Assembly: GCF_030246885.1 (NCBI RefSeq)
Contig: NZ_CP126739.1
Coordinates: 3,348,001 to 3,412,000, forward strand
Direction of reading: 5' to 3'
DNA: 64,000 nt
Source: Microbacterium sp. zg-B185
GTDB taxonomy: Bacteria; Actinomycetota; Actinomycetes; Actinomycetales; Microbacteriaceae
Positions within the stretch are counted from its first letter, which is position 1. The number at the start of each line of letters is the position of its first letter. Both the position numbers and the translations under genes were made by a program. Under the pieces are notes generated by a model. That model ran no database searches and was not told where the DNA came from. It saw only the letters and a program-made list of their open reading frames with translations. Shown here piece by piece: positions 1 through 64,000 of the stretch.

Positions 1-502
1 CGTCCTGCAGCGCGTGCAGCAGCCGCCCGGACAGCTCGGGCCGCCGTGCGATCGAGTCCGGCGCGAACCACCGCTGCGCCGAGCCCATGATCACGCTCGA
101 GGTCGACTGCGCGCGCACCTGCGCAGCGCGCTCGTGCCATCCCGTCGCGTCCCCGAGCTGAGCCCCGGACGCGATGATCGCGGCACGGCGCACCAGCGAC
201 GGATGCCGCAGCGCCAGGGCAAGGCCGACCGCTCCGCCGAGCGAGACGCCGGCGTAGCCGAACGGCTCGCCGGTCCCGGCGGCGACCGCATCGGCCAGCT
301 CCTCGACGGTGAACGGCTCGGATGCCGCGGGCGAGGCGCCGTGACCGGGCAGGTCCCAGGCTGCGACGCGGTAGTCCGTCGCAAGCAGCGGGAGCACGTC
401 CTCCCAGAGGATCGTGGACGTGCCCAGCGACGGTCCGAGCACCACGAGGGGCGCACCGGCCGGACCCACGGGCGTGGTGAAGGAGACGGTGGGAACGGTC
501 AC
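1..502 (-). CDS. pcaD: 3-oxoadipate enol-lactonase PcaD, or N-terminal half of a PcaL fusion (partial)
   Basis: This alpha/beta hydrolase should open 3-oxoadipate enol-lactone to 3-oxoadipate, late in the protocatechuate branch of the beta-ketoadipate pathway. The first 167 residues are visible and the gene runs off the left edge. The N-terminus has the oxyanion stretch LVVLGPSLGTSTILWED, and the nucleophile elbow reads GYAGVSLGGAVGL, with Ser in G-x-S-x-G. I start it at GTG 502-500, which overlaps the pcaB stop as GTGA and has GAGGAG upstream. Actinobacterial pca operons often fuse this domain to 4-carboxymuconolactone decarboxylase (PcaL). That cannot be decided here because the C-terminus lies outside the window. 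Confidence 0.88.
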   Translation of the reverse strand, partial: MTVPTVSFTTPVGPAGAPLVVLGPSLGTSTILWEDVLPLLATDYRVAAWDLPGHGASPAASEPFTVEELADAVAAGTGEPFGYAGVSLGGAVGLALALRHPSLVRRAAIIASGAQLGDATGWHERAAQVRAQSTSSVIMGSAQRWFAPDSIARRPELSGRLLHALQD

Positions 503-1920
503 GGGCGGGGGCCCTCCTCGAAAGCGTCGGTGGCGTCGGGCGCGCGCCGCAGCGCGGCGTCCGCGAGTGCGGGCGCCAGGCCGAGATAGCGTGCGGGGTC
601 GACGAGCTCGCCGACATCCAGTGCGGATGCCTCGGGCAGGGCTCGCAGGAGTCCCGCCAGGTCACCGCCGGCCGCGGCGTCGACGATGAGCGAGTCGAAT
701 CTGGCCTTGCCGATCAGCGGCACGAGGACGATCCCGAGCCGCTCGCTGACGATGAGCCCGTTCGTGAGGTCCAGGTTCTCGCGGGCGCGACCGGCGTCGA
801 GGGACAGACCCGCGGCCAGGTGCGCGGCGCGGGCGGAGGCGCCCAGCGTCAGACGCAGCAACTCCTGCAGGGCGGGCCACTCGGCGTGCCAGGCGCCGTC
901 GGGACGTTCGTCCACGGCCAGTCCGGCGGCCAGGTGCAGCTGGGCGGCGAGCCCGGGGGCGCGCATGGCGGCGGAGCGGAGCAGGACGGCATCCACCGGG
1001 TTCTGCTTCTGCGGCATCGCGGACGAGCCGCCGCCTTCGGCAACGGCCGCTTCGGCCACCTCGGTGCGGGCCATGCCCGCGATGTCCGAGCCGAACATCC
1101 CGACCGCGGCGACCACGGCGGCCAGCGCATCGCCGAGCTCGGTGACCGGCCAGCGGTCGGTGTGCCAGGGGGCCGCCGGCGCCTGGAGTCCGAGCTCGTG
1201 GGCGTACCGTGCCGGCAGATCGGCTGCGGCGGCGGCGCCGAAGCGCTCGACGAAGGCGGCGAGCGTGCCACCGGCACCGCCCAGCTGAGCCGGGAGGCGG
1301 GAGGCGGCCTCGTCCAGGCGGTGGCGCGCGCGGTCCACCGCACGCAGCCAGTTGGCCGCCTTCAGCCCCAGGGTCGTGGGCACGCCGTGCTGGGTGAGCG
1401 TGCGTGCGGCCGCGGGGTCGTCGCGGTGGGCGCGGACCAGCCTCGCCAGCGCGTCGGCTGTCTGCGACAGGCTCTCCGCGACGGCTACTGCCACGTCGCG
1501 TCCCACGGTCATCAGCGCGGAGTCGAGGATGTCCTGACTCGTCGCGCCGACGTGCACCCAGGCCGCGGCATCCTGATCCTGCTGCGCCACGCTCGCCTTG
1601 ATCAGGGGAATCAGCGGAATGACCGGGTTGCCCCCGGCGACCGAGTCCCGGGCGAGCCGGCCGAGGTCGATCGCCGGCGGGTTCCGCCGCACCCCGTCCA
1701 CCGCGATGCCGGCGGCCTGCGGCGCGAGGCCCGCAGCGACCAGCGCGCGCGTGAGGGCGAGTTCGGCGCCGACGAGGTGTGCCAGCACGACACGATCGGA
1801 TGCCGCATCCCCCGCCCCGATCAAGACCGGGGAGAGCAGTCCGACGTCGTCCGCCGAGGTCGTCGCGCCGTCGGCGGGCGGCGCCGCGAGCGACTCGGCG
1901 GACGATGGGTCAGAAGGCAA
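499..1920 (-). CDS. pcaB: 3-carboxy-cis,cis-muconate cycloisomerase PcaB
   Basis: A fumarase/aspartase-superfamily enzyme that cyclises 3-carboxy-cis,cis-muconate to 4-carboxymuconolactone, the step after PcaHG. It is 473 residues, close to the usual 450. The N-terminal part reads DDVGLLSPVLIGAGDAASD, and the superfamily signature loop is GGSSAMPQKQNPVDAVLL, with the catalytic Ser in GGSSAMPQK. The start is placed at TTG 1920 because AAGGAG lies about ten bases upstream and there is no ATG or GTG before the conserved region. The start overlaps the pcaG end by 11 bases, so the genes are probably translationally coupled. Confidence 0.92.
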   Translation of the reverse strand: MPSDPSSAESLAAPPADGATTSADDVGLLSPVLIGAGDAASDRVVLAHLVGAELALTRALVAAGLAPQAAGIAVDGVRRNPPAIDLGRLARDSVAGGNPVIPLIPLIKASVAQQDQDAAAWVHVGATSQDILDSALMTVGRDVAVAVAESLSQTADALARLVRAHRDDPAAARTLTQHGVPTTLGLKAANWLRAVDRARHRLDEAASRLPAQLGGAGGTLAAFVERFGAAAAADLPARYAHELGLQAPAAPWHTDRWPVTELGDALAAVVAAVGMFGSDIAGMARTEVAEAAVAEGGGSSAMPQKQNPVDAVLLRSAAMRAPGLAAQLHLAAGLAVDERPDGAWHAEWPALQELLRLTLGASARAAHLAAGLSLDAGRARENLDLTNGLIVSERLGIVLVPLIGKARFDSLIVDAAAGGDLAGLLRALPEASALDVGELVDPARYLGLAPALADAALRRAPDATDAFEEGPRP

Positions 1921-2476
1921 GGAAGACGGTCTCCTTCTCGCCCTGCAGCCGGATGTCGTGCCGCAGGTACCCCTCCGGGGTGCGCGTTGCGATGAGCGTA
2001 GCGCGCTCCTCCGGCGTGAGCGAGGACAGCAGCGGGTCGGCATCGAGCAGCTCGGGGTTCTCGGGCAGGTAGATGCGCGTGTGCAGTTTGTCCGGCATCC
2101 CCCGCGCGAACACGACGACCGCGAAGAACGGCGCCTTGCCGTCGATCGGGCCGGGGTTGCGCGTCCAGAACTCGAAACCGCCCTCGTCCGTGGTCGCGGA
2201 GCGGCCGAACCCGGTGAAGGTGTGGTCATCGCGACGGCGCGAGCCACGGCCGCGCGGCACTCGGCCGTCGGAGTCGGCGCCGAAGATCTCCACGATCGCG
2301 TCGGGGATGGGCGCGCCGTCCCCGTCGTACAGCGTGCCGCCCAGCACGATCGCGCCGGCGCTGTGCGGGAAGGCGACCTCGTGCTTCTTGTCGTAGTCCA
2401 GGCCGAACGCGAAGAACGGCCCGATCGTCTGACCGGGGGTGGCCTGATGCGTCTTGGGCTGGGTGGGTGCGGGCAT
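1910..2476 (-). CDS. pcaG: Protocatechuate 3,4-dioxygenase alpha subunit
   Basis: The alpha subunit of the intradiol dioxygenase that opens protocatechuate between C3 and C4. It has 188 residues, normal for PcaG. The family opening is visible as TPGQTIGPFFAFGL near residue 13, and the beta-sandwich segment GTLYDGDGAPIPDAIVEIFG follows. As expected for the alpha subunit, it lacks the Tyr-Tyr-His-His iron ligands found in pcaH. The ATG at 2476 shares one base with the pcaH stop codon (TGATG), so the two subunits are coupled and probably made in equal amounts. Confidence 0.95.
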   Translation of the reverse strand: MPAPTQPKTHQATPGQTIGPFFAFGLDYDKKHEVAFPHSAGAIVLGGTLYDGDGAPIPDAIVEIFGADSDGRVPRGRGSRRRDDHTFTGFGRSATTDEGGFEFWTRNPGPIDGKAPFFAVVVFARGMPDKLHTRIYLPENPELLDADPLLSSLTPEERATLIATRTPEGYLRHDIRLQGEKETVFLAF

Positions 2477-3339
2477 CAGTGCTCTCCCTCGGGTTCGAAC
2501 CAGGTCGCGTCCGGGCCGTCGACGACGATGTCCCACCGGTAGCCCATCGAGAACTCCGGGACGGTGAGATCGTGGTCGTACGCGCCGATGAGGCGGTCGC
2601 GGTCGGCCTGGCGCGGGATGGTGTTGTAGATCGGGTCCAGGGCGAACAGCGGGTCGCCGGGGAAGTACATCTGCGTGATGATCCGCTGCGTGAACGCGCT
2701 GCCGAACACCGAGAAGTGGATGTGGGCGGGGCGCCACGCGTTGACGTGGTTCTTCCACGGGTACGGTCCCGGCTTGATGGTGGTGAACTTCCACTCGCCG
2801 TTGTCGTTGGTCACGATGCGTCCGGCGCCGGTGAAGTACGGGTCCAGCGGCGCGGGGTGCTGGTCGCGCTGGTGGATGTAGCGGCCCGCGGCGTTGGCCT
2901 GCCAGATCTCGATGAGCTGGTTGCGCACCGGTCGGCCCCACGAGTCCAGCAGGCGCCCTTCGACGGTGATGCGCTCGCCCTGCGGCTCGCCGCGGTGCTG
3001 CAGCGTCAGGTCGGCCTCGATGGCCGCGACGTCGCGCTGCCCGTAAGCCGGCGAGAACAGCTCGATGGTCTCGGGATCGACGAGCTTGAGGTCCTTGGTG
3101 GGGTGACGCAGCAGGCTGGAGCGATACGGCGGGAAGTCGTGCAGGGTGGCCCGCAGCTCCTCGCCGGACTCGTCGCGGCGCGCGTACTCGGCGTGCAGCT
3201 GTGCGATCTCTTCGTTGATCTGGCGCTGCGAGGGCATGTCGGCCGAGGCGAGCAGCGACTCGGGCGCCGCAGCGGTCGGTTCGATGATCACCGAGGACGA
3301 GAATGCCTCGCCAATCGGGTCCGGACGGGTGATGGTCAT
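2476..3339 (-). CDS. pcaH: Protocatechuate 3,4-dioxygenase beta subunit
   Basis: The catalytic subunit carrying the non-haem Fe(III). The four ligands of the intradiol family can be placed: Tyr154 in AAGRYIHQ, Tyr193 in GPYPWKN, and His206 and His208 in RPAHIHF. The protein has 287 residues, somewhat longer than the Pseudomonas form because of an N-terminal extension. The start ATG 3339 is preceded by AAGGAGACC. It is the first gene of pcaHGB-D/L, 85 bases downstream of an IclR gene on the same strand. A perfect 10-1-10 palindrome lies at the end of that IclR gene and may be its operator. Confidence 0.96.
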   Translation of the reverse strand: MTITRPDPIGEAFSSSVIIEPTAAAPESLLASADMPSQRQINEEIAQLHAEYARRDESGEELRATLHDFPPYRSSLLRHPTKDLKLVDPETIELFSPAYGQRDVAAIEADLTLQHRGEPQGERITVEGRLLDSWGRPVRNQLIEIWQANAAGRYIHQRDQHPAPLDPYFTGAGRIVTNDNGEWKFTTIKPGPYPWKNHVNAWRPAHIHFSVFGSAFTQRIITQMYFPGDPLFALDPIYNTIPRQADRDRLIGAYDHDLTVPEFSMGYRWDIVVDGPDATWFEPEGEH

Positions 3340-3415
3340 GGGGTCTCCTTCGACGCGCGCTCGTTCCGGAGCACGCAGATCAAGCGTCCCATCCGGCCGG
3401 ACCGCCGACCGCACC

Positions 3416-3436
3416 GACTCCCACTCAGTGGGAGTC
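3416..3436. repeat. Perfect 21-bp palindrome between iclR1 and pcaH
   Basis: Two 10-base arms (GACTCCCACT and its complement) flank one central base. The palindrome covers the stop codon of the IclR gene, about 80 bases upstream of the pcaH start. It has no T-run on the minus strand, so an operator seems likelier than a terminator. Confidence 0.6.
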
Positions 3437-4189
3437 GCGCAGGTCGCGGCTCAGATCCTTCGCCGCCTGCACCACCAGGCCGCCCAGGCGACGCTCGTCC
3501 GCGCTCTCCAGGTGCACCACGATGCCGATCGCCGCGGGCGGCAGCGCCTCGGTCGGGGGCAGCGCTGCGGCCACCGATACGTTCCCCAGCGTCATCTCCT
3601 CACGGGTCGTCGCGTAGCCCCGAGTGCGGGTCCGGGACAGGTCCGCCCGCAGCGCCTCCTCCGAGGTGATCGACAGCATCGTTTCGCGCCGCAGCGGCAC
3701 GGAGAAGAACCGCGCGAGCCATGCTTCGTCACGCGTGGCCAGCAGAGCCTTGCCGACGCCGGTGGCGTGCAGCGGATGCCGGCCGCCCATCCGACTCAGC
3801 GTCGGAATCGACCCCTTGCCGGTGACTCGGCCCACGTACAGCGCGGTCGCCGACTCCGGCGTCGGGGCATCCAGGACCGCCAGGTGCACGTTCTCGCCGG
3901 TGGCTTCGTAGAGGCGCAGCATGTGCGGCAGCGCGGTCTCGCGCAGCCGGAGCGAGAGCGGAGACAGCTCGCCGAGCTCCCACAGCCGGGCGCCGACGGT
4001 GTACCGGTGACCCGGTGCCCGGGCGAGCAGGCCGAACTCGATCAGCTGCGCCATCAGGCGATGCAGGGTGGAGGGCGCCAGGCCGGTGCGCTCGGCGAGC
4101 TGGGTGGCCGACAGCGACGGTTCCGCTTCGCTGAAGCACTGCAGCACGCGCATCGCGCGGGTCAGCACGCCCTCGCCGCTGTCGCTCAT
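3425..4189 (-). CDS. IclR-family regulator, probably of the pca genes
   Basis: A 254-residue IclR-type regulator. The N-terminal winged helix reads LSATQLAERTGLAPSTLHRL around residues 22-41, followed by the effector-binding domain (HLAVLDAPT, HATGVGKALLA). IclR proteins such as PcaR, PcaU and PobR commonly control protocatechuate and hydroxybenzoate genes. This one sits immediately upstream of pcaH on the same strand, so PcaR-like control is inferred from position. The start ATG 4189 has GAGGAGG six bases before it. A strong terminator (4276-4317) separates it from the liv operon, so it probably has its own promoter; a candidate -10 is TAGCCT just upstream. Confidence 0.88.
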   Translation of the reverse strand: MSDSGEGVLTRAMRVLQCFSEAEPSLSATQLAERTGLAPSTLHRLMAQLIEFGLLARAPGHRYTVGARLWELGELSPLSLRLRETALPHMLRLYEATGENVHLAVLDAPTPESATALYVGRVTGKGSIPTLSRMGGRHPLHATGVGKALLATRDEAWLARFFSVPLRRETMLSITSEEALRADLSRTRTRGYATTREEMTLGNVSVAAALPPTEALPPAAIGIVVHLESADERRLGGLVVQAAKDLSRDLRDSH

Positions 4190-4275
4190 GAAACGCCTCC
4201 TCGCCGAGGCTAACCGACGCGCTCCGATTCGGCGGACCGGCCTCGGCCGGCCCGGGTGCCATCCCCTGCAGCGGC

Positions 4276-4317
4276 AAAAGACCGGGGCGATCCGCGTTTC
4301 CGCGGACCGCCCCGGTC
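4276..4317 (-). terminator. Rho-independent terminator after the liv operon
   Basis: The arms GACCGGGGCG (4280-4289) and its complement (4308-4317) are extended inward by TCCGCG/CGCGGA around a TTTC-containing loop. On the minus strand the hairpin is followed by TTTT. It ends transcription from the substrate-binding-protein gene before iclR1. Confidence 0.85.
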
Positions 4318-4347
4318 CCGTCATCGATTCAGCTCAGCGGACGTTGC

Positions 4348-5625
4348 TCATCCGAAGACGTCGGCGTTGGCGTAGCCCTTGCCGTTGTACTTCTGGACGA
4401 TCACCTGCGAAACGGCAGGCTTCCCGTCGACCGTGGTGTCGATGACCGATCCTTCGAGCATGAACGGCGCGGAGAAGTCCTGGATGCTCATCAGCGCTTC
4501 CATGAAGGACTCGCGGGTGGGCTCTTCCATCTTCATGAACGCCTGCTCCAGCGTCGCGCCGGCGATCCAGCTCCACACGCAGTGCGGGAAGGCGGGCACG
4601 CCCTCCTGGTTCGTGTACTCATCGATGGCCGCGAGGAACGCCTTGCCCTCTTCGCTCTCCTGGAAGGCCGGGCTGGCCGCCGACTCGGAGAACGCCACCG
4701 TGTAGACGCCGGGGAAAGCCTCCGCGTGGACGTCGGGCTGCTGGAGGATGCCACCGGGGCTGGAGGTGTTCGAGGGCAGGAACCAGCTGGGCAGCCAGCC
4801 GAGCTCCTCGGTCTTCTTCAGCGCCGAGATGACCAGCGGGGTGATCGACATCGCGTTGAAGAACACGTCCGCACCGCTGGAAGCGAGCTCGGTGAGCTGG
4901 GCGTCCACCGAGGTGTCCGTGGCCTCGTAGGTGAGCTCCTCGACGATCTCGATGTTGGACGCACCCTCGATGGCCTCCTTGAAGCCCTCGACGTAGCCGT
5001 CGCCGTAGTCGTCGTTCTGCGAGAGGATCGCGACCTTGTGGTCTTCACCGGACTCGGCGAGCAGTTCGCCGAACGCGCCACCCTCCTGCTGGTAGATCGG
5101 GACGAAGCCGATCTGTTCGGGGCTCTCCTCGCGATCGCTGAACAGCGGGTCACCTGCCATGACGAGCACCTGCGGCACGCCCTCATCGATGGCCGCATCG
5201 CGCCAGGCGCGGTTGGTCGGCGTGCCCAGCCCGACGCCGGCGGCGAACACACCGTCCGAGACCATCTGCTGGAAGTTCGTCAGCGCCTTCTGCGGGTCGT
5301 ACCCGTCGTCGTACGCCTTGATCTCGATGGTGCGCGTCTTCCCGTCACCGAATTCGATGCCGCCCTCGTCGTTCTTCACGCCGAAGTACGCCAGGGCGCC
5401 GTCGACGGTGCAGTTGCCGGGTCCGGCCGTGCCGCCGGTGAGCGGGCTGGTGATGCCGAACGTCAGACTCGTGTCGGTGATGCCGGGGCTCGCCTCGGCG
5501 GGTCCCTCGCTGGCGTCTCCGCCGTCGCTCGCGCCGCCGCGCGCGCAGCCTGCGGCCAGAACGGCGACGATGCCGATTCCGGCGACGACCGAGGTGATCC
5601 GCACCTTCTTCCGGAGTGTGCTCAT
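4348..5625 (-). CDS. Branched-chain-amino-acid-type ABC importer, substrate-binding lipoprotein
   Basis: A periplasmic-binding-protein type I (Leu/Ile/Val-binding) lipoprotein of 425 residues. The signal peptide ends in the lipobox LAAGC (Cys around residue 27), so it should be anchored outside the membrane. The mature part has the ligand-binding fold with ITSPLTGGTAGPG near its start. It closes the operon livG-F-H-M and overlaps livM by ATGA. Homologues beside aromatic catabolic genes bind benzoate- or cinnamate-type acids rather than amino acids. The position next to pcaHGB makes such a ligand likely here, but the ligand itself cannot be read from the sequence. Confidence 0.85.
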   Translation of the reverse strand: MSTLRKKVRITSVVAGIGIVAVLAAGCARGGASDGGDASEGPAEASPGITDTSLTFGITSPLTGGTAGPGNCTVDGALAYFGVKNDEGGIEFGDGKTRTIEIKAYDDGYDPQKALTNFQQMVSDGVFAAGVGLGTPTNRAWRDAAIDEGVPQVLVMAGDPLFSDREESPEQIGFVPIYQQEGGAFGELLAESGEDHKVAILSQNDDYGDGYVEGFKEAIEGASNIEIVEELTYEATDTSVDAQLTELASSGADVFFNAMSITPLVISALKKTEELGWLPSWFLPSNTSSPGGILQQPDVHAEAFPGVYTVAFSESAASPAFQESEEGKAFLAAIDEYTNQEGVPAFPHCVWSWIAGATLEQAFMKMEEPTRESFMEALMSIQDFSAPFMLEGSVIDTTVDGKPAVSQVIVQKYNGKGYANADVFG

Positions 5626-6719
5626 GTGTCCTGCCTCTTTTCTTGTGACTGTGTGGGTGTGGGGGGAGTGGATGGATCCGACGTCACGCTGGGCGCCACG
5701 GTGGCCGCCGCGGTGTTCTGCTGTTCCGGCGCTGCGCCGGCGGGGTTGCCGTTGTGGCCGTTGCTCTTCTTGCGACGCCACAGTCGCGGCAGCGACACCA
5801 GTCCACGCGGCAGGACGAACAGGATCACCAGCAGGATGACACCCTGCAGCACGGCGGTCAGGCTCGAGTCGATGGCGTTGGTCACCTGCGGGGCCAGGAC
5901 GTAGTACGCCCCGCCCAGCAGCGAGCCGACGATGCTGCCGGCGCCGCCGATGACCATCGCCGCAAGCAGCGTGATCGAGTGGCCGAAGCTCATCGTCTCG
6001 GGCGAGGTGTACTGCACCACGACCATGTAGAGGAAGCCGCTGACCCCGCCGATGAGCGATGCGATCGTGAACGCCAGCACCTTGTAGCGGTACGGCGAGA
6101 TCCCCATCGACGAGGCGACCGCCTCATTGCCCTTGACGATCGCGAAGGCACGCCCGTACTTGCCGCGTACGAGGTTGCGCGTGAGCAGGAATACGACCGC
6201 CGCGACTGCGATCACGATGTACAGCTGCCACTGGTCGTCCGCCAGACCGGTCCCCTCCGGCGCGCCGGAGAACCGCGCGGACGTGCCCTGCGACCCGCCG
6301 GTGACTTCGGAGAGTCGCTTGGCGAGCGGAACACCGACGATCGGCAGCGCGATGGTGACCATCGCGATCGCCAGGCCGCCCAGCCGGGCCGCGGCCAGAG
6401 CGATCACCAGGCCGAAGATGCCCGGGATGAGCGCGGCCAGAACGAACACGAGTGCGATGTTCCAGTCGTTGTTCACCCCGTAGGCGGTGACATACGCGCC
6501 CACGCCGACGAAGAAGATCTGGCCGAGCGAGACCTGCCCGGTGTACCCCATCACCACGTTCAGCCCCAGCACCGCCACGGCGAAGACGCCGATGCGCGCG
6601 AGCGTCTGGTTGACGAAGACCGGGAAGATCAGCGGCGCGATCACGAGGATCACCACGATCAGCAGTACGCCGACCCACCGCACCCACGGCTTGCTCATGA
6701 ATCCTGCTGCCTGGGCCAT
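5622..6719 (-). CDS. ABC importer permease, LivM type
   Basis: A hydrophobic permease of 365 residues with about ten membrane segments. It carries the LivM/LivH family sequence GLNVVMGYTGQVSLGQIFFVG near residues 54-74. The C-terminal tail of about 50 residues is hydrophilic and rich in Asn, Pro and Thr, longer than usual. The start is ATG 6719, sharing one base with the livH stop; GTG 6722 is an alternative. It pairs with LivH to form the channel of the importer. Confidence 0.9.
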   Translation of the reverse strand: MAQAAGFMSKPWVRWVGVLLIVVILVIAPLIFPVFVNQTLARIGVFAVAVLGLNVVMGYTGQVSLGQIFFVGVGAYVTAYGVNNDWNIALVFVLAALIPGIFGLVIALAAARLGGLAIAMVTIALPIVGVPLAKRLSEVTGGSQGTSARFSGAPEGTGLADDQWQLYIVIAVAAVVFLLTRNLVRGKYGRAFAIVKGNEAVASSMGISPYRYKVLAFTIASLIGGVSGFLYMVVVQYTSPETMSFGHSITLLAAMVIGGAGSIVGSLLGGAYYVLAPQVTNAIDSSLTAVLQGVILLVILFVLPRGLVSLPRLWRRKKSNGHNGNPAGAAPEQQNTAAATVAPSVTSDPSTPPTPTQSQEKRQDT

Positions 6720-7600
6720 CACACTCGCACCACATCTTTCCGGCCGAACAGGCCCTGGGGGCGCACGAAGAGTACGACGAAGATCAGGATGAACGGCACG
6801 GCGATCTTGAGATCATGACCGATCAGAGGAACGTACACGGCGGCGAGGTTCTCCAGGACGCCGATCAACCAGGCGGCGATCACCACACCCAGCGGGCTGG
6901 ACATTCCGCCCAGGATGACCGCGGCCAGCGCGTACACCAGCGCGGAATCCATCATGCCGGGTGTGAGCGTCAGCGACGGGGCGATCAGCGCACCGGCGAT
7001 CGCGCCGAGCGCTGCCGCCAGTCCCCAGCCGACCATGAGCAGGCGCCCGACCGGCAGACCCGAGAACGCCGCCGACTGCGGGTTGACCGCCACGGCGCGC
7101 AGGGCCAGGCCGAGCTTGGTGCCGATGAACAGCAGCTGCAGCAGGATCATGATCCCCACGATCACCAAGGTCGTACCGATCGAACGGATGCTGACCACGG
7201 CGCCGAGGATGTTGACGCTCTGCAGCGGGAACAGTGAAGGGAACTGGAGGTTGTTGAAGCTCCAGATCCATCCGGCGATGCCGGTGATCAGCGTCAGCAG
7301 GCCGATCGTGACCACGACCGCGGTATCCGGATCGCCGCGCTCGAACCGCCGCATCAGGAAGCGCTCGACCAGCGCTCCGAAGATGAACGAGGCGAGCACC
7401 GCGAGGAGGATCGCGATCACCAGCGGCACGCCGATCCGCAGGAACGAGTAGGCGAAGTAGGCGGACAGGACCGCCATCGCCCCCTGCGCGAAGTTGATCA
7501 GTCCGGTGGCCTGGTTGACCAGCACGATCGCCAGCGCGAGGGCGGCGTAGATCGAGCCGGCGGACAGGCCGTCGATGACCAGTTGAATGAAAGTGCCCAT
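6719..7600 (-). CDS. ABC importer permease, LivH type
   Basis: A 293-residue membrane permease with the LivH opening GLSAGSIYAALALAIVLV and the family motif TGLINFAQGAMAVLSAY near residues 32-48. It lies four bases after livF stops on the transcribed strand and is followed directly by livM. Together with LivM, LivF and LivG it completes a two-permease, two-ATPase importer. Confidence 0.92.
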   Translation of the reverse strand: MGTFIQLVIDGLSAGSIYAALALAIVLVNQATGLINFAQGAMAVLSAYFAYSFLRIGVPLVIAILLAVLASFIFGALVERFLMRRFERGDPDTAVVVTIGLLTLITGIAGWIWSFNNLQFPSLFPLQSVNILGAVVSIRSIGTTLVIVGIMILLQLLFIGTKLGLALRAVAVNPQSAAFSGLPVGRLLMVGWGLAAALGAIAGALIAPSLTLTPGMMDSALVYALAAVILGGMSSPLGVVIAAWLIGVLENLAAVYVPLIGHDLKIAVPFILIFVVLFVRPQGLFGRKDVVRV

Positions 7601-7603
7601 CGG

Positions 7604-8314
7604 TCAGCCTCCCAGATAGGCGCGTCGGATCTCGTCCATGCCCTTGAGCTCGGTCGAGGTGCCGGTCAGAACGCTGCGGCCGGTCTCCAGGACCGTCGCA
7701 GTGTCGACCAGGGTGAAGGCGAGATTCGCGTTCTGCTCGACGACGAGCATGGCGATCCCGGACTCTCGGCGAAGTCGGCCGATCGCCTGATAAACGTTCT
7801 TGGCGGTGCTCGGAGCCAGCCCGAGCGATGCTTCGTCCAGCAGCATCAGCCGCGGCTTGGCCATCACTGCGCGGGCGACCGCGAGCATCTGCTGCTCCCC
7901 TCCGGAGAGGGCGGAGCCGTGCGAACGGATCCGCTCCTTGAGATTGGGGAACAGGTCCAGGCAGTACTCGATGTCCGCCTCGATGCCCTTGCGGTCCTTG
8001 CGCAGGTAGGCGCCGACGCGCAGGTTCTCACGCACGGTGAGGTCCGCCAGCGTCCCGCGGCCCTCCGGCACGTGGGCGATCCCGAGAGCCGCGACGCGGT
8101 CCGGACGCATTCCCCGGATGTCCTTGCCGTCGAACATGATCTGCCCGCCGGCGCGCACGGTGCCGCTGATGGCGCGCAGCGTGGTCGTCTTGCCGGCACC
8201 GTTGGCGCCGAGGATGCCCACGGCACCTTCGTCGGGGACGGAGAGCGATACGCCTTCCAGGACCTGGACAGGTCCGTAGAACGCGGTCACATCGGTGAGC
8301 TCAAGCAGCGTCAT
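7604..8314 (-). CDS. ABC importer ATPase, LivF type
   Basis: An ATP-binding subunit of 236 residues, the usual LivF size. Walker A is GANGAGKTT, the signature is LSGGEQQML, and Walker B is LMLLDEASLGL. The ATG at 8314 is preceded by GGAGG at good spacing and lies inside the last codons of livG (14-base overlap), so translation is coupled. Confidence 0.93.
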   Translation of the reverse strand: MTLLELTDVTAFYGPVQVLEGVSLSVPDEGAVGILGANGAGKTTTLRAISGTVRAGGQIMFDGKDIRGMRPDRVAALGIAHVPEGRGTLADLTVRENLRVGAYLRKDRKGIEADIEYCLDLFPNLKERIRSHGSALSGGEQQMLAVARAVMAKPRLMLLDEASLGLAPSTAKNVYQAIGRLRRESGIAMLVVEQNANLAFTLVDTATVLETGRSVLTGTSTELKGMDEIRRAYLGG

Positions 8315-9083
8315 CCGCGGCCTCCTTGCCGATGTAGGCCTCGATGACACGCGGGTCGGACTGTGCTTCCGCCGCCGTGCCTTCCATGAGCTTGCGACCG
8401 TGGTCGAGGACGACCACGCGGTCGGTCAGCGCGGCGATGAGACCCATGTGGTGTTCGACGATGACCACCGTGATGTCCTCCTCGTTGCGCAGTCGTTTGA
8501 TGGAGGCGATGAACTGCTCGACCTCCGAGTGCGGCAGTCCGGCAGCGGGCTCGTCCAGCAGCAGCAGCTTCGGCTTGGACAGCAGTGCGCGGCACAGCTC
8601 GATGCCCTTGTGCAGCCCGTGCGACAGCTCGTCCGCGTGCAGGTTCGCCGCCCAGCCCAGGCCGTTGCGCTCGAGCAGATCGCGCGCCTCGGTGCGCAGG
8701 CTCTTCTCGGACCGCGAGGTGCGCGGCAGTCGCAGCGACCACTCCACGGGTCCGCCCGGCAGCCGGGTGTGCGCGCCGAGCAGCACGTTCTCCAGCACGG
8801 TCGCGTGCAGCTGCAGCGCGGGGTGCTGGAAAGTGCGCGCCAGGCCATGCCCGGCCAGCGCCGACGGCTGCGCGCCGGCGACGTCGGTCTCATCGATCAT
8901 GATCGATCCCGACGAGGGCTTGTAGTGCCCGCTGATGCAGTTGAACAGCGACGTCTTGCCCGCGCCGTTCGGCCCGACGAGGCCGAAGATCGCGCCGGGT
9001 TCGACGTCGAAGCTCACCTCTTCGAGCACCTTGATACCACCGAAACGCAGCGAAACGTCTTTCAGCTTCAATCGCGCGGCCAT
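8301..9083 (-). CDS. ABC importer ATPase, LivG type
   Basis: The first gene of the importer operon, encoding a 260-residue ATPase. Walker A is GPNGAGKTS, the signature region reads ELSHGLHKGIEL, which departs slightly from LSGGQ as in many LivG proteins, and Walker B is LLLLDEPAAGL. The start ATG 9083 has GAGAGG upstream; an in-frame extension to 9173 has no Shine-Dalgarno sequence. It is divergent from an IclR gene at 9329, with an operator-like palindrome between them. Confidence 0.92.
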   Translation of the reverse strand: MAARLKLKDVSLRFGGIKVLEEVSFDVEPGAIFGLVGPNGAGKTSLFNCISGHYKPSSGSIMIDETDVAGAQPSALAGHGLARTFQHPALQLHATVLENVLLGAHTRLPGGPVEWSLRLPRTSRSEKSLRTEARDLLERNGLGWAANLHADELSHGLHKGIELCRALLSKPKLLLLDEPAAGLPHSEVEQFIASIKRLRNEEDITVVIVEHHMGLIAALTDRVVVLDHGRKLMEGTAAEAQSDPRVIEAYIGKEAADDAA

Positions 9084-9251
9084 TCGCCACCTCTCCCCGA
9101 TCGCCCCATTGCTCGGGATGTAAAGCGATCTTTCACCACATGGAACGTTATGGATCGCGGACGAGATTGTCAACGATTTTGGAACGAGTTTCGAAATCGT
9201 GATGAATCCGCCGCTTAAAGGCTATTCCGGCCGCGGAAACACGCCGGGACC

Positions 9252-9270
9252 GGTTCCGTTCAATGGAACC
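9252..9270. promoter_or_regulatory. IclR-type operator palindrome
   Basis: GGTTCC-N7-GGAACC is centred between the divergent livG and iclR2 genes. Its core TTCCGTTCAATGGAA matches the perfect palindrome at 15589-15605 in 14 of 15 bases. This suggests one regulator, plausibly the IclR protein encoded at 9329, acts at both promoters. Confidence 0.65.
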
Positions 9271-9328
9271 GAGAATAAGATGACAGCCGGGCCGCATCGT
9301 GCGGCGACGCGCTCGATGAGGAGTAACA

Positions 9329-10195
9329 GTGGCACGGGCATCCGATGGCGAATCCGTCCTGTCCAAGCACCTTCGCGTGCTGGGCGCGTTCGAGGCGGCC
9401 GTCCCGTTCCTGACGCTGACCGAGATCGGGGAGCGCGCCGGGCTGGCACCCTCGACGGCGCACCGGATCGTGGGCGAACTCGAACGCGAGGGACTGCTGG
9501 AACGGCTGCCCGACCGCACCTACCGCCTGGGCGTGCGGCTGTGGGAACTGGCCTGCCGCACCCCCGGCGCGCTCGGCCTGAGGGAGCTCGCCCGCCCGTA
9601 TCTGCAGGCCGTCCATGCGCGCGTGCGCCAGCACACGCAACTCGGTGTCCTCAGCGACACGGCGGTGCTGTTCCTGGATCGGCTCTCGGCGCGCGATGCC
9701 GTGGTCAACGCGACACTCATCGGCGGGCGGATCCCGCTGCACGCCTCCTCGAGCGGTCTGGTCCTGCTCGCGCATTCGGGTCAGGCGGTGGTGGATGCCG
9801 TCCTGGGCGCCCCGATGCGCCGCTACACCCCGCGCACCATCCGGACAGCCGCGGAGCTGTACGCGAAGCTGCGCCGGGTGCGCGCGGACGGGTGGGCGGT
9901 GTGCGACGGGCACATCCATCCGGAATCGAGGGGCATCGCGGTGCCCGTGTACGGCGCGCACGAGGACGTCATCGCGGCCATCGGCGTGGTGGTGCCCAAT
10001 GACAGCACTCCGCCACTCGGGCACATCGAACTGCTGACCCGGGCGTCGCGCGAGATCACCGTCGCCATGCGGGCGGCGTACCTGCCGACCGGACACCCCG
10101 CCGCGACTCCCGGCGGCCGCTTCCGGCCGCTGGTGACCTCTTCGGTGCGGTCGATGGAGTACCTCGAATCGATCTCCGCGGGGGTCGCTCCGTAA
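9329..10195 (+). CDS. IclR-family regulator, divergent from the liv operon
   Basis: A 288-residue IclR regulator. The winged helix LTEIGERAGLAPSTAHRIVG lies around residues 29-48, and the effector domain follows (PYLQAVHARV, PLHASSSGLVLLA). The GTG start has GAGGAG six bases upstream. It shares a 245-base divergent promoter region with the aromatic-acid importer. A palindrome in that region recurs in front of the P450-reductase gene, so it may coordinate uptake with O-demethylation. The effector is unknown. The first half is 30-35% like iclR1 by eye, so these are not recent duplicates. Confidence 0.88.
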   Translation: MARASDGESVLSKHLRVLGAFEAAVPFLTLTEIGERAGLAPSTAHRIVGELEREGLLERLPDRTYRLGVRLWELACRTPGALGLRELARPYLQAVHARVRQHTQLGVLSDTAVLFLDRLSARDAVVNATLIGGRIPLHASSSGLVLLAHSGQAVVDAVLGAPMRRYTPRTIRTAAELYAKLRRVRADGWAVCDGHIHPESRGIAVPVYGAHEDVIAAIGVVVPNDSTPPLGHIELLTRASREITVAMRAAYLPTGHPAATPGGRFRPLVTSSVRSMEYLESISAGVAP

Positions 10196-10234
10196 CGCCG
10201 GGACACGTCAGCGCGGCCGTCCGCACCCAGGAAC

Positions 10235-10240
10235 TAGGGT
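10235..10240 (+). promoter_or_regulatory. Leaderless -10 box of the MetE-like gene
   Basis: TAGGGT lies seven bases before the ATG at 10248, and there is no Shine-Dalgarno sequence between them. This suggests transcription starts at or next to the start codon. Confidence 0.5.
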
Positions 10241-10247
10241 TGTCCGC

Positions 10248-11366
10248 ATGTCTGTGAACCCCCCGTTCCGCGCCGATATCGTCGGCAGTTTCCTGCGTCC
10301 CGAGGCCGTCAAAGCCGCTCGCGCGCGCCATGCCGCCGGCGAACTGGATGCCGCGGGCCTCCGTCTCGTCGAAGACGAGGCGATCAGCGCGCTGGTTGCT
10401 CGCGAGGCCGCCGCCGGCCTGAAGGTCGCCACCGATGGTGAGTTCCGTCGCTCATGGTGGCATTTCGACTTCTTCGGGATGCTGGAGGGCGTCAGCGTGG
10501 TCGAGCTCGACCACGGCATCCAGTTCCAGGGGGTCCAGACCCGCCCGCTCGGGCTGCACATCGACGGCGCCGTCGGCTTCCCCACCGACCACCCCATGAT
10601 CGAGCACTTCCGGGCCCTCAAGCCGATCGCCGACGCCGCCGGGGTCGTGGCGAAGTTCACCATTCCCGCTCCGACCGTGCTGGATTTCCGGCTCGAGCGC
10701 GACGCGCTGCAGGGCTCGGTGTACTCCGGACACGACGACATCCTCGAGGACCTCGCTGCCACCTACCGCGGCGCCGTACAGGCCTTCTACGACGCCGGCT
10801 GTCGTTACCTGCAGTTCGACGACACCGCGTGGGCGTACCTCTGCTCGGACGTGGAGCTGGCCAAGGCCGCCGAACGCGGCATCCGCACAGATCATCTCGC
10901 CGAGCGCTATGCCTCGCTGATCAACGCCTCGCTGCGCGACAAGCCCGCCGACATGGTGATCACCACGCACGTGTGCCGCGGGAACTTCCGCTCGACGTGG
11001 ATCTCGTCGGGTGGCTACGAGCCGGTCGCCGAGCAGCTGCTGGGCGAGACGGCGTACGACGGCTACTTCCTGGAGTACGACAGCGAGCGCGCCGGCGGAT
11101 TCGAGCCGCTGCGGTTCCTGCCCAAGGGCGACAAGGTCGTCGAGCTGGGCCTGGTCACCACGAAGTCCGGTGCGCTGGAGAACCCCGACGAGCTGAAGCG
11201 CCGCATCGACGAGGCCGCGAAGATCGCGCCGCTGGAGCAGCTGGCACTCAGCCCCCAGTGCGGCTTCGCCTCCACGGAGGAGGGCAACGTCCTGACCGAG
11301 GCAGAGCAGTGGGCCAAGATCGAGGAGACCGTCGCGCTGGCGGCCGAGGTATGGCCTGACGCGTAG
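10248..11366 (+). CDS. Core MetE-like cobalamin-independent methyltransferase
   Basis: A 372-residue protein equal to the catalytic C-terminal barrel of MetE (YxjG/core-MetE type), without the N-terminal MetE domain. The likely zinc ligands are in TTHVCRGNF and LSPQCGF, with an acidic residue in GYFLEYDSE. MetE enzymes move a methyl group from methyl-tetrahydrofolate to homocysteine; stand-alone core proteins can use other donors. In this island of tetrahydrofolate-dependent demethylases it could help use up methyl-tetrahydrofolate, but that is inference. It appears leaderless, unlike the neighbouring catabolic genes, so it could instead be ordinary methionine metabolism. Confidence 0.8.
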   Translation: MSVNPPFRADIVGSFLRPEAVKAARARHAAGELDAAGLRLVEDEAISALVAREAAAGLKVATDGEFRRSWWHFDFFGMLEGVSVVELDHGIQFQGVQTRPLGLHIDGAVGFPTDHPMIEHFRALKPIADAAGVVAKFTIPAPTVLDFRLERDALQGSVYSGHDDILEDLAATYRGAVQAFYDAGCRYLQFDDTAWAYLCSDVELAKAAERGIRTDHLAERYASLINASLRDKPADMVITTHVCRGNFRSTWISSGGYEPVAEQLLGETAYDGYFLEYDSERAGGFEPLRFLPKGDKVVELGLVTTKSGALENPDELKRRIDEAAKIAPLEQLALSPQCGFASTEEGNVLTEAEQWAKIEETVALAAEVWPDA

Positions 11367-11389
11367 CCGACCGCCGCGCAGCGTGGCAG

Positions 11390-11413
11390 AGGGCCCGGGA
11401 TGACCCCGGCCCT
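11390..11413. terminator. Hairpin between convergent genes
   Basis: AGGGCC (11390-11395) and GGCCCT (11408-11413) form a hairpin extended by G/C pairs, between the MetE-like gene and the convergent dehydrogenase gene. There is no T-run, so its strength as a terminator is uncertain. Confidence 0.5.
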
Positions 11414-11474
11414 TCGTCATACGGTCAGTCGCTCACGCAGGTGAAGCGCACCGCCGTCGGGCGGCCTCTGCGTC

Positions 11475-12260
11475 TCAGGAGCGAGGGATCTGCGCGTTCT
11501 CCGCAGCGATGGCGTGCAGCCACGCGATCGTGCCGTCGGTCATCGGGTGCGGCGCATCGAGCGACCGCAGGAGCTCGCGCGCCTCGATCATCTCGGCCTC
11601 TCGGCGCACGGCGTGCTTGGTCGTCCCGTCGATGAGGTGATCCACCGCGGCGCGGTCCGGTGCGCCGAGTTCGGACGCGATCTGACCGATCAGCCACTCC
11701 TGCGCACCGAAGAGCTCGGCGGCGGTGACGCTCTCGACGACCACCGCGGCCAGGCCCTTCATGAACACGCTCCGCAGCAGCTTGAGCCGCGCCGCCGCTC
11801 CGGGTTCCGCGCCGACCTCGGTCGCCGGGATGCGCAGGTCGTGCAGCACCGGCTGCAGCCGTGCGACGCCCGAGCCGCTGAGCAGCAGCGGAGTGTCGAT
11901 GCGGGCCCGGGGCACCGGTGCCATGATCGCGACGTCCACGAAGGGGATGCCCCGCTCGGCCGCCATGGCGGCCAGGCGCTGCTTGTCGGCCGGGCCGCTG
12001 GTGTTCATGTCGGCGTAGACGCCGGTGGGAACCATCGCCGGAAGCGCGTCCTCGAGGGCGGATGCGGCGGAGCTCGCGCCGACCAGGCTGAGCACGATGT
12101 CGGCTCCGCGTACCGCCCCGGGGATGTCGGCCGCACGGAGCACGTCGGTCGGAGCGATCCAGTCGCGCACATCGATCCCGATCACCGACGCCCCGCGCGC
12201 GGGCAGGTCGGTGGCGTAGATGCTCCCTGCTTCACCCAGTCCCAGAACCGCGATGCGCAT
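11475..12260 (-). CDS. NAD(P)-binding dehydrogenase of the 3-hydroxyisobutyrate/6-phosphogluconate family
   Basis: A 261-residue beta-hydroxyacid-dehydrogenase-type protein. The N-terminus has the Rossmann motif VLGLGEAGSIYA (G-x-G-x-x-G), and the middle holds DMNTSGPADK, the substrate-loop position of this superfamily. The C-terminal half resembles the DUF1932 type. The expected catalytic lysine could be in ARLKLLRSVFMKG. The start ATG 12260 follows GGGAGG. It is divergent from a GntR gene with a palindromic operator between them, so GntR control is likely. The substrate is not known; an intermediate of aromatic or C1 metabolism is a guess from location. Confidence 0.75.
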   Translation of the reverse strand: MRIAVLGLGEAGSIYATDLPARGASVIGIDVRDWIAPTDVLRAADIPGAVRGADIVLSLVGASSAASALEDALPAMVPTGVYADMNTSGPADKQRLAAMAAERGIPFVDVAIMAPVPRARIDTPLLLSGSGVARLQPVLHDLRIPATEVGAEPGAAARLKLLRSVFMKGLAAVVVESVTAAELFGAQEWLIGQIASELGAPDRAAVDHLIDGTTKHAVRREAEMIEARELLRSLDAPHPMTDGTIAWLHAIAAENAQIPRS

Positions 12261-12292
12261 ACTGACCTCCCGCTGGCGGGCATTCGCCTCTA

Positions 12293-12306
12293 TATTGTTG
12301 ACAATA
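12293..12306. promoter_or_regulatory. GntR/FCD operator
   Basis: TATTGT-TG-ACAATA is a perfect 6-bp inverted repeat with a two-base spacer, in the divergent gap between the dehydrogenase and GntR genes. The TTGT-N2-ACAA core fits FadR/FCD-type GntR operators. It also contains a TTGACA-like -35. Confidence 0.7.
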
Positions 12307-12353
12307 GTGGTTGGAGCTCGCGCTGTGGCCACGGCTGAGCCGAAGGAGACTCG

Positions 12354-13016
12354 ATGTCGACGATCGCCGAGGACGAGGGCTCCGCCCCCGATACATCCGA
12401 ACAGCGGGTGACGGACATCATCCGCGGCGCGATCGTGCGGGGCGAGTACGCCCCCAACCAGCGACTGATCGAGGCCGATCTCAGCGATACCTTCGGGGCC
12501 AGCCGCGCGACGGTGCGCACGGCCCTGCTGGAGCTGGCCAACGAAGGACTGGTCGAGCGGCTCCCCAACCGGGGTTCCCGGGTCCGCGCGATCTCGGTCG
12601 ACGAGGCGATCGAGATCCTCGAGGTCCGCATCGGGGTGGAGGGACTGTGCTCCGCCAAGACCGCCGCCTCGGTCACCGACGACGAGATCCAGGAGTTCCT
12701 GCGCCTCCGCGAGGACCTGATCGCCGCGGTCGCCGACGGCGACCTCGTGGAGTACTCCCGGCTGAACCAGCGGCTGGACGAGCGCGTCCGCGTTCTGAGC
12801 AGACACGCGACAGCCGCCGAGGTGCTCGCCCGCCTGCACGCGCAGAGCGTGCGTCACCAGTTCAAGCTCTCGTCGCGTCCGCAGCGCGCGAAGGTCTCGG
12901 TGCTCGAGCACGCCGCGATCATCGATGCGATCGTCGCCCGCGACCCCGGAGCCGCGGAGCAGGCCGTGCGTGCGCACCTGCTGAGCGTCATCGGAGCCCT
13001 GCGCGAGATCGCCTGA
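12354..13016 (+). CDS. GntR-family (FCD) transcriptional regulator
   Basis: A 220-residue GntR regulator. The winged helix includes LIEADLSDTFGASRATVRTA around residues 38-57, then LPNRGSRVRAIS, typical of the family. The C-terminal helical FCD domain, which usually binds a small carboxylate, includes LRVHAQ-like and HAAIIDAIVARDPGAAEQAV segments. GAAGGAGACTCG precedes the ATG. It is divergent from the dehydrogenase at 11475-12260 and convergent with ligM1. Its most likely targets are itself and that dehydrogenase; control of ligM1 is possible. Confidence 0.88.
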   Translation: MSTIAEDEGSAPDTSEQRVTDIIRGAIVRGEYAPNQRLIEADLSDTFGASRATVRTALLELANEGLVERLPNRGSRVRAISVDEAIEILEVRIGVEGLCSAKTAASVTDDEIQEFLRLREDLIAAVADGDLVEYSRLNQRLDERVRVLSRHATAAEVLARLHAQSVRHQFKLSSRPQRAKVSVLEHAAIIDAIVARDPGAAEQAVRAHLLSVIGALREIA

Positions 13017-13040
13017 GCTCCCCGCTCCCCGCTCCCCGAC

Positions 13041-13111
13041 CGCGAGACTGCATAGGCGCCTCGAGACTGAGGAGATCTCCCCCAGTCTCGTAGTGCCCAT
13101 GCAGTCTCGCG
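13041..13111. repeat. Long imperfect hairpin between gntR and ligM1
   Basis: Two arms of about 34 bases begin CGCGAGACTGCAT and return as ATGCAGTCTCGCG. A second perfect inner stem, CGAGACTG/CAGTCTCG, is nested inside. The hairpin lies between convergent genes and may be a bidirectional terminator or an intergenic palindromic repeat. A short direct repeat of GCGGGAAGGCGGACTC follows. Confidence 0.7.
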
Positions 13112-13168
13112 GGAAGGCGGACTCGCGGGAAGGCGGACTCGCGGGCGAGCAGCGCGCGGGCGCGGGCG

Positions 13169-14521
13169 TCAGCTCTTGCGGTAGTTCTCCCGGGCGAATG
13201 CGGAGTACGGCGCCGGCTGCACGGTCGCGCGCATCGACACCTGCCGGTGCTTCTCGACCGCGGGCTTGTGCGAGTTCGGCTCCTCGCCCCAGATCACCTC
13301 GACCTCGGTGCCGGGAGTCGCGTACTCGTTGTCGATGCTCGCAAGCGAGACGAAGGCATGCTCGTTCGTGATGTAGCCCACGTCGTGCGAGATCCCCACG
13401 TCTCTGCCGTCGACGAGCACCCGGTCCAGCTGGTGCTGTCCGTACCGGGCCTTGGGGAAGTCGATGTACTTGACCGGCAGCCCCGGCTCCAGCAGCGACT
13501 GCGCAGCCGATGCGACGTCCTCCGGGTTCCAGACCAGCGTCACCTTCTGGCGCGTCTGCGCGGCGGCGTGGCGCTCGAGTGCCGCACGGCCGATGAAGTC
13601 GTGGTCGAAGGCGACGCTGCGGCCGTAGCCGATGTCGTAGGGCGTGATGTAGTAGTCCTCGATGTCCTCGGAGTTCAGGCTCCCGGCGAGCGACCCGGTG
13701 CGGGTGACCGGCAGCCACTCGCGGTACGCCTGCGTGCCCTCGCCGCTGAAGATCGCCGGAAGCGGCGACGGCACCCACGCCGACTCGAGGTTCGCCGAGG
13801 AGTACGCCTTGGATCCGACCAGGACCAGGTCCAGGTCGGCGCCGGCCGCGATCAGAGCCGCGCGCACCCGTTCGCCGTCGGCCCACGGGCCGAACAGCTC
13901 GAAGCCGGGCTGGCCCGCCATGCCGTGGCGCAGCGAGCGCACCTCGACGCCGTCGATCGTGAACGTCGTCATGCCGAAGAACCTCGTCGCGGGCACCTCG
14001 GCGCCGGTGACCTTCTCCATCAGCGCGAGCGCGTTCGGGCCCTGCAGCTCGTAGCGGTACAGCTTCGGGTCGCCCTCGCGGACGATCGAGCTGGCGTCGC
14101 GCTCGAAGGACACGTCATAGTCGCCGGTCTCGCCGTGGTACTGCACCCAGTCCAGCACCATGTGCCATCCGACCAGGTCGAACGACTGCTCGGCGAGGTA
14201 GAACAGGATGGCGTCGCCGATCAGGTAGCCCTCGTGGTTGACCGCGATGAACTGCTTGGCCTGGTCGATCTGGAATTTCGCGAAGCTGTTGACCCCGACA
14301 TCCGACAGGAGCCGGAGGGCGTCCGGACCGGTGATGAACAGGTCCGTCATGTGATGGGACTGATCCAGCAGCGCGACCGAGGTGCGCCAGGACTGCTGCT
14401 CGGAGCGCCAGTTGCTGAATTCGGGTGTCACCGGGAACACGGTGGGGCGCGCCTGTGCATTGCGCAGCAGGTCAACGGCACTGCCGGCGCGGGTGATGGC
14501 TTGCGCGAGTGACTCGGGCAT
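13169..14521 (-). CDS. LigM/DesA-type tetrahydrofolate-dependent aromatic O-demethylase (paralogue 1)
   Basis: A 450-residue GcvT-fold protein of the vanillate/syringate O-demethylase family, which moves the aryl O-methyl group to tetrahydrofolate. Family features shared with the two other copies here include [30 protein letters not shown], and GSKAYSSANLES. It is clearly the most divergent of the three, so it may have a different substrate (vanillate, 3-O-methylgallate or syringate). The ATG 14521 is preceded by AAGGAG. It is divergent from a LysR gene, with two TATGC-containing inverted repeats in the gap. The N-terminus PTVFPVTPEFSNWR matches the family start. Confidence 0.85.
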   Translation of the reverse strand: MPESLAQAITRAGSAVDLLRNAQARPTVFPVTPEFSNWRSEQQSWRTSVALLDQSHHMTDLFITGPDALRLLSDVGVNSFAKFQIDQAKQFIAVNHEGYLIGDAILFYLAEQSFDLVGWHMVLDWVQYHGETGDYDVSFERDASSIVREGDPKLYRYELQGPNALALMEKVTGAEVPATRFFGMTTFTIDGVEVRSLRHGMAGQPGFELFGPWADGERVRAALIAAGADLDLVLVGSKAYSSANLESAWVPSPLPAIFSGEGTQAYREWLPVTRTGSLAGSLNSEDIEDYYITPYDIGYGRSVAFDHDFIGRAALERHAAAQTRQKVTLVWNPEDVASAAQSLLEPGLPVKYIDFPKARYGQHQLDRVLVDGRDVGISHDVGYITNEHAFVSLASIDNEYATPGTEVEVIWGEEPNSHKPAVEKHRQVSMRATVQPAPYSAFARENYRKS

Positions 14522-14553
14522 GGAGACTCCTTCGTTCCTTGAGGCTTCCATGC

Positions 14554-14606
14554 TATGCATCAGCGCATATCGGACATACGATCTTGCATAAGCAGTGGTT
14601 ATGCAA
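14554..14606. promoter_or_regulatory. Two LysR-type operator sites between ligM1 and lysR
   Basis: Site 1 is TATGC-N6-GCATA (14554-14569). Site 2 is TTGCATAA-N7-TTATGCAA (14584-14606), a perfect 8-bp inverted repeat. Both share TATGCA half-sites and their centres are about 33 bases apart, as expected for the recognition and activation sites of a LysR regulator. Site 2 covers ATG 14601, which argues for a downstream lysR start. Confidence 0.65.
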
Positions 14607-14633
14607 GCGAAAGGATGCCTTACCCGGCGCCCG

Positions 14634-15581
14634 GTGGACCTCAACCTGATCCGAGTCTTCGTGGCGGTGTACGAGACGCGCAGCCTCACCACCGCTGCGG
14701 CGCGATTGTATGTGACGCAGCCGGCGGTGAGCCAGGCGCTGGGCCGGCTCCGACGGGACCTCAACGACCCCCTCTTCCGCCGGGTGGGACGCGCGATGGA
14801 ACCCACGCCGATGGCGGTCGGGCTGTTCCCCGGATTCCGGGACGGCATCGCCGGCATCGATCGCACGGTCGACGGCGCCATCGGATTCGACCCCGCCCGG
14901 TCGCGCCGCCGGTCGCGGATCGCCCTGTCGGAGCTCGGCGAGATCGGCTACTTCCCCTCCATCCTCCGTGCCGTCCGCTCCGCCGCGCCGCATCTGCGCG
15001 TGGAGGCGGTGCCGCTGGATGTCCAGGCGCTGCCGGACTGGCTCTCGCAGGGCACGATCGACCTGGCCGTCACGTCCTCCCCGGTGGCGGGCGGCTTCGA
15101 GCATGCTGTGCTCAAATCCCAGGCCTACGGCGTGCTCATGTCGCGCGATCATCCGCTGGCCGCCGCGACGGACGGCATCACCCTGGCCGACTACCTCGCC
15201 GCCGACCAGGTGGTCGTCGCGGGCGACTCCGGGCTGCCGCGGCTGGAGTCCGCATTCCGCAGGGCGGGCGCCGTGCTGCGCTCGGACGTCGTGCTCAACC
15301 ACTTCGCCTCGCTGCCGCCGCTGCTGGCGACCAGCCCGGACCTGCTGGCCACCGTGCCGGACACGATCGCCGCCGGCTGGGCGCAGAGCTGGCCGCTGGT
15401 GGTCCAGCCGCTGCCACTGGACATGCAGGCCGTGGAGGTGTGCCTCTACCGTCGCACGACCACCCAGCAGCTGGGCGCCCTGGACTGGCTCTACGAGACC
15501 GTCGAACGGGCCGTGCGCGGCACCCACGGCGAGTTCTTCGCGATCCACGGTGCGGCTCGCGCCGCCGCCCGTCCGTCCTGA
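14634..15581 (+). CDS. LysR-family regulator
   Basis: A LysR-type regulator of about 315 residues. The N-terminal helix-turn-helix reads LTTAAARLYVTQPAVSQALG after VDLNLIRVFVAVYE, and the periplasmic-binding-like effector domain follows. I chose GTG 14634 because family members usually begin with DLNLLRVF-like sequence and the upstream ATG 14601 lies inside a palindrome. No good Shine-Dalgarno sequence decides it, and ATG 14601 remains possible. It is divergent from ligM1 and upstream of the reductase-P450 pair. An aromatic acid effector is likely. Confidence 0.85.
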   Translation: MDLNLIRVFVAVYETRSLTTAAARLYVTQPAVSQALGRLRRDLNDPLFRRVGRAMEPTPMAVGLFPGFRDGIAGIDRTVDGAIGFDPARSRRRSRIALSELGEIGYFPSILRAVRSAAPHLRVEAVPLDVQALPDWLSQGTIDLAVTSSPVAGGFEHAVLKSQAYGVLMSRDHPLAAATDGITLADYLAADQVVVAGDSGLPRLESAFRRAGAVLRSDVVLNHFASLPPLLATSPDLLATVPDTIAAGWAQSWPLVVQPLPLDMQAVEVCLYRRTTTQQLGALDWLYETVERAVRGTHGEFFAIHGAARAAARPS

Positions 15582-15588
15582 GCGCTGG

Positions 15589-15605
15589 ATTCCGTTCAAC
15601 GGAAT
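15589..15605. promoter_or_regulatory. Perfect 17-bp operator palindrome upstream of the P450-reductase operon
   Basis: ATTCCGTT-C-AACGGAAT lies 78 bases before the reductase start and just after the lysR stop. The core TTCCGTTCAACGGAA is nearly identical to the site at 9252-9270. An IclR protein is the best candidate ligand because that other site adjoins iclR2. Confidence 0.65.
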
Positions 15606-15682
15606 GTGGCTTCGGGCCGCTCCGGCGCGCGCGTAGCGTCCCGGGAGGGGCGGCGCCGATGCCGCCCGGCAAGGAGCTCCGG

Positions 15683-16663
15683 ATGGTCGACACGCTGGCC
15701 ACGGCATCCGCTCGCCGCAACGCCGCCCACGGCGGCACGCTCGTGGTGACCGGCAGACGCGACGTGGCGCAGGATGTCGTCGAACTCACGCTGGCCCGCC
15801 CCGGCCGCGAGCGGCTGCCGGACTGGGCGCCGGGCGCGCACATCGACATCGTGCTCCCGGACGGCACCACCCGCCAGTACAGCCTGCTCGGCGACCGCTG
15901 GGATGCGCACAGCTTCACCATCGCGGTGCTGCGCGAACCCGTCGGCCGCGGCGGCTCCGAGCACATCCACGCGCAGCTCAGCGTCGGCGACACGGTCGGC
16001 TTCGGCGGCCCGCGCAACAACTTCCGCCTCTCCCCCGCTCCCGGCTACCTGTTCATCGCCGGCGGGATCGGCATCACTCCGCTGATGCCGATGATCCGCC
16101 AGGCCGAGCTGCTGGGCGACCCGTGGCGGCTGCTGTACCTGGGCCGCTCCCGCGCACGGCTGGCCTACCTCGACGAACTGGCGGGGTACGGCGAGCGGGT
16201 GACCGTCCACACCGCGGACGAGCGCGGCCGCGCGGTGATCGACGACTGGATGCCGGATCCCGCCGTCGCGCCCCTCGTCTACGCGTGCGGACCCGAGCGC
16301 CTTCTGGACGCGGTCGACCGGTGGGCGGCGCCGCTGGGCCGCCACCGCGTCCGCCTGGAACGGTTCACCGCGCGCGGCGATGTGGACCGCCCCACCACGG
16401 CCTTCGACGTGGAGGTGGCCAGCAGCGGCGCCGTCGTCACGGTGCAGAAAGACGAGTCGATCGTCGACGCGCTGCGCCGCATCGACGTGGACGTGATCAC
16501 CTCCTGCGCTCAGGGCGTCTGCGGAACGTGCGAGACCGGCGTGCTGGCCGGCGTCCCGGACCACCGCGACTCGCTGCTGAACGAGGCCGAGCGCGCGGAA
16601 TCGCGCTGCCTGTACCCGTGCATCTCCCGGGCGGTCTCGGACCGCCTGGTGCTGGACCTGTGA
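15683..16663 (+). CDS. Phthalate-family (VanB-like) oxygenase reductase, partner of the P450
   Basis: A 326-residue electron-transfer protein in the order flavin domain, NAD domain, plant-type [2Fe-2S] domain. The flavin segment contains RQYSLLGDRW, the nucleotide-binding part IAGGIGITPLMPMI, and the C-terminal cluster ligands are in CAQGVCGTCETG and a downstream CLYPC. VanB-like reductases usually serve Rieske oxygenases, but no oxygenase gene is nearby and the next gene is a P450 28 bases away. CYP199-type P450s in Rhodococcus use such a reductase. AAGGAG six bases before ATG 15683 supports the start. Confidence 0.88.
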   Translation: MVDTLATASARRNAAHGGTLVVTGRRDVAQDVVELTLARPGRERLPDWAPGAHIDIVLPDGTTRQYSLLGDRWDAHSFTIAVLREPVGRGGSEHIHAQLSVGDTVGFGGPRNNFRLSPAPGYLFIAGGIGITPLMPMIRQAELLGDPWRLLYLGRSRARLAYLDELAGYGERVTVHTADERGRAVIDDWMPDPAVAPLVYACGPERLLDAVDRWAAPLGRHRVRLERFTARGDVDRPTTAFDVEVASSGAVVTVQKDESIVDALRRIDVDVITSCAQGVCGTCETGVLAGVPDHRDSLLNEAERAESRCLYPCISRAVSDRLVLDL

Positions 16664-16691
16664 ACGACCGACCGAATCACGAAGGAAACCC

Positions 16692-17900
16692 ATGAGCATC
16701 GTCGAGTCCCCGAGCACGCCGGATGCGGCATCCATCGATCCGTTCGATCTGGAGTTCCTGCGCGATCCGCTGCCGCACCACGCGGTGCTGCGCGACGCCG
16801 GACCCGTGGTCCGGCTCGAGAAGTACGGTGTGTACGCGATGGCGCGGTACGACGAGGTGCACGCCGCCCTCGTGGACTGGCAGAACTTCCAGTCGGCGGC
16901 CGGTGTCGGCCTGTCCAACTTCCGTCACGAGAAGCCGTGGCGGCCGCCGAGCGTGCTGCTGGAGGCCGACCCGCCGCGCCATGACGCGCCCCGCGCCGTG
17001 GTGGCGCCGCTGCTGACCACCCGGCGCCTGCGCGATCTGGAGCAGAGCTGGCGAGCGGATGCCGCGACCGTCGTGGCGGCGGTCCTCGATCGCGGCGACG
17101 AGTTCGACGCGGTGACGGATCTGGCCGAGGTGTTCCCACTGCGGGTCTTCCCGGATGCGGTCGGCATCGGCACCGAGGGCCGCGAGAACCTGCTGCCCTA
17201 CGGGGACTTCGCCTTCAACGCGTTCGGCCCCCCGAACGAGCTCGTCACCGGCGCCGCGCCGCATATGCCCCCGGTCACCGAGTGGATCGGCCGGCAGTGC
17301 CTGCGCGAGAACCTCACCGACGACGGGTTCGGCGCGCAGATCTGGGCGGCCGCAGATCGCGGCGAGATCTCCCCCGAGCACGCCCCGATGATCGTCCGCT
17401 CGCTGCTGACGGCCGGCGTGGACACCACCGTGACCGGCATCGCGGCCATCGTGCACGCCCTGGCGCACAGCCCGGGCTCGGTCGCGCGGCTGCGCGCGGA
17501 CCGTTCGCTGACGCGCACGGCATTCGAGGAGGCGGTGCGCCTGGAGTCCCCGGTGCAGACGTTCTTCCGCACCGCGACCCGCGATCTGCGCGTCGGCGAC
17601 GTCGACATCGCCGACGGCGAGAAGATCCTGATGTTCCTCGGGGCGGCCAACCGCGACCCGCGGCGGTGGGCGGATCCCGACACGTTCGACCTGGACCGGG
17701 ATCCCTCCGGACACGTGGCCTTCGGCATGGGCATCCACCAGTGCGTGGGCCAGCACATCGCCCGCCTCGAGGCGATCTGCGTCCTGGACGCGCTGCTGGA
17801 CCGCATCGTCGAGGTCGAGCCGGCCGGCCCGGAGCGCCGTCACCTCAACAACACGCTGCGCGGCTGGGAGAGCATGCCGGTGCGCGTGCGGCGCGGCTGA
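16692..17900 (+). CDS. CYP199-like cytochrome P450, probable para-methoxybenzoate O-demethylase
   Basis: A soluble bacterial P450 of 402 residues. The haem loop is FGMGIHQCVGQHIAR with the thiolate at Cys351, and the I-helix oxygen-binding site is LLTAGVDTTVTG. The segment AGVGLSNFRHEKPWRPPSVL closely resembles CYP199A enzymes, which demethylate 4-methoxybenzoate and veratrate to 4-hydroxybenzoate and vanillate, releasing formaldehyde. It follows its reductase directly. Family assignment is from memory of the CYP199 sequence, so a close relative with another para-substituted benzoate as substrate is possible. It converges on ligM2, with a perfect palindrome as terminator between them. Confidence 0.82.
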   Translation: MSIVESPSTPDAASIDPFDLEFLRDPLPHHAVLRDAGPVVRLEKYGVYAMARYDEVHAALVDWQNFQSAAGVGLSNFRHEKPWRPPSVLLEADPPRHDAPRAVVAPLLTTRRLRDLEQSWRADAATVVAAVLDRGDEFDAVTDLAEVFPLRVFPDAVGIGTEGRENLLPYGDFAFNAFGPPNELVTGAAPHMPPVTEWIGRQCLRENLTDDGFGAQIWAAADRGEISPEHAPMIVRSLLTAGVDTTVTGIAAIVHALAHSPGSVARLRADRSLTRTAFEEAVRLESPVQTFFRTATRDLRVGDVDIADGEKILMFLGAANRDPRRWADPDTFDLDRDPSGHVAFGMGIHQCVGQHIARLEAICVLDALLDRIVEVEPAGPERRHLNNTLRGWESMPVRVRRG

Positions 17901-17923
17901 GACCGAGCCGCCCGCGGGCATGC

Positions 17924-17959
17924 AGAAGGGGACGGATGCCGCGGCATCCGTCCCCTTCT
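17924..17959. terminator. Bidirectional terminator palindrome between P450 and ligM2
   Basis: A perfect 18-bp inverted repeat without spacer runs from AGAAGGGGACGG to CCGTCCCCTTCT, built around GGATGCCGCGGCATCC. It lies in the 65-base gap between convergent genes. Confidence 0.75.
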
Positions 17960-17965
17960 CAGTGC

Positions 17966-19450
<1,485 letters not shown>

Positions 19451-19594
19451 TCAGGGTCACCAAAATTGTAACCAGAATCTTGACCATTGCGCTAGGGGTG
19501 TGGTTCTCTGGGTTCACGGGCCGGGCCGCGCTGCCCGCGGAGTTCCATGCCCGCCGTCCGCCCTCGTGCGGAGACCATCGAGTCAGGAGTTCCT

Positions 19595-20350
19595 TTGGCT
19601 GAGACAACCCGCACGCTTCTTGTGGTCAGCGCCCACGCCGGCGATTTCGTCTGGCGCGCGGGCGGCGCCATCGCCGCCGCCACGCTGCGCGGCGAGCGAG
19701 CAGTGGTGGTCTGCGTGTCCTATGGAGAGCGCGGCGAATCGGCCAGCCAGTGGCTGCAGGGCAAGTCGCTCGATGAGATCAAGGCCATCCGCCGGGAAGA
19801 GGCCACCGCTGCGGCAGCCGCGCTGGGCGCCGAGATCGAGTTCCTCGACGCGGGCGACTACCCTCTGCTCGAATCGACCGAGACCGTCGAGAAGCTCGTG
19901 GACGTCTTCCGCCGTGTGCAGCCCACCGTGGTGCTGACGCACCCGCTGGCCGATCCGTACAACGGCGACCACCCCGCGGCAGCGCGCATGGCGCTGCAGG
20001 CCCGCGTGCTGGCGCAGGCGATCGGTGTGGCCAACTCCGATGGCACCTTCCCGACCACGGACGAGATCATCGGCGCTCCGCCGGTCTTCTTCTTCGAACC
20101 GCACCAGCCCGAGCAGTCCGATTTCAAGCCGAACGTGCTCCTGGACATCACGGCCGCGTTCCCGCTGAAGCAGAAGGCGATGGAGTGCCTGCCTGCCCAG
20201 AAGCACATGTGGGAGTACTACACCTCGCTCGCGGTGCGCCGCGGCGTGCAGGTCAAGCGCAACGCCGGCCCGAACCTGGGGCTGCCGGTGGACACGATGG
20301 GCGAGGCGTACGTGCGCTACTACCCCGCGGTCACGGACATCCTCGAATGA
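19595..20350 (+). CDS. galB: 4-oxalomesaconate hydratase GalB (PIG-L family)
   Basis: A 251-residue LmbE/PIG-L-fold hydrolase-like protein, the type that hydrates 4-oxalomesaconate in gallate catabolism. The metal motif reads SAHAGDFVWRAGG where typical PIG-L deacetylases have AHPDD. The GalB of Pseudomonas putida has the same unusual form. The second metal element is THPLADPYNGDHPAA. I start it at TTG 19595 because AGGAG lies five bases upstream; the in-frame GTG at 19547 has no such site. It overlaps galC by ATGA and heads the operon galB-galC-galD-dioxygenase. Confidence 0.87.
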   Translation: MAETTRTLLVVSAHAGDFVWRAGGAIAAATLRGERAVVVCVSYGERGESASQWLQGKSLDEIKAIRREEATAAAAALGAEIEFLDAGDYPLLESTETVEKLVDVFRRVQPTVVLTHPLADPYNGDHPAAARMALQARVLAQAIGVANSDGTFPTTDEIIGAPPVFFFEPHQPEQSDFKPNVLLDITAAFPLKQKAMECLPAQKHMWEYYTSLAVRRGVQVKRNAGPNLGLPVDTMGEAYVRYYPAVTDILE

Positions 20351-21051
20351 GCGCCGGTCACGTCGTCGTCACCGACATCGCCCGGGCGGATGCCGCGACC
20401 GTCGACGCGCTCGCGGCGCTGGGTTCGGCGACCGTCCACGAGGCGATGGGGCGCATCGGCTACGTCGGCCCGCGCATCCGTCCCATCCAGCAGGACATGT
20501 CCATCTCCGGCAGCGCGATCACCGTCCTGACCGCCCCCGGCGACAACCTCATGGTGCACGCCGCGATCGAGCAGGCACGGGCCGGCGACGTCATCGTGGT
20601 CGTGCCCACGACCGATTCCCCGTATGGGTTCATCGGCGAGCTGATGGCCACGCAGATGCAGGAGCGCGGCGTGCGCGCCTACGTCACCTCCGGCGGCGTC
20701 CGCGACACCGGTGAACTGCGCGCGATGGGCTTCCCGGTGTGGACGGCGCACATCAGCTCCGAGGGCACAGTCAAGGACACGGCCGGCTCGGTCAATGTCC
20801 CCGTGGTGCTCGGCGGAGTCGTGGTCAACCCGGGCGACATCGTGGTCGCCGACGACGACGGCGTGACGATCGTGCCGCGCGCCCGGGCTGCACACACCCT
20901 CGAGGCCGCGCAGGCGCGCGCCGCCAAAGAGGCGGCGACCCGGCTTCGGTATCAGGCCGGCGAGATCTCCCTCGACGTCAGCTCACTGCGTCCGATCCTG
21001 GCCGATCTGGGCGTCCAGTACATCAGTCAGGCGGAATTCACCCGTGACTGA
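20347..21051 (+). CDS. galC: 4-carboxy-4-hydroxy-2-oxoadipate aldolase
   Basis: A 234-residue protein of the HMG/CHA aldolase (RraA-like) family, which splits 4-carboxy-4-hydroxy-2-oxoadipate into pyruvate and oxaloacetate. The family blocks are ATVHEAMGRIGYVGPRIRPI near residues 27-46, a metal/substrate loop around GFIGELMATQM, and GVRAYVTSGGVRDTGELRAM with the conserved Gly-x-Arg-Asp. The ATG overlaps the galB stop, and galD begins inside its last codons. LigK/GalC also act in protocatechuate 4,5-cleavage, but no LigC or LigI is present here. Confidence 0.9.
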   Translation: MSAGHVVVTDIARADAATVDALAALGSATVHEAMGRIGYVGPRIRPIQQDMSISGSAITVLTAPGDNLMVHAAIEQARAGDVIVVVPTTDSPYGFIGELMATQMQERGVRAYVTSGGVRDTGELRAMGFPVWTAHISSEGTVKDTAGSVNVPVVLGGVVVNPGDIVVADDDGVTIVPRARAAHTLEAAQARAAKEAATRLRYQAGEISLDVSSLRPILADLGVQYISQAEFTRD

Positions 21052-22144
21052 GGACGTGCGCGACCCCTCCGGCGACGGCATCCGGTGCATGCTCATGCGC
21101 GGAGGCACGTCGAAGGGCGCGTACTTCCTCGCCGAGGACCTGCCGGTGCAGCCCGCGGAGCGTGACAGCATCCTGCTGCGCGTGATGGGCAGCCCCGACC
21201 CCACCCAGATCGACGGTGTCGGGGGTGCGCATCCGCTGACCAGCAAGGTCGCCATCGTGTCACCCTCCGCCGAGTCCGACGTCGACGTGGACTACCTCTT
21301 CCTGCAGGTCGGGGTCGATCAGCCCACCGTGAGTGACGCGCAGACGTGCGGCAACCTGCTGGCCGGCGTCGGTGCGTTCGCCGTGGAGCGCGGACTCGTC
21401 ACGCCCGGCGAGGAGACCACGACGGTGCGCATCCGGCTGGTCAACACCGGTGACCTGGCCATCGAGACCTTCCCGACACCGCGTGGGCGCGTCGATTACG
21501 ACGGCGCCGCTTCGGGCACCGAGACGGCCATCGACGGCGTGCCGGGCACCGCTGCCGGTATCGAGATCCAGCTCAGCGCCGGTCCCGACGCGCGGCTGCT
21601 GCCCTCCGGCAACGTCACCGACGTGTTCGACGGTCACCGTGCCACGCTCATCGACAACGGAATGCCGGTCGTGCTGCTGCGCGCCGACGAGTTCGGCGTC
21701 GCCGGCACCGAGACCCCGGCGGAACTGGAGGAGCGCGCCGATCTGAAGGACGCGCTCGAGAGCATCCGCCTGCAGGCCGGTCCGGCGATGGGGCTGGGCG
21801 ATGTCGCCGGCGCCACGGTGCCGAAGATGTTCCTCCTCTCACCCGCGCAGCAGGGCGGTGCCGTGTCGACCCGGGCGTTCATCCCTGCGCGCGTGCACAC
21901 CTCGATCGGTGTGCTGATGGCCGCCTCCGTCGCCGCCGGCATCCGCATCCCCGGCGCGGTCGGCGCGGACATCGCGGCGCTCACCGACTCCGGCCCGGAC
22001 GCCATCGAACACCCCGGCGGCACCTTCCCCGCCCGCGTGCAGGTGCAGCTCGGCGATGACGACCAGTGGCGCGCCACATCGATCTCCACCCGCACGGCCC
22101 GCAAGATCTTCGACGGCGTGGTCTATCCACGACCACGCCTGTAA
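21044..22144 (+). CDS. galD: 4-oxalomesaconate tautomerase GalD (PrpF family)
   Basis: A 366-residue PrpF/GalD-type isomerase with the diaminopimelate-epimerase-like fold. It converts the keto/enol forms of 4-oxalomesaconate formed after gallate cleavage so that GalB can act. The family opening IRCMLMRGGTSKGAYFLAED and the block DAQTCGNLLAGVGAFAVERG, with the catalytic Cys, are present. The GTG start overlaps galC by eight bases. PrpF proteins in the methylcitrate cycle look similar, but the galB and galC neighbours decide the assignment. Confidence 0.88.
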   Translation: MTEDVRDPSGDGIRCMLMRGGTSKGAYFLAEDLPVQPAERDSILLRVMGSPDPTQIDGVGGAHPLTSKVAIVSPSAESDVDVDYLFLQVGVDQPTVSDAQTCGNLLAGVGAFAVERGLVTPGEETTTVRIRLVNTGDLAIETFPTPRGRVDYDGAASGTETAIDGVPGTAAGIEIQLSAGPDARLLPSGNVTDVFDGHRATLIDNGMPVVLLRADEFGVAGTETPAELEERADLKDALESIRLQAGPAMGLGDVAGATVPKMFLLSPAQQGGAVSTRAFIPARVHTSIGVLMAASVAAGIRIPGAVGADIAALTDSGPDAIEHPGGTFPARVQVQLGDDDQWRATSISTRTARKIFDGVVYPRPRL

Positions 22145-22167
22145 CACCCGCCAGAGAGGACCGCAGG

Positions 22168-23130
22168 ATGACCGATTTCACCGCGTTCGACGTCGCCCAC
22201 ATCGGCAGCGTCGAGCTGCTCACGCCCAAGTTCGAGGAGAGCAAGGCGTTCTTCACCGACCTGCTCGCGATGCGCGTCGTCGCCGAGGAGGGCGACTCCG
22301 TCTTCCTGCGCACCTGGGACGAATACGAGCTGTACACCATCAAGCTCACGGCATCGGATGCCGCGGGTGTCGGACGCACGACGTTCCGTGCCTCCAGCGA
22401 GGATGCGCTGCAGCGGCGCGTCGCCGCGATCACCGAGACGGGCCTGGGCGGCAGCTGGGTCGACGGCGAGGTCGGCACCGGCCCCACGTTCGAGTTCACC
22501 GACCCCGACGGCCACGCGATGGCGATCTACTACGAGACCGAGCGCTACGTCGCCACCGATGACAAGCCGGCCCTGAAGAACCAGGCATCGCGGTTCCCGG
22601 GACGCGGCGTCAACGCCCGCCGCCTGGACCACATCAACTACCTGGCCAAGGACGTCGTCGCCAACGGCGAGTTCATCGCCAAAGCGCTCGGCGGTCGCGA
22701 GAGCGAACGCATCAAGCTGGACGCCGGCGGCTACGCGGCATGGTGGTTCCACTTCAACAACAAGTCCTACGACGTCGTCTACTCCGACGACTGGACCCGT
22801 CACGGCAACCGCCTGCACCACATCGCCTTCGCACCCGACACGCGCGAGGACATCCTCAAGGCCGCCGACATCTTCCTCGAGAACGGCATCTACATCGAGT
22901 CGGGTCCGCACAAGCACGCGATCAACCAGACGTTCTTCCTGTACGTCTGGGAGCCCGGCGGCAACCGCATCGAATTCGCCAACGCGGGCGCGCGCCTGCT
23001 GCTGGACCCGGACCAGCCCGTCGTGGAGTGGACCCAGGAAGAGCGCAAGAAGGGCCAGGCGTGGGGCATGAAGACGATCGAGAGCTTCCACACGCACGGC
23101 ACCCCGGTCGTGGACGTCGTCGCCGACTGA
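22168..23130 (+). CDS. Type I (VOC) extradiol ring-cleavage dioxygenase, candidate gallate dioxygenase
   Basis: A 320-residue two-domain vicinal-oxygen-chelate protein related to catechol 2,3-dioxygenase. The C-terminal domain holds the 2-His-1-carboxylate iron site: His155 in RLDHINYLA, His217/218 in RLHHIAFAPD, and Glu269 in GGNRIEF. His250 in GPHKHAI matches the acid-base His of XylE. It starts 24 bases after galD in the same operon, with AGAGAGG upstream of ATG 22168. Known gallate and protocatechuate 4,5-dioxygenases have the unrelated LigB fold, so a VOC enzyme supplying 4-oxalomesaconate would be unusual. Its substrate is inferred only from position; a catechol or methylgallate is possible. 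Confidence 0.85.
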   Translation: MTDFTAFDVAHIGSVELLTPKFEESKAFFTDLLAMRVVAEEGDSVFLRTWDEYELYTIKLTASDAAGVGRTTFRASSEDALQRRVAAITETGLGGSWVDGEVGTGPTFEFTDPDGHAMAIYYETERYVATDDKPALKNQASRFPGRGVNARRLDHINYLAKDVVANGEFIAKALGGRESERIKLDAGGYAAWWFHFNNKSYDVVYSDDWTRHGNRLHHIAFAPDTREDILKAADIFLENGIYIESGPHKHAINQTFFLYVWEPGGNRIEFANAGARLLLDPDQPVVEWTQEERKKGQAWGMKTIESFHTHGTPVVDVVAD

Positions 23131-23270
23131 CCTTCTCCCGCGCCGGCGCCCGGCTCATCGGATTCCCGCCCCAGCTGAGTCAATCAGTGGTGGAATGAAG
23201 AGAGACCGGGCGCTGCGCTGGGCAGCGTCGACGGCAATCATGCGAGCAACAACGCACAGAGGGGTGTGAC

Positions 23271-24797
23271 ATGACGGACACCATCGGCGCGGACTCCGCG
23301 ACCGCAGTCGCCGGCGAGGCCGGCACGCAAATCAAGACGGGCCTGTACATCGGCGGACAGGAGCGGCACACCGCCGCCACGCTCGATGTCGCCGACCCGG
23401 GCAAGCCCGGCGTGATCGTGGGGCGCGCAGCCTCCGCCACGCCACAGGACGTCGACGACGCCGTCGCCGCGGCCAAGGCCGCCTACCCGGCCTGGTCCGC
23501 GCTTTCCGCGCCGGAGCGGGCCGAGAAGATGCGCGCCGCCCTGGAAGGGATCGCCGACGCACGTGACGCGGATGCGGCGATCCTCTCGCAGGAGAACGGA
23601 AAGATCCGGTTCGAGTCGTGGGTGGATTCCCTGGTGTTCGAGATCCGGTGGAACCTCGCCCTGATGCTCGCCGACGAGGTGGGCACCGGCAAGGTCCTCC
23701 CGGTCGTTCCCGGCATCCCGGTGGAGACCACCGTCTCGTACCAGTCCCTCGGTGTGGTCACCCTGATCGTGCCGTTCAACTGGCCGATCGCCATCCTGGG
23801 TGCGGCTCTCCCGCACGCGCTGCTGGCCGGCAACACCGCGATCGTCAAGCCGCCGCCCTCCACGCCCTTGGCGCTGACCCGCGTCGTGCAGCGGATCGCC
23901 GAGAAGCTCCCCGCCGGCGTGCTGAACGTCGTCACCGGCAAGGACGAGAACATGTCCGGCCTGATCTCGAACACCGACATCGCCAAGGTCTGCTTCACCG
24001 GCAGCGTCAACGGCGGCAAGCGCATCATGGAGATGGCATCCAAGTCCCTCACCCGGGTGACGCTCGAACTCGGCGGGAACGACGCGGCGATCTTCCTCGA
24101 GGACGCGATCCTCGACGATGCCCACCTGGACCGCATCTACGCCGCCGTGTTCGACACGACCGGGCAGATCTGCATGAACGCCAAGCGCCTGTACGTGCAC
24201 CGCTCACGGCTCGATGAGCTGGTCGCAGGGCTCTCCGCGCGCCTGGACAAGGCCGTGATCGGCTACGGACTGGACGAGGGCACCACAATGGGTCCACTGC
24301 ACCAGAGCGCCCAGAAGGCGTTCGTGGAGGACATCATCCAGGAGGCCAAGGATGCCGGCGCCGACGTGCGCGAGTTCGGCGAGCTCCCCGGTGGGGATCT
24401 GGACGGCGGCAACTTCCTGCGCCCGGCCATCGTCGTGGACCCCGACCCCGCGCTGCGCGTGGTCACGCAGGAGCAGTTCGGCCCGGTCATCCCGATCCTC
24501 CCGTTCGACACCGAGGACGAGGCGATCGCGGCGGCCAACGACACGTGGGCCGGGCTGTGCGGCTCGGTGTGGACGGCCGATGTCGACTCGGCCAACCGCG
24601 TCGGCGGACAGCTGGCGTGCGGCTACGTGTGGGTCAACGACCACGGCGCGACGCGCCTGGACCTGCGGGCGCCGTTCGGCGGCATGAAGCAGTCCGGGTT
24701 CGGTCGCGAGCAGGGCATCGAGGGCATCCGCGCCTTCCAGGACACCCGTTCCATCGCCCACATCGACGCCGCGGCCCTGGCCGCGCAAGCACACTGA
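23271..24797 (+). CDS. Aromatic aldehyde dehydrogenase (vanillin-dehydrogenase-like), copy 1
   Basis: A 508-residue NAD(P)-dependent aldehyde dehydrogenase. The catalytic Cys lies in TTGQICMNAKRLYVH, and the general base Glu in VTLELGGNDAAIF. The glycine-rich cofactor loop is FTGSVNGGKRIMEMA. It is nearly identical over long stretches to the gene at 46518-48005, and the last 150 bases of coding sequence are almost the same in DNA. Oxidation of vanillin, syringaldehyde or 4-hydroxybenzaldehyde is the likely role given the neighbours. It begins 140 bases after the dioxygenase and overlaps the MFS gene by TGATG. Confidence 0.88.
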   Translation: MTDTIGADSATAVAGEAGTQIKTGLYIGGQERHTAATLDVADPGKPGVIVGRAASATPQDVDDAVAAAKAAYPAWSALSAPERAEKMRAALEGIADARDADAAILSQENGKIRFESWVDSLVFEIRWNLALMLADEVGTGKVLPVVPGIPVETTVSYQSLGVVTLIVPFNWPIAILGAALPHALLAGNTAIVKPPPSTPLALTRVVQRIAEKLPAGVLNVVTGKDENMSGLISNTDIAKVCFTGSVNGGKRIMEMASKSLTRVTLELGGNDAAIFLEDAILDDAHLDRIYAAVFDTTGQICMNAKRLYVHRSRLDELVAGLSARLDKAVIGYGLDEGTTMGPLHQSAQKAFVEDIIQEAKDAGADVREFGELPGGDLDGGNFLRPAIVVDPDPALRVVTQEQFGPVIPILPFDTEDEAIAAANDTWAGLCGSVWTADVDSANRVGGQLACGYVWVNDHGATRLDLRAPFGGMKQSGFGREQGIEGIRAFQDTRSIAHIDAAALAAQAH

Positions 24798-26083
24798 TGT
24801 CGCGGCTCGGGTCGGGCGGGAACGACTCCGCCCGACCCGATCCGTCTGCCCGCCCGGGGCACACGGACACGCTGACGGCGGTGAGCACCGCCGAGCGCCG
24901 ATCGTCCGCCGTGTTCCTGTTCATCGCCGTCTGCCTGATCGCGGCGAACATGCGCCCGACCATCACCTCGATCGGTCCGCTGCTGGATCAGATCGGCGCG
25001 GACACCGGCATGGGCGCCAGCACCCTCGGGCTGGTCGCCTCGGTGCCCCTGGTCGCCTGGGCGATCTTCTCCCCCGTCGCCCACGACCTGACCCGCCGGT
25101 TCGGGATGTCGCGGGTCATGCTGTGGGCGCTGCTCCTGCTGACGGTGGGCACCGTGGTCCGCTCGCTGCCCGGCCCGGTCGTGAGCCTGTGGATCGGCAC
25201 CGCGCTGCTGGGGATCGCGCTGGCGATCGTCAACGTGCTCATGCCCGCGGTGGTCAAGCGGGACTTCTCCGGCCACGTGGCCGGGATGACCGCCCTGTAC
25301 TCGGCACTCCTGGGCGGGTTCGGGGCGATCGCCTCGGGCATCGCCGTACCGGTCTCCCACCTCAGCTGGCCGCAGGATCCCGCCGGCTGGCGTTTCGCGC
25401 TGCTGCTGATCGGCGGCATCCTGCTGCCGTTCGCCATCGTCGCCTGGATCGTGACGTCCCGGCGCTCGCCCACCGTTGTGCCCGCCCGCGCGCCCGGCCG
25501 CCGCCGGCGCACGGGCATCTGGACGGACCGGACCGCGTGGCTGGTCGCCGGGTACATGGGCGCGCAGGCGTCGATCTTCTACATGCTGGTCACCTGGCTG
25601 GCGAGCATCTCCACCTCGATCGGACGCTCCCCCGTGGTCGCGGGCCTGGACGTCATGCTCTACCAGCTGTTCTCGATCGCCGGATCTCTGATCCTGCCGC
25701 TGCTGCTGCGCGGCCGCGCCCGCCGCGTGATCCCCGCGCTCATCCCGTCGGTCGGGGTGATCGGCGTCATCGGACTGATGCTGGCGCCCGAGGGGATCAT
25801 GTTCTGGGCCGCGTGCCTCGGCTCCTCCTCGGGGGCGTCGCTGAGCATGTCGCTCACCCTGATGGCGCAGCGCGCCCGCGACCACGACACCGCAGCCGCT
25901 CTGTCGGGAATGTCCCAGTCCGTCGGCTACGTCGTCGCCGCGCTGGGACCGGTGCTGTTCGGCTGGGCGCACGCCACGACCGGCAACTGGATGATCTCGC
26001 TCGGCCTCCTGCTGCTGGCGCTGGCCTGCCAGTCGGTGATCGGCATGCTCGTCGGGCGCGACCGCTACGTCCTGGAGCGCTGA
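24797..26083 (+). CDS. MFS transporter, CynX/NimT type
   Basis: A 428-residue major facilitator with about twelve membrane segments, beginning FLFIAVCLIAANMRPTITSI, the hallmark start of the CynX/NimT (cyanate/2-nitroimidazole) subfamily. The ATG 24797 shares one base with the stop of the aldehyde dehydrogenase, so the two are co-translated. GTG 24881 would remove a 28-residue polar tail and is an alternative start. Its position suggests transport of an aromatic acid or aldehyde, but subfamily members have varied substrates and direction cannot be told from sequence. Confidence 0.83.
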   Translation: MSRLGSGGNDSARPDPSARPGHTDTLTAVSTAERRSSAVFLFIAVCLIAANMRPTITSIGPLLDQIGADTGMGASTLGLVASVPLVAWAIFSPVAHDLTRRFGMSRVMLWALLLLTVGTVVRSLPGPVVSLWIGTALLGIALAIVNVLMPAVVKRDFSGHVAGMTALYSALLGGFGAIASGIAVPVSHLSWPQDPAGWRFALLLIGGILLPFAIVAWIVTSRRSPTVVPARAPGRRRRTGIWTDRTAWLVAGYMGAQASIFYMLVTWLASISTSIGRSPVVAGLDVMLYQLFSIAGSLILPLLLRGRARRVIPALIPSVGVIGVIGLMLAPEGIMFWAACLGSSSGASLSMSLTLMAQRARDHDTAAALSGMSQSVGYVVAALGPVLFGWAHATTGNWMISLGLLLLALACQSVIGMLVGRDRYVLER

Positions 26084-26113
26084 CGCCGCCCGACGCCTCG
26101 CCGCGCCCCCACC

Positions 26114-26187
26114 CCGCCCGGCGCCCGCGCCCCGGCCCCACCCGGCCGCCGCGCCCCCACGCCGCCCGGCGCCCGCGCCCCGGCCCC
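26114..26187. repeat. 26-bp direct repeat in a G+C-only tract
   Basis: Two identical copies of a sequence beginning CCGCCCGGCGCCCGCG occupy 26114-26139 and 26162-26187, 48 bases apart, between the convergent MFS and MarR genes. The tract is nearly free of A and T. Confidence 0.7.
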
Positions 26188-26190
26188 CCT

Positions 26191-26251
26191 GTTCACTTGC
26201 CCTGGATGTACGCCGAAAGCCTGGCGCCGCGTACATTCAGGGCAAGTGAAC
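26191..26251. repeat. Large 23-bp-stem hairpin between convergent genes
   Basis: The left arm 26191-26213 starts GTTCACTTGCCCTG. The right arm 26229-26251 ends CAGGGCAAGTGAAC. There is one mismatch, and the loop is 15 bases. It probably stops transcription from both sides or is an intergenic repeat; it shares no sequence with the other long hairpins here. Confidence 0.75.
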
Positions 26252-26331
26252 GGAGGAGAGGGGGCGAGCTGCGGGGGGCGCGCGGGGCGGGCGGAGGCGG
26301 ACGGGCGCAGGCGCGCGGGGCGAAGGGCCGC

Positions 26332-26808
26332 TCAGCGACGCGCGGGGAAGGCCAAGCGCCGCAGCAGATCGGTCAGCAGGCGCCGCTCGGCCGCGGACAG
26401 ATCGTCGTGCAGCTGCTGTTCCGCGCCGCGGGCGGATGCCTCCGCTTCCGCGTGGAGGGCGCGGCCTCGGTCGGTGGCGACGACGACGTTCGCGCGCCGG
26501 TCCGTGGGGTCGGGCTCGCGCACGACCAGTCCACGGGTCTGCAGCTCGTCCACGAGCGCGACGACCTGACTCGGATCCAGGCGCAGAAGCTCGGCCAGTT
26601 CGCGCTGGGACGGACGAGCGCTGCTCGCCGCCAGGGCCAGCACCGAATACGAGCGCACGCGCAGTCCGTGACGCGACAGCGCGGCATTGCCGGCCGCGAG
26701 CGAGAGCGCGTTGGCACGGGCGAGCAGGAAGCTCACGTCGTCGACCAACTCGCTCGCTGTGGAAGGAGAGTCGAGGCCGCTCTCCCTGCTGTCGCCGGCG
26801 CCGTCCAT
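26332..26808 (-). CDS. couR: MarR-family regulator of the hydroxycinnamate operon (CouR-like)
   Basis: A 158-residue MarR regulator. The recognition region is QRELAELLRLDPSQVVALVD around residues 68-87, with the wing DPTDRRANVVVATDRGR. In Rhodococcus and Corynebacterium the coumarate genes are controlled by the MarR proteins CouR/PhdR, which are released by the hydroxycinnamoyl-CoA. This gene is divergent from the same kind of operon, with a near-perfect 18-bp inverted repeat in the gap. TAGCAT six bases before ATG 26808 suggests a leaderless transcript. The symbol rests on context. Confidence 0.8.
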   Translation of the reverse strand: MDGAGDSRESGLDSPSTASELVDDVSFLLARANALSLAAGNAALSRHGLRVRSYSVLALAASSARPSQRELAELLRLDPSQVVALVDELQTRGLVVREPDPTDRRANVVVATDRGRALHAEAEASARGAEQQLHDDLSAAERRLLTDLLRRLAFPARR

Positions 26809-26814
26809 GAGGCG

Positions 26815-26820
26815 ATGCTA
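26815..26820 (-). promoter_or_regulatory. Leaderless -10 box of couR
   Basis: TAGCAT on the minus strand lies six bases upstream of the ATG at 26808, and no Shine-Dalgarno sequence fits between them. Confidence 0.45.
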
Positions 26821-26829
26821 GCAAGGATG

Positions 26830-26870
26830 CCAATCGTCAATCATTGACATTCTCAATGATCGACGATTGG
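26830..26870. promoter_or_regulatory. MarR/CouR-type operator
   Basis: Arms of 18 bases (26830-26847 starting CCAATCGTC, and 26853-26870 ending GACGATTGG) with one mismatch surround a five-base spacer. The site lies between the MarR gene and the SDR gene and would cover both promoters. Confidence 0.75.
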
Positions 26871-26896
26871 ATGGGCGTAGTCACAAAGGAGTTCGC

Positions 26897-27838
26897 ATGT
26901 CTCTGCACGCCGCCCCCCTCGCGGGCAAGGTCGCCATCGTCACCGGATCCGGTCGGGGCCTCGGCTTCGCCTACGCCGCGGAGCTCGCCCGGCAGGGCGC
27001 GTCCGTCGTGATCAACGATGTGGATGCCGCCACCGCCGATGCCGCTGTCGCCGCCATCGTCGCGGACGGCGGCAAGGCCGTCGCGGTCATCGCCCCGGTC
27101 GGACCCACCGAGACCGCGCAGCAGCTGGTGGCCGCCGCCGTTGAGAGCTTCGGTCGGCTCGACATCCTCGTCACCAACGCCGGCGTGCTGCGCGATACCG
27201 TGCTCTGGAAGATGAGCGACGACGACTTCGACACGGTCATCAACGTGCACCTCCGCGGCACATTCACCTGCACGCGCGAAGCGGTGACGTACATGCGCGA
27301 TAACGGCATCCGCGGCCGCATCATCGCGATCGGCTCACCTACGGGCCAGCGCGGCAACTTCGGCCAGACCAACTACGCGGCCGCCAAGGCCGGCATCGTC
27401 GGGATGGTGCGCACCTGGGCGCTCGAGCTCAAGCGTGCCGGCATCACCGCGAACGCGGTCATCCCGGTAGCCGCCACCGCGATGACCGCCACGGTGCCCT
27501 ACTTCGCCGCGGCCGTCGAAGCCGACGCCAAGGGCGAGGCGATGCCCGCGTTCTTCCGTCACGACCTGGGCTTCGGAACGTCCGACGACGTCGCAGGCCT
27601 CATCGCCTATCTCGCATCGGATGCCGCGGCCGACGTCACCGGCCAGGCCATCGGCGTCGGCGGCGACCGGCTCCAGCTGTGGTCGCACCCGGAGCCGGTC
27701 GTCACGGCATACCGGGACGGCGGCTGGACCTATGACGCGCTCCAGGAGTCCTTCGCCGGGGAACTCGGCGGGGCACTGGAAACGGTCGGCGAACAGTTCC
27801 CGCCGCTGCCCGCCGACCTGCAGCGCCCCCCGGCGTAG
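26897..27838 (+). CDS. couN: SDR 3-hydroxyacyl-CoA dehydrogenase of hydroxycinnamate degradation
   Basis: A 313-residue short-chain dehydrogenase. The N-terminal cofactor motif is VTGSGRGLGFAYA (T-G-x3-G-x-G), and the active site is Ser in IAIGSPTGQ with YAAAK. It is about 60 residues longer than a simple SDR; the tail resembles the dehydrogenase unit of peroxisomal multifunctional enzyme 2, which is specific for (3R)-hydroxyacyl-CoA. That fits the MaoC hydratase encoded next door. It would oxidise the hydroxyphenyl-3-hydroxypropionyl-CoA to the beta-keto form. AAAGGAG precedes ATG 26897. It heads the operon controlled by the divergent MarR. Confidence 0.78.
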   Translation: MSLHAAPLAGKVAIVTGSGRGLGFAYAAELARQGASVVINDVDAATADAAVAAIVADGGKAVAVIAPVGPTETAQQLVAAAVESFGRLDILVTNAGVLRDTVLWKMSDDDFDTVINVHLRGTFTCTREAVTYMRDNGIRGRIIAIGSPTGQRGNFGQTNYAAAKAGIVGMVRTWALELKRAGITANAVIPVAATAMTATVPYFAAAVEADAKGEAMPAFFRHDLGFGTSDDVAGLIAYLASDAAADVTGQAIGVGGDRLQLWSHPEPVVTAYRDGGWTYDALQESFAGELGGALETVGEQFPPLPADLQRPPA

Positions 27839-27847
27839 GGGGGCGTC

Positions 27848-28765
27848 ATGACGCGCTACGAGCCTGCGATCGACGTCGACGCGCTGACCGCGATCGACGT
27901 CCATGTGCACATCGAGATCGGTGCGCACGGTCACGCGTCGCTGCCGCCTGCGCTGGTGGAAGCCGCGTCGAAGTACTTCAGCACCGACGGCCCCCGGCCG
28001 GACCTGGACAGCGTCGCGGCGTATTACCGCGACCGGAAGATGGCCGCGGTCGTCTTCACCGTCGATGCGACGACCCGTCTCGGGCACTCGCCGATCTCGA
28101 GCACCGATATCGCGGAGGGGGCCGCGCGCAACAACGACGTGCTGATCCCGTTCGGCTCCGTCGATCCGCTCCAGGGAGCCGCCGCGGTCGCCGCGGCACG
28201 GCGCCTGGTGGAGGAGAACGGGGTTCGGGGCTTCAAATTCCACCCGACCGTGCAGGGCTTCGACCCGAGCGACGAGCAGCATTACCCGCTGTATGCGGCC
28301 ATCCAGGAGCTCGGAGCGGTGGCGTTGTTCCACACCGGCCAGACCGGGATCGGCGCGGGCATGCCGGGCGGGTACGGGTTGAAGCTGGGACTGTCCAACC
28401 CCATCCTGCTGGACCCGATCGCGGCGGATTTCCCCGAGCTGCAGATCATCATGGCCCATCCGTCGGTGCCGTGGCAGGACGAGGCCATCTCGGTGGCAAC
28501 GCACAAGCACAACACGTGGATCGACCTGTCCGGGTGGAGCCCCAAGTACTTCCCGGAGTCGCTGGTGCGCGCCGCCAACTCGTTCCTCAAGAGCCGCGTG
28601 CTGTTCGGATCCGACTTCCCTATGCTGACTCCGGATCGCTGGATCGGCGACGCCGGAAAGACCGCACTGAAGCCCGAAGTGATGCCCGGGATCATGCGCG
28701 ACAACGCCGCACGACTGCTGGGCCTGCACAGCGAGACGAAACGCCCGACCAAGGAGCACCCATGA
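27848..28765 (+). CDS. couO: Amidohydrolase-2 family beta-ketoacyl-CoA hydrolase (CouO/PhdC-like)
   Basis: A 305-residue ACMSD-type amidohydrolase barrel. Metal-binding positions are visible in DVHVH near residue 18, FHTG, MAHPS and FGSDFP. In the actinobacterial coumarate pathway an enzyme of this family cleaves 4-hydroxyphenyl-beta-ketoacyl-CoA to 4-hydroxybenzoate and acetyl-CoA. The surrounding SDR, hydratase, ligase and MarR genes match that pathway, so I assign the role by family plus context. It starts ten bases after the SDR gene and overlaps the hydratase start by ATGA. Confidence 0.8.
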   Translation: MTRYEPAIDVDALTAIDVHVHIEIGAHGHASLPPALVEAASKYFSTDGPRPDLDSVAAYYRDRKMAAVVFTVDATTRLGHSPISSTDIAEGAARNNDVLIPFGSVDPLQGAAAVAAARRLVEENGVRGFKFHPTVQGFDPSDEQHYPLYAAIQELGAVALFHTGQTGIGAGMPGGYGLKLGLSNPILLDPIAADFPELQIIMAHPSVPWQDEAISVATHKHNTWIDLSGWSPKYFPESLVRAANSFLKSRVLFGSDFPMLTPDRWIGDAGKTALKPEVMPGIMRDNAARLLGLHSETKRPTKEHP

Positions 28766-29214
28766 CCACCTCCATCGCATACGCCGATGTCGCCGGCCTC
28801 GCCGGCACCGATCTCGGTTTCACCGACTGGCTGGAGATGACCCAGGAGCGCGTGAACACGTTCGCCGATGCCACCGGCGACCACCAGTGGATCCACGTCG
28901 ACCCGGAACGCGCGAAGAGCGGGCCGTTCGGCGCGCCCATCGCGCACGGCTTCCTGACCCTCTCCCTCGCGGTCACCTTCTGGACCGAGCTGCTGGATGT
29001 GGACGGCGTGACGACGAAGGTCAACTACGGACTGGACAAGGTGCGCTTCGTCTCTCCCGTCCCGGTGGGTGCGCGCGTGCGCATGGGCGCGGTCATCGCC
29101 GAGGTCACCGAGATCGCCGGCGGCTACCAGCTGACCGTCGATCAGACCATCGAGATCGATGGCGCCGCCAAGCCGGCCGTCGTGGCCCGCGGCCTCTACC
29201 GCTTCTACGGGTAG
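28762..29214 (+). CDS. MaoC-like hydroxycinnamoyl-CoA hydratase
   Basis: A 150-residue hot-dog-fold protein with the complete (R)-hydratase signature ATGDHQWIHVDPERA followed by FGAPIAHG, including the Asp and His dyad. It should add water to the side-chain double bond of p-coumaroyl-, feruloyl- or sinapoyl-CoA. The equivalent step elsewhere is often assigned to a crotonase-fold enzyme, so the MaoC fold here is a variation. It is paired with an SDR of the (3R)-specific type. AAGGAG sits before ATG 28762, which overlaps the couO stop. Confidence 0.82.
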   Translation: MTTSIAYADVAGLAGTDLGFTDWLEMTQERVNTFADATGDHQWIHVDPERAKSGPFGAPIAHGFLTLSLAVTFWTELLDVDGVTTKVNYGLDKVRFVSPVPVGARVRMGAVIAEVTEIAGGYQLTVDQTIEIDGAAKPAVVARGLYRFYG

Positions 29215-29269
29215 CCGGCCCCGGCATCGCGCCGACGCCCACCGTTCCGACTCGACGAAGAGACACCCG

Positions 29270-30778
29270 ATGCACAATCAAGGACTGGGCGCCTGGATGG
29301 CCAAGCGACGCCTCAAGACGCCCGACAAACCCGCGCTGATCCACGGGGAGGGCGAGTCGGTCAGCTACCGGCAGCTCGCCGACGGCACCGACCGCGTCTC
29401 GGCACTGCTGTGGCACCGCGGGGTGCGCAAGGGCGATCGGGTCGCGTTCATCGGCGAGAACAGCCCGGAGTTCGTCCAGGTGCTGTTCGGGACCGCTCAG
29501 CTCGGAGCCGTGTTCGTCCCCGTCAACACCAGGCTCGCGCCGCCCGAGATCGCCCATGTGCTCACCGACTCCGGCGCACGTGTACTGATCCACGGTCCGG
29601 AGTTCGCCGGCCGCGTCGCCGACGGCGTCGCGACGGCGGGGATCCCCCACGTCATCGTGACCGGCGACGGCGGGCTGAACGACCTGCTGGCCGCTACGCC
29701 GGGCGGCCACGTCGATGCCGACGTGGCGCTGGATGACCCGGCTGCGATCCTGTACACCTCGGGAACGACCGGCAAGGCGAAGGGCGCCGTGCTGACGCAC
29801 CAGAACCTGACCTCGGTCGCGCTGAACTGTCTCGTCGACTACGACATCGTCTCCACCGACGTCGCACTGATGATCTCGCCGCTCTTCCACGCGGCATCCT
29901 TGGGGATGGGCGCGCTGCCGGTGATCCTCAAGGGCGCCACCATGGTGCTGGAGAAGGGGTTCGAGGCCGGCCGGGCGCTGGAGCTGATCGAGCACCATGG
30001 GGTGACGATGCTGAGCGGCGTGCCGACGACCTTCCAGCTGCTTGCCGATCATCCTCGCTGGGGGGAGACGGATCTGAGCACACTGCAGAAGCTCACCTGC
30101 GGGGGGTCGGCCGTGCCCACGCGCATCCTGAACGCCTACGAACAGCGCGGCCTGTCGTTCTCGCAGGGCTACGGCATGACCGAGACATCCCCGGGCGCGA
30201 CCTCGCTGGCGCCGGACAAGACGAGGTCCAAGCAGGGCAGCGTCGGTCTTCCGCATTTCTTCACGGATGTCCGGATCGTCGACGGCAACGGAGCGATGGT
30301 GCCGCGCGGCACCGTGGGCGAGATCGAGGTGACCGGCCCCAATGTGTTCGCCGGCTACCTCAACCTTCCCGCTGAGACCGCCGCGGCGTTCTCGCCGGAC
30401 GGGTGGTTCCGCTCCGGCGACATGGGGTATCTGGACCCGGATGGCTACCTGTTCATCGCGGACCGGCTGAAGGACATGATCATCTCCGGCGGCGAGAACA
30501 TCTACCCCGCCGAGATCGAGAACCTGATCAACGACATCGACGGAGTCACCGGGGTCGCCGTCATCGGCGTGTCCGACGACGCGTGGGGCGAGGTGCCGCT
30601 GGCTGTCCTCACGGTGCGCGGCGGAGCGGCGGTCTCGGTGCACGATGTGCGTGCTCACCTGGACGGAAAGCTCGCTCGCTACAAGATCCCCAAGAGGGTC
30701 ATCGTCACGGACGAGCTCCCGCGGACCGCGTCCGGGAAGGTGCGGAAGGCCGATCTCCGGGCACGCTTCGGGGGCTGA
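29270..30778 (+). CDS. couL: Hydroxycinnamate-CoA ligase (ANL superfamily)
   Basis: A 502-residue adenylate-forming CoA ligase. The P-loop-like motif is YTSGTTGKAKGAVLTHQ, the adenylate site is GYGMTETSPG, and the hinge and C-terminal lysine regions are DRLKDMIISGGENIYP and PRTASGKVRK. Activation of p-coumarate, ferulate or related acids to CoA esters is inferred from the operon. The first Met with good family alignment is ATG 29270 (MHNQGLGAW). The 3' end overlaps the convergent PaaX-like gene by 74 bases. Confidence 0.83.
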   Translation: MHNQGLGAWMAKRRLKTPDKPALIHGEGESVSYRQLADGTDRVSALLWHRGVRKGDRVAFIGENSPEFVQVLFGTAQLGAVFVPVNTRLAPPEIAHVLTDSGARVLIHGPEFAGRVADGVATAGIPHVIVTGDGGLNDLLAATPGGHVDADVALDDPAAILYTSGTTGKAKGAVLTHQNLTSVALNCLVDYDIVSTDVALMISPLFHAASLGMGALPVILKGATMVLEKGFEAGRALELIEHHGVTMLSGVPTTFQLLADHPRWGETDLSTLQKLTCGGSAVPTRILNAYEQRGLSFSQGYGMTETSPGATSLAPDKTRSKQGSVGLPHFFTDVRIVDGNGAMVPRGTVGEIEVTGPNVFAGYLNLPAETAAAFSPDGWFRSGDMGYLDPDGYLFIADRLKDMIISGGENIYPAEIENLINDIDGVTGVAVIGVSDDAWGEVPLAVLTVRGGAAVSVHDVRAHLDGKLARYKIPKRVIVTDELPRTASGKVRKADLRARFGG

Positions 30779-31637
30779 TCTCGGACGTGGCGGCGATCGC
30801 GGTGAATTGCGCGTCGGATGCCGGGTCCAGTCGTGCGCGCCACGACCAGAAGACCTCGTAGGACCGGTCTGACGGCCACTGCGGACCGAGGAAGTCGCGG
30901 GGAAGGCGAGGGTCCGCGCGCAGCAGCGCCAGCCAATCGGCCACCAGCATGGTCCGCGCGGCCAGTGCCCCACCCGCATCGGCATCGGCATCGGCATCGG
31001 CGGACGGCGCCGACCAGGCCTCGATGAACGCGGTGTGCGCGGTGCTGATGCTGTCCAGATCCCAGGCGTCCCGCACGCTGTCGGCGATCGGGAATCCCTC
31101 GAGCTCGCGTGCGTGGAACCCGGCCACCGCGCCGCCCGGAAGGTCCGCGCGCAGCGGCGCGAGCGCCGCCCCGAGATCGACCTCCCCCGGGGCGACCCAC
31201 AGTCCGTCCCGCAGGGGGGCGAACCCCTCCCAGGTCAGTGCAGAGCGCAGCCGGTGCCGGAGCGTGCGCTGGTTCTCCGGGACGCTGAAGGTGACCAGCG
31301 TCCAGCCCTCTCCCTGCGGGGCGAAGGGGGACGGTCCGCGCACGCGCTGCACCGCCTCGCGCAGCACGGCGCTTCCGTCTCCGGTCAGGGAGAACGCGAT
31401 CTCCCGCCCGCGCCGCTCGCGGGCGAGCATCCCGCGTCGAACCATGCGATCGAGCGTGGCCCGCGTGGCCGGCGCCGCCACCCCGGCGCCTTCCAGCACG
31501 TCGATCAGGGCGCTGGCGCGCAGCGGCGGAACGTCCTGGTCGACGACGAACTCGCCGAAGAACGCCAGCAGCAGTTGCTTGGGCTGTCTGCTGCGCAGGC
31601 TGCGTCCCCGTTCGGCGGGATCCGGATCGAAGATCAC
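30705..31637 (-). CDS. PaaX-family transcriptional regulator
   Basis: A 310-residue PaaX-type regulator. The N-terminal winged helix spans LRASALIDVLEGAGV to MVRRGMLARERRGR, and the PaaX middle domain contains WTLVTFSVPENQRTLRHRLR. PaaX represses phenylacetate genes by sensing the CoA ester. Here it is the last gene of an SsuABC-type importer operon and overlaps the ATPase start by ATGA. A run of Asp-Ala repeats encoded by a hexamer repeat lies near residue 213. The last 25 residues are read antisense to the end of couL. Its ligand is unknown. Confidence 0.82.
   Translation of the reverse strand: MIFDPDPAERGRSLRSRQPKQLLLAFFGEFVVDQDVPPLRASALIDVLEGAGVAAPATRATLDRMVRRGMLARERRGREIAFSLTGDGSAVLREAVQRVRGPSPFAPQGEGWTLVTFSVPENQRTLRHRLRSALTWEGFAPLRDGLWVAPGEVDLGAALAPLRADLPGGAVAGFHARELEGFPIADSVRDAWDLDSISTAHTAFIEAWSAPSADADADADAGGALAARTMLVADWLALLRADPRLPRDFLGPQWPSDRSYEVFWSWRARLDPASDAQFTAIAATSEISPRSVPGDRPSAPSRTRSAGARP
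30976..30999. repeat. Hexamer repeat (GCATCG)4 inside the PaaX-like gene
   Basis: Four perfect tandem copies of GCATCG encode an Asp-Ala repeat on the minus strand. Such repeats vary in copy number by slippage without breaking the frame. Confidence 0.8.
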
Positions 31638-32434
31638 GCTGCCGGCCGCACGGCCTCGCCGCGCTTCGCCCGCTGGATCTGCTCGTACACGTGGGTGCGC
31701 AGCTCGGTGAACCGCGGCAGCGCGCGGGTGGTGATCTGATCCCGCTCCGCAGCCAGGTCGATGGCGAGATCCTCCTGCACCCAGGTCGGCGATTTGGACA
31801 GGACCACCACCCGCTCCCCCAGGTACACCGATTCGTCGATGTCATGCGTGACGAACAGGATGGACATCCCTCGCTCGCGGTGAAGCGTCCGCACGAGGTC
31901 CTCCAGATCTGCGCGCGTCTGGGCGTCCACAGCAGCGAACGGCTCGTCCATGATCAGCACCTCGGGCTGGTACGCCACCGCGCGCGCGATGGCGACGCGC
32001 TGCTGCATCCCGCCCGACAGCTGCCAGGGGTAGCTCTTGGCGGCGTGGTCGAGCCCGACGGCGGTGAGAGCGTCGTCGATGAGGCGATCCCGGTCTGCAC
32101 GCGAGAGTTTCTTGTGCTTGAGCGGCAGCTCGACGTTGCCGCTCACTGTCAGCCACGGATACAGGCTGCGCCCGTACTCCTGGAAAACAAGCGCCATCTT
32201 GTCGGGCGGGGTCGTCACCGTCTTGCCGTCGAGCTGGACGATGCCCGAGGTCGGCTTGAGCAGCCCGGCGATGCACTTCAGAAGCGTCGTCTTGCCGCAC
32301 CCGGACGGACCGACGATGCACACCAGCTCACCGGCGGCCATGCGGAAGCTGATGTCTCCGATCGCCTCGACGTTTCCCGTCGAGGACTCGTAGACCTTGC
32401 GCAGGTTCTGGACGTTCAACAGCGTGTCAGGCAC
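31634..32434 (-). CDS. SsuB/TauB-type ABC importer ATPase
   Basis: A 266-residue ATPase of the nitrate/sulfonate/taurine group. Walker A is GPSGCGKTT, the signature LSGGMQQRVAIARA, and Walker B VLIMDEPFAAVD. The group-specific VFQEYGRSLYPWLTV Q-loop is typical for SsuB/TauB relatives. The start is GTG 32434, overlapping the upstream permease by eight bases. It works with two permeases and the lipoprotein encoded upstream. Importers of this group beside aromatic genes take up aromatic acids or thiamine precursors. Confidence 0.9.
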   Translation of the reverse strand: MPDTLLNVQNLRKVYESSTGNVEAIGDISFRMAAGELVCIVGPSGCGKTTLLKCIAGLLKPTSGIVQLDGKTVTTPPDKMALVFQEYGRSLYPWLTVSGNVELPLKHKKLSRADRDRLIDDALTAVGLDHAAKSYPWQLSGGMQQRVAIARAVAYQPEVLIMDEPFAAVDAQTRADLEDLVRTLHRERGMSILFVTHDIDESVYLGERVVVLSKSPTWVQEDLAIDLAAERDQITTRALPRFTELRTHVYEQIQRAKRGEAVRPAA

Positions 32435-33251
32435 GCTCCACCTCCTTGATTCCGTGGTACCAGCGCAGCACGCGGCGCTCGACGAATCCGAAGATCGTCG
32501 CGAGAAGCACTCCGATGAGCCCGAGCAGCAGGATGCCGCTCCACATCTCGGCGATGAGGTAGTTGCGCTGGAAGTAGACGATCTGGAATCCGAGACCAGA
32601 CGACGCGTAGCCGAGCTCGGAGATGACCATGAGGATGAGGGCGATCGACAGCGACTGCCGCACCCCCGCCATGATCCGCGGGCTGGCCGCGGGAAGTACC
32701 AGATAGCGGAGGCGCTCGGACGAAGTCACCGCGAACGATCGTGCCGTCTCGGTCATGACCGAGTCCGTCGAGCGCACGCCCTCGATCGTGTTCAGCAGGA
32801 TCGGCCACACCGACCCGAGGACGATCACCACGACTTTCATGGCATCGGTCGGGCCCATCAGCACGACCGCGATCGGAAGCAGCACCGGCGGCGGAACCGC
32901 GCGGAAGAACTCCAGCATCGGCTCGAGCAGGTCGCGCAGCCAGCGGTTCAGACCGATCAGCGTGCCGGCTGCGATGCCGACCGCGATCGACAAGACGATG
33001 CCGATCCCCAGACGCGCCAGGCTCGGCAGCACGTCGGTGACGAACGCCGGGCCGATCCAGGTGTCGACGAACGCCGCGATGAGCTCGGCAGGAGACGGGA
33101 AGAATTTCGCGGGGGCGATCGTGGCCCAGATGCCCCAGATCACCACGAGGGCGACGGGCAGGCCGATCGCATAGATGGTGCTCTCGCCGATCTTCGCCCA
33201 CACTCGTGAGGGGCGTCGGGGCGTGACGACCGTGCTCGTGTAGAGGGTCAC
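32427..33251 (-). CDS. SsuC/TauC-type ABC importer permease 1
   Basis: A 274-residue permease with about six membrane segments. The cytoplasmic loop that contacts the ATPase is present as a stretch around ETARSFAVTSSERLRYLVLP, the EAA motif. The GTG 33251 overlaps the stop of the second permease (GTGA). Having two different permease genes, rather than one homodimeric permease, is unusual for SsuABC systems but typical of some aromatic and pyrimidine-precursor importers. Confidence 0.88.
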   Translation of the reverse strand: MTLYTSTVVTPRRPSRVWAKIGESTIYAIGLPVALVVIWGIWATIAPAKFFPSPAELIAAFVDTWIGPAFVTDVLPSLARLGIGIVLSIAVGIAAGTLIGLNRWLRDLLEPMLEFFRAVPPPVLLPIAVVLMGPTDAMKVVVIVLGSVWPILLNTIEGVRSTDSVMTETARSFAVTSSERLRYLVLPAASPRIMAGVRQSLSIALILMVISELGYASSGLGFQIVYFQRNYLIAEMWSGILLLGLIGVLLATIFGFVERRVLRWYHGIKEVERA

Positions 33252-34105
33252 AGCACGTCCTCCCCTCGTACCGACTGATGCCATGAGAGCGTCCTGCGCT
33301 CGATCGCGCGGAAGACGAGGTTGATGAGAAGGCCGAGCAGCCCGGTGACGATGACCAGTGCGTACACCGCCGGCCAATTGCCCGCGGACTGCGCGAACAC
33401 GATCTCACGCCCGAGCCCGGGGTTTCCGATGAACATCTCCGCCGTGATCGCGAGGATCAGCGCCACGGCAGCGGCCAGTCGCACGCCGGTCATGAGATAC
33501 GGGAGCGCTGTGGGGAAGACGAGATTGACGATCCGCGACCCTCGCGACAACCCGAAGCTGCGGGCCGTGTCGCGCGCGACGGCATCCACGTCCGCGACGC
33601 CGTACAGCACCTGGATGAACACCTGCCAGAAGCTCGCGTAGACGATGATCAGCAGCGCCGACTGGATCTGGTAGCCGAACAGAAGCACCGCGAGCGGGAT
33701 GAGCGCCACCGACGGGATCGGCCGGAGGAATTCCACAGTCGTGTGGGTCGCCCGGCGCAGGAACGGCACGAGCCCGATGATCGTGCCGAGCACCACGGCG
33801 AGCACCGTGGCCATGAGCAGACCGATGCCCCACTTCGTGAGCGTGCGGCCGACGTTTCGCCAGAACTCCAGATCGCGCACGTCCTGGCCGAGCTGCGCGA
33901 GCGTCTCGGTCGCGGTCGGGAAGTAGCGCGGGTCGACGATGCCCAGCGAGGGCAGCAGCTGCCACGTCACGAGGAACCCGACGATGCCGGCGGTGCCCAG
34001 TGCGATCTTCCGCGCGGATCGGGTGCGGCGGCCGCGGCGGAACCGCCGCGCATCCTGAACGGTCTGCGTCTGCACGGGCGCCCCCGTCGTACCGTCGGTG
34101 TGCAT
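33248..34105 (-). CDS. SsuC/TauC-type ABC importer permease 2
   Basis: A 285-residue permease of the same family as its downstream neighbour. The polar N-terminus of about 40 residues is followed by IALGTAGIVGFLVTWQLLP as first membrane segment, and the EAA-like loop is DTARSFGLSRGSRIVNLVFP. The start ATG 34105 follows AAGAGAG. A strong hairpin (34122-34170) lies between it and the binding-protein gene, which may lower permease relative to binding-protein expression. Confidence 0.88.
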   Translation of the reverse strand: MHTDGTTGAPVQTQTVQDARRFRRGRRTRSARKIALGTAGIVGFLVTWQLLPSLGIVDPRYFPTATETLAQLGQDVRDLEFWRNVGRTLTKWGIGLLMATVLAVVLGTIIGLVPFLRRATHTTVEFLRPIPSVALIPLAVLLFGYQIQSALLIIVYASFWQVFIQVLYGVADVDAVARDTARSFGLSRGSRIVNLVFPTALPYLMTGVRLAAAVALILAITAEMFIGNPGLGREIVFAQSAGNWPAVYALVIVTGLLGLLINLVFRAIERRTLSWHQSVRGEDVL

Positions 34106-34121
34106 GGCTCTCTTCCCGAGG

Positions 34122-34170
34122 GCGAGGAGAGGGCCGGATGCCGCCGGTCGCGGCATCCGGCCCTCCTCGC
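34122..34170. terminator. Intra-operon hairpin after the binding-protein gene
   Basis: Arms of about 20 bases (GCGAGGAG ... GGCCGGATGCCG and complement) with a two-base bulge flank a seven-base loop. There is no T-run, so partial termination or protection of the upstream mRNA is more likely than a full stop. Confidence 0.65.
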
Positions 34171-34176
34171 TGTGCG

Positions 34177-35166
34177 TTACTGCTGCTGGATCATCGATTC
34201 GTAGTCGGGTTCGGCCTCGATGTAGGCGAACTCGACGGCCAGAGCGCCCAGTTCTTCGATGCCGGCATCCGACAGGTCCCACGTGAAGGTCGGCAGTGTG
34301 ATGCCGGCCGCCGCCTCCTCGGGGATCTCGAGGTTCGTCGCTATCGCCGCGCGTACGGCTTCTTCGTTGCTCGAGGCCCAATCGAGCGCCTCTGCCATCG
34401 CCTCTGAGTACGCCGCGACCAGCTCGGGGTCTTCATCGAGGATCGCCTGCGTAGTGATGCTCGTCAGCACGGTGAGTCCCGGGATCGTCGCCTGGTACGG
34501 CTGCACGACCGACACGCCGCCGGCGCCCAGCACGCTGGCGCGGAACGGGTCGGGCGCCCACGCGGCGTCCATGGTGCCCGCCTCGAGCTGAGCCGGCACG
34601 TCCGGGAAGACGACCTCGACGAACTCGATCGACGAGGGGTCGCCGCCGTCGTCCTGCACGGCCTTGCGGATCGTGAGGTCTCCGGCGGCGCCGATCGTGT
34701 TGACCGAGACCTTCTTGCCTGCGAGGTCAGCGGGCCTCGTGATGCCGGAGTCGCCGAGCGCGACGACCGCGTTCACGTCGTCACCCTCTGCGTTGCTGTT
34801 GGCGTAGTTGCCGACGATGACGACGCCGAGATCCTGCTGGTCTGCCCGGATCGGACCGAAGGGCTGGCCGATCGCGAACTGGATGTCGCCGCTCAGGAGA
34901 GCGGGGATGGCGTTCGCCCCGCCCTGTGCGGGGACCACCTCGACCTCGAGGCCGTGCTCCGCGAAGATGCCCTCGTCGATCGCGGCCCACAACGCCCCGG
35001 TCTCGGCGATGGGCAGCGCCGCGACCCGGACGCTGCGGGTTTCGCCCGGCGTCTCGTCGGCGCCCCCCGTGGGTGTGCCGGCGGGCGCGGCACCGGAATC
35101 GGTGCAGCCACTCAGCGCGAGCGCTGCGACGGCGAGCACACCGAGCGTGGCAAGACTCTTCTTCAT
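34177..35166 (-). CDS. SsuA/NMT1-type substrate-binding lipoprotein
   Basis: A 329-residue lipoprotein. The signal peptide ends in the lipobox LSGC (Cys21). The mature domain is the NMT1/SsuA type, with ALWAAIDEGIFAEHGLEVEV (the stretch that follows the first strand) and DLAGKKVSVNTIGAAGDLTI at the hinge. It is the first gene of the importer-PaaX operon. The ligand is unknown; the setting among lignin-derived aromatic genes suggests an aromatic acid. Confidence 0.87.
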   Translation of the reverse strand: MKKSLATLGVLAVAALALSGCTDSGAAPAGTPTGGADETPGETRSVRVAALPIAETGALWAAIDEGIFAEHGLEVEVVPAQGGANAIPALLSGDIQFAIGQPFGPIRADQQDLGVVIVGNYANSNAEGDDVNAVVALGDSGITRPADLAGKKVSVNTIGAAGDLTIRKAVQDDGGDPSSIEFVEVVFPDVPAQLEAGTMDAAWAPDPFRASVLGAGGVSVVQPYQATIPGLTVLTSITTQAILDEDPELVAAYSEAMAEALDWASSNEEAVRAAIATNLEIPEEAAAGITLPTFTWDLSDAGIEELGALAVEFAYIEAEPDYESMIQQQ

Positions 35167-35385
35167 TGACGGGGCCTCTCTCTCAAACCTGGCTGGGCGT
35201 CAAGGAAGCGGTGCACACGGGTGACGAAGGCGTTCCCCGGTGCGAAGTCGTGTCCGCACCGCATCGTGTTGACCGTGCCATCGTGCGCCATCCGACGCCC
35301 ACTGTCAAGGTATCCATGACGGGCGTCAAGAATCGATTGAATATCGAGACCGACGCGGGCGCGCGGCGGCGGGCGAGGAAGCGGC

Positions 35386-36474
35386 TCAGAACCGGGTGAT
35401 CACCGTCCGTGCGGTCTTGCCGGAGCCGAGCGCGTCATACGCCTCGTTGATCTCGTCGATGGCGATCTCGGATGCGATGAGGTCGGACAGGTTGAGCCTG
35501 CCCTGCAGGAACAGCGACGCGTAGAACGGGATGTCGCGCTTGATGTTCGAGGATCCCATGTAGACCCCGTTCACCTTCTTCTGCTCGCGCAGCAGCCCGT
35601 TCGCGTCGAACTCGATCTTTCCCCCGGCTCCGTGGATGCCGATCAGGCTCGCGGTGCCGCCGACGCGGAGCATGGCGATCGCCTGCTCGGCGGTCTCCTT
35701 GCGGCCGATCACCTCGAACGCGTGGTCGACACCTCCCCCGGTCAGTTCGCGCACGCGCGCGACCACGTCGCCTTCGCCGGCGTTGATCCCGTCGGTCGCG
35801 CCGAAGGCGCGCGCAAGTTCGAGCTTCTCGTCGTTCAGGTCGATGCCGATGATCCGTGCCGCGCCCACCAGGCGGGCCCCGCTGACCACGTTCAGCCCCA
35901 CCCCGCCCAGGCCGATGACCGCGACGGTCTCGCCCGCGCGCACGCCCGCGGCGTTCAGCACGGCACCGGCACCGGTGATCGTGCCGCATCCGAGCACGGA
36001 GGCCTCGGGGAACGGGACGGCCGGATCGATGCGCACGAGCTGGTTCTCGTGGATCAGCGCCTGCTCGGCGAAGCCGGCCGTGCCCATCGCCGCCAGGATC
36101 GGCTCGCCGCGGCGGCTCAGCCGCGGCGCTGCTCCGTCGGCCCGCAGCGTGGCCTCGGGGCGGAGGCAGCTGACCGTGCGTCCGCTCAGGCACTCCAGGC
36201 ACGCGCCGCAGAACTGGACGAGCGAGCCGACCACATGGTCGCCGACGGTGAACTCGGTGACCTCCGGTCCGACCGCCGCGACGATCCCGGAGACCTCGTG
36301 GCCCAGCACCATGGGGGGCGCCATCCCGAAGTCGTTCACGGCGAAGTGCAGATCCGAGTGACACAGGCCCGACGCCTTGACGTCCACGAGAACCTCGCGG
36401 CCGATGGACTCGGCGATATCGATGTCCTCGATGTCGAACCCACCGCCGAAGGCATTGACGACTGCTGCTCTCAT
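35386..36474 (-). CDS. Zinc-dependent alcohol dehydrogenase (class III/aryl-alcohol type)
   Basis: A 362-residue medium-chain zinc alcohol dehydrogenase. The catalytic zinc site is in SGLCHSDLHFA and VLGHEVSGIV, the structural zinc cysteines are in FCGACLECLSGRTVSC, and the NAD loop is VIGLGGVGLNVV. The C-terminal part resembles formaldehyde- and aryl-alcohol-dehydrogenase relatives. It is the last gene of the minus-strand operon starting at 46300 and overlaps the aldehyde dehydrogenase stop by ATGA, so an alcohol-to-aldehyde-to-acid sequence is likely. Action on formaldehyde-thiol adducts is a possible alternative. Confidence 0.85.
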   Translation of the reverse strand: MRAAVVNAFGGGFDIEDIDIAESIGREVLVDVKASGLCHSDLHFAVNDFGMAPPMVLGHEVSGIVAAVGPEVTEFTVGDHVVGSLVQFCGACLECLSGRTVSCLRPEATLRADGAAPRLSRRGEPILAAMGTAGFAEQALIHENQLVRIDPAVPFPEASVLGCGTITGAGAVLNAAGVRAGETVAVIGLGGVGLNVVSGARLVGAARIIGIDLNDEKLELARAFGATDGINAGEGDVVARVRELTGGGVDHAFEVIGRKETAEQAIAMLRVGGTASLIGIHGAGGKIEFDANGLLREQKKVNGVYMGSSNIKRDIPFYASLFLQGRLNLSDLIASEIAIDEINEAYDALGSGKTARTVITRF

Positions 36475-37934
36475 GCTGACTGTCCGATGCTCGTGTTGAT
36501 GGCCTTGGTGTTCAGGTAGTTGTACAGAACCTCGGTGCCCTGTTCGCGACCGAGACCGGACTCCTTGTATCCGCCGAACGGCGTCGCCAGATCCGGTGCG
36601 TATCCGTTCACGCCGATCGTGCCGGTCTGCACGGCGCGCGCGATCTCCAGCGCGGCCGCCGTGTCGGCCGAGAAGACCGCCCCGCCGAGCCCGTAACGCG
36701 AGTCGTTCGCAAGTGCGATCGCCTCGTCGATGCCGTCGTATTCGAAGACCGTCACGACGGGGCCGAAGATCTCCTCGCGGGCGATCTGGGAGTCGGCGGC
36801 TGCCCCCGCGATGATCGTGGGCTCGTAGAAGTAGCCGGCCTCACCCGGCAGGTCCCGCCCGCCGGTGAGGATCTGTGCACCCTCGCCACGGGCATCCTCC
36901 ACCATGGTGCGCACCCGCCCGCGGATCCGCTCGGACACGAGCGGGCCCATGTCGGTTGCCGGGTCGCGGGGGTCGCCGAGACGGAAGGAGCGGGCCAGCT
37001 CGACCAAGCCCTCCACGACCTCGTCCGTGCGGGTGCGCGGGACCAGCACCCGCGAGAGGAGGAAGCAGGTCTGACCCGAGTTCATGAACGAGCCCGAGCG
37101 CAGGCCGGCCAGTGCCACGTCGATATCGGCATCCTCGGCGATGATCGCGGCGGACTTGCCGCCGAGTTCCAGGGTGACCGGGATGAGACGCTCGCCGCAG
37201 TTGCGCGCGATGATGCGACCGGCTGCGGTGGAGCCGGTGAAGGCGATCTTGTCGACCCCGGGATGCTTGACCAGGGCGTCGCCGGTCTCGCGACCGCCGG
37301 TGACGACGTTGACCACGCCGGGCGGGAACCCGACGGCCTCGACCGCCGCGGCCAGGGCGAGTGCGTCCAAGGGCGTCTCGGCCGCCGGCTTGATCACCAC
37401 GGTGCAGCCGACGGCGAGCGCGGGGGCGAGCTTGGCGGTGAGGATGGACTGAGGGTAGTTCCACGGGGTGATCAGCCCCGCGACCCCCACCGGCTCCAAG
37501 CGGACCACCGAGGTGCCCGGCCCGCCGGCGTTGGCGCGCTGCTCCTCGAACGCGAAGCCGCGGATCATGTCGGCGAAGTACCGCAGATGCCGCGCGGGCA
37601 GGGCGATGTTCACGACGCGGGAGAAGCCCACCGGCTGCCCGATCTCGCCGGTGACCAGGCTCGCGGTGCTCTCGCCACGGCGTTCCAGCTCGTCGGCGAG
37701 ACGCTCCAGGTAGGTGGCGCGTTCATCGGGGGACATCCGCGGCCAGGGGCCGTGGTCGAATGCCGCGCGGGCGGCGCGCACGGCGGCGTCGACGTCCTCG
37801 ACGCTGCCGTCCGCCGCGACTCCCACCGTGGTGCGCGCGTACGGGTCCTCCACCTCGATCCGCGCCGTCGAGCGGGCCGGCCGCCATTCGCCGCCGACGA
37901 AAAGCCGGTTGTCGGATTGGGTCGTGATCGTCAT
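36471..37934 (-). CDS. NAD-dependent aldehyde dehydrogenase of the polyol operon
   Basis: A 487-residue aldehyde dehydrogenase. The cofactor loop is FTGSTAAGRIIA, the base Glu is in VTLELGGKSAAII, and the nucleophile Cys is in NSGQTCFLLSRVLV. It is distant from the two vanillin-type copies in this window and looks like the broad aliphatic/betaine-aldehyde group. It overlaps both neighbours by ATGA, and probably oxidises the aldehyde made by an alcohol dehydrogenase in the same operon. Confidence 0.88.
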   Translation of the reverse strand: MTITTQSDNRLFVGGEWRPARSTARIEVEDPYARTTVGVAADGSVEDVDAAVRAARAAFDHGPWPRMSPDERATYLERLADELERRGESTASLVTGEIGQPVGFSRVVNIALPARHLRYFADMIRGFAFEEQRANAGGPGTSVVRLEPVGVAGLITPWNYPQSILTAKLAPALAVGCTVVIKPAAETPLDALALAAAVEAVGFPPGVVNVVTGGRETGDALVKHPGVDKIAFTGSTAAGRIIARNCGERLIPVTLELGGKSAAIIAEDADIDVALAGLRSGSFMNSGQTCFLLSRVLVPRTRTDEVVEGLVELARSFRLGDPRDPATDMGPLVSERIRGRVRTMVEDARGEGAQILTGGRDLPGEAGYFYEPTIIAGAAADSQIAREEIFGPVVTVFEYDGIDEAIALANDSRYGLGGAVFSADTAAALEIARAVQTGTIGVNGYAPDLATPFGGYKESGLGREQGTEVLYNYLNTKAINTSIGQSA

Positions 37935-38881
37935 TCGTTCCTCCGTAGTGCCAGGTCGTCTTCGGTTCGAGCGGCGGCCGCGCGGCGGTCCGGCTCTGGT
38001 GGGCGTCGCCTCGCGGACCGCTCGATCAGGGCCATCGCATCGCTCGCCAGTTCGGCGCCCCGGTCGAACGGGGAGCGCCAGATCGCCAGCATGTCGGCGG
38101 CTCCCTCCGACAGCCCGGAGCGGGAGAAGGCCTCGACCCCCCAGCGGCCGGTGTATCCGGCATCCAGGGCGGTGCGGATGACGTTCTCCACATCGACCGA
38201 GCCCTCCCCGAGCGCGCCGCGACCGGACTGTCCGAGCTCGAGGTACGACAGTGCGGGCAGGGCCTGCAGCAGGGCCGCGGCCATGTCGGATTCTTCGACG
38301 GCCATGTGGAAGGTGTCCAGATGGATACGCAGGTGCGCCGAGCCGCTGGCCGCGACGAACGCCATCGCCTGAGCGGCGGTGTTGATCGCCGAGGTCTCGT
38401 ACCGGTTGAGCACTTCGAAGGTCATCGTGACGCCGCGCTCGTGCGCATAGTCCGCGACCGTGCCGACTTCGTGCGCAGCTCGCTCGAACGCCGCCCGGGA
38501 CGTGGGGCCCGAGGGATGGCCGAACAGACCGTACGGGACGCCGTTCATCTGGTCCGAGCCGAGCGCGACCGTGAGGTCCACGCTCGAGCGCAGGGCGGCG
38601 GCGCCGGCAGCACGCTCGTCCGCATCCGCGGAGGACACGTCGGCACCCGGCGCCTGCCCGGCGATGGTGATCGGCCGCAGACCGTGGTCGATGAAGGCGG
38701 CGCGCAGCGCGGCGGCGTCGGTCGCCGCCGCGTCCAGCGGCGGCAGCACGACGCGCGCGTAGCCTGCCGCCGCGATCGCATCCAGGGCGGCCGGCAGCGT
38801 CCCTGCCGAGACATCGGGGACGAGGACGTTGAGGTGGCACGCGACATCGAGCGCGGTGCGCGAGACGGATTCTCCGGTCAC
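37931..38881 (-). CDS. Sugar epimerase/isomerase-like TIM barrel
   Basis: A 316-residue xylose-isomerase-like TIM barrel of the ketose 3-epimerase group. The metal-binding residues appear in order: Glu in VTMTFEVLNRYET, Asp in RIHLDTFHMAVEE, and Glu in GRWGVEAFSRSG. The conserved HMAVEE stretch is typical of tagatose/psicose epimerases and hydroxypyruvate-isomerase relatives. The last 40 residues are a low-complexity Arg/Ala tail with no counterpart in the family. GTG 38881 is the first usable start. Its substrate should be the ketose handled by the importer and split transketolase of this operon. Confidence 0.78.
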   Translation of the reverse strand: MTGESVSRTALDVACHLNVLVPDVSAGTLPAALDAIAAAGYARVVLPPLDAAATDAAALRAAFIDHGLRPITIAGQAPGADVSSADADERAAGAAALRSSVDLTVALGSDQMNGVPYGLFGHPSGPTSRAAFERAAHEVGTVADYAHERGVTMTFEVLNRYETSAINTAAQAMAFVAASGSAHLRIHLDTFHMAVEESDMAAALLQALPALSYLELGQSGRGALGEGSVDVENVIRTALDAGYTGRWGVEAFSRSGLSEGAADMLAIWRSPFDRGAELASDAMALIERSARRRPPEPDRRAAAARTEDDLALRRNE

Positions 38882-38894
38882 GGCTTTCCGGTCC

Positions 38895-39677
38895 CTAGAA
38901 GGTGGGCAGGTCGAGTCGCTGCTTGAAGACGGAGTACCCGTCGTCGACGTGCACCACAGTGCCGTTGATCACGTTCGACTCATCCGAGGCGAGGAACGCG
39001 ACCACGTTGGCGATCTCATCCGGCTCGGTCATCTTGTTGCGCAGCTGCTCGGCGGCGAAGGTGCTGCGCAGCTCCTCGCTGAACTGGTTGATGATGGGGG
39101 TGCCCACCCGCCCGGGTGTGATCGCCAGCGCGCGGACGCCGTACTCGGCCAGCTCGTACGCGGCGGAACGGGTGAAGGAGATCACCGCGGCCTTCGCGGC
39201 GCTGTACGTGAAGGACAGCTCCGCGGCCTGCTCGCCGTAGATCGACGAGGTGCTGATGATCACCCCGCCGCTGCCCTGGTCGCGGAACTGGCGGCCTGCG
39301 GCGAGGATGCCGTAGTACACGCCGTCCTGATCCACGCGGATCATGGGGGCGTAGTCAACCTCCGGGTCGTGGTCCAGGAGGGGCTTGCCGCCGGCGATGC
39401 CGGCGTTGTTGAAGATCACATCGAGGCGGCCGTACACCTCGACGGCGCGCGCCACCGCCGCGGCGACATCCGCGTACACCGAGACGTCGGTCCGCACGGC
39501 CGTGGCGGAGCCCTCGAATCCCAGCGCGTCCACCTGCGCCACGACCTCTTCGGCCTGCGCGAGATTCATGTCGGCGATCACGACCTTGGCGCCCTCCCGG
39601 ACGAACTTCAGCACGGTGGCCTGACCGATTCCGCTGGCACCGCCGGTGATGACGGCTACTTTGCCTTCCAAACGCAT
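38895..39677 (-). CDS. Short-chain dehydrogenase of the polyol operon
   Basis: A 260-residue classical SDR with VITGGASGIGQAT as cofactor motif, NNAG at the structural position, and Ser in ISTSSIYGE with YSAAK as active site. It is probably a polyol or sugar-alcohol dehydrogenase, given the ABC importer directly upstream and the epimerase directly downstream. The start ATG 39677 follows AAAGAGAA. The substrate cannot be read from the sequence. Confidence 0.85.
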   Translation of the reverse strand: MRLEGKVAVITGGASGIGQATVLKFVREGAKVVIADMNLAQAEEVVAQVDALGFEGSATAVRTDVSVYADVAAAVARAVEVYGRLDVIFNNAGIAGGKPLLDHDPEVDYAPMIRVDQDGVYYGILAAGRQFRDQGSGGVIISTSSIYGEQAAELSFTYSAAKAAVISFTRSAAYELAEYGVRALAITPGRVGTPIINQFSEELRSTFAAEQLRNKMTEPDEIANVVAFLASDESNVINGTVVHVDDGYSVFKQRLDLPTF

Positions 39678-39714
39678 GGGGTTCTCTTTCGTGGTGCGAG
39701 ATGACGGGGGGAAC

Positions 39715-39740
39715 GTGGGGGCCGGTCGCCCGGCCCCCAC
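39715..39740. terminator. Hairpin after the sugar-binding-protein gene
   Basis: GTGGGGGCCGG and its complement form a perfect 11-bp stem with a four-base loop, just downstream of the binding-protein stop at 39749. There is no T-run. It may stabilise that gene's mRNA or reduce read-through. Confidence 0.65.
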
Positions 39741-39748
39741 GAGGTGGT

Positions 39749-40750
39749 TCAGCCCAGCTGGTCCGACGGAGTGGTGTCCGCGGCGTTCTCCTTCGTCACG
39801 AGCGTCACATCGACGGCAACGAAGTTCTCGGCCGGCAGCTCGCCGTCCTCCTGGTAGGCCTGGACATCCTCGATGAGCATGTCCAGCACGGCCGGCCAGG
39901 GCTGCTCGATCGTGGCGAGCATGTTGCCGCCCGCCTCGATCGACGCGAGAGTCTCGGCCAGAGCGTCCACACCGGTGACCGGTGCGGTCGATCCCGCTTC
40001 GGAGAGGGCCTGCGCTGCGCCCAGCGCCGCGTCGTCCCATCCTGCCCACACGGCATCCAGCCCGTCGGGGTTGGCGGAGAGGTAGTCCGAGACGAAGTTG
40101 AGCGCCTCGGTACGGCCCGTCGCCGGGTTGGTCACCTGCTGCGGCTCGCCGCTGACGACGGTCGCGCCGGCGTCTTCGAATGCCTCGACGGCGAGCGCCG
40201 AGCGGAGCCGGATGCCGGCGTGCGGGTCGTGCCCGATGACCATGACGGTCTTTCCCTCCAGCCCGCCGATCGACTCGTCGATCGCCTCCACCGTCTTGTC
40301 GACGATCTGCTGCTGGTTGGTGGTGATGTTGGTGGCGAACGCATCGGTCGCCTCCGTCCCGGCGTCCATCGAGAAGATCGGGATCTCCGCGTCCTTCGCC
40401 GCCGTGACGATCGAGCCGATCGATGAGACATCGGTGTAGCCGTCGAGGATCACGTCGGCGCCCTGGCCGATCGCGCTCTCCACCGCGGGGTTCATCTTCT
40501 GGAAGTCGAAGTCGCCCTGGATCATCGTGAGATCCCAGCCGAGCTCCTCGGCCTGCGCGGTGACGGCCTTGACCCACCACGCACCGACCGGCGTCTGGTT
40601 GCCGGAGGTGAACGCGATGACCTTGAACGGCTCGTCGCTGGCGCCCGCGCCGGCACCGTCGCCGCCGCCGGAACCCGAACTGGAACATCCCGTCAGTGCG
40701 AGAGCGGTCGCGACGGCGACCGCCGCGGCGATCTTGAATCTGGTACGCAT
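39749..40750 (-). CDS. Ribose-type ABC importer, sugar-binding lipoprotein
   Basis: A 333-residue periplasmic-binding-protein type I lipoprotein of the RbsB family. The signal peptide ends in LTGC (Cys21), followed by a Ser/Gly linker. The ligand-binding part begins FKVIAFTSGNQTPVGAWWVK and includes DVILDGYTD at the hinge. AAGGAG precedes ATG 40750. Unusually it is encoded after both the ATPase and the permease, between two strong hairpins that could raise its level relative to neighbours. Confidence 0.88.
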   Translation of the reverse strand: MRTRFKIAAAVAVATALALTGCSSSGSGGGDGAGAGASDEPFKVIAFTSGNQTPVGAWWVKAVTAQAEELGWDLTMIQGDFDFQKMNPAVESAIGQGADVILDGYTDVSSIGSIVTAAKDAEIPIFSMDAGTEATDAFATNITTNQQQIVDKTVEAIDESIGGLEGKTVMVIGHDPHAGIRLRSALAVEAFEDAGATVVSGEPQQVTNPATGRTEALNFVSDYLSANPDGLDAVWAGWDDAALGAAQALSEAGSTAPVTGVDALAETLASIEAGGNMLATIEQPWPAVLDMLIEDVQAYQEDGELPAENFVAVDVTLVTKENAADTTPSDQLG

Positions 40751-40794
40751 GTTGCTACTCCTTCGTGTCACTGCGCTGATGTGCTTCTTGGTGC

Positions 40795-40819
40795 CCACGC
40801 GGAACGGGTGTCCGCGTGG
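40795..40819. terminator. Hairpin between permease and binding-protein genes
   Basis: CCACGCGGA and TCCGCGTGG form a perfect 9-bp stem with a seven-base loop in the 89-base gap between the permease and the binding-protein gene. It has no T-run. Confidence 0.6.
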
Positions 40820-40839
40820 CGTTCAGCCGGATCGTGGCG

Positions 40840-41825
40840 CTATCTCTCCCGCGTCTTGAGTCCGGACAGGACGACCGCCGCGATGATGATGAGCCCGGTC
40901 ACCACCTGCTGGATGTAGGCGTTGACGCCGAGGATGTTCAAGCCGTTGCTCATGACGCCGATGATCGCGACACCGACGATGGTGCCGCCGAGGTTGGCCG
41001 CACCGGATCGGATGACGGTCATACCGAGGAAGACCGCCGCCACCGAGAACAGGGTGTTGTCACCGCCCTGCTCGGCCGCGGCACTGCCGAGCCGCGCGGT
41101 CAGCAGGATGCCGCCGATCGCGGAGATGAAGCCGGCCATGGTGAAGGCGAGCATCCGCGCCCAGCGCACGTTCACGCCGGACAGTCGCGCGACCTCCTCG
41201 TTGCCGCCGATCGCGTGCAGGCGTCGTCCGAGCGTGGTGAACCGCAGGAGTGCCCAGATGAGCACCGAGATCGCGACCGCGAAGTACACCGGCAGCGGCA
41301 CATTCAGGAACCGCCCCTGGCCGAGCTCGTTGAACTCGGGTGGGAGCCCGAACACCGTCGTGCCGCCGGTGACGATGTATGCCAGGCCGATCACGGAGGT
41401 CATCGTCGCGAGCGTCGCGATGAACGCCGAGAGGCGCAGATAGGCGATCAGCACGCCGTTGACCAGCCCGACCAAGAGCCCCACCGCGAGGCCCGCCAGG
41501 ATGGCGACCCCCATGGGATTCTCCCCGAGCAGGAGCGCGGCCGTGACCGCACCGGCGAGGCTGGAGGTCGCACCGACGGACAGATCGAAGTCGCCGACGA
41601 CCATGACGATCGTCTGCGCCCCCGCGATGATCGCGAGGATCGAGATCTGGTACAGGATGTTGCGGATGTTCACGAACGACAAAAAGGTGTCCGGGCGCAT
41701 CGCGAAGAAGAAGAGGATGAGCAGGATCAGTGCCACGATCGTGCCGCTCTGCACGAGCACACGGCCGGCGGTCCGGGACTGCTGGGCCATCATGGCCCCG
41801 GTCCGGGTCGGCTCCTTCTGAATCG

Positions 41826-41829
<4 letters not shown>
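40840..41829 (-). CDS. Ribose-type ABC importer permease
   Basis: A 329-residue RbsC-family permease with eight to ten membrane segments. The family motif is MVVGDFDLSVGATSSLAGAV near residues 76-95, and ARLGSAAAEQGGDN... follows as the second conserved block. The ATG overlaps the ATPase stop. It works with the double-domain ATPase upstream and the lipoprotein downstream. Confidence 0.9.
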
Positions 41830-43348
<1,519 letters not shown>

Positions 43349-43352
<4 letters not shown>

Positions 43353-44419
43353 GATGCCCTCCCGGTGTCATCGATGTCGTTGCAGCGGATCAGCACCTTC
43401 GGGTACGCGCCGCTGATGTGCGTGGCGAACGCCTCGGCCGCATCCTCGAGGTCGAAGACCGACTGCGTCAGATCGTCCAGCTCCAGGTAGGGCAGCATCT
43501 GCAGCGCACGCGGGAAGGCGTAGGGAGAGACGAACACGCCGGTGAGGGTGAGCTCCTTCAGGTACAGGTAGTCGGAGAGGTTCAACGGCATCTCGAAGTC
43601 ATGCGGATACATCGCGCCGTAGATGACCGTGGCGCCCTTCGCAGCGATGTCCAGAAGCCCGCGCACCGCACGAGCCGCCCCGGAGGCGTCGATGACGACG
43701 TCGAAGCCGGCGCCCCGCGTGATCTCCTCGGACCGCTGGTACTGGTCCTCCGCGATCGGGTCGATGACGGCATCCGCGCCGTGGCGCAGTGCCATCTCGC
43801 GCCGTTCGGCGATCGGCTCGATGAGGGTGAGCGAGGTCGCTCCGTTGCGCTTCATGACCTGCAGCGCGAGCTGGCCGATGGGGCCGCCACCGCAGATCGC
43901 GACGCGGTCGCCGACCTTGATGTGCGTCTTGTCCGCGATGCGCACCGCCACCGAGATGGGCTCCAGCAGGCAGCCGTGCAGGAGCGAGACCGAGTCCGGG
44001 AGCTTGTACACCTGGGACTCGTGCCAGGTCACCGTCTCGGCCATCCCGGGCCGGTTGTACTCCTGGATGTGCTCGCAGAACTGCTGCGTGCCCGCGCGGC
44101 AGGGCGTGCACGTGCCGCAGAAGCGCAGGAAGTTCCCGGCGACGCGGTCGCCGACCTGCAGCCCGGTGCGGTGCGCACGGTCACCGAGGGCCTCGACCAC
44201 TCCGGACAGCTCGTGGCCCAGGCCGATCGGGACGTCGGTGCCGAAGAACCCCTCCGCCAGGTGCGGATCGGATCCGCAGATCGCGGAGTACGCGACCCGG
44301 ATGCGGACATCCTCCGCGCCCAGCGGCTGCTCCGGGAAATCGACGACCCCGATCCGGCCGCGGACGTCTTCATCAGGGTCCCGCAGACTGCCGATCTTGG
44401 TGACCGCGACTGTTCTCAT
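43349..44419 (-). CDS. Zinc alcohol dehydrogenase, sorbitol/threonine-dehydrogenase type
   Basis: A 356-residue medium-chain dehydrogenase. The catalytic zinc site is in SAICGSDPHLAEG and LGHELSGVVEA, the structural cysteines are in FCGTCTPCRAGTQQFC, and the NAD loop is ICGGGPIGQLALQ. The type is common for polyol and sugar-acid oxidation. The start ATG 44419 follows GGGAGAG. Together with the importer it suggests that a polyol is taken up and oxidised before the transketolase step. Confidence 0.87.
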
Positions 44420-44456
44420 TCGTCTCTCCCTCGGACGCGCGGACGATCCATCGGCA

Positions 44457-45422
44457 TCACTGGCCGCCGGCGATGACGCTGCGGGCGGCGGCGACGGTGG
44501 CGGCCAGGCCATAGCCGTGCTTGTCGCGCAGCTCCTCGTCCTCGCCGAATCCGGCGTAGACCTGGGGGATGCCGAGCCGCTCGAAGGCGGACAGATGGAT
44601 GCCGCGGTCGGCGACCACGTCGGCGATGCGGGAAGCCAGGCCCCCGTAGGCGAGGTGGTCCTCGAGGACGACGAACCGGCCGCCGGTCTCGGCCGCGCAC
44701 TGCGCGATCAGCTCCTCGTCGATCGGCTTGAGCGTGAACATGTCCACCACGCGGACGGAGCGGCCGTCCTTCGCGAGCTCGTCCGCGGCATCCAGCGCCT
44801 GCGCGACCACCGTGCCGTGGGTGAAGATCGTGGCGTCGGTGCCTTCGCGCGCCACGATGCCCTTGCCGATGCGGACCTCATGCTGGCCGGGCTCGTAGAG
44901 CACCTTGTCTTTCTTGCCGACGGCCAGACGGATGTAGATCGGGCCCTCCATCGACATCGACTGGCGGATGACCTCGCCCACCATCAGCGGATCGCCCACC
45001 GAGGTGACGGTCATGTTGGTCAGCGCGCACATCAGCGCCAGGTCCTCGACCGCGTAATGGGTGGAGCCGCCGTTGCCGACCAGGCCGCCGTGCGTGCCGA
45101 TGATCTTCACCGGAAGATTCGGATAGCAGACGTCGGAGCGCACCTGCTCCAGCGCACGCATGCTCAGGAACGGCAGCATCCCGGAGACGACCGGGATGTT
45201 CCCGTCGTAGGCCAGTCCGGCGGCGATGCCGACGCACACCTGCTCGGCCAGCCCGACGTCCAAGAAGCGCTCCGGGAACTTGTCGCGGAATTCCACCAGG
45301 GTCGCGCCGATGTCGGGGGTGAGCACCCACAGGTTCTCGTGCTCGTCGCCGAGTTCGGCGAGGGTCGTTCCGATCACGGAGCGGGCGGAGAGCATCTCTC
45401 CGAAAGTGAAGGTGACGGGCAT
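44457..45422 (-). CDS. Split transketolase, C-terminal subunit
   Basis: A 321-residue protein with the pyrimidine-binding and C-terminal domains of transketolase. The catalytic Glu lies in DVGLAEQVCVGIAAGLA. The thiamine-binding N-terminal domain is encoded separately in the adjacent gene; the two overlap by one base. Such split transketolases occur in several sugar and sulfosugar pathways. The donor and acceptor ketoses are unknown. Confidence 0.9.
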   Translation of the reverse strand: MPVTFTFGEMLSARSVIGTTLAELGDEHENLWVLTPDIGATLVEFRDKFPERFLDVGLAEQVCVGIAAGLAYDGNIPVVSGMLPFLSMRALEQVRSDVCYPNLPVKIIGTHGGLVGNGGSTHYAVEDLALMCALTNMTVTSVGDPLMVGEVIRQSMSMEGPIYIRLAVGKKDKVLYEPGQHEVRIGKGIVAREGTDATIFTHGTVVAQALDAADELAKDGRSVRVVDMFTLKPIDEELIAQCAAETGGRFVVLEDHLAYGGLASRIADVVADRGIHLSAFERLGIPQVYAGFGEDEELRDKHGYGLAATVAAARSVIAGGQ

Positions 45423-46300
45423 CAGACGGACTCCTTCTGACGGGATGCCTCGAGCGCGGCCATCGCACGCTCCAGATCGGCGGCGCCGAGCGAGCCGGCG
45501 TGCCAGGCGAGGTTGTGCTCCATGAAATCGACGCCCTTGCCCTTGACGGTCTCGCAGATGACCACGGTGGGGCGGTCGCTGTCCGTGCCCGGAAGGGCGT
45601 CGATCGCCTCGACGAGCTGGCCCATGTCATGGCCGTCGACGCGCACGACGTTCCAGCCGAACGCCGCCCACTTGTCCGGGTAGGGCTCGAAGACGACCCG
45701 TTCCTCGGCGAAGCTCGTCATCAGCTGACGGTTTCGGTCCACGAACGCGACCAGGTTGCCGAGCTCGTTGCTGCGCGCCGCCATGGCCGCCTCCCAGACC
45801 GACCCTTCGCCGGTCTCGCCGTCGCCGAGCAGGCACACGACGCGGTGCGACTCCCCGCGGCCGCGGGCGCTGAGCGCCATGCCGACCGCGATCGGCAGTC
45901 CGTGCCCGAGCGACCCGGTGGAGCACTCCACACCCGGCAGCTGCACCTTGCACGGGTGCATCCCGTAGGCGCTGTCCAGCTGGCCGTAGGTGTCGACGAT
46001 GCCCTCGTAGGAGAAGAATCCGCGGATGGACATCGCGATGTACATGCAGACGGCCGCGTGGCCCTTGCTCAGCACGAAGCGGTCGCGCTCGGGATTGCGC
46101 AGGTCGGTCGGGTCCACGTGCAGGCCGTACTCGAACAGCGCGGTGAGGATGTCCGCGGCGGACAGGTCGCCGCCGATGTGGACTGCACCCTCGTAGGTTC
46201 CGCACAGGTGCAGCAGCTTGGACCTCAGCTCGAACGCGAGATCTTCCAGCTCTGCGACGGTGCGCGGATTCTCGCGCTCCGGAAGGGTCGTCTCACCCAT
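45422..46300 (-). CDS. Split transketolase, N-terminal subunit
   Basis: A 292-residue protein holding the thiamine-diphosphate-binding domain of transketolase. The ThDP motif runs from GDGETGEGSVWEAAMAARS to VDRNRQ (GDG-x25-N). KGHAAVCMY and STGSLGHGLPIAVGMALSA are the other active-site blocks. AGGAGG six bases before ATG 46300 fixes the start; in-frame upstream Met codons lie in or before that site. It is the first gene of the ten-gene minus-strand operon and is divergent from the second aldehyde dehydrogenase. Confidence 0.9.
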   Translation of the reverse strand: MGETTLPERENPRTVAELEDLAFELRSKLLHLCGTYEGAVHIGGDLSAADILTALFEYGLHVDPTDLRNPERDRFVLSKGHAAVCMYIAMSIRGFFSYEGIVDTYGQLDSAYGMHPCKVQLPGVECSTGSLGHGLPIAVGMALSARGRGESHRVVCLLGDGETGEGSVWEAAMAARSNELGNLVAFVDRNRQLMTSFAEERVVFEPYPDKWAAFGWNVVRVDGHDMGQLVEAIDALPGTDSDRPTVVICETVKGKGVDFMEHNLAWHAGSLGAADLERAMAALEASRQKESV

Positions 46301-46423
46301 CACATGCCTCCTCATCGATGACACGGACGTCTCTGAGGCGGGCTGTGCGCGCGTCCTCATCGACTCTCGCTTGCGATCTGGTCCGGTGTTCGGACCTCGA
46401 CGGGGCGACCCTAACACGAAGTG

Positions 46424-46461
46424 ATTTACAAGTAAACAGGAATGCACGTAAACTTGTTTAC
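46424..46461. promoter_or_regulatory. Paired GTAAAC operator sites between tktN and aldh2
   Basis: Site A is ATTTAC-AA-GTAAAC (46424-46437). Site B is the perfect GTAAAC-TT-GTTTAC (46448-46461). The centres are 24 bases apart, on the same helix face apart from about a quarter turn. They sit in the 217-base divergent gap, so one regulator could control both directions. The nearest regulator gene is the MarR at 48172. Confidence 0.65.
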
Positions 46462-46517
46462 GGTGCTTATCCGCAGCAGCGGAGCACACCCAAGTCACAG
46501 AGAGGTGCTTGATCGTC

Positions 46518-48005
46518 ATGACTGAAACACTGGAGACCATTCGAACCGGTCTGTACATCGGAGGGGCCGAGCGCTCCACCCCCGACACGCTCGCGATCGC
46601 GGACCCCGCCAAGCCCGGAGTGATCGTCGGGCACGCGGCATCCGCCACGAAGGAGGACGTCGCCGACGCGGTTGCCGCCGCCAAGGCCGCCTATCCGGCA
46701 TGGTCCGCGCTGAGCGCGATCGAGCGCGCCCGGGTGATGGCCGAGGCGATCGCCGGCATCGCCGACGAACGCGACGCCGACGCCGCGGTGCTCTCGCAGG
46801 AGAACGGCAAGGTCCGCTTCGAGGCCTGGGTCGACGCCCTCGTCTTCGAGATCCGGTGGAACCTCGCCCTGATGCTCGCCGACGAGGTGGACACCGGCAA
46901 GACCCTTCCGGTCGTTCCCGGCATCCCGGTCGAGACAGTGGTGTCCTACCAGTCGCTCGGTGTCGTGACCGTCATCGTGCCGTTCAACTGGCCCATCGCC
47001 ATCCTCGGCGCTGCCCTGCCGCACGCCCTGCTGGCCGGCAACACCGCCATCGTCAAGCCGCCGCCCTCGGCGCCCCTGGCCACGACCCGCGTCGTCCAGC
47101 GTCTTGCCGAGAAGCTGCCGCCCGGCGTCCTGAACGTGGTCACCGGGAAGGACGAGAACATGTCCGGCCTGATCTCGAACACCGATGTCGCGAAGGTCTG
47201 CTTCACCGGCAGCGTCAACGGCGGCAAGCGGATGATGGAGCTCGCCTCCTCCACGCTGACCCGGGTGACCCTCGAACTGGGCGGCAATGACGCGGCGATC
47301 TTCCTCGAGGACGCCATCATCGACGACATCCACCTGGACCGCCTCTACGCTGCGATCTACGACACCACGGGGCAGATCTGCATGAACGCCAAGCGCGTGT
47401 ACGTGCACAACTCCCGGCTGGACGAGGTCGTCGCCGGGCTCAGCGAACGGCTCGGCAAGGCCGTGATCGGCTACGGCCTCGACGAGGGCACCACGATGGG
47501 GCCGCTGCACTCCCCCGTCCAGAAGGCGTTCGTCGAGGAGATCATCCAGGAGGCGAAGGATGCCGGCGCCGACGTGCGCGAGTTCGGCGAGCTTCCGGGT
47601 GGCGATCTGGCCGGCGGCAACTTCCTGCGCCCGGCGATCGTGATCAACCCGGACTCCTCGTTGCGGGTGGTGACGCAGGAGCAGTTCGGTCCGGTCATCC
47701 CGGTGATCGGGTTCGACTCCGAGGCGGAGGCCGTCGCGCTGGCCAACGACACGTGGGGCGGCCTGTGCGGCTCGGTGTGGACGGCGGATCCGGCCGCGGC
47801 CAACCGCGTCGGCGGACAGCTGGCGTGCGGCTACGTGTGGGTCAACGACCATGGCGCGACGCGCTTGGACCTGCGGGCGCCGTTCGGCGGCATGAAGCAG
47901 TCCGGGTTCGGGCGCGAGCAGGGCATCGAGGGCATCCGCGCCTTCCAGGACACCCGCTCGATCGCCACGATCGACGCCGCCGCGCTCGCTGCGCAGGCGC
48001 ACTGA
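46518..48005 (+). CDS. Aromatic aldehyde dehydrogenase (vanillin-dehydrogenase-like), copy 2
   Basis: A 495-residue close paralogue of the gene at 23271-24797, with the same catalytic blocks (TTGQICMNAKRVYVH and VTLELGGNDAAIF). The two proteins differ mainly at the N-terminus and in scattered positions; the last part of the genes is nearly identical in DNA. The ATG 46518 is chosen by homology, but TTG 46509 has better spacing from AGAGAGG. Two GTAAAC palindromes lie upstream. It precedes the MarR and C1 genes and may oxidise vanillin or syringaldehyde. Confidence 0.88.
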   Translation: MTETLETIRTGLYIGGAERSTPDTLAIADPAKPGVIVGHAASATKEDVADAVAAAKAAYPAWSALSAIERARVMAEAIAGIADERDADAAVLSQENGKVRFEAWVDALVFEIRWNLALMLADEVDTGKTLPVVPGIPVETVVSYQSLGVVTVIVPFNWPIAILGAALPHALLAGNTAIVKPPPSAPLATTRVVQRLAEKLPPGVLNVVTGKDENMSGLISNTDVAKVCFTGSVNGGKRMMELASSTLTRVTLELGGNDAAIFLEDAIIDDIHLDRLYAAIYDTTGQICMNAKRVYVHNSRLDEVVAGLSERLGKAVIGYGLDEGTTMGPLHSPVQKAFVEEIIQEAKDAGADVREFGELPGGDLAGGNFLRPAIVINPDSSLRVVTQEQFGPVIPVIGFDSEAEAVALANDTWGGLCGSVWTADPAAANRVGGQLACGYVWVNDHGATRLDLRAPFGGMKQSGFGREQGIEGIRAFQDTRSIATIDAAALAAQAH

Positions 48006-48011
48006 TGAGCG

Positions 48012-48060
48012 GCCGCGGCCGACATCCTCGATCCATCGGGCCGAGGATGTCCGCCGCGGC
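48012..48060. terminator. Terminator hairpin after aldehyde dehydrogenase copy 2
   Basis: Nineteen-base arms (48012-48030 ending GACATCCTCG, 48042-48060 starting CGAGGATGTC) with one mismatch flank an 11-base loop. No T-run follows. Confidence 0.7.
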
Positions 48061-48171
48061 GTCCTGCGTCTGTCGCGGCACGCCGACGACAGTGTCGGCA
48101 CCCCCGCGTGGTCTCCTCGATACACTCGCTTCACGGATTCTGCCGTGATCCGTCGCTGGAACGGAGTCCGA

Positions 48172-48714
48172 TTGACTGGCGACCTGGACACTGACCCCGG
48201 TGCCCTCTTCGTGGGCAGCCCGGAGATCGTCACGGCGCCGCTGGCGGATGTGATCGACACGGAGAGCTTCACCCCCCGACTGATCGCGCTGCTGTCCAAC
48301 GCGCTCGTGTGGCGGGAGTCCCGGCTGCTGCGACAGGCGTTCAACCTCGGCACCAACGACTGGCGGGTGATCTCCGCACTCGCGATCCGACCCGGGGCGA
48401 CCTCCAGCGACATCTCCGAATTCGTGGCGATGAACAAGGCCGTGGTCTCCAAGAGCGTCAACACGCTCATCGGCCGCGGGCTGATCGTTCCCGCCGACGG
48501 TGCGCGCGGCTCTCGCCCGCTGTATCTGACCCGCGCGGGTGCGCAGATGCACGATCGGATGATGCCGATCTCGCTCGAAGGTCAGGAGATCATCCTCGGC
48601 GACCTCAGCTCGGCCGAGGTCGAACAGCTCAACGCCCTGCTGGGCAGGCTCCTTCTGAAGATGCCCGATCTGTCGAGCTCCCCGGACTCGTCCGGCCCGG
48701 CCGGCGCGGACTGA
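48172..48714 (+). CDS. MarR-family regulator upstream of the C1 module
   Basis: A MarR-type regulator of 180 residues. The recognition region is TSSDISEFVAMNKAVVSKSV, and the wing includes DGARGSRPLYLTRAGAQ. I place the start at TTG 48172 because GGAG lies five bases upstream; GTG 48145 has no such site. It lies directly before metF-purU-ligM3. The CCTATG-CA-CATAGG palindrome in the metF promoter and the GTAAAC sites before aldh2 are both candidate operators. The ligand may be an aromatic acid. Confidence 0.83.
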   Translation: MTGDLDTDPGALFVGSPEIVTAPLADVIDTESFTPRLIALLSNALVWRESRLLRQAFNLGTNDWRVISALAIRPGATSSDISEFVAMNKAVVSKSVNTLIGRGLIVPADGARGSRPLYLTRAGAQMHDRMMPISLEGQEIILGDLSSAEVEQLNALLGRLLLKMPDLSSSPDSSGPAGAD

Positions 48715-48730
48715 GCGCACAATTTACCTA

Positions 48731-48759
48731 TAGACATTCCCTATGCACATAGGTATTGT
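48731..48759 (+). promoter_or_regulatory. metF promoter with operator palindrome
   Basis: TAGACA (48731-48736) is separated by exactly 17 bases from TATTGT (48754-48759). The spacer holds the perfect inverted repeat CCTATG-CA-CATAGG (48740-48753). Read on the minus strand, GCATAGGGAATGT resembles a block at the ligM2 promoter. Confidence 0.65.
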
Positions 48760-48813
48760 GAGGGGTGGAAGGCGCAGACGACTTCCGACTGAAAGCGGAA
48801 AGGACCTCGATCA

Positions 48814-49692
48814 GTGTCAAAGACCACGCACGTGACCGCGAACCGTGAGGCAGCACTTCAGCTGGTGAACGGCTACTCCCTGGAGATGACCGGCAAGGAT
48901 GTGCCCGGCCTCATCGAGGCGAAGGACGCGATCCCCGCCGGCACGAAGATCAATGTCACCTTCCTCGGCAACGAGGACCTGGAGATGCGCGTCGCGGCCT
49001 CCAAGGCTGTTCGTGAACTCGGCTTCATTCCCGTCCCGCACATCTCCGCGCGGCGTCTCGCGTCGCGCGCGCAGCTCGAGGAGTTCCTGGAGCGCCTGCA
49101 GGATGTCGGCGCGACCGAGCACGTCTTCGTCGTCGGCGGCGACCCGGCCACCCCGGAGGGCCCGTACGAGGACTCCTACGACGTGATCCGCACCGGCCTG
49201 CTGCGCGACTACGGTGTCAAGGAGGTCTCGATCGCCGGTTATCCGGAGGGTCACCCCGACATCAAGGAGGACGTCCTCTGGCGTGCGCTGGAGGACAAGT
49301 CCCTCTCCCTCAAGCAGCAGGGACTGGACGCCACCATCCTCACCCAGTTCGCCTTCGACACCGACCCGGTGATCGCCTGGGTGGAGGCCGTCCGCGCCCG
49401 TGGCATCGAGAGCACCATCCGCATCGGCACGCCCGGCCCGGCCGGCATCAAGCGCCTGATCGGGTTCGCCCGCCGCTTCGGCGTGGGCGCGAACGCGATG
49501 ATCGTGAAGAAGTACGGCTTCTCGCTGACCAACCTGATGGGCACCGCCGGTCCCGACAAGTTCGTCACCGACCTGTCCGCGCTGCTGGCGCAGGACCCGG
49601 CTTCGGGCGATGTCAAGCTGCACTTCTACACGTTCGGTGGCCTGCTGGCCACCGCAGACTGGGCGCGCGGCTACGCCGCCGCACAGTCCTGA
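48814..49692 (+). CDS. metF: Methylenetetrahydrofolate reductase MetF
   Basis: A 292-residue FAD-dependent MetF-type TIM barrel. Recognisable parts are EDLEMRVAASKAVRELGF, HVFVVGGDPATPEGPY (the family GGD block), IAGYPEGHPDI (G-Y-P-E-x-H), and QFAFDTDPVIAWVEAVRA. Between tetrahydrofolate-dependent demethylase genes it most likely runs in the oxidising direction, turning methyl- into methylene-tetrahydrofolate, as for MetF beside ligM in Sphingobium SYK-6. The GTG start follows GGAAAGGA. The operon continues with purU and ligM3. Confidence 0.92.
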   Translation: MSKTTHVTANREAALQLVNGYSLEMTGKDVPGLIEAKDAIPAGTKINVTFLGNEDLEMRVAASKAVRELGFIPVPHISARRLASRAQLEEFLERLQDVGATEHVFVVGGDPATPEGPYEDSYDVIRTGLLRDYGVKEVSIAGYPEGHPDIKEDVLWRALEDKSLSLKQQGLDATILTQFAFDTDPVIAWVEAVRARGIESTIRIGTPGPAGIKRLIGFARRFGVGANAMIVKKYGFSLTNLMGTAGPDKFVTDLSALLAQDPASGDVKLHFYTFGGLLATADWARGYAAAQS

Positions 49693-49719
49693 CGGCCGCC
49701 CGAGGCCTGAGGAGAAGCC

Positions 49720-50592
49720 ATGACTCTGCAAAATGAATCCCTGCGCGACCACGCCTGCCTGATCGTGCACGGCCCGGACAAGCCGGGCATCGTCGCGGCG
49801 GTGACGGCGCTGATCACCCGCAACAAGGGCAACATCGTCACGCTCGACCAGTACTCCGAGGACATCAGCGGTGGTGCGTTCTTCCAGCGCGTCGTGTTCC
49901 ACCGTCCCGATCTGAGCGCCGCGATGCCCGACATCGAGGCGGACCTGAACGAGACGGTCACCGCGCTGGGCCTGGAGTGGACCCTGACGGACCAATCCGT
50001 GCCCAAGCGGATGGCGATCCTCGCCTCCACGTCGGATCACTGCCTGCTCGAGCTGCTGTGGCGGCACCGCCGCGGCGAGCTGCCGGTCACCATCCCGATG
50101 GTGATCTCCAACCACACCAACGTCGCCGCGGACGTCCGCTCGTTCGGCATCCCGTTCTTCCACGTCCCCTCGCAGGGGCCGGACAAGTCCGAGGCCGAGG
50201 CGAAGATCCTGGAGCTGCTGAAGGGCAACGTCGATTTCATCGTCCTGGCCCGCTACATGCAGATCATCTCGGAGGACTTCCTGGACTCCGTGGGGGTTCC
50301 GGTGATCAACATCCACCACTCGTTCCTGCCCGCCTTCATCGGCGCAGCGCCGTACCGGAAGGCGAAGGAGCGCGGTGTCAAGCTGATCGGCGCGACCTCG
50401 CACTACGTCACGAAGGACCTGGACGAGGGGCCGATCATCGAGCAGGACGTCGCCCGCGTCGACCACGCCCACTCGGCCGCCGACCTGCAGGCCCGTGGCG
50501 CCTACGTCGAGCGCGCAGTGCTCTCCCGTGCCGTGCAGTGGCACGCCCAAGACCGCGTCATCCGGCACGGCAACCAGACCATCGTCTTCTGA
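49720..50592 (+). CDS. purU: Formyltetrahydrofolate deformylase PurU
   Basis: A 290-residue PurU with an N-terminal ACT domain (CLIVHGPDKPGIVAAVTALI) and a formyl-transferase-like catalytic domain. Active-site parts are Asn and His in VINIHHSFLPAFIG and Asp in TKDLDEGPIIEQDV. It hydrolyses 10-formyl-tetrahydrofolate to formate and tetrahydrofolate, so it regenerates the methyl acceptor for the LigM enzymes. The missing step between MetF and PurU, FolD, is not in the window. GGAGAAG precedes the ATG. Confidence 0.93.
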   Translation: MTLQNESLRDHACLIVHGPDKPGIVAAVTALITRNKGNIVTLDQYSEDISGGAFFQRVVFHRPDLSAAMPDIEADLNETVTALGLEWTLTDQSVPKRMAILASTSDHCLLELLWRHRRGELPVTIPMVISNHTNVAADVRSFGIPFFHVPSQGPDKSEAEAKILELLKGNVDFIVLARYMQIISEDFLDSVGVPVINIHHSFLPAFIGAAPYRKAKERGVKLIGATSHYVTKDLDEGPIIEQDVARVDHAHSAADLQARGAYVERAVLSRAVQWHAQDRVIRHGNQTIVF

Positions 50593-52068
<1,476 letters not shown>

Positions 52069-52078
52069 CCGAAAAACT

Positions 52079-52132
52079 CGAGGGGGTCCACCCGTGCAGG
52101 CTCGTCAGCCTGTCCGAGGGTGGGCCCCCTCG
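52079..52132. terminator. Terminator hairpin after ligM3
   Basis: CGAGGGGGTCCACCC (52079-52093) pairs with GGGTGGGCCCCCTCG (52118-52132), with a second inner stem CAGGCT/AGCCTG. It separates the C1 operon from the PadR gene. No T-run follows on the plus strand. Confidence 0.75.
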
Positions 52133-52173
52133 CACCATTGATAGCCTCAGGTCACCCCACGAAAGGAGAGCAG

Positions 52174-52758
52174 ATGAGCCTGCGATACGCGCTCCTGGCC
52201 ATCCTTCGCGTGGGCCCGCTGTCGGGCTACGACCTGCAGAAGCAGTTCTCCCACTCCGTCGGGCACGTCTGGCACGCTCCCGACTCGCAGATCTACCCCG
52301 AGCTGCGCAAGATGGAATCCGAAGGCCTCATCGAGGGCGAGGAGCAGACGCGCGGCGAGCGCGGCACCAGGCGCGTCTACCACGTCACCGACGCCGGACA
52401 TCGGGCGTTCCTGCTGTGGATGCAGACGCCGTTGGACTACTCCCGCGTGCGTGATCCCGCTCATCTGCGCGCCGCGTATCTGGAGTCCGCGCCGCCGGAG
52501 GCGGCCCGCGCGTTCCTGCGCGCGCACATCGCGCAGTGGGAGGGCGAGCTGGAGCAGTGGGAGGGCGAGTTGCGCCACATCGCCGACCGCGACAACCCGA
52601 TGCTGGTGCGGCGGCTGCAGGCCACCGCGCCCGAAGAGCATTCCGCGGTCCTGGCGTACAAGCGACTGGCCTATGAAGGCCTGGTCGACCGCGCCCGAGG
52701 CGAGATCGCGTGGGCCAACCGTGGTCTGGCCCTCGTCGATTCGCTCAACGCGGACTGA
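52174..52758 (+). CDS. PadR-family regulator
   Basis: A 194-residue PadR regulator. The winged helix is MSLRYALLAILRVGPLSGYD to HAPDSQIYPELRKMESEGLI, with the wing TRRVYHVTDAGHRAFLLWM, and a coiled-coil C-terminal part for dimerisation. PadR proteins often sense phenolic acids. It follows ligM3 after a terminator, and AAAGGAGAG precedes the ATG. Its own target is unknown; it could control phenolic acid genes in this region. Confidence 0.85.
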   Translation: MSLRYALLAILRVGPLSGYDLQKQFSHSVGHVWHAPDSQIYPELRKMESEGLIEGEEQTRGERGTRRVYHVTDAGHRAFLLWMQTPLDYSRVRDPAHLRAAYLESAPPEAARAFLRAHIAQWEGELEQWEGELRHIADRDNPMLVRRLQATAPEEHSAVLAYKRLAYEGLVDRARGEIAWANRGLALVDSLNAD

Positions 52759-52764
52759 GCGCGG

Positions 52765-53685
52765 TCAGAACACGTACTCCATCAGGTCGACCCCCAGCGT
52801 GCGGAACGCGTCGTGCGCTCGGAGCCGGTGCGTGATCGACAGGTCGTCGAAGCAGACGATCAGCGCGTAGGAGACGCCCGCCCTGGGACCGGCCAGGACT
52901 CCCGCCTCCGCACGGATGCCGGCATCCTGACCTGTCTTGTTCACGAACAGCAGCCCGTGCTCGTCGTTCTCGTGGGAGAACGGGTCCAAGCCGGTGGCCG
53001 CCGCGACCAGCGACAGATCGTGGTTCAGGCTCAGCCATTCGGACACCTGTGCGCTGACTCCCGCCGAGACGATCTGCGAGTTCACCAGGCCGGCGAACAG
53101 CGCGGACAGTTCCCGGGCCGACCCCAGCGCGACGTGCGGCGCGTCGTCGGGTCCGCGGGCGTCGCGGAACGCATCCAGCAGGGCCGAATGCGCGAGTCCG
53201 AGCTGCTCGATCCGGGCCCGGACCGCGGGAAGCCCGACCCGCGCGATCAAGGCGTTCGCAGCCAGGGCGTCCCCGGTCGCCGCCGCCAGGACCGCGAGAT
53301 CCGCCAGCGGCAGCGCGGGTGCCTTCAGGTGCTGCCACACCCCCGCGCCACCGACCTCGTCCAGTGAGGAGCGTTCGATGATCTCCAGCGGATCGAGCGC
53401 GCCGGATTCGAACCCGGCCGCGACATCGATCAGCAGCGGCACGATGCCCAGGCCCGCGACCGGGAGCGTCTCGTGGTCGTCCCCGGCGAGCACGGCACTG
53501 CCGCGATCCAGATCAGTGATGCGCACGGCGACGCGTGCGCCGGAGGTCGCGAGCTGATCGAGCGCCTTCAGCGTCGAGACGAACGACCTGCGACCGGCCG
53601 CGGCCCGTCGCGGCAGTCGTCTGCTGCTTCGTCGCGACCCCCGCAGCGACTCGGCGTCCCGCCTGGGCTCTGGGGCAATGCCCAC
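52765..53685 (-). CDS. Beta-lactamase-like protein lacking the catalytic SxxK
   Basis: A 306-residue protein with the class-A beta-lactamase/penicillin-binding fold in outline: VAVRITDLDRGSAVLAGDD at the start of the fold and VNKTGQDAGIRAEAGVL containing KTG near the end. The nucleophile position reads LPVAGLGIVPLL instead of S-x-x-K, and the SDN position reads GDALAAN, so it should not hydrolyse beta-lactams. It has no signal peptide; the first 40 residues are Arg-rich. AAGGAG before GTG 53685 supports the start. It converges on padR with only six bases between. Its function is not known. Confidence 0.7.
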   Translation of the reverse strand: MGIAPEPRRDAESLRGSRRSSRRLPRRAAAGRRSFVSTLKALDQLATSGARVAVRITDLDRGSAVLAGDDHETLPVAGLGIVPLLIDVAAGFESGALDPLEIIERSSLDEVGGAGVWQHLKAPALPLADLAVLAAATGDALAANALIARVGLPAVRARIEQLGLAHSALLDAFRDARGPDDAPHVALGSARELSALFAGLVNSQIVSAGVSAQVSEWLSLNHDLSLVAAATGLDPFSHENDEHGLLFVNKTGQDAGIRAEAGVLAGPRAGVSYALIVCFDDLSITHRLRAHDAFRTLGVDLMEYVF

Positions 53686-53811
53686 CCGTGCTCCTTCCGG
53701 TGTCAGTGCGAGTGAGGGATGCGCGCGCGGTGAATCAGCCGGTGGTGCGCTTTTTGGATTGTGGAGAGGTTCAGCCGGTCCGGCGTGCGGTCGGTGACTG
53801 CGCGGAGCGTA

Positions 53812-55773
53812 TCACCAGATGGTGACGCGTTTGTCGGCGTCCAGCCAGAGCTCGTCGGACTCGGTGACCCCGAACGCATCGTAGAACGCGTCGATGTTGC
53901 GGACGATCTGGTTGCACCGGAATTCGTTGGGCGAGTGCGGGTCGATGGTCAGCAGCCGGATCGTCTCGGCATCCCTGCCCTTCTGCTGCCAGATCTGCGC
54001 CCACGACAGCAGCAGGCGCTGCACCCCGCTGAAGCCGTCGATCTCCGGCGCAGCCGCACCGTCGAGCGAGAGCTCGTAGGCCTTGATCGCGATACCCAGG
54101 CCGCCCAGATCGCCGATGTTCTCACCGATGGTCAGCGCCCCGTTGACCGTGTTCTCCTCGCCCAGTCCGCGCGGCACGAGCGCGTTGAACTGCTCGATCA
54201 GCACGCTGGTGCGCTCCTCGAAGGCTGCCCGGTCGGCATCCGTCCACCAGTCCCGCAGGGAACCGTCGCCGTCGAAGCGACTGCCCTGGTCATCGAAACC
54301 GTGGCCGATCTCGTGGCCGATGACCGCGCCGATGCCGCCGTAGTTCGCGGCGGCATCGCGGTCCGCCTCGAAGAAGGGGTACTGCAGGATCGCCGCAGGG
54401 AAGACGATCTCGTTCATCAGCGGGTTGTAGTACGCGTTGACCGTCTGCGGCGTCATGTACCACTCATCGCGATCCACCGGCTGCCCGATGCGGCCCAGCT
54501 GACGGTCGTGTTCGTGGATGTGCGCGCGACGCACGTTGCCGATCAGGTCGAGCGGGTCCACCTCCAGGCCCGAGTAGTCCCGCCATTTCACCGGGTAGCC
54601 GATCTTCGGGGTGAACGCGTCGAGCTTGGCCAGCGCCCGCTCGCGGGTCTCCGGGCTCATCCATTCCAGCTCCGAGATGCTCTGCCGGTAGGCGCGGATC
54701 AGATTCGCGACGAGCTCGTCCATGGCGACCTTGGCCGCCGGCGGGAAGTGCCGCTCGACGTAGACCCGTCCGATCGCCTCGCCCATAGCTGCCTCGGACA
54801 GTCCGACGCCGCGCTTCCAGCGCTCCCGGTTGACCGGCACGCCGGTCAGCTGTGTTCCGTAGAAGGCGAAGTTCTCGTCGACGAACGGGTCGGACAGGAA
54901 GGCCGCCGCGCCGTGCACGATCCGCCAGCGCACCCACGCCTTCCAATCCTCGAGCCGCTCCTGGCTCAGCAACAACCCGAGCCCCTCGAAGAAGCTGGGC
55001 TGGTAGACGTTCGCCTCCGCGAACGCGTCCTCGCGGCCCGGGGCGGTCCCCTCCAGCCACGGGCGAAGATCGACACCGGCCAGCTCGAGGACCTCAGCCC
55101 ACGGCAGGAGGTTGTAGGTGGCCACGGCGTCGCGGCTCTTCACGTTGTCCCAGTGGTGCGTGGCGATCTCGGTCTCCAGCGCGGAGATGCGATCGGCGGA
55201 TGCCGCGGCATCCGCCACCCCGGCGAGCTCGAGCATCCGCTGGATGTGCGCGCGATAGGCCGTGCGCAGCTCGGCGAAGTTGTCCAGTCGGTAGTAGCTC
55301 TCGTCCGGCAGCGAGATGCCGCCCTGGGTCAGGAACGGCACGTAACGCTGCGGGTTCCCGGGATCCGGCTCGACGTACAGGCCGATCAGCCCGCCGATGC
55401 CGTCGCGCTCGAGCTCGCCCAGCGTGCGCAGGAGGGCGGGAATCGAGGAGATGGCGTCGGCGCGGGCGAGCTGGTCCAGGAGCGGGGCGCCGCCCAGCTC
55501 GGCGATCCGCTCGGTGTCCATGAAGCTGGTGTACAGGTCGCCGATCTTGCGCGACTCGGTGCCCGGCTCGGCATCGCGCGTCTCTTCGACGATCGCGTGG
55601 ACGTCCTTCTCCGCCTGTTCCGCGATCAGGTGGAAAGAGCCCCAGCGGGCCTTGTCCTCGGGGATCTCGGTGCGTGCCAGCCAGGCACCGTTCACGTGGC
55701 GGTACAGGTCGTCCTGGGGGCGGATCTCGGCACTGAGTTCGTCGAGCGCGAGCCCGGAGCGGGATTCGGTCAT
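53812..55773 (-). CDS. M13-family zinc metallopeptidase (neprilysin/PepO-like)
   Basis: A 653-residue soluble M13 peptidase without signal peptide. The zinc motif is VIGHEIGHGFDDQGSRFD (His487, His491), with the third ligand Glu551 in GENIGDLGGL. The substrate-binding NAYYNP block and the C-terminal Trp are as in family members. It should cleave small peptides in the cytoplasm or after export by another route. TATCCT six bases before ATG 55773 suggests a leaderless transcript. It is divergent from a MATE exporter gene. Confidence 0.93.
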   Translation of the reverse strand: MTESRSGLALDELSAEIRPQDDLYRHVNGAWLARTEIPEDKARWGSFHLIAEQAEKDVHAIVEETRDAEPGTESRKIGDLYTSFMDTERIAELGGAPLLDQLARADAISSIPALLRTLGELERDGIGGLIGLYVEPDPGNPQRYVPFLTQGGISLPDESYYRLDNFAELRTAYRAHIQRMLELAGVADAAASADRISALETEIATHHWDNVKSRDAVATYNLLPWAEVLELAGVDLRPWLEGTAPGREDAFAEANVYQPSFFEGLGLLLSQERLEDWKAWVRWRIVHGAAAFLSDPFVDENFAFYGTQLTGVPVNRERWKRGVGLSEAAMGEAIGRVYVERHFPPAAKVAMDELVANLIRAYRQSISELEWMSPETRERALAKLDAFTPKIGYPVKWRDYSGLEVDPLDLIGNVRRAHIHEHDRQLGRIGQPVDRDEWYMTPQTVNAYYNPLMNEIVFPAAILQYPFFEADRDAAANYGGIGAVIGHEIGHGFDDQGSRFDGDGSLRDWWTDADRAAFEERTSVLIEQFNALVPRGLGEENTVNGALTIGENIGDLGGLGIAIKAYELSLDGAAAPEIDGFSGVQRLLLSWAQIWQQKGRDAETIRLLTIDPHSPNEFRCNQIVRNIDAFYDAFGVTESDELWLDADKRVTIW

Positions 55774-55779
55774 GCGTAC

Positions 55780-55785
55780 AGGATA
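55780..55785 (-). promoter_or_regulatory. Leaderless -10 box of the M13 peptidase gene
   Basis: TATCCT on the minus strand is six bases upstream of ATG 55773. Confidence 0.5.
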
Positions 55786-55830
55786 GGCGGCCATCCTGGG
55801 CGCACGGACCGGCCGGGGACGGGCTCGGCC

Positions 55831-55836
55831 TAAGCT
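55831..55836 (+). promoter_or_regulatory. Leaderless -10 box of the MATE gene
   Basis: TAAGCT is six bases before GTG 55843, without a Shine-Dalgarno sequence. Confidence 0.5.
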
Positions 55837-55842
55837 TCTGGG

Positions 55843-57162
55843 GTGCCCCGCGACACGCTGAACCGCGACATCCTGCGGCTCGCCGTCCCCGCGCTCGGAT
55901 CGCTCGTGGCCGAGCCGCTGTTCCTGATCGTGGACTCCGCGCTGGTCGGCCACCTGGGCGTCATCCCCCTCGCCGGCCTCGGCATCGCCTCGGCGGTCCT
56001 GCAGACGATCGTGGGGCTGATGGTGTTCCTCGCGTACGCCACCACCCCCGCCGTCGCCCGCCGCTTCGGCGCGGGCGATCCCCGACGGGCGGTGTCCGTC
56101 GGCATCGACGGCCTGTGGCTCGCGCTCGGCCTGGGCGCGGTCCTCGCGCTGGTCGGGTACCTCACCACGCCGCTGCTGGTGGGCATGTTCGCGGCCGGCC
56201 CCGAGGTCGCCCGCGACGCCGAGACGTACCTCGGCATCTCGATGTGGGGGCTGCCGGCGATGCTGATCGTGTTCGCGGCGACCGGGCTGCTGCGCGGCAT
56301 GCAGGACACCGTGACACCGCTGTGGATCGCCGGGCTCGGCTTCACGGCCAACGCGCTGCTGAACTGGCTGTTCATCTACGGCTTCGGCTGGGGCATCGGA
56401 GGATCCGCGTTCGGCACCGTCGTGGCGCAGTGGGGGATGGTCGCGGCGTACGCGTTCGTGATCGGACGGCTCGCCCGCACCCATGAGGCATCGCTGCGAC
56501 CCCACCGCGAGGGGGTGCGCGGCTCGGCACGCTCGGGCGGTTGGCTGTTCCTGCGCACGCTGTCGCTGCGCCTGGCGCTGCTGGCGACGGTGGCGGTTGC
56601 CACCTCCGTCGGAACCGAGGAGCTGGCCGGGTGGCAGGTCGCGTTCACCATCTTCTCGACGGCCGCGTTCGCCCTGGATGCTTTGGCGATCGCCGCCCAG
56701 GCGCTGGTGGGCAAGGGCCTGGGCGCGGGCGACACCGTCGAGGTCCAGCGCACGCTCGGCCGGACCGTGGCGTGGGGCGCGTGGTTCGGGGTGGTGGTGG
56801 GTGCGGTGATCGGGGCGCTGTCGGGTGTCATCGGCCTGCTCTTCACCGGCGACCCCGCGCTTGCCGCGCTGATCCAGCCTGCGCTGCTCGTGCTCGCTGT
56901 CGCGCAGCCGGTGTGCGGCGTGGTGTTCGTGCTGGACGGTGTGCTGATCGGGGCGGGCGACGCGAAGTACCTCGCGATCGTGGGGGTGCTCAATCTCATC
57001 CCGTTCGTGCCGGTGCTCGTCGTCATCGCCGTCCTCGGCGCCGGCGATGCGGCCGGTCTCGCGTGGCTGTCGGTGTCGTTCTTCGGCGTCTACATGCTCG
57101 CCCGCCTGGTCACCCTGGGCTGGCGCGTGCGCAGCGCGGCGTGGATGAACACACGCGCCTGA
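55843..57162 (+). CDS. MATE-family efflux protein (DinF-like)
   Basis: A 439-residue multidrug/toxic-compound exporter with about twelve membrane segments in two homologous halves. The first half begins LNRDILRLAVPALGSLVAEP and continues VDSALVGHLG; the second starts LFLRTLSLRLALLATVAVAT. Bacterial DinF-type MATE proteins use proton or sodium gradients to pump out cationic drugs. Leaderless start at GTG 55843. The 3' side is a long repeat-rich gap. Confidence 0.88.
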   Translation: MPRDTLNRDILRLAVPALGSLVAEPLFLIVDSALVGHLGVIPLAGLGIASAVLQTIVGLMVFLAYATTPAVARRFGAGDPRRAVSVGIDGLWLALGLGAVLALVGYLTTPLLVGMFAAGPEVARDAETYLGISMWGLPAMLIVFAATGLLRGMQDTVTPLWIAGLGFTANALLNWLFIYGFGWGIGGSAFGTVVAQWGMVAAYAFVIGRLARTHEASLRPHREGVRGSARSGGWLFLRTLSLRLALLATVAVATSVGTEELAGWQVAFTIFSTAAFALDALAIAAQALVGKGLGAGDTVEVQRTLGRTVAWGAWFGVVVGAVIGALSGVIGLLFTGDPALAALIQPALLVLAVAQPVCGVVFVLDGVLIGAGDAKYLAIVGVLNLIPFVPVLVVIAVLGAGDAAGLAWLSVSFFGVYMLARLVTLGWRVRSAAWMNTRA

Positions 57163-57586
57163 GCCGCGGCATCCCCTCCGCCCCCCGCCCGCCTGCCCGC
57201 ACCCGCCACCCGCCTGCCCGCACCCCTCCGCTCGCCTGTCACAACACGCCGACGCGCGCCGCAGAACGCGACAGGCGAGCAGCTCATCGCCCTCAGCTTC
57301 GCCCCCGCACCCTCCGCTCGGCCCGACCGCGCTCTGCTCGCCTGTCACAACACGCCGAAGCCGGCGACAGAACGCGACAGGCGAGCAGCTCATCGCCCTC
57401 CGCGCAGCGGTGCCGCCGTCGGCTCCGTCCCGGCACCCTCCGCTCGGCCACCGCCCTCGGCCCCGCCCACCGCGCTCCGCTCGCCTGTCACAACACGCCG
57501 ACGCGGGCGGCAGAACGCGACAGGCGAGCACCGGCACAGGCGAGCAGCGGCGCAGGCGAGCAGCGGGGCGGCCGCGCGGCGGAAGG
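57163..57586. repeat. Non-coding gap with three 51-bp palindromic repeats
   Basis: No credible gene lies here. Three copies of a 51-bp unit occur at 57230-57280, 57336-57386 and 57479-57529. Each starts GCTCGCCTGTCACAACACG and ends AACGCGACAGGCGAGC, so each can form a hairpin with an 11-bp GCTCGCCTGTC/GACAGGCGAGC stem; only the inner eight or so bases vary. Two partial CAGGCGAGCAG copies follow at 57537-57565. The gap lies between convergent genes. Confidence 0.85.
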
Positions 57587-58261
57587 TCAGCTCCCGGGGA
57601 CGGCCCAGCGCCGGCACCACTCGTACATGACGACGGCGGCGGCAGCCGAGGCGTTGATCGAACGCGTCGAGCCGTACTGCGTGATCTCGACGGTTCCGGA
57701 TGCCGCGGCCAGCGCCTCCGGAGACAGGCCCGGCCCCTCCTGGCCGAACAGGAGCACGCATCGCTGCGGAAGCTCGGCGCGATCCACCGGCACCGCCCCC
57801 GGCAGGTTGTCGACCGCGATGACCGGAATGGACGCGGCATCCGCCCAGGCGGCGAACGCCGCGACGTCCTCGTGGTGGCGGACGTGCTGGTAGCGGTCGG
57901 TGACCATCGCACCGCGGCGGTTCCACCGGCGCTTGCCGACGATGTGCACCTCGGCGGCGAGGAACGCGTTGGCACTGCGCACGATCGAGCCGATGTTCAT
58001 GTCGTGCTGCCAGTTCTCGATCGCGACATGGAATGGATGCCGTCGCCCGTCCAGGTCGGCCACGATCGCGTCCATGCGCCAATAGCGGTACTCGTCGACG
58101 ACGTTGCGGGAGTCGCCGTGTGCGAGCAGCTCAGGATCCAGGCGGGGATCGGCGGGCCAGGCATCCGGTCCCCCCGGCCAGGGCCCCACGCCGTGCGGCA
58201 GCGCCGGCTCGACCGGCCCCGGGGCGGTGATAGGCGTCTGGGGGAGGGTCGGGTCCGTCAC
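57587..58261 (-). CDS. SpoU/TrmH-family RNA 2'-O-methyltransferase
   Basis: A 224-residue SPOUT methyltransferase. Motif 1 is NIGSIVRSANAF, motif 2 is CVLLFGQEGPGLSP, and motif 3 is YGSTRSINASAAAAV, where the knot binds S-adenosylmethionine. It probably methylates tRNA or rRNA ribose; which one cannot be told. The N-terminal 45 residues are Pro-rich. TAGCCT six bases before GTG 58261 indicates a leaderless start. Confidence 0.9.
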   Translation of the reverse strand: MTDPTLPQTPITAPGPVEPALPHGVGPWPGGPDAWPADPRLDPELLAHGDSRNVVDEYRYWRMDAIVADLDGRRHPFHVAIENWQHDMNIGSIVRSANAFLAAEVHIVGKRRWNRRGAMVTDRYQHVRHHEDVAAFAAWADAASIPVIAVDNLPGAVPVDRAELPQRCVLLFGQEGPGLSPEALAAASGTVEITQYGSTRSINASAAAAVVMYEWCRRWAVPGS

Positions 58262-58267
58262 CGGCCC

Positions 58268-58273
58268 AGGCTA
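58268..58273 (-). promoter_or_regulatory. Leaderless -10 box of the SpoU gene
   Basis: TAGCCT on the minus strand is six bases before GTG 58261. Confidence 0.5.
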
Positions 58274-58352
58274 CCGGGCGCGCCCGAGCATCGTTAGGCG
58301 TCGCCGCCCGGTGCGGGGCTCGCACTCCCGAGACGGGCGGCCGGCGCGAGCA

Positions 58353-58396
58353 TTTCGGCGTCCCGAAATGTCCGCTACAGTTTCGGTGTGCCGAAA
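58353..58396 (+). promoter_or_regulatory. mntH promoter with two MntR-like boxes
   Basis: Two copies of TTTCGG-N4-CCGAAA lie at 58353-58368 and 58381-58396, 28 bases apart. A -10 TACAGT (58376-58381) is six bases before GTG 58388. The first box sits where the -35 would be, and the second covers the presumed transcription start and start codon, a strong layout for repression. Confidence 0.75.
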
Positions 58397-59737
58397 GCTT
58401 CTGCCCTCGACCTGGCCCGCCCGCCCGGACGTGCCCCCCGCTCCACCGCCCGCCTCGCATGGCTGATCGGTCCCGCGCTGGTCGCGGGCGTGGCGTACTT
58501 GGACCCGGGCAACGTCGCGAGCAACATGACCGCCGGCGCCCGCTACGGCTACCTGCTGGTGTGGGTGGTGGTGCTGGGCAACGTGATGGCCTGGCTCATC
58601 CAATACCTCTCCGCGAAGCTCGGCATCGTGACGGGCCGGAGCCTGCCCGAGACGCTCGGAGATCGGATCCGAAACCCGTGGGCACGGCGCGCGTACTGGC
58701 TGCAGGCCGAGCTCGTGGCGATGGCCACCGACATCGCTGAGGTGATCGGCGGCGCGGTCGCGTTGAACCTGCTCTTCGGCATCCCGCTGCTGTGGGGCGG
58801 GGTGATCACCGGCACGGTCTCGCTCGTCCTGCTCATGCTGCAGACCCGGCGCGGGCCGCGCACGTTCGAGTTCGTGGTCATCGGGCTGGTCGCGATCATC
58901 GCCATCGGCTTCACCTTCGGGGTGTTCATCGCTCCGCCGGACGCGGCGGGGATCGTCGGCGGGCTCGTCCCCCGCTTCGAGGACACCGGCTCCGTGCTGC
59001 TGGCGGCATCCATCCTGGGCGCCACGATCATGCCGCACGCCATCTACGCCCACAGCGCCCTGGCCCGGGACCGGTTCGCCCCGATCGGTGCCGGACGCGC
59101 CGAGGCGTTCGCGTCCGGCACCGAGACCGCCGCCGACCGCAATGCGCGCGCGAACGGCGAACTCGAACAGAAGCGCGGCATCTCGACGGCGCGACTTCTG
59201 CGGGCGACGCGGTGGGATGTCAGCATCGCGATGCTCATCGCCGGGACGGTCAACCTCTGCATCCTGCTGCTGGCCGCCGCGAACCTCGCCGGCGTAGACG
59301 GCACCGACACGCTCGAGGGGGCGTACGCCGCCCTGCGCGATGGAGTCGGACCCCTGGTCGCGACGCTGTTCGCGGTCGGACTGCTGGCGAGCGGACTGGC
59401 CTCTACGAGCGTCGGCGCGTACGCGGGCGCGGAGATCATGCAGGGACTCCTCCGTGTGCGGATCCCGCTGATCGCACGTCGCCTGGTCACGCTGCTGCCC
59501 GCGCTCGCCATCCTGGCCGCGGGCATCGATCCCACGCTCGCGCTGGTGCTCAGCCAGGTCGCGCTGTCCTTCGGAATCCCGTTCGCCCTGATCCCCCTCG
59601 TCGTCCTGACCGCCCAGCGGCGCACCCTTGGCCGGTTCCGCAACCGCGGGCTGACCACGGCGGCCGGGGTTGCGGCATCCGTCTTCCTGATCGGGCTGAA
59701 CGCGCTGCTGCTGTGGCTGGTGCTCTCGGGCGCCTGA
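58388..59737 (+). CDS. mntH: Nramp-family Mn(II) transporter MntH
   Basis: A 449-residue Nramp transporter with about eleven membrane segments. The metal-binding motifs are AYLDPGNVASNM in segment 1 and GATIMPHAIYAHS in segment 6. Both match proton-driven Mn(II) importers. It is followed by a DtxR/MntR-type regulator, and two palindromes overlap its promoter. The GTG start lacks a Shine-Dalgarno sequence and lies inside the second box, so it is probably leaderless. Confidence 0.93.
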   Translation: MPKASALDLARPPGRAPRSTARLAWLIGPALVAGVAYLDPGNVASNMTAGARYGYLLVWVVVLGNVMAWLIQYLSAKLGIVTGRSLPETLGDRIRNPWARRAYWLQAELVAMATDIAEVIGGAVALNLLFGIPLLWGGVITGTVSLVLLMLQTRRGPRTFEFVVIGLVAIIAIGFTFGVFIAPPDAAGIVGGLVPRFEDTGSVLLAASILGATIMPHAIYAHSALARDRFAPIGAGRAEAFASGTETAADRNARANGELEQKRGISTARLLRATRWDVSIAMLIAGTVNLCILLLAAANLAGVDGTDTLEGAYAALRDGVGPLVATLFAVGLLASGLASTSVGAYAGAEIMQGLLRVRIPLIARRLVTLLPALAILAAGIDPTLALVLSQVALSFGIPFALIPLVVLTAQRRTLGRFRNRGLTTAAGVAASVFLIGLNALLLWLVLSGA

Positions 59738-59793
59738 GCGCCGGCCGGCTGCGGCATCCGAGCGCTGATCGTGGCGCCGCGATCACCGGCGAG

Positions 59794-59799
59794 TAGCCT
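59794..59799 (+). promoter_or_regulatory. Leaderless -10 box of mntR
   Basis: TAGCCT is six bases before GTG 59806; mntR may thus be transcribed separately from mntH. Confidence 0.5.
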
Positions 59800-59805
59800 G
59801 GGCGC

Positions 59806-60441
59806 GTGCCTTCCCCCGCCGTCGACGACTATCTGAAGACGATCTACCACCACACCGAGTGGCAGGACGATCGGATCACGCCGTCGCAACTGGCCGCCGA
59901 GCTGGGACTGGCCCCCTCCAGCGTCACGGAGATGGTCCAGAAGCTCGCCGCGCAGGGTCTGGTGACGCACCGGCCGTACGGGCCGATCTCGCTGAGTCCG
60001 GAGGGGATGCGCCGCGCGGCGGCGACCATCCGCCGCCACCGGCTCGTGGAGACCTGGCTCGTGCGCGAGTTCGGGTACACCTGGGATGAGGTCCATGACG
60101 AGGCCGAGGTGCTCGAGCACGCGCTCAGCGACCGGCTCCTCGAGGGCATCGACGAACGCCTCGGCCGCCCGCGCTTCGACCCGCACGGCGACGCGATCCC
60201 GGATGCCGCCGGCCACGTGCGACGCGAACCGTTCGTCCTGCTCGCCGACGCCGCGCCCGGACACTCCGGCCGGGTGCTGCGGGTCAGCGACCGGGATCCC
60301 GACCTGCTGCGAGCCGTCGAGGCGGCCGGAGTCGCCGTCGGGGCAGAGGTGACGGTGCGGGATACCGCGACCCTCCGAATCGACGGCACCGATGTGGCGC
60401 TGCCCGAGGCGGCGGCCGGCGCGATCTGGCTCAGCCTCTGA
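59806..60441 (+). CDS. mntR: DtxR/MntR-family metal-dependent regulator
   Basis: A 211-residue DtxR-family repressor. The N-terminal winged helix is ITPSQLAAELGLAPSSVTEM around residues 19-38, followed by the dimerisation/metal domain with HRLVETWLVREFGYTWDEVH and DEAEVLEHALSDRL, then an SH3-like C-terminal domain. Position after mntH points to Mn(II) as co-repressor. The TTTCGG-N4-CCGAAA boxes before mntH are its likely targets. Confidence 0.88.
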   Translation: MPSPAVDDYLKTIYHHTEWQDDRITPSQLAAELGLAPSSVTEMVQKLAAQGLVTHRPYGPISLSPEGMRRAAATIRRHRLVETWLVREFGYTWDEVHDEAEVLEHALSDRLLEGIDERLGRPRFDPHGDAIPDAAGHVRREPFVLLADAAPGHSGRVLRVSDRDPDLLRAVEAAGVAVGAEVTVRDTATLRIDGTDVALPEAAAGAIWLSL

Positions 60442-60453
60442 CCGGCAGTCGGG

Positions 60454-61422
60454 TCAGCGGCGCGCGACTCCCGCGGCCGCGGCCCTCGCGAACGGCCAGC
60501 GCACCGCCGTCGCCTCCTCGCAGAAGGTCCACATGCGCCCGGCGATCGCCGTGTCGCGGGTGATCTTGGACGCGGTGGCGCGGTGCGGCTCACCGCGCGT
60601 CACGAAGCGCGGTCCCCAGAACTCGCCGCCCTGGATGGCGGGATCGACCAGCGCGCGCACCAGCGTCCACGCCCCACGCTCCTTGGACTGCGTGATGACG
60701 AACTGCAGGTTGTCCGCGAAACGGCCGAGCCGCGTGGGCTCGTTCACGCCACGGATGCCGGGGGTGCGGCCGCTGGTGGAGTAGCCGGGATGCGCGACCA
60801 CGCTGGTGACGGGGACCCCCGCCTCGCGCAGTCGACGGTCGGCTTCCAGCCCGAGCGCCGCGGTGGTCACCTTGGACTGCACGTAGGCACGCCACCCGGT
60901 GTAATCCTCCATCAGCTGCGGGTCGACCGGGTCGTATCTCCACAGCGACGTGGACATGCTGCCGAGCCACACCATCCGTCCGGATGCCGCGGCCAGCGAG
61001 GTCAGCAGCTCGCCGGCGAGCGCGAAATGCCCCAGGACGTTGGTCGCGAACACCAGCTCGTGCCCGTCTCCGGTGGTCTGGCGCGTCTTCGGCGGATGCA
61101 CGACTCCGGCGTTGAGCAGGAGTCCGTCCAGCGGCCCGCGGGCGGCGACGGTCGCGGCGGCCGCGCGCACCGAACCCAGGTTGCTGGTGTCCAGGAGCAG
61201 CGTCTGCACGCGCTCAGCCGTGTCGGGCAACCTGCGCCGCAGCGCAGCGCGTGCCGCCATCAGCCGATTGGGGCTCCGGCCGGTCATCAGCACGCCCGCC
61301 CCGGCACGGGCGAGCTGCTCGCTCGCGAAATAGCCGAGCCCGCGGTTGGATCCGGTGACGAGGTAGGTGCGACCGGTCAGGTCGGGGAGCTGTCCGGGGT
61401 CCCACGCCTGTTCTCGCGCCAC
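60454..61422 (-). CDS. Retinol-dehydrogenase-like short-chain dehydrogenase
   Basis: A 322-residue SDR. The cofactor motif is LVTGSNRGLGYFAS, the NAG position is LLLNAGVVHPP, and the active-site lysine lies in YVQSK after a Tyr. The WW-domain-oxidoreductase/retinol-dehydrogenase type is common in actinobacteria and mostly uncharacterised. The start is GTG 61422, seven bases after TAGGCT. It converges on mntR with 12 bases between. Confidence 0.85.
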   Translation of the reverse strand: MAREQAWDPGQLPDLTGRTYLVTGSNRGLGYFASEQLARAGAGVLMTGRSPNRLMAARAALRRRLPDTAERVQTLLLDTSNLGSVRAAAATVAARGPLDGLLLNAGVVHPPKTRQTTGDGHELVFATNVLGHFALAGELLTSLAAASGRMVWLGSMSTSLWRYDPVDPQLMEDYTGWRAYVQSKVTTAALGLEADRRLREAGVPVTSVVAHPGYSTSGRTPGIRGVNEPTRLGRFADNLQFVITQSKERGAWTLVRALVDPAIQGGEFWGPRFVTRGEPHRATASKITRDTAIAGRMWTFCEEATAVRWPFARAAAAGVARR

Positions 61423-61429
61423 GAGGATG

Positions 61430-61435
61430 AGCCTA
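61430..61435 (-). promoter_or_regulatory. Leaderless -10 box of the SDR gene
   Basis: TAGGCT on the minus strand is seven bases before GTG 61422. Confidence 0.5.
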
Positions 61436-61505
61436 CGACTGTTGCCGCCCGCACGCCGCCCGCGGAGGCCGGGCGGCGTGCGGCGGGCGCGTCGCACGCG
61501 ACGGA

Positions 61506-61511
61506 TAGGCT
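61506..61511 (+). promoter_or_regulatory. Leaderless -10 box of the HAD gene
   Basis: TAGGCT is six bases before ATG 61518, without a Shine-Dalgarno sequence; this decides for ATG 61518 over GTG 61512. Confidence 0.5.
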
Positions 61512-61517
61512 GTGCGC

Positions 61518-62333
61518 ATGCGGACCCGCGCCGACATCGAATGCTGGCTGACTGACATGGACGGCGTTCTCGTCCACGAGAGCACCCCCGTCCCCGGCGC
61601 CTCCGAACTGCTGCAGCAGTGGCGCGACCAGGGCACGCCTTTCCTGGTTCTGACGAACAACTCGATCTTCACGCCGCGGGATCTGAGCGCTCGACTGCGC
61701 GCGTCGGGCCTGCTGGTGCCCGAAGACTCGATCTGGACCTCGGCGCTGGCGACCGCCGACTTCCTGAAGGGCCAGGCGCCCGGCGCCAGCGCCTTCGTGA
61801 TCGGCGAGGCGGGGCTGACCACTGCCCTGCACGAGGCGGGTTACATCATCACCGAGACCTACCCCGACTACGTTGTGGTCGGCGAGACGCGCAACTACTC
61901 CTTCGAGGCCATCACCAAGGCGATCCGCTTCATCGCCGACGGCGCGCGTTTCATCGCCACCAACCCGGACCCGACCGGTCCGTCCGTCAACGGCATCGTC
62001 CCGGCGACCGGCGCGATCAGCGCCCTCATCACCAAGGCCACCGGCATGGAGCCGTATGTCGTGGGCAAGCCCAACCCCATGATGTTCCGGTCGGCGCTGA
62101 ACCGCATCGGCGCGCACTCCGAGAACACCGGGATGATCGGCGACCGGATGGACACCGACATCGTCGCGGGCATCGAGGCCGGCCTGCACACCGTGCTGGT
62201 GCTGACCGGCATCAGCGACGCGGCCGAGATCGAGCGGTACCCGTTCCGTCCGGACGAGGTGGTGGACTCCGTCGCAGATCTCGTGTCGGCCGAGCCGATC
62301 GAGACCGACCTGCCCGAATCGGACGTGCTGTGA
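61518..62333 (+). CDS. NagD-like HAD-superfamily phosphatase
   Basis: A 271-residue HAD-IIA hydrolase of the NagD/4-nitrophenylphosphatase type. Motif I is WLTDMDGVLV (nucleophile Asp), motif II is FLVLTNNSIF, the lysine is in VVGKPNPMMF, and motif IV is GMIGDRMDTDIVAG. It should dephosphorylate a small phosphorylated sugar or nucleotide. The start at ATG 61518 is decided by the leaderless promoter. Confidence 0.9.
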   Translation: MRTRADIECWLTDMDGVLVHESTPVPGASELLQQWRDQGTPFLVLTNNSIFTPRDLSARLRASGLLVPEDSIWTSALATADFLKGQAPGASAFVIGEAGLTTALHEAGYIITETYPDYVVVGETRNYSFEAITKAIRFIADGARFIATNPDPTGPSVNGIVPATGAISALITKATGMEPYVVGKPNPMMFRSALNRIGAHSENTGMIGDRMDTDIVAGIEAGLHTVLVLTGISDAAEIERYPFRPDEVVDSVADLVSAEPIETDLPESDVL

Positions 62334-62364
62334 GCCGGCCTGCGTCGGGGACGGGCGGGCGCTG

Positions 62365-62937
62365 ATGGGCGCCCTCGACGACGGCGAGCGGGTCTTCGCT
62401 CCGGATGCCGCGACCTGGCGCGCCTGGCTCCAGCAGAACCACGCGACCTCCACGGGCGCCTGGCTGGTGCGCGCTCGGCCCGGCTCGGACGTGGAGGTCG
62501 TCGCCTACGAAGACGCGATCCTGCACGCGCTGTGCTTCGGGTGGATCGACGGCCCGGTGCGCAGCTTCGACGAGCGCACGGGCGGGCTCTGGTTCGCCCC
62601 GAGAAGGCCCTCGAGCGGGTGGGCGGCCACAAACAAGGCGCGCGTGATCCTGCTCGAGGAAAGCGGTCTGATGGCCGACCCCGGTCGACGGGCGATCGAG
62701 CGCGCCAAGGAGAACGGCGCCTGGAGCGTACTGGACAACGCCGAATCGCTGCGGGAGCCCGATGACCTGGCTGCCGCGCTGGACGCCGCTCCGGCGGCGC
62801 GCGCCGCCTGGGACGCGTTCCCGCCGTCCGCACGGAAGATCGGTATCGCCGCTGTGGACTCCGCCCGCCGGCCGGAGACGCGGGCGGCGCGGATCGCGAA
62901 AGTCGTCACGGACGCCGCCGCAGGCAGGCGACCGTGA
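62365..62937 (+). CDS. YdeI/OmpD-associated family protein
   Basis: A 190-residue protein of the YdeI (bacteriocin-protection, OmdA) family. Recognisable are WRAWLQQNHAT, the block ALCFGWIDGPVRSFDERTG, WFAPRRPSSGWAATNKARV, and a C-terminal FPPSARKIGI. Family members confer mild resistance to antimicrobial peptides in some bacteria; the molecular role is not known. The stop overlaps a GTG that now begins a 12-codon remnant because of a 35-bp tandem duplication. Confidence 0.82.
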   Translation: MGALDDGERVFAPDAATWRAWLQQNHATSTGAWLVRARPGSDVEVVAYEDAILHALCFGWIDGPVRSFDERTGGLWFAPRRPSSGWAATNKARVILLEESGLMADPGRRAIERAKENGAWSVLDNAESLREPDDLAAALDAAPAARAAWDAFPPSARKIGIAAVDSARRPETRAARIAKVVTDAAAGRRP

Positions 62938-62980
62938 ACGAGCTGGACGCCGCCGCAGGCAGGCGACCGTGAACGAGCTG
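62911..62980. repeat. Perfect 35-bp tandem duplication
   Basis: 62911-62945 and 62946-62980 are identical (unit begins GACGCCGCCGCAGGCAGGCG). The unit covers the last codons and stop of the YdeI-like gene and the first codons of the small membrane protein gene. The first copy leaves a 12-codon frame that ends in the GTGA of the second. Confidence 0.95.
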
Positions 62981-63076
62981 GAGCAGACGCTGCTGTTCGC
63001 CGCGACCGCGATCGTCCTGGTCGGAACGCTGATCGCCTTCGTGTGGCAGTACTTCCGCGGCAACCGCAAGGACTGA
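62969..63076 (+). CDS. Small membrane protein, 35 residues
   Basis: A short protein with one membrane segment, TLLFAATAIVLVGTLIAFVW, and a basic tail RGNRKD, so the C-terminus should face the cytoplasm. GTG 62969 overlaps the stop of the 12-codon frame left by the 35-bp duplication, which may couple translation to the YdeI-like gene. Its function is unknown. The composition and position after a complete gene suggest it is real, but it is too short to be certain. Confidence 0.6.
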   Translation: MNELEQTLLFAATAIVLVGTLIAFVWQYFRGNRKD

Positions 63077-63100
63077 GCGGGCGGCGTCGCGACAGCGCAC

Positions 63101-63679
63101 CTACTGCGGGGTCAGGCCCAGGTCGTCGAGGTCGATGGCGGCGAGCCAGGTCAGGCCCTCGGCTTCGACGGCCGCCTGTGCTCCGGTCCTGCGGTCGACG
63201 ATGACGGCGACCGCCACGGGCTCCGCGCCCTCGCGACGCAGCGCCTCGACCGCTTTCAGCGCCGATTGGCCGGTGGTGGAGGTGTCCTCGACCACGACGA
63301 CGCGCCTGCCGACGACGTCCGCGCCCTCGACCTGACGTCCGCGACCGTGGTCCTTGGGCTCCTTGCGCACGACGAACGCATCCAGCGGCCGGTCGGTGTG
63401 CGCCGACTCGTGCATCACCGCGTTCGCGATCGGGTCGGCGCCCAGGGTCAGGCCGCCCACGGCGACGATGCCGTCGATGTCCCGGATCAGATCCAGCATG
63501 ATCCGGCCGATCGCCGGTGCGGCGCGGTGATCGAGCGTCAGCTTGCGCATGTCGACGTAGTAGGTGGCCTTCTTGCCGCTGGACAGCGTGAAGTCCCCGT
63601 GGAACACGGCCTCGTCCTTGATCAGCGCGATGAGCGCCTGACGGTCGGCTTCGAGTTCGGGCGTGCTGGCGGCGGTCAT
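63101..63679 (-). CDS. pyrE: Orotate phosphoribosyltransferase PyrE
   Basis: A 192-residue PRTase that makes OMP from orotate and PRPP in pyrimidine synthesis. The PRPP-binding loop is VVVVEDTSTTGQSALKA, and FTLSSGKKATYYVDMRK near residues 30-46 is the family N-terminal block. TAAACT seven bases before ATG 63679 suggests a leaderless start. Confidence 0.95.
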   Translation of the reverse strand: MTAASTPELEADRQALIALIKDEAVFHGDFTLSSGKKATYYVDMRKLTLDHRAAPAIGRIMLDLIRDIDGIVAVGGLTLGADPIANAVMHESAHTDRPLDAFVVRKEPKDHGRGRQVEGADVVGRRVVVVEDTSTTGQSALKAVEALRREGAEPVAVAVIVDRRTGAQAAVEAEGLTWLAAIDLDDLGLTPQ

Positions 63680-63686
63680 GGTCTCG

Positions 63687-63692
63687 AGTTTA
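63687..63692 (-). promoter_or_regulatory. Leaderless -10 box of pyrE
   Basis: TAAACT on the minus strand is seven bases before ATG 63679. Confidence 0.5.
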
Positions 63693-63773
63693 CGGACGCG
63701 GTGCGGTGCCCCGCACCGCGGCGGGCGCGCTGTCGCGAGCTCGGCCGCATGCCCCGCCGTCGGCGGGTCGCCG

Positions 63774-63779
63774 TAGTCT
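63774..63779 (+). promoter_or_regulatory. Leaderless -10 box of xthA
   Basis: TAGTCT is seven bases before ATG 63787. Confidence 0.5.
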
Positions 63780-63786
63780 TGTCCGC

Positions 63787-64000
63787 ATGCGGCTTGCCAC
63801 GTGGAACGTCAACTCCGTCCGTGCCCGGGTGGACCGGATCGTCGACTTCGCGGTCCGTGAATCGGTCGATGTCCTGGCGATGCAGGAGATCAAGTGCAAG
63901 GCCGAGCAGTTCCCGTTCGAGCAGTTCGAAGACGCCGGCTACCACGTCGAAGCGCACGGGTTCTCGCAGTGGAACGGCGTCGCGATCGCCAGCCGCGAGC
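63787..64000 (+). CDS. xthA: Exodeoxyribonuclease III (partial)
   Basis: The first 71 residues of an exonuclease III/AP endonuclease for base-excision repair. The opening MRLATWNVNSVRARVDRIVD and the metal-binding Glu in LAMQEIKCK are diagnostic, and FSQWNGVAIASR continues the family pattern. The gene runs off the right edge. Confidence 0.93.
   Translation, partial: MRLATWNVNSVRARVDRIVDFAVRESVDVLAMQEIKCKAEQFPFEQFEDAGYHVEAHGFSQWNGVAIASRE

Follow-up and report, generated by a model that had tools for sequence, protein, structure and literature searches.

Gene organization of the gal locus

The 64,000-nucleotide stretch of the Microbacterium sp. zg-B185 genome analyzed here (contig NZ_CP126739.1, positions 3,348,001 to 3,412,000), referred to as the window, encodes the hydratase, aldolase and tautomerase of the GalBCD lower pathway together, and a gene for a VOC-fold extradiol dioxygenase follows them. 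The features of the locus, numbered from the first nucleotide of the window, are as follows.

2144..3414, minus strand: protocatechuate 3,4-dioxygenase genes (two separate PF00775 matches, 190.7 and 31 bits)
2476-3414, minus strand: pcaH ORF (PcaH TIGR02422, 337.5 bits; cut-off 296.4)
2144-2353, minus strand: pcaG-like partial match, the second to PF00775 (extent of the match, not gene ends)
13169..14881, minus strand: desA-like syringate O-demethylase (best NCBIfam model NF047633, 588.8 bits; cut-off of 800 not reached)
15683..16663, plus strand: ferredoxin/FAD reductase, start provisional (BenC-type match, 70 bits, far below cut-off)
16692..17900, plus strand: cytochrome P450 (PF00067, 87.8 bits)
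17966..19429, minus strand: ligM, tetrahydrofolate-dependent vanillate/3-O-methylgallate O-demethylase (NF047885, 927.8 bits; cut-off 580)
19465..19485, plus strand: conserved promoter/operator-like stretch in the ligM-galB intergenic region (degenerate ATTGTnnACAAT then TTGACC)
19595..20350, plus strand: galB, 4-oxalomesaconate hydratase-type PIG-L/LmbE protein (PF02585, 87.3 bits)
20347..21051, plus strand: galC, 4-carboxy-4-hydroxy-2-oxoadipate aldolase (NF006731, 294.4 bits; cut-off 179)
21044..22144, plus strand: galD, 4-oxalomesaconate tautomerase of the PrpF fold (NF033377, 437.9 bits; PF04303, 291.9 bits)
22168..23130, plus strand: VOC-fold extradiol dioxygenase, proposed type I gallate dioxygenase (PF00903; residues, tree and model)
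23271..24797, plus strand: aldehyde dehydrogenase (PF00171, 405.6 bits)

The galB gene starts at TTG 19595 or, alternatively, at ATG 19547. Its product matches the PIG-L Pfam family only, with no NCBIfam model above its cut-off, and galB was assigned using only Pfam and gene order. galC starts at ATG 20347 with a 4-nt overlap with galB (ATGA), and galD starts at GTG 21044 with an 8-nt overlap with galC; the NF033377 score of GalD lies approximately 2 bits short of the cut-off of 440. The VOC gene is complete and begins with ATG 23 nt past the galD stop codon. These coordinates bear out the preliminary description of overlapping galB, galC and galD genes with a complete VOC-fold extradiol dioxygenase next to them. 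The same description spoke of genes fused in one operon, which holds for adjacency and overlap; a protein fusion is rejected, as the genes merely overlap. The aldehyde dehydrogenase gene, located 140 nt downstream of the VOC gene, possibly shares its transcript, and its product perhaps oxidizes vanillin or syringaldehyde.

ligM is transcribed divergently from galB. The desA-like protein scores 515.1 bits against NF047885, below the cut-off of 580, and its family match leaves out the first ~120 residues of the ORF. The cytochrome P450 is a possible aromatic O-demethylase, and the ferredoxin/FAD reductase is possibly its partner. Within the window, the LigM and DesA-like demethylases would make gallate, and the protocatechuate 3,4-dioxygenase would serve protocatechuate.

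Fold and residue signature of the VOC protein

The VOC protein has the two-domain VOC fold of type I extradiol dioxygenases and shows no match to the LigB domain (PF02900). The metal residues His155, His218 and Glu269 (given as His155, His217/218 and Glu269 in the preliminary description) are kept in 41/41 aligned rows and in 223/223 rows of the VOC clade; the match at one locus (L080) was excluded from the alignments because it contains a stop codon. The counterparts of the XylE second-sphere residues His246 and Tyr255, H250 and Y259, are likewise present in 41/41 rows, and Y259 is found in 222 of the 223 clade rows. In contrast, the catalytic histidine of type I enzymes (XylE H199, HPCD H200) is replaced by Tyr201 in the window protein. 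All 223 clade rows carry Tyr201, whereas 121 relatives have His there; the 223/223 holds by construction because the clade was defined by Tyr201 and Arg276. Not by construction, the Tyr201/Arg276 rows fall on one side of a single tree branch (60/60, support 92). The clade also has an added insertion, NAGAR, that bears Arg276. The best NCBIfam family is catechol 2,3-dioxygenase (TIGR03211), with a score of 301 bits below the curated cut-off of 320.2. The label "catechol-2,3-dioxygenase-type" given earlier is corrected to this extent: with its tyrosine at the catalytic histidine position and its TIGR03211 score, the protein is not an ordinary catechol 2,3-dioxygenase.

Among enzymes with solved structures, the catechol 2,3-dioxygenases AphC of Rhodococcus RHA1 (3lm4, 7q2a) and XylE share 37% and 25% identity with the window protein, respectively, and the NAGAR insertion with Arg276 sets the window protein apart from both. 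In homoprotocatechuate 2,3-dioxygenase (HPCD, MndD), Arg243 and Arg293, which we take to be the carboxylate-binding residues, align with Ser245 and Gly296 of the window protein. Lys249 was considered as a carboxylate ligand equivalent to HPCD Arg243 and was rejected, given that Arg243 aligns with Ser245; moreover, ordinary relatives also carry Lys or Arg at position 249. The nearest solved structure by sequence, PDB 9wgj, is 52% identical and homologous over 310 residues, and it has a tyrosine at position 201 like the window protein. It lacks the NAGAR arginine, lies on a long branch just outside the VOC clade and is named catechol 1,2-dioxygenase, which counts against a gallate reading. We found no paper on 9wgj in the open-access literature. 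Its absence from the Z-ranked structure list says nothing on its fold.

Distribution of VOC and LigB-type genes

Which enzyme opens the gallate ring in this genome? A profile search of the complete genome (one 3.57 Mb contig) with PF02900 gave 0 matches, and the identical search was positive in 4 of the 14 named genomes used as controls and in 33 of 149 genomes that we read as Microbacteriaceae. The preliminary description had seen no LigB-fold enzyme in the window and had named such an enzyme elsewhere in the genome as evidence against its proposal; the first statement now extends to the whole genome, and a hidden LigB enzyme is set aside.

Among the 149 Microbacteriaceae genomes, all nine VOC homologues of at least 58% identity match within ~170 nt of the galD match. 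Seventeen genomes carry galD at 398 bits or more (22 minus 5 with galD at 310 bits or less, two of these five being fragments), and they hold the VOC gene in nine cases, a LigB gene 2.3-2.5 kb away in six and neither in two (hypergeometric 3e-10, with kinship ignored). A neighboring PF00775 pair of the pcaHG type is found in 9/9 VOC genomes, the source genome included, versus 0/6 LigB-type genomes; it is also present in 2/2 Neorhizobium genomes tested. The two genomes with neither enzyme yielded no VOC match at E 1e-60 and no PF02900 or PF00775 match. Genes for a DUF1932 oxidoreductase and an ABC transporter accompany galD in their clusters.

In genomes that we read as Rhizobiaceae, galD is present at 400 bits or more in 47 of 48 VOC genomes and lies within 10 kb of the VOC gene in 39 of the 48. 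Of 81 galD genomes (84 minus 3 with galD at 343 bits or less), 34 have neither VOC nor LigB within 10 kb of galD, and the presence of galD is therefore no sure sign of a gallate dioxygenase. Both enzymes occur within 10 kb of galD in 4/81, and a Roseomonas plasmid has both in one cluster. These observations and the 34 genomes with neither gene nearby count against the gallate reading. The LigB count used 47 of ~150 rows (at least 131 bits, plus three on galD contigs), and the remaining rows, read by eye, include none within 10 kb of galD. Among five galD loci with neither enzyme that were read, four match galD alone, at 45-46%, and most of the five are taken as belonging to another pathway; galB, galC and galD are all present at L138, a Rhizobiaceae galD locus without either enzyme.

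Genes in the VOC loci were placed by tblastn on this GC-rich DNA. Of the 50 loci with a VOC protein of 65% identity or more, 46 carry galD no more than 3 kb away, and the adjacency is thus not due to chance. On an Agrobacterium walnut plasmid, the genes are arranged as PIG-L, VOC, galC, galD and tannase (PF07519, 437.9 bits). Unlinked copies also exist and count against the gallate reading: among 18 of the 19 genomes with a VOC copy unlinked to galD (the genome of locus L013 was left out), seven are without GalD above the cut-off, five of them without any match. LigM adjoins only one of three distant unlinked Rhizobiaceae copies (L109-L111) that were read, and one copy has none of the sought pathway genes nearby.

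Discussion

We propose, with a probability of roughly 0.8, that the VOC protein is a type I gallate dioxygenase that converts metal-chelated gallate to 4-oxalomesaconate and feeds GalD, GalB and GalC. The proposal builds on the observed gene order, the lack of a LigB match genome-wide, conservation, the alternation with LigB and the residue signature. Gallate as the substrate fits the galD co-occurrence, this alternation, the independent protocatechuate 3,4-dioxygenase, the LigM/DesA-type demethylases and the tannase-linked homologue. As to the regiochemistry and product that we infer, gallate would be chelated via two neighboring hydroxyls on the metal held by His155, His218 and Glu269, and the bond to the carbon carrying its third hydroxyl would be cleaved to give 4-oxalomesaconate, which GalD, GalB and GalC would convert to pyruvate and oxaloacetate. 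Upstream, the DesA-like and LigM demethylases would supply gallate from syringate and 3-O-methylgallate. Tyr201 takes the place of a residue with an important role in the type I enzymes that have been studied, which counts against the gallate reading. A fuller version of the proposal, to which we give slightly better than even odds, is that a previously undescribed gallate-dedicated VOC extradiol branch of Actinomycetota and Alphaproteobacteria replaces the LigB type, and that in this branch Tyr stands where the type I relatives have their acid-base His, proton transfer is divided between Tyr and the third hydroxyl of the substrate, and the carboxylate is anchored by the NAGAR Arg.

The proposed reaction and product are the same as those of GalA from Pseudomonas putida and DesB from Sphingobium SYK-6. 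LigM and DesA are pathway partners in SYK-6 as in the window cluster, and the GalBCD partners are presumably shared with P. putida. GalA and DesB are LigB-type enzymes, in contrast to the VOC-fold window protein; gallate dioxygenases are classed in the LigB superfamily (PMC4250580) and DesB as type II (PMC3962378). The window protein is most likely a non-homologous counterpart of GalA/DesB, which favors the non-homologous replacement offered conditionally in the preliminary description. We found no paper on a VOC gallate dioxygenase in the open-access literature (preprints and most subscription journals were outside its scope).

Could the VOC enzyme instead be a protocatechuate 4,5-dioxygenase, with the neighboring aldehyde dehydrogenase oxidizing the semialdehyde product towards 4-oxalomesaconate? 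The aldehyde dehydrogenase gene downstream speaks for this, as does PraA of Paenibacillus sp. JJ-1b, which we take to be of the VOC type. The protocatechuate 4,5-pathway also passes via 4-oxalomesaconate (PMC6888825), and PraA is a protocatechuate 2,3-dioxygenase (PMC13254512), an enzyme that by description also performs extradiol cleavage of a carboxylated catechol, at a bond other than that proposed for the window protein. However, the pcaHG-type pair accompanies the VOC gene in Microbacteriaceae and Neorhizobium, an aldehyde dehydrogenase match of at least 60% identity occurs in only 16 of 80 VOC loci (the best 80 of 94), and tannase and DesA-like/LigM genes indicate gallate, so that we regard this function as improbable. 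3-O-Methylgallate as the substrate is no more credible, at a shade lower probability. It would suit the 3-O-methylgallate branch of the SYK-6 pathway (PMC6888825) and the LigM/DesA-family matches, which occur at 61 loci among the best 80 of 94. Against it, LigM would first remove the methyl group, the walnut plasmid cluster with tannase has no LigM match in the 19 kb covered, and 14 of 16 compact Rhizobiaceae clusters that were read have none within the stretch examined. Moreover, in 3/3 two-enzyme clusters read, the LigB gene and not the VOC gene adjoins an alpha/beta hydrolase, which could remove a methyl ester.

Least probable, to a degree that we consider very small, is a catechol, 3-methoxycatechol or pyrogallol 2,3-dioxygenase that serves P450 products and follows galD incidentally. 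The best NCBIfam family and the P450 and reductase genes 4-7 kb upstream point that way; against it, the galD link is kept across Actinomycetota and Alphaproteobacteria, a P450 relative occurs in only 6 of the best 80 of 94 loci, and the catalytic histidine sets 121 His-type relatives apart from the clade.

Gallate (gallic acid), a building block of plant tannin and lignin, is the point where the breakdown of tannin and that of syringyl-lignin meet. In public records, relatives of the VOC gene appear as "catechol 2,3-dioxygenase" or "VOC family protein", and the gallate pathway would therefore appear incomplete in Microbacterium, Arthrobacter and Neorhizobium. On the comparative evidence, the enzyme that opens the gallate ring in the source bacterium and many relatives probably bears no relation to those known to do so, and its gene lies beside the genes for digesting the product. 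If true, this pathway gap in the three genera would be closed, and the VOC enzyme would add an example of a single ring cleavage that arose in two folds. It would then also provide a natural His-to-Tyr variant with which to probe the long-studied role of the catalytic histidine, and a new part for the conversion of lignin-derived syringate.

The galBCD–VOC operon and its surroundings

The genes galB, galC and galD overlap (by 4 nt between galB and galC and by 8 nt between galC and galD), and 23 nt separate the galD stop from the VOC gene, an arrangement that bears out the operon proposed in the preliminary description.

Features of the operon and the surrounding genes
19595 (or 19547)-20350: galB, assigned by Pfam only
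20347-21051: galC, well above its family cut-off
21044-22144: galD, 2 bits short of its family cut-off
22168-23130 (+): VOC-fold extradiol dioxygenase gene, below the catechol 2,3-dioxygenase (C23O) family cut-off
Divergent from galB: ligM, 928 bits (cut-off 580)
DesA-like gene: 589 bits (cut-off 800), still its best-scoring family
10248-11366: methyltetrahydropteroyltriglutamate-homocysteine methyltransferase-type (methionine-synthase-like) gene, 551 bits (cut-off 313)
12354-13016: GntR-type regulator, 105 bits to the GntR model, below cut-off
15683-17900: P450 and ferredoxin/FAD reductase, between two demethylase genes
pcaH: above its cut-off
pcaG-type match: in the window
pcaB-like gene: below its cut-off

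The genes around the operon form a vanillate and syringate layout. In Sphingobium SYK-6, syringate is converted to gallate via DesA and LigM, and gallate is cleaved by DesB (PMC6888825). The P450 and the reductase may demethylate guaiacol/syringol-type compounds. A methionine-synthase-like methyltransferase accompanies the VOC gene in 29/80 loci, from several lineages including Microvirga, and perhaps recycles the methyl group released by O-demethylation. Short-chain dehydrogenase, amidohydrolase, MaoC-like dehydratase and AMP-binding (acyl-CoA ligase-type) genes lie in a row at 26867-30778, probably as a separate catabolic operon.

A ATTGTnnACAAT-like palindrome ahead of TTGACC (19465-19485 in the window) is conserved in the divergent ligM-galB promoter of related loci. 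Among 38 upstream regions (37 loci and the window), TTGTnnACAA occurs between ligM and galB in 21, against an expected 0.005 per 200 bases in these loci; because the sequences are related, this recurrence represents conservation rather than independent evidence. The window carries only a degenerate copy, at 19465-19478, immediately before TTGACC. The GntR-type regulator could bind this predicted site.

A candidate gallate dioxygenase

PMC4250580 places gallate dioxygenases in the LigB superfamily, and PMC3962378 describes DesB as type II. The host genome consists of one 3,568,984-base contig with a completeness rating of 100%, and a PF02900 search across all of it returned no match while detecting E. 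coli and three other controls; the absence of a LigB-fold enzyme, previously noted for the window, thus extends to the whole genome. Four further C23O-like proteins are encoded there (30-42% identity to the VOC protein; nearest gene ~52 kb from the operon), all with the catalytic His at position 201, which is Tyr in the VOC protein.

Strictly speaking, the VOC enzyme is no catechol 2,3-dioxygenase. Genomic context supports it as the proposed gallate dioxygenase, the non-homologous replacement suggested earlier, with a probability of roughly 0.82. PDB entry 9wgj, a VOC-type sequence bearing the intradiol name 'catechol 1,2-dioxygenase', is 52% identical and also has Tyr at the catalytic His position.

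Viewed as a catechol, gallate is 3-hydroxy-5-carboxycatechol, and the enzyme would cleave the bond between chelating carbon 2 and carbon 3 in the manner of catechol 2,3-dioxygenase. Such cleavage would yield a carboxylic acid rather than an aldehyde or ketone, namely 4-oxalomesaconate, the GalD substrate. No dehydrogenase would then be required, consistent with the many VOC clusters that have none.

Distribution of VOC loci

Among the best 80 of 94 VOC loci from genome contigs, 61 have galD, 55 have galB, galC and galD together, and 61 have a LigM/DesA-family match. Of the 50 loci with 65% identity or higher, 46 have galD no more than 3 kb away, and in 39 a LigM-family gene stands divergently beside galB; galD lies within 3 kb in 13 of the remaining 30. 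The 19 loci without galD belong to Microvirga (13), Sinomonas (three), Tersicoccus, Nitratireductor and an Anaerolineae MAG (one each). Genome-wide searches for 18 of these found galD above cut-off elsewhere in 11, only weak matches in two and none in five. The VOC-GalD link is therefore strong but not absolute, since 7/18 searched genomes with an unlinked VOC gene have no GalD above cut-off. An oxidoreductase of the DUF1932/6-phosphogluconate dehydrogenase-like type is repeatedly found close to galBCD (49/80 loci, many matches weak).

In 199 Rhizobiaceae genomes, galD (at least 400 bits) occurs in 81 and VOC (50-59% identity) in 48, of which 47 have a strong galD; in the exception, galB and galC still adjoin VOC. 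Within 10 kb of galD, the 81 genomes hold VOC only (35), LigB only (8), both (4) or neither (34, eight of them with VOC elsewhere). Compact clusters (galB, VOC, galC, galD) have a LigM match within the stretch examined in 2/16. Three unlinked VOC copies are accompanied, respectively, by LigM and a DUF1932 gene, by a DUF1932 gene only and by none of the genes sought. On a walnut Agrobacterium plasmid, a tannase (PF07519, 437.9 bits) comes after a cluster in the compact order; it is at least 99% identical on 19 plasmid records, near-copies that count as one case. Matches of 27-30% to this tannase, without Pfam confirmation, occur in 6/80 genome loci, all Microbacterium.

In clusters with both enzymes, VOC accompanies a single-domain LigB that adjoins an alpha/beta hydrolase in 4/4 examined (three of the four such Rhizobiaceae clusters and one on a Roseomonas plasmid). 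From gene content, LigB and the hydrolase could form an added 3-O-methylgallate branch, leaving gallate to VOC; the roles of VOC and LigB may also be reversed there.

Alternation of VOC and LigB in Microbacteriaceae

galD (at least 398 bits) is present in 17 of 149 Microbacteriaceae genomes. A VOC homologue lies directly beside it in nine (58-100% identity, including the window's own), and a strong LigB match (226-243 bits) lies 2.3-2.5 kb away in six others. With matches limited to E 1e-60 or better, the other Microbacteriaceae genomes have no VOC above 43% identity. Seven of the nine VOC-type genomes give no LigB match, and the other two have one on another contig (98 bits in G033, 147 bits in G040). 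The remaining two galD genomes, G078 and G110, have neither enzyme and no PF00775 match; their clusters may serve import of a pathway intermediate. These galB/galD clusters include an ABC transporter and a DUF1932 oxidoreductase.

Two neighbouring PF00775 (pcaHG-type) genes occur in all nine VOC-type genomes. Among the six LigB-type genomes, one has two matches 69 kb apart, two have one each and three have none. PcaHG of other bacteria can convert a little gallate to pyrone dicarboxylate (PMC12481942), but the product of this side activity is not the GalD substrate. In the simplest reading, clusters of the LigB type belong to the protocatechuate 4,5-route, and those of the VOC type handle gallate in organisms whose protocatechuate takes the 3,4-route.
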